A stretch of 25,912 nt of DNA from a virus. Positions within the stretch are counted from its first letter, which is position 1. Each line of letters starts with the position of its first letter. The notes under the pieces are model-generated. The model searched no databases. It was not told the origin of the DNA and saw only the letters and a program-made list of their open reading frames with translations. The position numbers and the translations under genes were made by a program. Shown in pieces: positions 1 to 25,912 of this stretch. The stretch covers positions 1 through 25,912 of IMG/VR virus record IMGVR_UViG_3300046450_002791, one strand, 5' to 3'.

Positions 1-338
1 ACCGAATCAATTCGAGCTAATTGCCCAAATTGGTTTACGTCCTGTCGATTAAGGGAAAAGCTATAATTTGCTGACTGAACTCTGCGCAATTGCTGTACTC
101 CAGTACGAACCCAGGAAGCAGGACTGTCTAACATTGCCGTACTAGCTGCAGATACCGCTTTCTCCTGAGTTGAGTATCCCGTGGTTACCAAGGGTTGTTT
201 ATCTGTACCATCTGCGTTGGTATATCCCTTATTTTCTTTTGATACTGCGAAGTGGGCTCCTGTGGCATCAGAGGTGCCGACATATAAAGCCTCGCTTTGG
301 TAAATTACTCTTGCTCGTCCTGGTGATTGGTGACTCAT
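1..338 (-). CDS. tail tube-like structural protein (partial, N-terminal 112 aa)
   Basis: The reading frame starts at the ATG at 338-336 on the minus strand and stays open for 112 codons to the left window edge, so the C-terminus is missing. The protein begins MSHQSPGRARVIYQSEALYV. The last visible residues include RVQSANYSFSLNR and DVNQFGQLARID. I associate this ending (an RVQSANYSF strand followed by R-x-D-V-N-x-F-G-Q-L-A-R-I-D) with major tail or tail-tube proteins of siphoviruses from aquatic bacteria; this is recall, not a search. It is the last visible gene of the leftward cluster and follows head-tail-joining candidates, where siphophage genomes usually place the tail tube. No signal peptide or membrane segment is visible. 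No clear Shine-Dalgarno precedes the start; the upstream bases are T-rich on the minus strand. Another virion protein with a tube-like fold is the main alternative. Confidence 0.62.
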   Translation of the reverse strand, partial: MSHQSPGRARVIYQSEALYVGTSDATGAHFAVSKENKGYTNADGTDKQPLVTTGYSTQEKAVSAASTAMLDSPASWVRTGVQQLRRVQSANYSFSLNRQDVNQFGQLARIDS

Positions 339-401
339 AATTAAAAAAGGTTAGATATACTAGTTCTCTGGTAATTACATTATTTAGCTTAGAAAGGGAA
401 A
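339..401. other. short intergenic gap between two leftward genes
   Basis: These 63 AT-rich bases lie between the stop of the 282-aa gene and the start of the tail-tube-like gene. It is the only sizeable gap inside the leftward cluster, so a promoter or RNA-processing site for the abundant tube protein could sit here. I see no convincing -35/-10 pair and no stable hairpin with a T-run. Confidence 0.3.
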
Positions 402-1250
402 TTAATTCCTTGGGAAACGAATGTTGCTGATATCAAAACTTAAGAACCCTATAAATAATGACGGGTCTATATTTTTACTTACTCTATCGCTGAGTTTTGA
501 GGCTCTAACGTTTTCGATAAAGAATAAGCTTCTTCCAGCGTTCTGGGATAATGTTTTATAATTGAATCCAGTAACGTCCCCCAGCTCAGTCATGGGATAA
601 TCCTTGAATTGCAGTTTTGTGAAAACTTCGTGCTTTGAATCATTGAAAACAGATAGAACCCCATCCAGCTGGTAGTTGTTCTCTGCGAAAATCACGCATC
701 CGATATTTGAGCTGGTTTTATCCTCCCCTCCGAAAGCATAAGGTTCATTCTGGCTGTCTTGTACGTTAATAAATATTGCGGGGATTACCTGTGAGTATGG
801 GCTGATTCCAGATACCTCCTGCTTGAAGCGACTATTTGTATCGAATTTACTTTCTATTATTAATTGTTCTTCGGATTGGTTTGTCACGTAAATATTAAAG
901 TCTTTGACCGCATATGAACCACTAACCGAGGTGTTTGTCGTTCCGTAGCTAGAGTTAAAAATCGCCCTTCCGTTTTCAAAATCAAGACCAGAGAAGAGCG
1001 ATTCTCCTCTGCCCATTAATCCATTTTCGTCGTAAACACCCGTGGGAATTGTCGCCTCTCCGATATTTTGATTAAATACCCACTGTTTGTGTGGGCTACT
1101 ATATGCGACAAGACCATCTGAGAGTCGGGCGTCTTCCGTATAATGGAAGGTTGATGTATAATTTGTATACGCCTCCCCTTTTTCTAGAAGATAGTCGTCC
1201 GCCCAAAGAACGAAGCTGGTTGTTAGTTCGTGCTGAAATTGGGGTTTCAT
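402..1250 (-). CDS. hypothetical virion protein, 282 aa, in head-tail joining cluster
   Basis: I do not recognise this family with certainty. The frame starts at ATG 1250-1248 and overlaps the preceding gene's stop as ATGA, which indicates translational coupling. The protein is soluble-looking, without signal peptide or membrane segment, and rich in Phe, Tyr, Asn and Ser. An early segment reads WADDYLLEKGEAYTN and a later one YSSPHKQWVF. The alternating polar/aromatic pattern suggests a beta-rich fold. It lies between the tail-completion candidate and the tail-tube-like gene, where siphophages often encode the tail terminator. At 282 aa it would be about twice the usual terminator length, so terminator is only a positional guess. 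It is very likely a genuine structural or assembly gene, because it fills the space completely and is overlap-coupled. Confidence 0.72.
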   Translation of the reverse strand: MKPQFQHELTTSFVLWADDYLLEKGEAYTNYTSTFHYTEDARLSDGLVAYSSPHKQWVFNQNIGEATIPTGVYDENGLMGRGESLFSGLDFENGRAIFNSSYGTTNTSVSGSYAVKDFNIYVTNQSEEQLIIESKFDTNSRFKQEVSGISPYSQVIPAIFINVQDSQNEPYAFGGEDKTSSNIGCVIFAENNYQLDGVLSVFNDSKHEVFTKLQFKDYPMTELGDVTGFNYKTLSQNAGRSLFFIENVRASKLSDRVSKNIDPSLFIGFLSFDISNIRFPRN

Positions 1251-1849
1251 TTTATTTTAAAGCCCGCCATAGAACTTACGTCGCGCTCGAATTGTTTAAG
1301 AATAGGTTTTAAGTATGAAATCTTAAGCGTCCCTCCGCCAGACTTATCTGTTTGTATTCCAGCCCCAGATCGGCTATTCTCAGATTCCTTAAATGCGTAC
1401 TGTCCGAGATTAGGTATTCCCCTGCCCTCTAGGACTTGAAGCCAACTTGCTCCTTGCGCCCAGGGAAGCGGCGTTAACTCATACATCTCCTCAAGCGTTG
1501 CAATGTGGACTCTGAATGTATGGGTGAATGTTCGGCGGTTTGATTTATGAATCAGTATATTCGCTTTTGATAAAATCTTTCTCAGTTGATTAATTGGGTC
1601 ATCGTTTGAATTAAATCCTATGAACCCAAAAAGATTACCGCTTCCCAATGTGCCCGTAACATTATTTCCCCCAGCCCCCCCTTTTAGTTCTCTAGTTACT
1701 GGATGTTTGTCGAAGGAGTTCATTAATTTGTCGTGCGCTCGCCTAAACTGTCTCTCTATTAACGCCCTAAAGTCTTGTTTTACTTTTTTATCATTAAACG
1801 CTCCCTTTCTCAAGAGATCTTTTAGGGATGTATCTAATTTGGTAGCCAT
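1247..1849 (-). CDS. probable tail-completion / head-tail joining protein, 200 aa
   Basis: The start ATG at 1849-1847 shares one base with the stop of the upstream 142-aa gene (TAATG), and the stop overlaps the next gene (ATGA), so the three genes form a coupled set. The N-terminal 50 residues are basic and helical (for example KQDFRALIERQFRRAHDKLM). They are followed by HPVTRELKGG and a glycine-rich stretch ending NLFGFIGF. A basic helical N-terminus in a small protein between head and tail genes resembles the HK97 gp10-like tail-completion group. The HPVTREL...GFIGF combination is one I associate with aquatic phage structural proteins, but I cannot name the family. Position after the head-closure candidate and before tail-tube genes supports a neck role. 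Alternative: a minor tail protein. Confidence 0.6.
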   Translation of the reverse strand: MATKLDTSLKDLLRKGAFNDKKVKQDFRALIERQFRRAHDKLMNSFDKHPVTRELKGGAGGNNVTGTLGSGNLFGFIGFNSNDDPINQLRKILSKANILIHKSNRRTFTHTFRVHIATLEEMYELTPLPWAQGASWLQVLEGRGIPNLGQYAFKESENSRSGAGIQTDKSGGGTLKISYLKPILKQFERDVSSMAGFKIK

Positions 1850-2277
1850 TATTCTACAGACCTAAGGAAAATAGTATAAAATTGAACACCAAAGAGGCCA
1901 TGGGCTCTCGCGTCAGAATCAACATGAAACATTCTGCCATCAAATTCTATCCTCTTCGCGTCTGATATATAATTGTAATCTGCCAGCTTTAGTTTTATTC
2001 TTACTTGAGAGGTTTCATTGGACCCTACATTTGACACTAGGTTCTTATTGTCTAGATCATATCTTATTCTTGCCTTGAATATTTTTTTGACGGGAACTTT
2101 CTTTACGTTTGTTGCTGAAGCGGAGTCTCCGTATAGGTGATTGAACCCAGGGTCTGTGCTGATAATAACCTTTTGAGCTTCTTTGTAGACGGTTATATCC
2201 CTACTGAAGGTGTCGTGTATGTGAAGAAGCTCTGCGGAAAGAGATTCTTTTTCTTTGGGCGTGAAAAGGTCGCTCAT
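1849..2277 (-). CDS. probable head-closure (stopper) or neck protein, 142 aa
   Basis: I chose the internal ATG at 2277-2275 (protein begins MSDLFTPKEKESL). The frame remains open to 2487, but the upstream 70 residues are Cys/Trp/Arg-rich, look unlike a structural protein, and overlap the opposite-strand 96-aa gene. The protein has an acidic N-terminal helix, then a core with RDITVYKEAQKVIIS and DPGFNHLYG, then alternating beta-like segments ending FGVQFYTIFLRSVE. Phage head-closure (stopper) proteins are small, beta-rich and sit just before the tail-completion gene, which matches this place at the head of the leftward cluster. The stop overlaps the start of the next gene by one base. Function is inferred from size, position and general composition only. 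Confidence 0.55.
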   Translation of the reverse strand: MSDLFTPKEKESLSAELLHIHDTFSRDITVYKEAQKVIISTDPGFNHLYGDSASATNVKKVPVKKIFKARIRYDLDNKNLVSNVGSNETSQVRIKLKLADYNYISDAKRIEFDGRMFHVDSDARAHGLFGVQFYTIFLRSVE

Positions 2278-2332
2278 GCTAGGTTTTACACCAAAGCTGT
2301 TTTTTTGTGTATCTTTATAAGGTATAAGGCTT
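2278..2332. promoter_or_regulatory. divergent intergenic region between leftward and rightward tail operons
   Basis: These 55 bases separate the divergent starts at 2277 (leftward) and 2333 (rightward). They should contain control elements for at least one of the two runs, because transcription must begin here or be supplied from outside on both strands. Visible elements are a TTTACA at 2285-2290, a T7 run, and AT-rich TTATAA/TATAAG elements at 2315-2328. The spacing between TTTACA and the TATA-like element is about 25 bases, too long for a standard sigma-70 promoter, so no specific promoter is called. Confidence 0.35.
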
Positions 2333-2623
2333 ATGGACGCACAAGGTATTTTTAGAAAATATTGCCAACGGAATACGGTTTCCCTATTTAAAGGGTTTCT
2401 CGTCATGCTTGAAGATCTCCAAAGGGAGCACCAAATACATTTTGGTAAGCTAAAGAAAAATATGCCAGAAGGCTTCCTGCCCATCATTGAACAGGCGGAT
2501 TATTTTGATGAAGAAAAGCTTCAGCATTTAAGAAAAAGAACTCTCGACCTCGGAAATGAAACGATTAGAAATGTTGAAAGCGAGTTGGAAAATTTTACTA
2601 TAAGTTTTACATTTAACAATTAA
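2333..2623 (+). CDS. small acidic tail-region protein, 96 aa, unknown function
   Basis: This is the first gene of the rightward run, ending 12 bases before the first chaperone candidate. Two starts are plausible. ATG 2333 has AAGG at 2319-2322 ten bases upstream. ATG 2405 has AAAGGG at 2390-2395 nine bases upstream and would give 72 aa. I keep 2333 because the extra N-terminal segment (IFRKYCQRNTVSLFKGF) looks like a continuous amphipathic helix leading into LEDLQREHQIHFGKL. The middle contains QADYFDEEKLQHLRKR followed by TLDLGNETIR, a helical, charged pattern. The end is beta-like (NFTISFTFNN). No enzyme motif or membrane span is visible. Position suggests a tail-assembly accessory protein, but the function is unknown. 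Confidence 0.6.
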   Translation: MDAQGIFRKYCQRNTVSLFKGFLVMLEDLQREHQIHFGKLKKNMPEGFLPIIEQADYFDEEKLQHLRKRTLDLGNETIRNVESELENFTISFTFNN

Positions 2624-2635
2624 CTGATAAGAATT

Positions 2636-3454
2636 ATGTCCACAAAAACAAAAGAAGAACCCAAGACGATGGACGATGCCAGAGCAAAGCTTAAGGAGAT
2701 CTATAGCTTTACGGTTGAGAAGAAAGAAAAGGTTAAGCAAACCGAAACTAAGAAAGTTAAAAATCCAGAGACCAAGGAAATGGAGGAGGTTTCTGTAACA
2801 AAAGATGTAGAGGAGTCTGTCCCTTACCGAGTTATTCTCAAGCAGCCTACTCGACGTCAAGTAGAGGAGGCGGAGCTTGAATATAGCATTGAGATGAGTA
2901 AATGCATTCGCAAGGGGATCTTGACGAAGGCTATGCTCGCTAAGAAATATAGCGATACGGGTGGACTGCTAACCGAAGAGGATGCCAGGGAGCTCACCGC
3001 TAGTTATGTAAAATTCGGAGAGCTCTCTAGCGAGTTCCAGAAGGTCAGCGCTAAGACTAATTCTTCTCAAAAGGATAAAGATAGAATCACAGAACTCACT
3101 GGTAAACTATCTGTATTGAGAAAGAAAATTGTTGAAGTCGAAACTTCCTACTCCTCGTTATTTAATCATACTGCAGATACTCGCGCCCAAAACAGAACTA
3201 TTCAGTGGTATATCTTATATCTCACCCATATTCAGAAATCAGACGAAAACGAGATACAGGCTTTATTTGAAGGTGAGTCCTTTGAGGATAAATTGGATAG
3301 ATATTATGAATTAGAGGAAGAGGGTGACGGCCTGTATGACATTGTGGGGGGTAAGGTCGCTACGTTGCTGAGTTTTTGGTATTATAGTTCTGGGGCGGTT
3401 TCTGCAGAAGATTTTGAACAGCTCGATAGCGATCTAGAGGCTGGAGAGGTTTGA
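2636..3454 (+). CDS. probable tail assembly chaperone 1, 272 aa
   Basis: The protein starts MSTKTKEEPKTMDDARAK and is highly charged and helical. A Lys/Glu-rich N-terminal third is followed by PYRVILKQPTRRQVEEAELE and the segment CIRKGILTKAMLAKKYSDTG. A predicted coiled-coil stretch (about residues 135-180) then precedes HTADTRAQNRTIQWYILYLTHI. The C-terminus is very acidic (about residues 215-272). Siphophages encode chaperones for the tape measure protein directly upstream of it (lambda gpG and gpGT). This gene and the next occupy that place and have matching size and charge. Unlike lambda, there is no frameshift link that would work; the downstream gene lies in the same frame behind two tandem TGA codons. 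Chaperone identity is inferred from position and composition. Confidence 0.6.
   Translation: MSTKTKEEPKTMDDARAKLKEIYSFTVEKKEKVKQTETKKVKNPETKEMEEVSVTKDVEESVPYRVILKQPTRRQVEEAELEYSIEMSKCIRKGILTKAMLAKKYSDTGGLLTEEDARELTASYVKFGELSSEFQKVSAKTNSSQKDKDRITELTGKLSVLRKKIVEVETSYSSLFNHTADTRAQNRTIQWYILYLTHIQKSDENEIQALFEGESFEDKLDRYYELEEEGDGLYDIVGGKVATLLSFWYYSSGAVSAEDFEQLDSDLEAGEV
3443..3449 (+). promoter_or_regulatory. ribosome binding site that fixes the GTG start at 3461
   Basis: GGAGAGG lies inside the last codons of the upstream gene, 11 bases before the GTG at 3461. In-frame TGA codons at 3452 and 3455 exclude any earlier start in that frame. The ATGs at 3454 and 3457 are in another frame that stops after a few codons. 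GTG 3461 is therefore the first usable start. Confidence 0.6.
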
Positions 3455-3460
3455 TGATGC

Positions 3461-4447
3461 GTGGAAAAGACTGCACATAGAAAGATATTTAGAGACGTAG
3501 TCAGAGGATACTCCGACTCTGTCTTGAATGGTAGAGTTGTATATATAAAGCATTTAACTCCCCACGATCAAGTTGATCTTGAGGAAATTGAGCAACGCTA
3601 TTTTAATAAAGCAAAGGCTCGCGGAGTTCCCACTGAAGAGGAGATGCTTAAAATCCTAGAAGAGGACAATCAGTGGACTGTTGATGATGAGAAATTTATA
3701 AATAAAAAAAAGATATTTTTAGCCAGCTTAAGGAAGGGGTTAACTAAGTTAATCTTGCAGCATCAGATTGACCATCAGACAACGCTGCTTGAGAAAGAAT
3801 CGAAAATAGTAAAGGATAAGGAGCTGGAAAAATATAGCCTTTTAGGTAATACTTGCGAAAGGTATGCCAAGGATAGGCTTAATGATTTTTATATGATTGC
3901 TAGTTTTTTTAAAGACGAGGACATTAAGCAGCCTCTTTACTCAAGTAAAGAATTTGAAGAAGTCGGGGTGGAAGAACTCCGCACTATGGTTGAGGTTTAT
4001 AATGAAATGTTTCAGTTCTTTACCGAAGAAAGTATACAGCATACCGTGCTAGACGATTTCTTTTCTCCATATTTAGGATTTGCGGAGGATAGTATGCAGT
4101 TTTATGGCATTCCTTTTTGTCAATTAACCTACAATCAAGTAAGAATGATAGTTTATGCAAAAGTGTTTAAGAGTATATTCGATCACAACGACAATATACC
4201 AGAGCAGATTTTGAAAGATCCCAAGAAGTTGCTAGACTACGGAAGCGTATCTAAAGAGGAGAGGGAAAACCTGAAAGAAAAGATTTCTCATGGAGATGGA
4301 TCCACTATAGTCGGAGCAACCCACGAAGACTATAAAGCCCTTGGGATAACCGACAGCGATAAGGGGATCAGCTTGCACGAAGAGGCTAAGAAAAAGGGGG
4401 GGACATTGAATATGGAAGATTTGATGAAACTCCACGGTGTCAGCTAG
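3461..4447 (+). CDS. probable tail assembly chaperone 2, 328 aa (GTG start)
   Basis: The protein begins MEKTAHRKIFRDVVRGYSD from a GTG codon. It is helical and charged throughout, without membrane spans. A central part includes VLDDFFSPYLGFAEDSMQF and YNQVRMIVYAKVFKSIFD. A Lys/Glu/Asp-rich tail (residues about 255-328) contains DPKKLLDYGSVSKEERENL. It lies in the same frame as the preceding gene, separated by TGA TGA TGC, and ends 36 bases before the tape measure start. This is the place of lambda gpT (the extension in gpGT), which binds the tail-tube subunit while gpG coats the tape measure. I infer a matching role. The family is not recognised by sequence, so a structural tail protein remains possible. 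Confidence 0.6.
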   Translation: MEKTAHRKIFRDVVRGYSDSVLNGRVVYIKHLTPHDQVDLEEIEQRYFNKAKARGVPTEEEMLKILEEDNQWTVDDEKFINKKKIFLASLRKGLTKLILQHQIDHQTTLLEKESKIVKDKELEKYSLLGNTCERYAKDRLNDFYMIASFFKDEDIKQPLYSSKEFEEVGVEELRTMVEVYNEMFQFFTEESIQHTVLDDFFSPYLGFAEDSMQFYGIPFCQLTYNQVRMIVYAKVFKSIFDHNDNIPEQILKDPKKLLDYGSVSKEERENLKEKISHGDGSTIVGATHEDYKALGITDSDKGISLHEEAKKKGGTLNMEDLMKLHGVS

Positions 4448-4483
4448 TTTTTTCGTGTAATAGATCTTACTGGAGTAAGGTTT

Positions 4484-7400
4484 ATGGCAATCAATTTAGA
4501 TGTACATGGAAATACTACGCCCTTAGAGGCGTCGGTTAGAGCGGCGGTAGATAGAATCCGCAGGAAGCCCATAAAGATCACTGTCGACGATAAGGGCGCC
4601 ACCCAACCGTTGGGTAATATGAAGCGCTCCGCTGACGAATTTAGCAAATCAATGGAGGCTGCTAACGCTCGTATTATTGCCTTCGGGGCATCAATGGCAG
4701 TTCTTAACGGTATTGGCGACGCCTTCAAGGCCATGGTTAGGGATGTGGTTCAGGTGGAAAAAGCTCTGCAGGATATAAATGTTGTAATGGGGCTGTCTGC
4801 TCAGAATTTAGATAGGTTTTCATCTGGCTTATTTAAAGTAGCAAAAGAAACTGGGGCCGCTTTTAACGTTGCTGCTGAGGCTGCAACTGAATACGCTCGG
4901 CAAGGCTTGACCATGGAGGAGTCTCTCAAGAGAACGAGGGACGCTCTTATCCTTACCCGTATAACTGGTATGGATTCTGCCAATGCGGTAAAAGCTTTAA
5001 CCGCCGCAATGAATACGTACGGGCATCAAGTCGCTGACACTACAGAGTTGGTTAGTAAATTTGCCGCAGTTGACGTAAAGTTCGCAGTTAGCGCAGAGGA
5101 TTTCGCTGACGCTATTGCCAGAACTGGTGCCGCCGCAAAAGGAGCTGGAGTCGATATTAATCAGCTAATTGGTATAGTTACCGCGGCCCAGCAGAAAACC
5201 GCTCGAGGTGGTAAGGTTATAGGAAACTCTCTAAAAACTATTTTTACTAGAGTAGGCAAAACAAATACACTAGATACTCTTGAGAGTGTGGGTATTGCGG
5301 TCAGGGATCTGGAGGGCAAGACTATAAATGCTACAAAAATTCTTAGCGATCTTGCAAGTACTTTTGATAAGCTATCTGCTGCCCAGCAAGCTCAAGTTGC
5401 CCAAACTGTTGGTGGAGTATTTCAAATTAATATCTTAAAGGCTGTATTGGGTGACGCGGCGAAAGCGAACGGCATACAGGCTAGGGCGACACAGATAGCT
5501 TCTGGCGCAACAGATGACGCAATTAAGAAAAATGAAATGTTGCGTCAGACGATGGCTGCTTTAGCCTCTGAAACTGGCATGGCATTAAAGGAATTGAGCG
5601 CCAGGGTTGGGGACTTAATGCTCGCTCCAGGTATGGAGAAAATACTCAATATGGTTAAAGGCGTCGCTGAGGGCGTGGGAGATATTCTTGGGGATGGGCA
5701 GGACAGCGGCGATAGATTTGCCAAAGGATTCCTTTCTGGCATTGGGAATATAATTACTGGACCAGGCTTGGTCGTTACGGTGGCTGTGTTTGGTAAACTA
5801 TTTTTTAAGGCCTTTCAGTATATGAAGGACAGTATGAAGTCCCTCATTGGTATCACCTCGCAAAGTGAAAAGCAAAAGGCAATACAAATGTCTTTGGTTG
5901 ACTTATTTGGTCGAAACACGGAGCTGAATAAGGAAATGTTGAGGACTGATATCTCCCGCGTAGAAAAGGAAGGAATAATTCTTGAATTATTGCGTTCGCA
6001 AGTTAATGAAGCGAACGCGTTAAATGGAATCGCATCATCCTTATCTAAGACAATGTTTACCTCGGGTTATGGAGCTAACTTAACTAAGAAAGGGGGATCT
6101 GCTTCGGGATATATTCCAAATTTCGCAAAAGGCGGTTCAGAAAGAAACGAAGCTAGGAAAGGTGGATACGCTCCAGGCGCAGTCAAGACTATGAAAATGC
6201 CTGGCGCTGGGCAGGTAACCTACAATACCGCAGAGACGGTAAAAAGATTTCCGCAATTTTCACAACCCGCAATCATGCCGCCCGAAGGAAGTCGAGCGGG
6301 CAAAAATTATAAACAAGGGTTCGGATCGGTACATGGATTTAATCCATATGCTAGTCAAGGATATATACCAAACTTTTCAACCGCAACTTCGTCGGGGTCA
6401 ATGAAATCTGGGTTTGAGCTAGGAAAGGCTGGTCTCGCTGAGAAGAATGTAAAAAATGCCATTGATTTGTCCAGTATGTTTACAATGTTAACCTTAAAAC
6501 AAGGCGGCTCTGGTTCTGCCAGCATTATCCCTGACTCACAATACGGAATTAAGGGAGGCGCGGGTGGAGATTTACCAAAAATAACATTTGGGGTTAGGGG
6601 TTTAGATCGAAGTAAGGTAGAGGATATGGCTGGGAGCCATGACGCTTTTGACGTAATGAGAGAAAGATTAAAGGACGCTGTGGTTCCTAAGGGGGTTGAA
6701 TTTGGTAACAATATGCAATTGGGCAAAGCTGACAGAACTAACAATAAGTTAATGTCAAACGCTTTATCACAAGGCTCAAGCGGTGCACTAGGAGCTCTTT
6801 CTGGCTTAGTGGGGGCTGTGTTTGAGGCGGCAATTTCAACCAGATTACCTCATACTGATCCTGGTGGAGCCGTTGGTAGGTTGGCAAGTGTGGGCGGCGG
6901 GTCAGCAACGAAGGTCGGAGGAGATTTTGACGTAACAAATATAAGCTCTTCAAAAGAACTTCAGACGTTATTTGGGAGCGGTATTGCTGATATAGGTGAT
7001 TACAAAACCGCAAGCGGAAAACAGACCAATAAAAGCATGGCAAACAAAATTGCCAAGGAAATGATCTACAGGAAACATCCTGCTTTTGTCGGTAGCGGTT
7101 CGCAACAAGGTAAGGGTCTATACCATCAGAAAGATAAAAATAATCAATACAAAGTTGCTTATGGGAAAGATAAGGGAGCAACCTCAGGTCCGTTGTCAAA
7201 CATAAAAACCTTAAGAGATTCATTTGTTCCTAAAATTTCAAATCCAGACACAGACTATTACGACATCGATTCGGGCGAGTATGGCAAAGGAGGAGCCAGA
7301 GGTTTTATTCCTAATTACGCAGGCCCATTAAGCGATGCCATCGGCAGAGAGCGCGGCGCAGGCATACCAGTTTCGAAAATCAGAGTAGGAAGTCATTCCC

Positions 7401-10400
7401 GCCTTATGGGCAGAGGTAATCCTCTTGGATTAGGGGTAACAAATACTCGTGATGAGCCTAGGGGACTTAGGGATGTTGTCCCTAATTTCGCAGATCCCGA
7501 TCCCAACGACAGGGCCTCTATGATGGATAGGGTGCTAGACAAGCTTCATGGAGCTTTGGATAAGTGGGGCGTTAAGCTGAAGGAAACTCAGGAATCTTTG
7601 GTTGACGACTTTGTGGGATTGGAAAAGAACGCAGCGGCCGCGGCAGAATCAACAATGGGCGGAGCAGATGTGGCAAAGAAAATGAGGGAAGATAATAAAA
7701 AAGCCGCCGTCACCGAAATGAAAGTCCAGGGGGGGTGGAGCAAACATCAATCGGCAGAAGCGTTTAGGAAATTAGGATACACCCAGCAAGAGACCCAAGA
7801 AGCCTTGGAGCAACTTGGCCATTCTGAACAAATATCCTCGAATATCGCAGAAGCGGCTCATCAGGCGGGAGGAAACTCTCAGAGTGGAGGGCCAGGAGGT
7901 TTAATGTCTAGACTCTCTGGCAGGGCTCGCCAAAGCAGGGTCGGGGGAATGCTTCATGGGGCAGGAGAGAGGTTGACCTCTGGCACTACAGGCATGGCGC
8001 TCATGATGGGAGCTCCCATGTTGGCTGGAATGATCACAGAAGGAAACGAAACGAGTTCAGCCGCTCAAGCTACTGGTGGGGCAATGACTGGTATGGCAAC
8101 TGGAGCTAGTATGGGCATGATGTTTGGTCCCTGGGGTGCGGCAATTGGCGCCGCTGGCGGAGCCTTACATGGACTTGTCGGCGGCTTAAATGAGGCCGAA
8201 AAGGCAATGCGCTCAGCTGCACAAGCTACGTGGGCGGCATCCAAGGCGAAGGAAAAGGAGGTTAATGACGCGATGTTTGGAGCGGCCCAGCCCGAATTGA
8301 TCGATTCGAATAGGTTGTCAATTGGAGACATGAAAGCGACGCAAGATGCTCTAGGTTCCAAATTCACGGGAGACGTTTCGATACAGAAAACAAGCTGGGC
8401 GGATGCGTTTATGACCAATACTGCTAAAAACTACAACAAAAGCGAAGACGTTGCATTGAGCATCTTTAGATCGCTCATGGAAAGTAAAGACGACAAAGTG
8501 GAAAAAGCGATGAAGGATCTTGACCTTGCGGAAGGGCTAATCTGGGATGAAGTCGAGTTCGCATCATCTCGGGAGAGCAAAGGGGGCACTCAAGCTTCGG
8601 CGGAGCATCTCCGAAAGAAATGGCGAGCGAGCCCCTTACCGAGAGATAAACGGGGCAGTTTTCCGTCCTCACAATCAGGGGATTTCCACACTGACCCAGA
8701 GGATTGGTTGGTTGCCGCCTTGGAAAGGAAGTTATCTGAAGCTGGAATGGGTGATGTGGCAGGGAAGGCGAAGAAGCAGGGGGGTTTCTCGGAACTCGCG
8801 CCCGAACGCTTAAAGGAAATAAATGATATCATCTATGATCAAATATTCAGTGAGCTAAAAAGGATGGCGGACAATGGCGAAAAACCTAGGATGGCGTATG
8901 TGGCAGGCAAGGACAAAAGTATAGATCAAATCTTTAAGTCTGGCTTTTCCAAGTTCAGTCGAGAAGAACAAGCGCAAGCCGCAGGCAAGGACGCATACGA
9001 CAGCGCCCTGAGCTCCAAAGGAGGTACTATGGACGATGCCCGCAAGGCAAAGAAAAAAGCCTACGACGACACTTTCGAGAAACCAGATACTATGGGAGAT
9101 ATACTCACGGCCGTTTCGATGTCAGAGAAAGGGTGGGACAAAACTCAACAAGATTCTGCCACAAAGCTAATTAAGGCATACGTCTCAAATCTGAATGATG
9201 ACTGGGAGGAGACCATATCCCTGCCTGCAGACGATAAGGGGGTTAGCCAAACTGACACAGTGGACAAAGAAAAACTATTAAAACAAATAAATAAAAATGA
9301 GGAAGCGGGGATAACTATCGAACCTTTGGCGAGGCAACTTGCGGAAAAACATATCGCGTCAGTCAAAGGGTCAGACAAAGAATCTGAGGCAGCGATAAAG
9401 CAGCTAAATTTAAAGAAGATCCAGATAATGCTGCAGAAAAGGCGAAATGACTCAATAAGGGGCATTACCGAAAGTCATAAGTCATTCTCCCACGAACAAA
9501 CACTACGGAACGCCCAATTCGGGCGATCCATGACTGAGTTGGATAAAAGTTCAGTTAATTATAGGGTTGGCATGGACAAGGCGGCTAAAGATTTTGCAGC
9601 ATCTAATGTAGATGTTAGGGGTAAGACTAAAGAGCAAATAGTTGCCAAAATAACCACGAACAAAGCTCTAACGCAGGATTTTAAGTACGGAGCAGATGTA
9701 TTTAAGAACACCCAACATTTGAAAGGAATAGGCGCCGAGATAGGGAAAAAAAGGGTCAAAGGAGTAGATGAAGAAGTGGAGGTCTCATTGGCTAAAGAAA
9801 TAGCCAAACTTGATGATGCGGGTATTACGGAACTGCTGAAGGTATTTGACGACATGGAAAGTAGAGGTCATAGGATTAATGAAGAGTTCGCCGCGATATT
9901 GCAAAGCTTAGAAGATCAATTAGACACAAACGTAAAGAAGAAGGGCCAACAGGAAAAGGAGCTTGGAAGAACAAAGGTTCTAAAGGATCTCGAAGGAGAC
10001 AGGAAGGACATCCTTAATTCGATTGCCAATACTAGCAGGATTTCTGCTCTGAGGAGCGAAATTAATGCCTCCAAGGAGAGATTAAGTCTTGAGATGAAAA
10101 TCATGGAGATTAAGCTTAAGGGAGTAGGAGGTCTAACTACTCATGGGCAACTCTCCATAGGCGAACAAGTTATGGGGGCGAATTCCTCAGCGCAACAAAA
10201 GATTGCCCAAAAACAAATAGCGGATAAAATGATCTCCCTCTTAAGGGATCCCTCTAGCGGGTTCAAGCCTGAGGACTTAGAAGAAATAAATCCTCAGCTT
10301 AGGATGATGAAAGAGCGTACGGACACTACACCTCAACAAGTAAGGGACCTAATTAGCCCTGAGAAAATGCCTTGGGTCGGCCAGCCGAAGGTCGACATCC

Positions 10401-12616
10401 TGGAAAAGCAAAAGGCTTTAGCAGAAAAAGATCTCCTAGCCGTACTCGCTGACCCTGATATGGGCAGAACAGGCAACACGGCGCTTGTCGAGGTTGCAAG
10501 GCTTGCACAAGAGATCTCGATTATGGAGAAGGAAATTGCAGAAGAAAAGGCGGAGATACTGATCACCGATAAGGATATAGCTGCTTCTTACCTGAAGAAT
10601 AATACCACCCTTCAGGGCACAAACGATATGCTTGACCTTCATGTAAAGAAATCGGGGATAATCGCTGATGAGTCAGAAAGAAAATTGGCTGCAGAAAGAA
10701 AAGCTCTCTGGCATTTACACGAACAAAAAACAGGACAATTGAAAGGCCAAAAGAGAAGCGCTGAGGAAGGCGGGGGAACATATGGAGGGTCCATGAAGGA
10801 AGGTTATCGGGCTGCCCGAAGGGGCATGCAGGAAGAGATAACCTATTTTGAATTTAATTTAGCAGAAAACGTCACCACAAGTTTTCGAGATGGTATGGTT
10901 GAGGCTATGCAAGCGGCAATCAACGGAGCCGATGACCTAGGTGATGTGCTGGGCAATATTGCTATAAATTTCTTACAAATGATTCAGAAAGCCTTCTTGC
11001 AAAACGCAGCTAACATGATAGTATCTGGAGTTACTGGCGGCGGCGACAGCGGTGGTGGTGGCAAATACCTAGGGGGACCGATTCGTAACTACGCCAAAGG
11101 GGGAGCGGTAAACTCAATGGTTACTAATGGAGAATATGTTATGAGCCCAGAGGCTGTGCAAAAATATGGAGGCTCTTTTATGCACTCCTTAAATGCTAGG
11201 GGCAAGATCCCTGGGTATAAAGAAGGGGGGCTAGCTCCCCTCAAAAGCGGTCGCACGCTGACAAACACAGGAAACACAAATAGGCTCGATGTCGAAGAGC
11301 CGCCTCCATCCATTTTTCAAGGAATAATAGAAAAGCTTGAAAGCAACAGGCTGTCCTCAGCAAAACAAATTCAGCCTGGCTCCATGTTGTCTGCAAGAGG
11401 GAGCCCTGCAGGGGGAGGGAAGTTAGAATATCTAGGAGACAACTCTAACAATATGTATCAAAAAAGGCACATGTCCTCGTATTTTTATAGTGGAATGGCT
11501 GGAAATCAGCTCTTGAACGAGGACTCGTCTTCATCAAAACGAAATATCGAGGAAGCGTCCAGGAAGGCGGTTGAAAAAACCCTAAAAAGAAAACAAAGAC
11601 AACAACAGATGTGGGGGACCTTAATTAGCACCACCGCATCTATGGGGGTAAACCTAGCGATGAACAAAATTGGAGGTGCAATAGGAAAAGGGGGAGTGCT
11701 AACCAAAGCAGCCAAAACTATGGGTTATTCTGCAAGCAATCCTCCGCCAGAGGGCCAACATGTTCTTGTTGATACCCAAGGCAATGCTGTAGCTAGCGTT
11801 CCAGAGGGACACTCTCCGAAGCAGAGTGGATATAACGTAGTTGATCCCTATAGCTGGAACCCTATGAAGTGGGGCTCTGGCCCCGACACCCCTGCGACGG
11901 CGATGAATATGGGAGCATACGGAAGTTCTAAATCGTCTGGAGCAGATTTCTTGTCGAAAGATTGGAGAAATCAGTTCAAGGAAGAGTATGGCTATGAAAA
12001 GTTTCCGTTCTACTTTAATAAGGCTGGAGCAGCCAACCAAACGGACGTTACGACATCGAGGGGTCGGGGCGGAATTGGATCACCCACAGGAGTCAGAGGG
12101 GACGCGATGGGCGAACAGGGGCATCTGGATTGGTACAAGGGTGCTGCAAATAGTGGGCTAGACGTGTTAGATTCCAGTAACATATGGGATACTGGAGGCT
12201 TTAGATTCGCCAAAGGGGGGATTGTCAAGGGGAAAAGCGGGATAGATCAAATCCCCGCAATGTTATCTGAGGGCGAATACGTAATTAAAGCAAACTCTGC
12301 TCAGGCAGCGGGCAAGCCCCTGTTGGATAAAATTAATGCTGGGAAATTTGCCGAAGGCGGCCCAGTGGGAAAAACAGAGTCTCTTATGGAGAAAAGCGAC
12401 TCCTCTATGTCTGGAGGAGTAACTAATAACGTCAATATTTCCGTTAACGTAGAAAAGGGTGGCGGAGGAAATAAAAAAGAAGATTCTATTGGAGCTAACC
12501 CGAGCGACGCAGCGCAAGACGAAAACAAACAAAAAAAATTAGGGGAAAGGATTCGAGCGTCCGTCGTGCAAACAATACGTGAAGAGCAACGGCCTGGAGG
12601 GCTACTGTACGATTAA
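4484..12616 (+). CDS. tape measure protein, 2710 aa, with embedded repeats and a possible nuclease-like domain
   Basis: This is a giant tail-length-determining protein that occupies the tail lumen and helps deliver DNA. GGAG at 4472-4475, eight bases before the ATG, supports the start. Residues about 50-330 match the TP901/PhageMin_Tail type of tape measure core (helical, Ala-rich, including AAEAATEYARQGLTMEESL and TAAQQKTARGGKVIGNSLK). A hydrophobic segment lies at about 420-440. GYIPNFA-type motifs occur at 542, 626, 940 and 998. A PD-(D/E)XK-like signature (E781, D816, D839-x-K841) lies between them. A Gly/Met/Ala hydrophobic region is at about 1165-1236, and charged coiled-coil-like segments at about 1810-1890. 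The C-terminal quarter has two KGG...GEYV motifs (about 2202-2252 and 2572-2630), then a VNISVNVEKGG tail typical of tape measures. No lysozyme or NlpC/P60 domain is visible. At about 1.5 angstrom per residue the tail would approach 400 nm. Confidence 0.93.
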   Translation: MAINLDVHGNTTPLEASVRAAVDRIRRKPIKITVDDKGATQPLGNMKRSADEFSKSMEAANARIIAFGASMAVLNGIGDAFKAMVRDVVQVEKALQDINVVMGLSAQNLDRFSSGLFKVAKETGAAFNVAAEAATEYARQGLTMEESLKRTRDALILTRITGMDSANAVKALTAAMNTYGHQVADTTELVSKFAAVDVKFAVSAEDFADAIARTGAAAKGAGVDINQLIGIVTAAQQKTARGGKVIGNSLKTIFTRVGKTNTLDTLESVGIAVRDLEGKTINATKILSDLASTFDKLSAAQQAQVAQTVGGVFQINILKAVLGDAAKANGIQARATQIASGATDDAIKKNEMLRQTMAALASETGMALKELSARVGDLMLAPGMEKILNMVKGVAEGVGDILGDGQDSGDRFAKGFLSGIGNIITGPGLVVTVAVFGKLFFKAFQYMKDSMKSLIGITSQSEKQKAIQMSLVDLFGRNTELNKEMLRTDISRVEKEGIILELLRSQVNEANALNGIASSLSKTMFTSGYGANLTKKGGSASGYIPNFAKGGSERNEARKGGYAPGAVKTMKMPGAGQVTYNTAETVKRFPQFSQPAIMPPEGSRAGKNYKQGFGSVHGFNPYASQGYIPNFSTATSSGSMKSGFELGKAGLAEKNVKNAIDLSSMFTMLTLKQGGSGSASIIPDSQYGIKGGAGGDLPKITFGVRGLDRSKVEDMAGSHDAFDVMRERLKDAVVPKGVEFGNNMQLGKADRTNNKLMSNALSQGSSGALGALSGLVGAVFEAAISTRLPHTDPGGAVGRLASVGGGSATKVGGDFDVTNISSSKELQTLFGSGIADIGDYKTASGKQTNKSMANKIAKEMIYRKHPAFVGSGSQQGKGLYHQKDKNNQYKVAYGKDKGATSGPLSNIKTLRDSFVPKISNPDTDYYDIDSGEYGKGGARGFIPNYAGPLSDAIGRERGAGIPVSKIRVGSHSRLMGRGNPLGLGVTNTRDEPRGLRDVVPNFADPDPNDRASMMDRVLDKLHGALDKWGVKLKETQESLVDDFVGLEKNAAAAAESTMGGADVAKKMREDNKKAAVTEMKVQGGWSKHQSAEAFRKLGYTQQETQEALEQLGHSEQISSNIAEAAHQAGGNSQSGGPGGLMSRLSGRARQSRVGGMLHGAGERLTSGTTGMALMMGAPMLAGMITEGNETSSAAQATGGAMTGMATGASMGMMFGPWGAAIGAAGGALHGLVGGLNEAEKAMRSAAQATWAASKAKEKEVNDAMFGAAQPELIDSNRLSIGDMKATQDALGSKFTGDVSIQKTSWADAFMTNTAKNYNKSEDVALSIFRSLMESKDDKVEKAMKDLDLAEGLIWDEVEFASSRESKGGTQASAEHLRKKWRASPLPRDKRGSFPSSQSGDFHTDPEDWLVAALERKLSEAGMGDVAGKAKKQGGFSELAPERLKEINDIIYDQIFSELKRMADNGEKPRMAYVAGKDKSIDQIFKSGFSKFSREEQAQAAGKDAYDSALSSKGGTMDDARKAKKKAYDDTFEKPDTMGDILTAVSMSEKGWDKTQQDSATKLIKAYVSNLNDDWEETISLPADDKGVSQTDTVDKEKLLKQINKNEEAGITIEPLARQLAEKHIASVKGSDKESEAAIKQLNLKKIQIMLQKRRNDSIRGITESHKSFSHEQTLRNAQFGRSMTELDKSSVNYRVGMDKAAKDFAASNVDVRGKTKEQIVAKITTNKALTQDFKYGADVFKNTQHLKGIGAEIGKKRVKGVDEEVEVSLAKEIAKLDDAGITELLKVFDDMESRGHRINEEFAAILQSLEDQLDTNVKKKGQQEKELGRTKVLKDLEGDRKDILNSIANTSRISALRSEINASKERLSLEMKIMEIKLKGVGGLTTHGQLSIGEQVMGANSSAQQKIAQKQIADKMISLLRDPSSGFKPEDLEEINPQLRMMKERTDTTPQQVRDLISPEKMPWVGQPKVDILEKQKALAEKDLLAVLADPDMGRTGNTALVEVARLAQEISIMEKEIAEEKAEILITDKDIAASYLKNNTTLQGTNDMLDLHVKKSGIIADESERKLAAERKALWHLHEQKTGQLKGQKRSAEEGGGTYGGSMKEGYRAARRGMQEEITYFEFNLAENVTTSFRDGMVEAMQAAINGADDLGDVLGNIAINFLQMIQKAFLQNAANMIVSGVTGGGDSGGGGKYLGGPIRNYAKGGAVNSMVTNGEYVMSPEAVQKYGGSFMHSLNARGKIPGYKEGGLAPLKSGRTLTNTGNTNRLDVEEPPPSIFQGIIEKLESNRLSSAKQIQPGSMLSARGSPAGGGKLEYLGDNSNNMYQKRHMSSYFYSGMAGNQLLNEDSSSSKRNIEEASRKAVEKTLKRKQRQQQMWGTLISTTASMGVNLAMNKIGGAIGKGGVLTKAAKTMGYSASNPPPEGQHVLVDTQGNAVASVPEGHSPKQSGYNVVDPYSWNPMKWGSGPDTPATAMNMGAYGSSKSSGADFLSKDWRNQFKEEYGYEKFPFYFNKAGAANQTDVTTSRGRGGIGSPTGVRGDAMGEQGHLDWYKGAANSGLDVLDSSNIWDTGGFRFAKGGIVKGKSGIDQIPAMLSEGEYVIKANSAQAAGKPLLDKINAGKFAEGGPVGKTESLMEKSDSSMSGGVTNNVNISVNVEKGGGGNKKEDSIGANPSDAAQDENKQKKLGERIRASVVQTIREEQRPGGLLYD
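6107..7492 (+). repeat. GYIPNFA-type degenerate protein repeats within the tape measure
   Basis: Four copies are visible: GYIPNFA at 6107, GYIPNF at 6359, GFIPNYA at 7301 and VVPNFA at 7475. The first is followed by a YAPGAVKTMKMPGAGQVTYN-type segment that runs into NPYASQGYIPNF. The third is followed by GPLSDAIGRERGAGIPV. I recall this repeat style from tape measure and other giant virion proteins of aquatic phages; its function is unknown to me. It is encoded in frame within the 2710-aa protein. Confidence 0.75.
6806..7063 (+). other. possible PD-(D/E)XK nuclease-like domain inside the tape measure
   Basis: Residues about 775-860 contain, in order, GAVFEAAI (E781), GGDFDVT (D816) and ADIGDYKTA (D839-Y840-K841). 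The helix-associated acid, the strand acid and the D-x-K pair, with 23 residues between D816 and D839, match the arrangement of the PD-(D/E)XK core. Flanking Gly/Ser-rich linkers suggest an independent globular unit between the second and third GYIPNFA motifs. This is a motif inference only, and a non-catalytic or chance match is possible. Confidence 0.35.
11087..12370 (+). repeat. two KGG...GEYV motifs in the tape measure C-terminal region
   Basis: The first copy (from 11087) has YAKGGAV, then NGEYVMSPEAVQKYGG, then GYKEGGLAP. The second (from 12200) has FAKGGIV, then SEGEYVIKANSA, then KFAEGGPVG. Both share the order KGGxV - GEYV - EGG over about 50-60 residues and lie about 380 residues apart. 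This kind of Gly-rich motif is common near tape measure C-termini, the end that associates with the tail tip. Confidence 0.6.
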
Positions 12617-12617
12617 A

Positions 12618-13499
12618 ATGAGCTTTTCGAATTATGAGCAAACAGTTATTATCGATTCGGTCTCTTTATCTGGAGTAACCAACGTCAAGGGTAGCTATAG
12701 CATAAAAGAAAAGCCAATTAAAATTGCGGGGGTGGGTTTTATTGATGCATTAGTCGATGGGCCTGCGGAAGGGGATTTTACAATTTCAAGACAAATGGTT
12801 AGTAGGGACCCCATTATTAAATACGCCCAAGACGGAAGTTATTTATATGATCAAGATTATATAAGCGGAGCAATATTGTATGATAACAACACTAAAGGTT
12901 TTGGCTTCACCAAGGGTCGGATAACGAAATATTCCGTAAGCTGTCAAGTTGGCGAAATACCTACTATATCTACTGATATTCGCGTATTTGGAAATCTGGG
13001 GAGCGGTATTAACGTAGCTCTAGCAACAAAGGAACACCCAAAAATACAGTTTCCAGATCAAGAAAGCATTAGTATCGTTGTGGGTGATTTTTCAGCAGAC
13101 TCAATCACGGATTTCAGCTATACCAGATCTTTGGATATAAACCCTGTTTATGCAATTCCCAAGGGAACTTCTGTGGACTGGGTGGCGGGGACCTCTGCTA
13201 GTTTCGCAAATCAAGACCCCGTTCAGACTGACGTTCAGTACCCTATACAAACTGATATTACTTTTACAATGATCCCAAGCGAGTATGAGGTGAGGCAGAT
13301 GAAGGATAAATTTAAAAAAGCCTCTAAAACAGATGTTGTCATAGATATACTAGACTCAAGAAGTAATGAAAGTGTTGCTAGCTTTACTGGAAAAAACGTT
13401 AGACTAATTTCGGAGTCGGTCAACTCGACAATTGAAGGGGAGATGAGTATATCCTTATCCTATAAGGGTTATGAAACACTACATAATCCAGTATCATGA
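12618..13499 (+). CDS. tail tube-like or distal tail protein, 293 aa
   Basis: I chose ATG 12618, one base after the tape measure stop. A GTG at 12579 in the same frame would add 13 residues but overlap the tape measure. The protein starts MSFSNYEQTVIIDSVSLSG and is almost entirely beta-like, with no membrane span or signal peptide. It seems to consist of two halves of similar layout. The first runs from the N-terminal strands to FGFTKGRITKYSVSC. The second runs from FSYTRSLDINPVYAIP to a C-terminal series of strands ending MSISLSYKGYETL. Tail-tube and distal-tail subunits share this kind of fold, and tandem tube-like domains occur in some tail proteins. It lies between tape measure and gpM-like genes, where lambda has no gene. 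The stop overlaps the next start (ATGA). Identity is inferred from composition and position. Confidence 0.6.
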   Translation: MSFSNYEQTVIIDSVSLSGVTNVKGSYSIKEKPIKIAGVGFIDALVDGPAEGDFTISRQMVSRDPIIKYAQDGSYLYDQDYISGAILYDNNTKGFGFTKGRITKYSVSCQVGEIPTISTDIRVFGNLGSGINVALATKEHPKIQFPDQESISIVVGDFSADSITDFSYTRSLDINPVYAIPKGTSVDWVAGTSASFANQDPVQTDVQYPIQTDITFTMIPSEYEVRQMKDKFKKASKTDVVIDILDSRSNESVASFTGKNVRLISESVNSTIEGEMSISLSYKGYETLHNPVS

Positions 13500-14401
13500 A
13501 GCAACCTTTTCTAAGATTTGAGGATGGAAAGATCTCCTTGGGGGGGAAGGATCTACTTGTGAAGTCTGCTCAGTTGTCTGTGGAGCCGTCGTTAGAGCCT
13601 CAAAGGGTTTATGGGGAATATGACTCAAGTGTCGCTGGGGCGCGAACAGAATTCGTAGACTTTTCCCCACAAGGAGGGCTTCGCGGAAAGCTGGGCATTA
13701 CATTTGTTATTAATGGCGACTTTTTTAGCGCTAATAGTATTGATAGATTGTTTGATATTAGTGCGGGCATGAGTGAGGCTCCGATTAATGAAAATAAGGT
13801 GGGGAGGTATTTGTTTAACTATATGTATCTCAAGTCTTTGTCTTTTAGCATAACTCCGTTTAAGGTAATTGAGGCTAAAGCGGACTACGATATATATGGA
13901 ACGATTAAACAGGGGCCCGCCCAAAGGTTCTCGAAGACCTCGATTGATCCCGCTCATGGATTAAAGTCTTTTGGGGAAGTGAAGGCTGGTGGACAAAGAA
14001 TGGATTCTCATGCTGACGGACAATTTGAAGTTACGAATTTAAATTATAACATCTTAGTAGGTAGGAAGATACATCATCATATTAGAGACTCAGAAAACAC
14101 AACAATAAACACTAAGGCTGATGGAGTGGTTCCCCAAAGGGTTTCGGTGGAAAATATAGAAATCAGTATGACTGTGGAAGGAAATGAAATAGTGGAAAAT
14201 CTTAATCCCATGGGAAATGTGCAAGCAGGCACGACCACGGAAAAATTAGAGCAATCCTCTATATCTGCATACCTTTATAGCCTGCGAGGTAAACAGCTCG
14301 CAAGGTTTTCTTGCACGGGTAGGATCATGTCGCAGTCCCTGGTTGTCTCTGAGGGGCAATATTCCAAAGGTAAAATAAGCATCCAACAAATAGTAAAATA
14401 A
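13496..14401 (+). CDS. tail protein, beta-rich, 301 aa, possible distal-tail/tube-like paralogue
   Basis: The start ATG at 13496 overlaps the upstream stop by four bases, and its own stop shares one base with the next start (TAATG). The protein begins MKQPFLRFEDGKISLGGKDL. Two similar-looking halves again seem present. One contains YLKSLSFSITPFKVIEAKAD followed by YDIYG. The other contains VENIEISMTVEGNEIVENLN. A His-rich spot (KIHHHIRD) lies at about residue 190. There are no transmembrane segments. The series of alternating hydrophobic strands and the tight linkage to the preceding beta-rich gene suggest a related tail-tube/distal-tail structural role, perhaps forming rings between the tube and the tip. 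I do not recognise the family. A baseplate hub or chaperone role cannot be excluded. Confidence 0.58.
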   Translation: MKQPFLRFEDGKISLGGKDLLVKSAQLSVEPSLEPQRVYGEYDSSVAGARTEFVDFSPQGGLRGKLGITFVINGDFFSANSIDRLFDISAGMSEAPINENKVGRYLFNYMYLKSLSFSITPFKVIEAKADYDIYGTIKQGPAQRFSKTSIDPAHGLKSFGEVKAGGQRMDSHADGQFEVTNLNYNILVGRKIHHHIRDSENTTINTKADGVVPQRVSVENIEISMTVEGNEIVENLNPMGNVQAGTTTEKLEQSSISAYLYSLRGKQLARFSCTGRIMSQSLVVSEGQYSKGKISIQQIVK

Positions 14402-17400
14402 TGGCAAACCAGAGGCCCGCATATCTTACTAATATATCCAATTATTCTGGAGTATTTTCTACTGGAGTTAGTTATGAGAAGTTTGATTTTGTTTTCAATA
14501 CTGGAGACTATCGCTTCTATTATGCCAAGGAGGGTCTTGCCCTGGGGGGCGCAACTACTGCATCAGGAGTAAATAGATTTTCGTTTGAGGTTAACGGGCC
14601 TGCATCAAACGGCTCTTTGGGGCATTACTTCTTTGATAACAAAAATACTCTTGCAGAATCAGGGTTTAAGGTTGGGCAAAGGGTAAATATAGGAGGTTCG
14701 CTTAAGGATAATAATGGTTCGTATAGAATATTAGACCTGGAAAAAGATCTTGAACGCTCCATTGATGGAGGGGATATCATAACTGCCTTAGGGGCCGCTC
14801 GCCAACCCCTAATGAGCATTGCGCAAGGAAGCGAGCAATTGATAGAGCGGTCGAGTCATTCGGAGTGGGAGTCGGATTGGTTTTTTAACCCAAACTCAAT
14901 CGATATAGCGAGCCTCGAATGGTGGGAAAAATCAGCAAATTTTAAACTTTACGGCGGGCTGTTTAATTGGGGAGGTCCCGATTATGGGGGCTACGTTGAT
15001 CTATACGAAGACCTTGCGAAAGCTTATTCTGACTATACGTTAGGATTGCACGATGGGCAAGAACTCGTTCCCTATGGGGCTTATCCAGCAGCACCAAATA
15101 CCCTGTACGACAACTCTCTTGCTAAGAGTGAGTGGGGGAACGTTCATTATTGGAAATACGGACACACGACCAGCGAGAATCGAAAACTCCCCTCCTTGAG
15201 CCAGTGGATAGTTAATGGAAGCCTCGGAATGCTATATATTTCCCCAGATGACAGCGAAGGGCGTAAAGAGGCATGGTTTTATAAAGACACATTGGGGTGG
15301 AACTGGACCAGTACTGGCGTTATTGAAACTGGATTTGTTTGGCTTGGAGACTCAACGGATAGCACCATAGGTCCAACTGGCTGGACTTACTGGACATCTA
15401 CTCCGCACGAAAAGCATGCCAAATCCGCGTCCTTACAAGACCTTTATGTTTATAACTATAGCTCACAAGACTGGTATCTATTTGAAAAAGAGGACGGGAA
15501 TGATCCTGGAGGCGGTAAAAAGGACTCTCCAGAAACTTGGGCGAGCGACCTTTTGCCTCCTGAGCCCACATGGATAACTCATCCATTCGATATTCCTTCA
15601 AAGAATAAGTTTACAAGGCTATGGGTTCAAGGAATTTCTCCGTCCACTAAATTCAACCATAACGAATCAGCTGGCAACAATAATGTATCTATAACTCCCC
15701 TGAATGTAAAACCATCAGAGAATCTGGATTCTTGGTCTAAGGATTTGTTTTTCTTTGACGCGGACTACGGATCCTCTGTCAAGTTTAAAACAAATAACCA
15801 GCGATATTCCTACGGAAATGGATATTATATAATACAGCCGAGGAATGTTAATACCATCGGGGCAGAGTTTGATCTAAAGTTTAAAAATAGAACTAATCGA
15901 GAGGCGAACGCAATTGTTCATTTTCTAGAGAATCACCAAGGGCAACATGAGTTAGATTCTTCGTCTTCAAAGTTAAAATACACAAAGGGTATTTCTGGTT
16001 TTAGGTGGGGCGGCGATTCTACTTTTCACCCCTACGACTCTATAGAAAATCAATCTAGAAACTTCTACTGCTCTAAATTTGATCATACATTGACTTTTGA
16101 GAATAGTAATGATCTAAGCGTTAAATTAAGAAATCTTGACGCCTCTATACTTGATAAGTCTAATGGTATGTTTGTTAAAGCGGCTCCAGATTACATAGAT
16201 GGACACCCTTACGAAAAGAATGATGTGGTATTATATACTGGGAATCACCAGTTTTATTACTGCAATCCAGAGCCAGAGCCTGTGGTTGAGGATACATGCG
16301 GCTTAACAACTAATCCATGGCCAGGAATCTATGATGTAACGTCTGATGTTGATCAAGTCCCCGCCACGATTACTATGACTTATAGTTTTATACAATCGGG
16401 CACGAGGGTTTTTGACTCGAAAGAACCCCTATTCAGTGCGCTGTCAGGGGCTTATGCGACAACCCTGCAATACCCGTCAACAGGCGACAGTGCTGGAACT
16501 CAGGTCTCTCACGCCTCGTTTACTGGAGAAATTGGGGAAGCTCTTTCGGAATGGAAGATCGCATTCGAACATCTTTATCCTTGGTTAACTTTAAATTTTA
16601 AAAATTTAAAAGAAGAGTTGGGGCAACATGGGGCTTCTGCAACCTATGAAGGAGGAATGCCTAGCGACGGTTATGAAGGAAACTATAACCTCCCTCATGC
16701 TGATAATATTGGAGATCTTCGATTCGGAATGCATCATATAGATATAGAGGGTGGAGCAAGAGACTCCTTAGCCCACGCCTATTATCCTGGCGGAAGAATA
16801 GGGTCTATAGGTAATGTTGGCGGAGATGTTCATTTTGATTCGACAAACGCGTGGGGCACGGAACTTGATTGCGACCCTTCAGAGGTAAGCATTAAGTATA
16901 TCGCAACGCATGAGCTTGGTCATGTTTTTGGGCTTACTCACAACTCTAACCTGGCTTCTATAGTGCATGCTTCCGCAACTCTTGGGCAAACTTATTCTGA
17001 AAAGTTTCCTAATGGAATAACTGAGTTGGATTTTAAATGTTTAGAAAAAATGTATGGACCTAGGGCAACCATCGTTAAGACAAAACCCCCAGTCGTTCAA
17101 ACCCCAAAGTGGACTGAGGCATCTGGTTACTATAAAGATTCAAACGCTGATCTCTGGACGAGAGATTTTTATTGGAAACCTTCTCTCGGCTTAACCGTTG
17201 AGCAAGGGCCTAGGCTGTCAGAACTTAACTTGGGAGGGGGGTACACTCAACTCCATAAGGACGGAATAAACGAAAGTCTCTTGACTCTCAATCTAAACTT
17301 TAACGGTAGGGACGACAACGAAACTAAAGCAATGCTGCATTTTCTTGAAAATCATTATGGAGCTATCCCGTTTAATTTTTCTCCGCCAGCTCCGTACGAA

Positions 17401-19539
17401 ACTCCTCAGAATTTTATTTGTGAAGAGTGGTCGCATACATACGACTACAAAAATAGCCACTCAATTAGTGCGAGATTCGAGCAGTTTCCTTTTAACTTTA
17501 CTGCAGAGCAGTACTCTAATTTGGTTCCAGAGCTTGATCCTTTTTCCGCAGAGGCTAGAGCTCACGATCCCCCCTCCAGCGCAGAGCTGCTGAAGTCTGG
17601 AAATTTAGAAGCCTTAAATGCGACTGACCTGGGAAATGGTTGGTATCAATCCTCATGGCTTTGGAAGGGTTTGCCAGATTCAAAGAGCGAGGGCTTCTTT
17701 CATCTATCTGATAGTAATCCTGGATGGATCTATCTTGCTAATTCCTGGGAATGGTGGTGGCTCACTACGGGGGGGTACACTGCAGAGGGTTCGACTGGAG
17801 TGTGGATGTTTAAATCAGCTTATTCACAAAATAATACTCCTATAACTGGGCTAGATTGGCAGTGGTCATATTCTGGTATAATGGGTACTGGCGTGGCAGA
17901 TGCATGGACCTTCTCTCCATTAAGGGGTAATGCAACTCAGAAATGGACGTCTGAGATTGGAACGGGTTGGTTTTATTGGAGACCTCCAGATATTAATAAG
18001 AGGGGGAAATGGGACTCTGTCGGAAATCGTTATGTATCTGGGGCCGACGCTAGGGTATGGGGAGCAGAGTCAGGTTTATGGTACGATGTAGAACTAGATG
18101 GGTTATCTGAGGAATTTTCTAACGACGGCGGTGGTGATCCAGTAGGTTATGCTGATCTGGAGGAAGCGCTCATTAGCCTCTTACTCGGCGAACAAGGGGA
18201 TATGAACGACGAAGGCTTCGATCCATTCAAAAAATTAAAAGAAACATATCCCACAGAAGAAGAGAACGGAGAATTCGATCCTCCCGTACAGGAGGAAACA
18301 GGCGCTGATGAAACCCCATTGGTTTCGGAACAACCAGAAGTAAGTGAAACCCCGCCGACACTTCCAGTTGGCGGCAGCTTGATTTTCGCTGATCCGATAA
18401 TTTTTTCAGGGCCAGAGCAAGAGCAAAAATGGATAGCTCCAGGCCAGAAGGGGAAGTATAGAGTGAGTCTTGAAAATGTTGGGGAAGCGGATGTTGATTT
18501 GAGTCGAGCGCGTGTAGTCGGGAGGTCTGAAGGAATTAATTTCGCCCTCCTTGGGCAAACCTCCTATGGGGGGGATAACTTTAAGGGGTATATACCTGGT
18601 CATTCTCCCGAAAAGGAATTAACCGAGGGGGCTCTTAACGCAGAATGGGGAAACGTGCCAGCGGTCAATAGGAGCGCGGTGGAGGATAGCGACAACTTTA
18701 GCTCTATGGAAGACTTCTTTAATGCCAATAGGGTTGACATTCCAGACAAAGGGCTTCCCTTTGATCTAGGTCTTGCGTCCAAGGGAACCACTAAGGCTAT
18801 ACTTTTTACTCAGAAAAGCTATAATGCACCTGCCGCTGACGGGGGCGCCTTTTTTAAGCTTCAAACAGGGCATACTAATGCGGATCTCAGTTTTGAGTAT
18901 AGGGATAGAATGGTAAAAGTCTATGATCCTTACGCTGTTGACGAGTTGGGTAATTTAGTCGTCGGGGCAGGTACTGACTATCCGTTGGGGCTATGTAAGG
19001 ATGCGTATTATCAACGAAACGATGCATCTATCCTTTCTGGATTTAAAGACCCCACGATTACTGCATACAACAAGAATCCGCAGCTTAATAAAGTTGGGGA
19101 CTGGGGAGGTCTTAAGGGGGGTAAGTGGATGATGCCAGGCAACGGGGTCTCGCATTATATTGAAAGCGGATACTTTGTTAAAAATCTCACCAATGTATTA
19201 AAGCCTGGGGAAAAGGCTTTCATGGATATAGTTTTTAGTGGAATCCCCTCTGATAAATATTCAACCAACTCTACGGGCCCAGTAGATTTCCTTGCCTCTG
19301 GATGGTTTGGGGATGATCACTTGCCGATTGTTCCTCATCCAGTCAATGGAGATGTCAGTTACCAGGACTCTAGTTATAGAATAGAGTTTGGCGACGACAA
19401 TGACGCAACCTATGATGGGAACATAGTTTTTGAAAATCCAAGAACTTATTATTATGGAGATCTAACCGTATCTAGCACGGACGCACACAGCCCACAAACT
19501 TCTGAAATAAGGGTTTTCGTGTGGGATCAATCGGAGTAA
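14401..19539 (+). CDS. composite tail-tip protein, 1712 aa: duplicated gpM-like domains with inserted matrixin metalloprotease
   Basis: This gene takes the place of lambda gpM (109 aa), just before the gpL equivalent. Visible modules in order: YEKxDxVxxTGxxxFYY motif (25-41); NSLAKSEWGNVHYWKYG segment (about 238-254); Trp-rich repeats (about 275-336); gpM-like domain 1 (about 445-581, with YGNGYYI, FLENHQG and FYC); second YEK motif (604-620); matrixin-like zinc protease (about 640-890, HELGHVFGLTH at 837-847); gpM-like domain 2 (about 917-1035, with FYW, GGGYTQL, FLENHYG, FICEEW and ARFEQF); Trp-rich repeats (about 1080-1200); acidic/Pro-rich linker (about 1280-1330); and a beta-rich C-terminus (about 1335-1712) with Ig-like patterns (YRVSLENVGEADVDL). 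No signal peptide is visible, as expected for virion assembly in the cytoplasm. I infer a tail-tip scaffold displaying a protease and surface-binding modules. Confidence 0.85.
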   Translation: MANQRPAYLTNISNYSGVFSTGVSYEKFDFVFNTGDYRFYYAKEGLALGGATTASGVNRFSFEVNGPASNGSLGHYFFDNKNTLAESGFKVGQRVNIGGSLKDNNGSYRILDLEKDLERSIDGGDIITALGAARQPLMSIAQGSEQLIERSSHSEWESDWFFNPNSIDIASLEWWEKSANFKLYGGLFNWGGPDYGGYVDLYEDLAKAYSDYTLGLHDGQELVPYGAYPAAPNTLYDNSLAKSEWGNVHYWKYGHTTSENRKLPSLSQWIVNGSLGMLYISPDDSEGRKEAWFYKDTLGWNWTSTGVIETGFVWLGDSTDSTIGPTGWTYWTSTPHEKHAKSASLQDLYVYNYSSQDWYLFEKEDGNDPGGGKKDSPETWASDLLPPEPTWITHPFDIPSKNKFTRLWVQGISPSTKFNHNESAGNNNVSITPLNVKPSENLDSWSKDLFFFDADYGSSVKFKTNNQRYSYGNGYYIIQPRNVNTIGAEFDLKFKNRTNREANAIVHFLENHQGQHELDSSSSKLKYTKGISGFRWGGDSTFHPYDSIENQSRNFYCSKFDHTLTFENSNDLSVKLRNLDASILDKSNGMFVKAAPDYIDGHPYEKNDVVLYTGNHQFYYCNPEPEPVVEDTCGLTTNPWPGIYDVTSDVDQVPATITMTYSFIQSGTRVFDSKEPLFSALSGAYATTLQYPSTGDSAGTQVSHASFTGEIGEALSEWKIAFEHLYPWLTLNFKNLKEELGQHGASATYEGGMPSDGYEGNYNLPHADNIGDLRFGMHHIDIEGGARDSLAHAYYPGGRIGSIGNVGGDVHFDSTNAWGTELDCDPSEVSIKYIATHELGHVFGLTHNSNLASIVHASATLGQTYSEKFPNGITELDFKCLEKMYGPRATIVKTKPPVVQTPKWTEASGYYKDSNADLWTRDFYWKPSLGLTVEQGPRLSELNLGGGYTQLHKDGINESLLTLNLNFNGRDDNETKAMLHFLENHYGAIPFNFSPPAPYETPQNFICEEWSHTYDYKNSHSISARFEQFPFNFTAEQYSNLVPELDPFSAEARAHDPPSSAELLKSGNLEALNATDLGNGWYQSSWLWKGLPDSKSEGFFHLSDSNPGWIYLANSWEWWWLTTGGYTAEGSTGVWMFKSAYSQNNTPITGLDWQWSYSGIMGTGVADAWTFSPLRGNATQKWTSEIGTGWFYWRPPDINKRGKWDSVGNRYVSGADARVWGAESGLWYDVELDGLSEEFSNDGGGDPVGYADLEEALISLLLGEQGDMNDEGFDPFKKLKETYPTEEENGEFDPPVQEETGADETPLVSEQPEVSETPPTLPVGGSLIFADPIIFSGPEQEQKWIAPGQKGKYRVSLENVGEADVDLSRARVVGRSEGINFALLGQTSYGGDNFKGYIPGHSPEKELTEGALNAEWGNVPAVNRSAVEDSDNFSSMEDFFNANRVDIPDKGLPFDLGLASKGTTKAILFTQKSYNAPAADGGAFFKLQTGHTNADLSFEYRDRMVKVYDPYAVDELGNLVVGAGTDYPLGLCKDAYYQRNDASILSGFKDPTITAYNKNPQLNKVGDWGGLKGGKWMMPGNGVSHYIESGYFVKNLTNVLKPGEKAFMDIVFSGIPSDKYSTNSTGPVDFLASGWFGDDHLPIVPHPVNGDVSYQDSSYRIEFGDDNDATYDGNIVFENPRTYYYGDLTVSSTDAHSPQTSEIRVFVWDQSE
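14473..14523 (+). repeat. YEKxDxVxxTGxxxFYY motif, copy 1
   Basis: Residues 25-41 of the 1712-aa protein read YEKFDFVFNTGDYRFYY. The spacing is identical to copy 2 (residues 604-620). The pattern of Y-x-x-x-D-x-V followed by a YY pair recalls short chitin/cellulose-binding modules (carbohydrate-binding module 5/12 type), but the match is only at motif level. Confidence 0.6.
15733..16143 (+). other. gpM-like domain 1 in the 1712-aa tail-tip protein
   Basis: Residues about 445-581 follow the lambda gpM order: opening aromatic strand (DLFFFDADYG), YGNGYYI in place of FGDGYxQ, FLENHQG in place of FLEEHGG, and an aromatic-Cys (FYC, C557) before a final beta segment. An insertion of about 30 residues lies between FLENHQG and FRWGG. 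It is more divergent than domain 2. Confidence 0.55.
16210..16260 (+). repeat. YEKxDxVxxTGxxxFYY motif, copy 2
   Basis: Residues 604-620 read YEKNDVVLYTGNHQFYY and are followed directly by C621. It sits between gpM-like domain 1 and the protease domain, about 580 residues after copy 1, with no insertion or deletion between the two aligned 17-residue motifs. Confidence 0.6.
16318..17070 (+). other. matrixin-like (M10) zinc metalloprotease domain in a tail protein
   Basis: Residues about 640-890 carry the catalytic zinc motif HELGHVFGLTH (H837, E838, H841, H847). Upstream are the usual matrixin structural-zinc ligands in the usual order: H779 and D781 (HHID), H792 (LAHAYYP) and H811 (GDVHFD). 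The canonical GDxxxG-like strand (GDLRFGMHH) precedes them. Trp818 follows GDVHFD as in matrixins. The Met-turn methionine seems replaced by Val855 (SIVH). A Cys-Gly pair at C633-G634 just before the domain could be a remnant of a cysteine-switch, but this is speculative. Two independent metal sites make chance very unlikely. Confidence 0.85.
17149..17505 (+). other. gpM-like domain 2 in the 1712-aa tail-tip protein
   Basis: Residues about 917-1035 match the length and motif order of lambda gpM well: FYWKPS opening, GGGYTQL (lambda GDGYSQR), a G-I-N after it, FLENHYGAIPF followed by PP (lambda FLEEHGG...PP), FICEEW (lambda C-A-K-W) and a closing ARFEQF (lambda AEFEQV). This is the better conserved copy and the best evidence that the gene occupies the gpM place. 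Confidence 0.75.
17638..18000 (+). repeat. tryptophan-rich repeat block in the tail-tip protein
   Basis: Residues about 1080-1200 contain more than a dozen Trp in GW/WxW contexts, for example GWYQSSWLW, GWIYLANSWEWWW, GVWMF, LDWQWSY and GTGWFYW. A shorter block of the same kind (LGMLYIS, EAWFYKDTLGWNWTS, GFVWLGD, GWTYWTS) is at 15223-15408. The pattern GW-hydrophobic-Y followed by WxW/WFY and LGWxW is one I associate with surface proteins of marine bacteria. Confidence 0.6.
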
Positions 19540-19543
19540 AAAT

Positions 19544-20650
19544 ATGAGCCACTCAACAAAAACCTTCAATCAACAGTTATTGTCTATCGCTCCAGATGTT
19601 ATTATAGATTTGTATGAAATTGACTTTAGTAATCTTCAGGCTAATTTTGATGCAGTCAAAGACTTAGAGGGAATCAACTTTGGCGCCGAGCCTGCTTATA
19701 GATTTTGCCCAATGATCCACGGAACAAATCCAATAATATGGCAAGGCAAATCCTACCAGCCCCTTCCGATAAAAATGGAGAACTTTGAGCATCAGGCTGA
19801 CGGAAGATTGCCTCGCCCCAAGTTGACCATAGCAAACCCAGAAGGATTATTGTCTATAGTGACTCACTCCAATCATGATTTTGCAAATTGCATGGTTACG
19901 AGGAGGAGGACTTTTGCTAGATTTCTGGATGACGAAAACTTTCAAAATAGAGGGCTTAACAGGGAGGGTAAAAATCCATTTGGCGCAGCGGATAGAGCGT
20001 CTCATTTTCCCGATGATGTTTATTTTGTAAACAGGAAAACCGCAGAAAATAAGGAGTCTCTTGAGTTCGAGTTGGTTTCCGCATTAGAACTAGAGGACGC
20101 TCAGGTTCCAGCGAGAATAGTTTTGTCTGGCTATTGTCCTTTTAAGTATAGGTGTTCGGTTGGATGCGGATATAGTGGATATCCTATAGAGAATTCTGAC
20201 GGAAAGAATTTTAAGGACCATTTTCTGGCAGACGTTTTGCTTCTGGAAGACATGAGTCCTTTGGAGAGCCACCTCCTCGCCACCGCCGCCCAGGACGCAT
20301 TGGGCCTCGCCAAAAAAAGCGTCGACCCAAGATTTCCAGAATGGAGCCCATTTGGCCCCAAAGGCTCCGAAGGCAATATAAGACCATACGAGGTGGGGAA
20401 GATGGTTCAAGTGAATCCAACCCACGAAACGGACCCTGCGCCATTGGTTTTTATGTGTATTAAATGGCACTCTACTCCAGGCAAGCATAATCCTTTGCAT
20501 GATCGAGAGCATTGGGGGTTGGATGAATGCAACAAAGATGTAAGCGCTTGTAAGAAGCGGTTTGGTAAAGTAAACTCGTGGAACCAGTCTGATGAAAAGG
20601 GATTAAGATTCGGAGGATTCCCATCTACTGAGAGATATTCTTTTGAATAA
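19544..20650 (+). CDS. minor tail protein L-like (Fe-S tail-tip protein), 368 aa
   Basis: The start ATG lies four bases after the upstream stop, with GGAG overlapping the end of that gene. The first two thirds are beta-rich, as in the gpL family (GKSYQPLPIKMENFEHQADG, then RPKLTIANPEG). The C-terminal third holds the cysteines expected for the Fe-S cluster known in lambda gpL: C198, C204 and C208 (GYCPFKYRCSVGCGY), then C329 and C336 (LDECNKDVSACKKRFG). Spacing of the last pair is seven, as in lambda. The protein ends FGGFPSTERYSFE, and FGGFP after the last Cys pair is typical of the family. About 120 residues separate the two Cys groups, far more than in lambda. It should join the tail tip between the gpM- and gpJ-like proteins. 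Confidence 0.88.
   Translation: MSHSTKTFNQQLLSIAPDVIIDLYEIDFSNLQANFDAVKDLEGINFGAEPAYRFCPMIHGTNPIIWQGKSYQPLPIKMENFEHQADGRLPRPKLTIANPEGLLSIVTHSNHDFANCMVTRRRTFARFLDDENFQNRGLNREGKNPFGAADRASHFPDDVYFVNRKTAENKESLEFELVSALELEDAQVPARIVLSGYCPFKYRCSVGCGYSGYPIENSDGKNFKDHFLADVLLLEDMSPLESHLLATAAQDALGLAKKSVDPRFPEWSPFGPKGSEGNIRPYEVGKMVQVNPTHETDPAPLVFMCIKWHSTPGKHNPLHDREHWGLDECNKDVSACKKRFGKVNSWNQSDEKGLRFGGFPSTERYSFE
20630..20634 (+). promoter_or_regulatory. ribosome binding site supporting the TTG start at 20643
   Basis: GAGAG lies eight bases before the TTG at 20643, inside the end of the gpL-like gene. The next in-frame ATG (residue 50) would remove the catalytic Glu20, so the TTG start with this weak site is preferred. 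Confidence 0.45.
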
Positions 20651-20984
20651 ACGAATTCTGCAGGATATTAAGGAGTACGCAAGACTCTACCCAGGTCAAG
20701 AAACCTGTGGTCTGGTGGTTCGCGAAGGAGAAGGGTTGTCGTTTGTTCGTTGTGATAACGAGCATCCACGTCCAGAGTCCGCTTTCCTTATGTCTGCTCA
20801 AAAGTTTTTATCCTACGAGAATGTTGAATATATTTATCACTCTCACCCCAATTCCTCGTCCGCTCCTTCGGATCTAGATAGAGATTATTCCGACGAATTA
20901 ATGATGCCATTTTTAATTTATAGCTTGCCTGATGATAATTTCACTTTATATAAAAATAAAAGTGTATATTCTGATTGGGTATAA
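20643..20984 (+). CDS. stand-alone JAB/JAMM metalloprotease (N-terminal half of lambda gpK), 113 aa
   Basis: The JAMM zinc motif is complete: E20 (GQETCGLVV), then H66-S-H68-P, then seven residues to S76 and D79 (HSHPNSSSAPSDLD). Phage tail JAMM proteins of the Mov34/JAB group form the N-terminal half of lambda gpK, normally followed by an NlpC/P60 peptidoglycan hydrolase domain for a total of about 200-250 aa. Here the gene stops right after the JAB fold (ending VYSDWV), so the hydrolase half is absent. The start is a TTG that overlaps the gpL-like stop by eight bases, and the gpI-gpJ fusion follows after six bases. Likely a tail-tip assembly peptidase; whether it cleaves a tail protein or a host target cannot be read from the sequence. 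Confidence 0.88.
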   Translation: MNKRILQDIKEYARLYPGQETCGLVVREGEGLSFVRCDNEHPRPESAFLMSAQKFLSYENVEYIYHSHPNSSSAPSDLDRDYSDELMMPFLIYSLPDDNFTLYKNKSVYSDWV

Positions 20985-20990
20985 GGTAAA

Positions 20991-23900
20991 ATGAAAACGA
21001 TCCATCTTCACGGGGAACTAGGAGAACGCTTTGGTAAAAAGTGGAACTTTGCTATTGACACTCCGAACGAAGCGTTTAGTGCAATACATGCAAATACAAG
21101 CGGGTTTATTGAATATCTAAATAAGCAGGCGAGAAAGGATATTCAATATGTTGTCCTAACTAAAAACCCAGAGAAGCTTAAAACAGAAAAAGATTTCTTG
21201 AAAAACGCTATTACTTCCGATGGTTTAGGAATGCGCACTTCGAAGAAAGAGTTTCATATTATTCCTCTGATTCAGGGAGGGGGACCCGTAGTCGGAGCGT
21301 TTATTGTTGAAGTTCTTGTATATACCGCAGTTGCTATCGTTGTCGGCCTTATCGTGCAGGGCATTATGAAAATGCTATTTAAGCCTCCAGAGAAAAAGGA
21401 TCCCGTAACGAGCAAGTCTTACTTGTTTTCTGGACCCCAAAACGTAGAAGCTCAAGGGATTCCAGTGCCCCTAGGTTACGGAAGGTTAAGAATCGGCTCT
21501 GTTGTCGTAGGGGCAAAAAAAAGCTCCCGCAGAGATAAGAATAGGAACACTTCTACAACCAGCCAGAACGAGGCGGCGAGGATGCTCCTAGAGTCCATCT
21601 CCGAATTTGAGTATTCGGAGTTGCTATGCGAGGGTCCAATTGAGGGATTTGTAAATATGAATGGGGGTCCAATATCTTCTCCAGAGGCCGTTACAGAGGG
21701 GATATTCTTTAATGAGGTTCCAGTTAAGAATACTCCAAAATACGGAGCTGGAATGGGCGACCCTAATTTCCTTAGGCCAGGAGGGGGAAGGGACGAATAC
21801 GGAACTCTAAATTTCATCATGAACGAAGGAGTGGAGAGGGAAGATGGCTCCATGAAGATGAAGATGCCTCAAGTAAGGTTGGGACATGCTAAAGAGTGGG
21901 ATAGCTCCTTCTTTGGAGAGGAGGCGGCCGAAGCTTGGGTTGGCACCTCATCGACGTCTAATTATCAGACTATCTTATATGGCGGAGCGCCTTATAGAAA
22001 GTCGTCGGAGAGGCTTTTTGCCAGTGCGGACTCTACGGTAAACAGCACGGGAAATGAAAAAGGCGATCTCACAACTTTAAGGCTTAGTTTTGAGGAATCT
22101 ATAGCTGGAGGAGCGAAGCTTTGGAGCCACAGCGTAATAAATAGTGATGTTGATCATATCAAAATTAGCTTGCGCTCCATGCTGAGTCGCCAAAAGGACA
22201 ACGGTGAGGTTGCACCCAATCATATTATGTTTGGCATTCGGGTAAGGATAGGAGATAGGTATTATAACCCCTTGGAGCAGAGCCACTTCCCTCTGAGCTC
22301 TTATTTTGTTAATGCCAGTAAGGTTCGCAACGATAAGGGTGACTTGTGGAATATTATACCTAATCAAACGAGAATTCATGGTGGTGTTACCTTAGTGAAA
22401 GAAGGTCAAAAGATTCGATTTTTCTCCAATCACATTGGGCTTCCGCCGCCACGAGACGGAGAACCCCGTCGGATGCTTCCGACAACAAATGAAGGCGTTC
22501 TGCTTGAGGATAAGGAATATTTCGTGCGAAATGTCGAACGCGGCGAAGATATGAAGATTCAAGGTTACGGAACTACGGGAACGTCTACTTTTGAAATATC
22601 TGAAACGATAGATGGTGCCGTTCTTACTTTTACCAAAAAGGGTGCGTGGACCAGTAAGTCCGTAGAAGCGTCCGAAAGGATCGGTGTCGCATCATATTGG
22701 GGGTTTGTGGAACCCTCTTGGAATCTTAGCTACAAAGGCACGCAAGAAATGAGGGATGGAAAAGGAGGCCTCAACCAGGTTGTTGGAAATATCCCTGATA
22801 ATGCTTTTTTTCAACTAACGGGTTGTTGCACTTCAGAGTATGAATTTGACATAGAGTTTAATATTCCAAAGGTAGATGCTTCTGGATATAAAATACCTAC
22901 GCTGGGCGAGGCTTCACAGATACAGATTTGCAAGTTCTCTTCGGAATTGGATCCAAGCGTAAAGTTTACTCCTGCAAGCATTAGCAACACAGATGAGTTT
23001 GTTCTTCCAAAAAATTACAGTAACTTAAACAACCCCGAGCCGATAACAGTTCAAAGAGTTCATACTGGGACTTCTCAAAACTGGAGGGTTCTTGTGCTGT
23101 TGGAAGCCTGGGAAAAAAGGCAAGGCTCTCCCTTTCCCATTCCGAGGCACTGGTGGACAACTGAAAAACAGGTAAGCGAGGGTATAGGCGGAGTCAACCA
23201 GATAAAAAATCTAACCATTTCCTCCATAACTGAATCCGTGCAAGAGAAGTTCTTGTATCCTCACAGCGCTATGATTAAATTGTTTTTTGATAGCAAGAAT
23301 TTCTCGCAAATCCCAACGAGGTCTTATCATTTAAAATTAAAAAAGGTGCTGGTCCCTTCTAATTATGACCCAGTTTCGAGAGTGTATGATGGGCCATGGG
23401 ACGGGCTGTTTCGTGGGCAGAGCACCTCATCCGCTTCCATTCATAGTGTTGATGATAGGGATTTAGCGTGGACAGATAACCCAGCTTGGATATTTTATGA
23501 TTTGGTGACTAACACTAGGTATGGATTGGGCAAGTTTGGGGTGGGTGAGGCTAATGTGGATAAGTGGCAGTTATATAAAATTGCAAAATATTGTGACGAA
23601 TTAGTTGAGACTGGCTATCCCTATGAATCCCAAAGAAGAGGTTGCCTTATTAGCAATACCTTAGGTTTTCTTAAAATAAACACCTCGGACAACGGGGGCG
23701 TTGTCGGCTCAGACTGGGAGAATCATTATCCCACTGAGGGCAAATCCGCAATGATTGATTACGGCGCGAGGAATAAAATGCTGCGGAGGGAAGCTTTGAA
23801 ATCTGGAGGGTCGGATGAGGTGTTCGCAGTTGCAGTGGAAAACCTTACTGCGGAAGAGTTTGAATTTGAGTTTGGGGATAAGTTTAGCTTTAAGGGGAAG

Positions 23901-25912
23901 AGGGTCGCCTTTTTCATAAATGAAAATAGCTCCGACGACGTGAGTGCATCTTCTGCTCAATTATTCGCGTGGACTGATGAGGGAAATAATCCAATAGGTT
24001 CTGTTGAGGAAAGGGCTATTTTCTGGAGCAGTAAACAGGATAGAACGATTTACTTGAAAGGTCCAACTTTTGCGAATCACCCCCTGGCGAAGGAGTATAT
24101 TGATGCAACCTTGAATGATTTTGATACATATGTTGACTACAGCGGAAACACAGACCTCTTGGCGGCATTTAATTCATATGCTGCAGGAACCCAAGAGGGG
24201 CAGGGGGGTGTGGCATCTGCGGCATATGGAGTTTGGAGTAAAGACTTACCTAAAGAGGGGTGGGGTTTTGCCCATTGGGAAAATCACGGCCAATTCGAAA
24301 CTACACGCCACATGCCAAAGAAGGACGTTCGAATCCGCGGCTCGTTTATAGTTGGATCGAATGCAAAATGCATTACTCAAAATAACTACAACTTAGTTGA
24401 ACCAAGGTTTTCTGCGAACATGTATATAACCGACAGGATGCAGGCCGTAAAGATACTGAATCACCTGGCCTCTATATTTAGGGGTATAGTCGCTTATTCA
24501 GGAGGGAAAGTTCTTGCGATTCAGGACGCCTTAAAGGAGCCGATTCAACTATTTAATAATTCTAATGTTTCTCCAGACGGATTTTCCTATATGGGGACTG
24601 TGAAAAATAAAAGATTCACAGCTGTTTTGGTTCGATATAATGATAAGGATAATAACTTTAAGCCCGCCGTCGCGTATATGGAGGACGCTGATGCAATAAA
24701 TAAATTTGGATATATAGAAAATGACACAATCGGCTTTGGGGTAACTTCTCCCAGTCAAGCTCAAAGGCTAGCCAAATGGATTCTTCACACCTCCCAACTG
24801 GAAACTGAAACCGTAACTTTTGTCACAGGGCAAGAAGCTGGTTATCTTTTTCCTGGATCAATTATAGAAATTTCAGATGAATCTAGGGCTGGGTCGTGGA
24901 GAAGCGGTCGTCTCTTGGGGGTGTACCCAACAACAGAAACTAGCGACTCCAACGGAGAATCCATAACAGTCAATTCTTCTTATTTTGCTATAGATAAGAC
25001 TCCTTCTGCTCCGACAACCGATAGGGTGGAGATTACCGTTCCTGCTGGTAGGGCGAACACTGCTCTACATAATCTAGACTCGAGAGCCGCTTCTGAAGGC
25101 AGCGCAGAAGATCAAGACTCTGAAATAGCAAATGTCCACGCCGCTCAGATGTTTAAATTTGACGGAATAATCTCCTCCTCTTCGAGTCAGCATACTACAA
25201 AGGGGCCTCGGGGACAGGATTCTATAATAAGAGACTTGAAGCTCAAGACGATAATCCGAGTTAAGTCTGAGGAAAACAAAATTACCTCCCCCTCTCACGG
25301 CTTAAAAATGGGGGATCGGGTAAGCTTTGTTTCTGAAGGAATTTTGCCCAAACCTTTAAGCAAATACAAGAGGGGGAGCACTGCCTATTGGGTGGTGGGC
25401 GCCACGAAGCACACTTTCCAAGTTGGCTTGGAAAATCCTTTTCTACCTCCCGCGAAAAGCGCCGTGTATATGTCATTTTTTCCAGAATATAAATCACTTC
25501 ATACTGCAGAAAATCAGTGGGGATTACCCCTAACGTTCTCAGACCTAGGAAGGGACGAATTCAATAACGAAGGTGGGTATCACTATTGGTGTCCAGAAGA
25601 TCCTAAAAAAACTAGGGATGCAGTCTCTCAGGTGATGATCGGATCTCCTTGGGCTATTAAGGGTAGGGTTGGAGTGTCGGAAGATTCTCCGCTTGTCCTC
25701 GCTGGAGGAACCTTAGATAAGCTTTTCGGAATTTTTGATGTTGTAGGAGGGGTTGATGCGGGATATGGTTGGTACGAGTCTACCTGGCTTGGGTATTTTC
25801 AGATCACTGGTGTCGAAGGGTGGGTTTATACAACCTCCATAGGTTGGATATATTCCAAGGAAATTTATAATAGAGACCCAGGTAGCGACGATATATGGTT
25901 TTGGAGCACCTC
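20991..25912 (+). CDS. fused gpI-gpJ host-specificity (central fibre) protein, partial, at least 1640 aa
   Basis: I followed the frame from ATG 20991 to the right edge and found no stop, so the gene is cut. Residues 1-175 are gpI-like: TIHLHGELGERFGKKW at the start, a hydrophobic segment at about 102-125 (VVGAFIVEVLVYTAVAIVV), and SYLFSGPQNVEAQGIPVPLG from 143. A short Lys/Arg/Ser/Thr linker (about 177-198) leads into gpJ-like sequence, beginning ELLCEGPIEGFVN. Further gpJ hallmarks are FLYPHSAMIKLFFDS, WTDNPAWIFYDLVTN (W827) followed by RYGLG, and EPRFSANMYITDRMQAV at about 1137. Such proteins form the tail-tip hub and the central fibre that recognises the receptor. The visible C-terminal part (from about 1592) turns into Trp-rich repeats (GWVYTTSIGWIYS, DIWFWS). 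In lambda I and J are separate genes; here they are one. Confidence 0.9.
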   Translation, partial: MKTIHLHGELGERFGKKWNFAIDTPNEAFSAIHANTSGFIEYLNKQARKDIQYVVLTKNPEKLKTEKDFLKNAITSDGLGMRTSKKEFHIIPLIQGGGPVVGAFIVEVLVYTAVAIVVGLIVQGIMKMLFKPPEKKDPVTSKSYLFSGPQNVEAQGIPVPLGYGRLRIGSVVVGAKKSSRRDKNRNTSTTSQNEAARMLLESISEFEYSELLCEGPIEGFVNMNGGPISSPEAVTEGIFFNEVPVKNTPKYGAGMGDPNFLRPGGGRDEYGTLNFIMNEGVEREDGSMKMKMPQVRLGHAKEWDSSFFGEEAAEAWVGTSSTSNYQTILYGGAPYRKSSERLFASADSTVNSTGNEKGDLTTLRLSFEESIAGGAKLWSHSVINSDVDHIKISLRSMLSRQKDNGEVAPNHIMFGIRVRIGDRYYNPLEQSHFPLSSYFVNASKVRNDKGDLWNIIPNQTRIHGGVTLVKEGQKIRFFSNHIGLPPPRDGEPRRMLPTTNEGVLLEDKEYFVRNVERGEDMKIQGYGTTGTSTFEISETIDGAVLTFTKKGAWTSKSVEASERIGVASYWGFVEPSWNLSYKGTQEMRDGKGGLNQVVGNIPDNAFFQLTGCCTSEYEFDIEFNIPKVDASGYKIPTLGEASQIQICKFSSELDPSVKFTPASISNTDEFVLPKNYSNLNNPEPITVQRVHTGTSQNWRVLVLLEAWEKRQGSPFPIPRHWWTTEKQVSEGIGGVNQIKNLTISSITESVQEKFLYPHSAMIKLFFDSKNFSQIPTRSYHLKLKKVLVPSNYDPVSRVYDGPWDGLFRGQSTSSASIHSVDDRDLAWTDNPAWIFYDLVTNTRYGLGKFGVGEANVDKWQLYKIAKYCDELVETGYPYESQRRGCLISNTLGFLKINTSDNGGVVGSDWENHYPTEGKSAMIDYGARNKMLRREALKSGGSDEVFAVAVENLTAEEFEFEFGDKFSFKGKRVAFFINENSSDDVSASSAQLFAWTDEGNNPIGSVEERAIFWSSKQDRTIYLKGPTFANHPLAKEYIDATLNDFDTYVDYSGNTDLLAAFNSYAAGTQEGQGGVASAAYGVWSKDLPKEGWGFAHWENHGQFETTRHMPKKDVRIRGSFIVGSNAKCITQNNYNLVEPRFSANMYITDRMQAVKILNHLASIFRGIVAYSGGKVLAIQDALKEPIQLFNNSNVSPDGFSYMGTVKNKRFTAVLVRYNDKDNNFKPAVAYMEDADAINKFGYIENDTIGFGVTSPSQAQRLAKWILHTSQLETETVTFVTGQEAGYLFPGSIIEISDESRAGSWRSGRLLGVYPTTETSDSNGESITVNSSYFAIDKTPSAPTTDRVEITVPAGRANTALHNLDSRAASEGSAEDQDSEIANVHAAQMFKFDGIISSSSSQHTTKGPRGQDSIIRDLKLKTIIRVKSEENKITSPSHGLKMGDRVSFVSEGILPKPLSKYKRGSTAYWVVGATKHTFQVGLENPFLPPAKSAVYMSFFPEYKSLHTAENQWGLPLTFSDLGRDEFNNEGGYHYWCPEDPKKTRDAVSQVMIGSPWAIKGRVGVSEDSPLVLAGGTLDKLFGIFDVVGGVDAGYGWYESTWLGYFQITGVEGWVYTTSIGWIYSKEIYNRDPGSDDIWFWST
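25764..25912 (+). repeat. tryptophan-rich repeat at the visible end of the gpJ-like protein
   Basis: Residues about 1592-1640 read GYGWYESTWLGYF, then GWVYTTSIGWIYS, then SDDIWFWSTS and run off the window. The motif type matches the Trp-rich blocks in the 1712-aa tail-tip protein (LGMLYIS...AWFYKDTLGWNW). It continues beyond the edge, so the number of repeats is unknown. Confidence 0.6.

Follow-up and report, generated by a model that had tools for sequence, protein, structure and literature searches.

A matrixin-type metallopeptidase domain inserted between two gpM-like domains of a phage tail-tip protein

Known virion-borne phage enzymes that open host barriers act mainly on sugars and peptidoglycan. 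The presence of the motif HELGHVFGLTH, a zinc site of the matrixin (matrix metalloproteinase, MMP) type, in a gene located among the tail genes of an uncultured tailed phage raises the question of whether a protease of this family has been built into a phage tail, and of what such an enzyme would cut. The sequence analyzed here (the window) is the 25,912-nt IMG/VR virus record IMGVR_UViG_3300046450_002791, positions 1-25,912. An initial annotation of this DNA had proposed a matrixin domain at positions 16318-17070, within a tail-tip protein occupying the place of phage lambda gpM.

The tail genes of the window are arranged in the order tape measure, two tube-like genes, gpM, gpL, JAB/gpK and gpJ (Table 1). 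When the 1712-aa product of the reading frame at 14401-19539 was compared with profile libraries, it matched Pfam PF05939, Phage_min_tail (E 2.8e-26), Peptidase_M10 (E 3.9e-13), and the minor tail protein family phrog_14. This reading frame lies between the tape measure gene and gpL-gpK-gpJ, which is the place of gpM, and its product is, judged by sequence, a homologue of lambda gpM; gene order and the Pfam and PHROG profiles both bear out the proposed placement. The two tube-like genes returned no match in family searches with Pfam and PHROG profiles. The gpJ-type fibre protein is complete in a twin contig, where it is 1972 aa long. An assembly chimera is unlikely, because the gpM-matrixin gene is intact in the twin contig, which differs at 1 of 15,995 bases, and the downstream part is also spanned by a third contig. 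Past the region covered by the window, gpJ is followed in the twin contig (L165) by a 2994-aa fibre-like reading frame and glycosyltransferase-like genes (6222-15206, 16616-19746), which lie on the other strand. Trp/Tyr-rich segments (GWIY/GWLY, WFW) are common to the gpM-like (14401-19539) and gpJ-like (20991-25910) proteins, and are found likewise in the gpM of two related contigs (L144 and L180).

Two tandem gpM-like domains are present in the one chain, and the matrixin-type domain lies between them. The first scored 28 bits, below the Pfam cut-off of 39 bits for Phage_min_tail, and its region is 51-61% identical to the gpM homologues of related phages. In the second, the Phage_min_tail match spans aa 923-1028. 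Six copies of lambda gpM, in two conformers, form a 3-fold ring above gpL/gpJ that links the tube to the hub (PMC10721106). With two such domains in each chain, three chains of the present protein might be sufficient to form a comparable ring.

Table 1. Features of the tail region of the window, with the evidence for each
Feature	Position	Strand	Evidence
Tape measure protein, 2710 aa	4484..12616	+	phrog_4211 E 2.8e-56
Two tube-like genes, 306 and 301 aa	12579..14401	+	Position; L180 homologues
gpM-like tail-tip (distal tail) protein, 1712 aa	14401..19539	+	Pfam, phrog_14, synteny
First gpM-like domain and following YYC-type segment, aa 409-620	15625..16260	+	Phage_min_tail E 3.1e-6, 28 bits
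Matrixin-type metallopeptidase domain, inserted, aa ~625-889	16273..17067	+	Peptidase_M10, AlphaFold2 model, absence in relatives
H778/H779 and D781, candidate structural-zinc ligands	16732..16743	+	Sequence; homologue alignment
H792 (LAHAYYPG), candidate structural-zinc ligand	16774..16776	+	Sequence, alignment
D809, H811, F812 (GGDVHFD), calcium/structural-zinc segment of matrixins	16825..16836	+	PDB match, sequence, alignment
HELGHVFGLTH catalytic zinc motif, residues 837-847, general base E838	16909..16941	+	Sequence; invariant in seven viral homologues
V855, place of the Met-turn methionine	16963..16965	+	Alignment
Second gpM-like domain, aa 895-1045	17083..17535	+	Phage_min_tail 73.8 bits
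gpL homologue	19544..20650	+	Phage_tail_L E 5.3e-42
gpK homologue, JAB part only	20643..20984	+	Prok-JAB E 9.7e-10
gpI/gpJ-type central fibre protein, runs past window end	20991..25910	+	phrog_31 'central tail fiber J' E 1.5e-109, phrog_32 E 5e-31

To evaluate the identity of the inserted domain, sequence profiles and a predicted structure were compared with known families. Pfam Peptidase_M10 (PF00413) matched with 50-54.5 bits, the higher score being obtained with the isolated domain, against a curated cut-off of 24 bits, and the best PDB sequence match (phmmer) was MT1-MMP/MMP-14 (E 7e-10). An AlphaFold2 model of aa 621-895, built on an alignment of 14 viral sequences, reached a pTM of 0.79 and a mean pLDDT of 72, with weak loops. 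In a Foldseek search of the PDB with this model, all 50 matches listed were MMPs or karilysin, and pairwise alignment with VIA-align gave Z 16.2 for karilysin (161/167 residues, 2.7 Å) and Z 15.6 for MT1-MMP (168/174 residues, 27% identity), with Z about 15-16 over 149-168 residues for karilysin and the MMPs overall. Since these alignments span nearly the whole karilysin and MMP catalytic domains, the domain is, by its predicted fold, a complete metzincin catalytic domain. The initial annotation had named absence of this fold as grounds for rejecting its proposal, and the model speaks against such absence. The catalytic motif is present as first reported, and is the single occurrence of HExxHxxGxxH in all six frames of the window; a motif of this form arose in 2 of 20,000 shuffles of the 1712-aa protein. 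Chance occurrence is ruled out by the shuffles together with the Peptidase_M10 score, the PDB match and the fold.

The domain architecture was compared with that of relatives. A search based on gpL recovered 41 loci, twin contigs among them. The gpM proteins of relatives retain both gpM-like domains (49-62% identity, a range that also applies to the second domain by itself). In 11 aligned relatives, with overall identities of 51-58%, a linker of ∼10 residues takes the place of the ∼264 aa found at the same point in the window, and no matrixin domain was found in any of the ∼34 relative loci that span this junction, many of which are near-identical. Judged from these alignments, the insertion is a clean one, between the two gpM-like domains and not inside one. 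The inserted part comprises residues ∼625-889, which corrects the limits given in the initial annotation. Profile matches, predicted fold, synteny and the clean insertion together give strong support to the proposal that a matrixin-type domain is built into the tail-tip protein. Because relatives have no such domain at the junction, it appears from sequence comparison to be accessory, and dispensable for assembly in those phages. Base composition gave no signal of recent foreign origin, as GC3 of the matrixin domain (0.347) is equal to that of the neighboring gpM domain (0.349).

The gpK homologue of the window (20643-20984) is without the NlpC/P60 half, as are those of relatives where the gene was found. 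Loss of this half was considered as a reason for the insertion and rejected, because matrixin-free relatives also have a short JAB-type gpK reading frame (118-148 aa, mechanically called). Other gpM homologues are enlarged in different ways. Those of ∼1500 aa in L150, L156 and L164 have an insert of ∼600 aa ahead of the first gpM domain, whose repeats resemble those of a beta-propeller. In a related phage (L180:3000-8804, L161:1-1173), the gpM homologue of 1935+ aa has the motif HELIHLLGVGNLW, and later ADHISE and EIM, in its C-terminal region, and on this motif the region is a putative second metallopeptidase on the gpM scaffold. It matched no Pfam family, its match to an NCBIfam metalloprotease was weak (E 0.0076), and its predicted model (pLDDT 31) was unusable.

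Alignment-based scans of IMG/VR revealed the homologous domain in six further viral contigs. The nearest relative, L178 (46% identical), is in an 834-aa, fibre-like protein with a collagen-like N-terminus that matches tail-fibre families. In this protein (L178:7464-9968), collagen-like repeats, the matrixin domain and a linker rich in Thr are followed by a C-terminal part that resembles C39-like cysteine peptidases, at a Pfam E of only 1. The others are L169 (34% identical; 1045 aa, encoded together with gpL in a lambda-like tail region), L174 (33%; 1805+ aa, adjoining a tail-fibre-like gene), L187 (31%; 610 aa), L171 (30%; 721 aa, in a 527-kb virus) and L176 (27%; 1917 aa, adjoining genes for a collagen-like fibre and a baseplate wedge). 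The domain gene is near or within tail genes in four of the six, and the scaffolds are large, mostly tail-associated proteins, unrelated to gpM; profile searches with the L171 and L187 scaffolds gave no virion protein assignment. No relative of the domain was detected by tblastn among 50,697 records of cultured phages. Weak 'Matrixin' matches in a record of Acinetobacter phage MD-2021a (L183, CAKLQH020000026.1) were set aside, as they lie among chromosomal genes; with dnaK, grpE, purK and two 'Matrixin' genes, this is probably a bacterial contig. In two narrow, pattern-based scans of bacterial genomes, neither the domain nor gpL had a confirmed relative, which is weak evidence of absence.

We consider the best explanation of this arrangement to be that the domain is a virion-displayed protease that opens a proteinaceous layer on the host surface, and we regard this as probable. 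The gpM-like domains would join the tail-tip ring, with the protease carried in the loop that connects them and faces outward; when the phage meets its host, the protease would cleave a surface protein (an S-layer, adhesin, pilus or protein matrix), and this cleavage would allow gpJ to reach its receptor. Alternatively, the domain might be a maturation protease, acting on the tail protein that carries it or on a different one, in the course of assembly or at ejection. Processing of large virion proteins occurs in some cases, the domain is embedded in a very long tail protein, and the adjoining long tail proteins could be substrates. However, the related phages with the same tail genes and no matrixin domain share an assembly path that evidently does not need it, and homologous domains are carried on unrelated scaffolds, so that we find self-processing an unlikely role. 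Given that close relatives share these tail genes but are without the domain, and that related domains are found in different large proteins of unrelated phages, the sequence comparisons suggest that cleavage of an external protein of the host is a better fit than a role in tail maturation. The invariant catalytic residues and the putative metallopeptidase on the gpM of a related phage (L180/L161) also count in favor of a virion-displayed protease; the Val at the Met-turn, and the L171 and L187 scaffolds with no virion assignment by profile, count against it.

Across seven viral homologues, the three zinc-binding His, the catalytic Glu and the Gly of HExxHxxGxxH are invariant, while the remainder is 25-46% identical. 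The other features of the site are more variable. H779, D781, H792 and H811, named initially as structural-zinc ligands, are exactly at those positions and in the right order, and the H779-x-D781 pair fits, but the spacing claimed for them is correct only in part, because two of the three gaps differ from those in MMPs (11 residues for D781-H792 and 19 for H792-H811, vs. 13 and 13). The first ligand is also ambiguous, as L178 and L171 keep the His at 778 and not that at 779, making either H778 or H779 the candidate. The structural-zinc set is near complete in the window and in L178, and eroded in L169, L174 and L176. The initial annotation missed the loss of the Met-turn methionine, which is Val in the window (V855) and in L187, Leu in L169, and Met in L178, L171, L174 and L176. 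Since this methionine is replaced, we describe the domain as a diverged, matrixin-type domain and do not file it as a standard M10A member. The cysteine-switch sequence PRCGxPD was not found in the protein; this prodomain is a feature of MMPs that bacterial matrixins do not generally have. C633, which precedes the domain, was ruled out as a cysteine switch, as it is not conserved in the homologues.

The replaced Met-turn residues and the structural-zinc ligands lost in three homologues raise the possibility that this matrixin has little or no catalytic activity and has been retained for binding proteins, as an adhesion module. The invariance of the catalytic residues among such divergent homologues would be unexpected if catalysis were dispensable, and metzincins mutated at the Met-turn show lower stability or some loss of activity but are not generally dead; we judge an adhesion module to be improbable, to about the same degree as a maturation protease. 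A protease that protects or frees the virion by cutting proteins of cell debris, vesicles or grazers, and not a barrier on the target cell, is equally compatible with the anatomy, but nothing specific favors it and the tail-tip place suggests action at contact, making it the most doubtful of the alternatives.

The domain and its setting share features with several known systems. Like the M10A matrixins (human MMP-14 and MMP-8, and karilysin of Tannerella forsythia), the phage domain scores above the Pfam cut-off, and has HExxHxxGxxH, a near-full catalytic fold and a GGDxHFDxxxxW segment. It differs from them in being internal to a tail protein, without signal peptide, cysteine-switch prodomain or hemopexin domain, and in the Val at the Met-turn, longer loops and altered structural-zinc spacing. 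Insect-virus matrix metalloproteases (from granuloviruses, ascoviruses and entomopoxviruses) were among the best matches of the domain in a viral structure library; these have the same fold, but are free-standing enzymes of animal viruses. The enlargement of a gpM-place tail-tip protein by an inserted accessory domain is shared with lambda gpM and the evolved Dit of lactococcal siphophages (PMC10721106, PMC10688798), although here there are two tandem gpM-like domains and the insert is of protease type, not a carbohydrate-binding module. In evolved Dit, the inserted carbohydrate-binding modules aid adsorption to exopolysaccharide-covered cells, which provides a tested precedent for inserts at this position that promote adsorption across a surface layer (PMC10688798), and the domain in the window would, by analogy, be the proteolytic counterpart of these inserts. 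Virion-associated depolymerases and peptidoglycan hydrolases are likewise tail-borne enzyme domains that open a surface barrier, but their substrates are polysaccharide or peptidoglycan, and the main text of a review of virion enzymes contains none of the terms 'protease', 'proteolytic' or 'metallo' (PMC6116005). A Listeria metzincin/TIMP-like pair of phage origin is similar in being a phage-linked metzincin that acts on the bacterial surface, but that metzincin is made and secreted by the bacterium as an enzyme in its own right, and does not belong to a virion (PMC8235301). A full-text literature search, with most subscription journals outside its scope, found no paper on peptidase M10 in a phage tail protein. 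Each component, tail-tip platform and protease fold, is known by itself; the combination is new as far as the literature searched shows.

The recurrence of the domain in different large proteins of unrelated phages is consistent with the idea of a mobile virion matrixin, in which a phage-borne family of MMP-type domains would be grafted onto large proteins of the virion, those of tail tip and fibre included. Such domains would make up a general class of tail enzymes that cut protein barriers, to be set alongside the depolymerases and peptidoglycan hydrolases. We hold this broader idea tentatively, as having somewhat less than an even chance. The domain would be a compact MMP-like enzyme that is directly testable, and its insertion, set against the domain-free relatives, represents a natural experiment. 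If a protease-type domain does sit in the tail-tip ring, phages would attack protein layers too, and this would provide a handle on phage passage through S-layers and protein matrices, a route so far undescribed.
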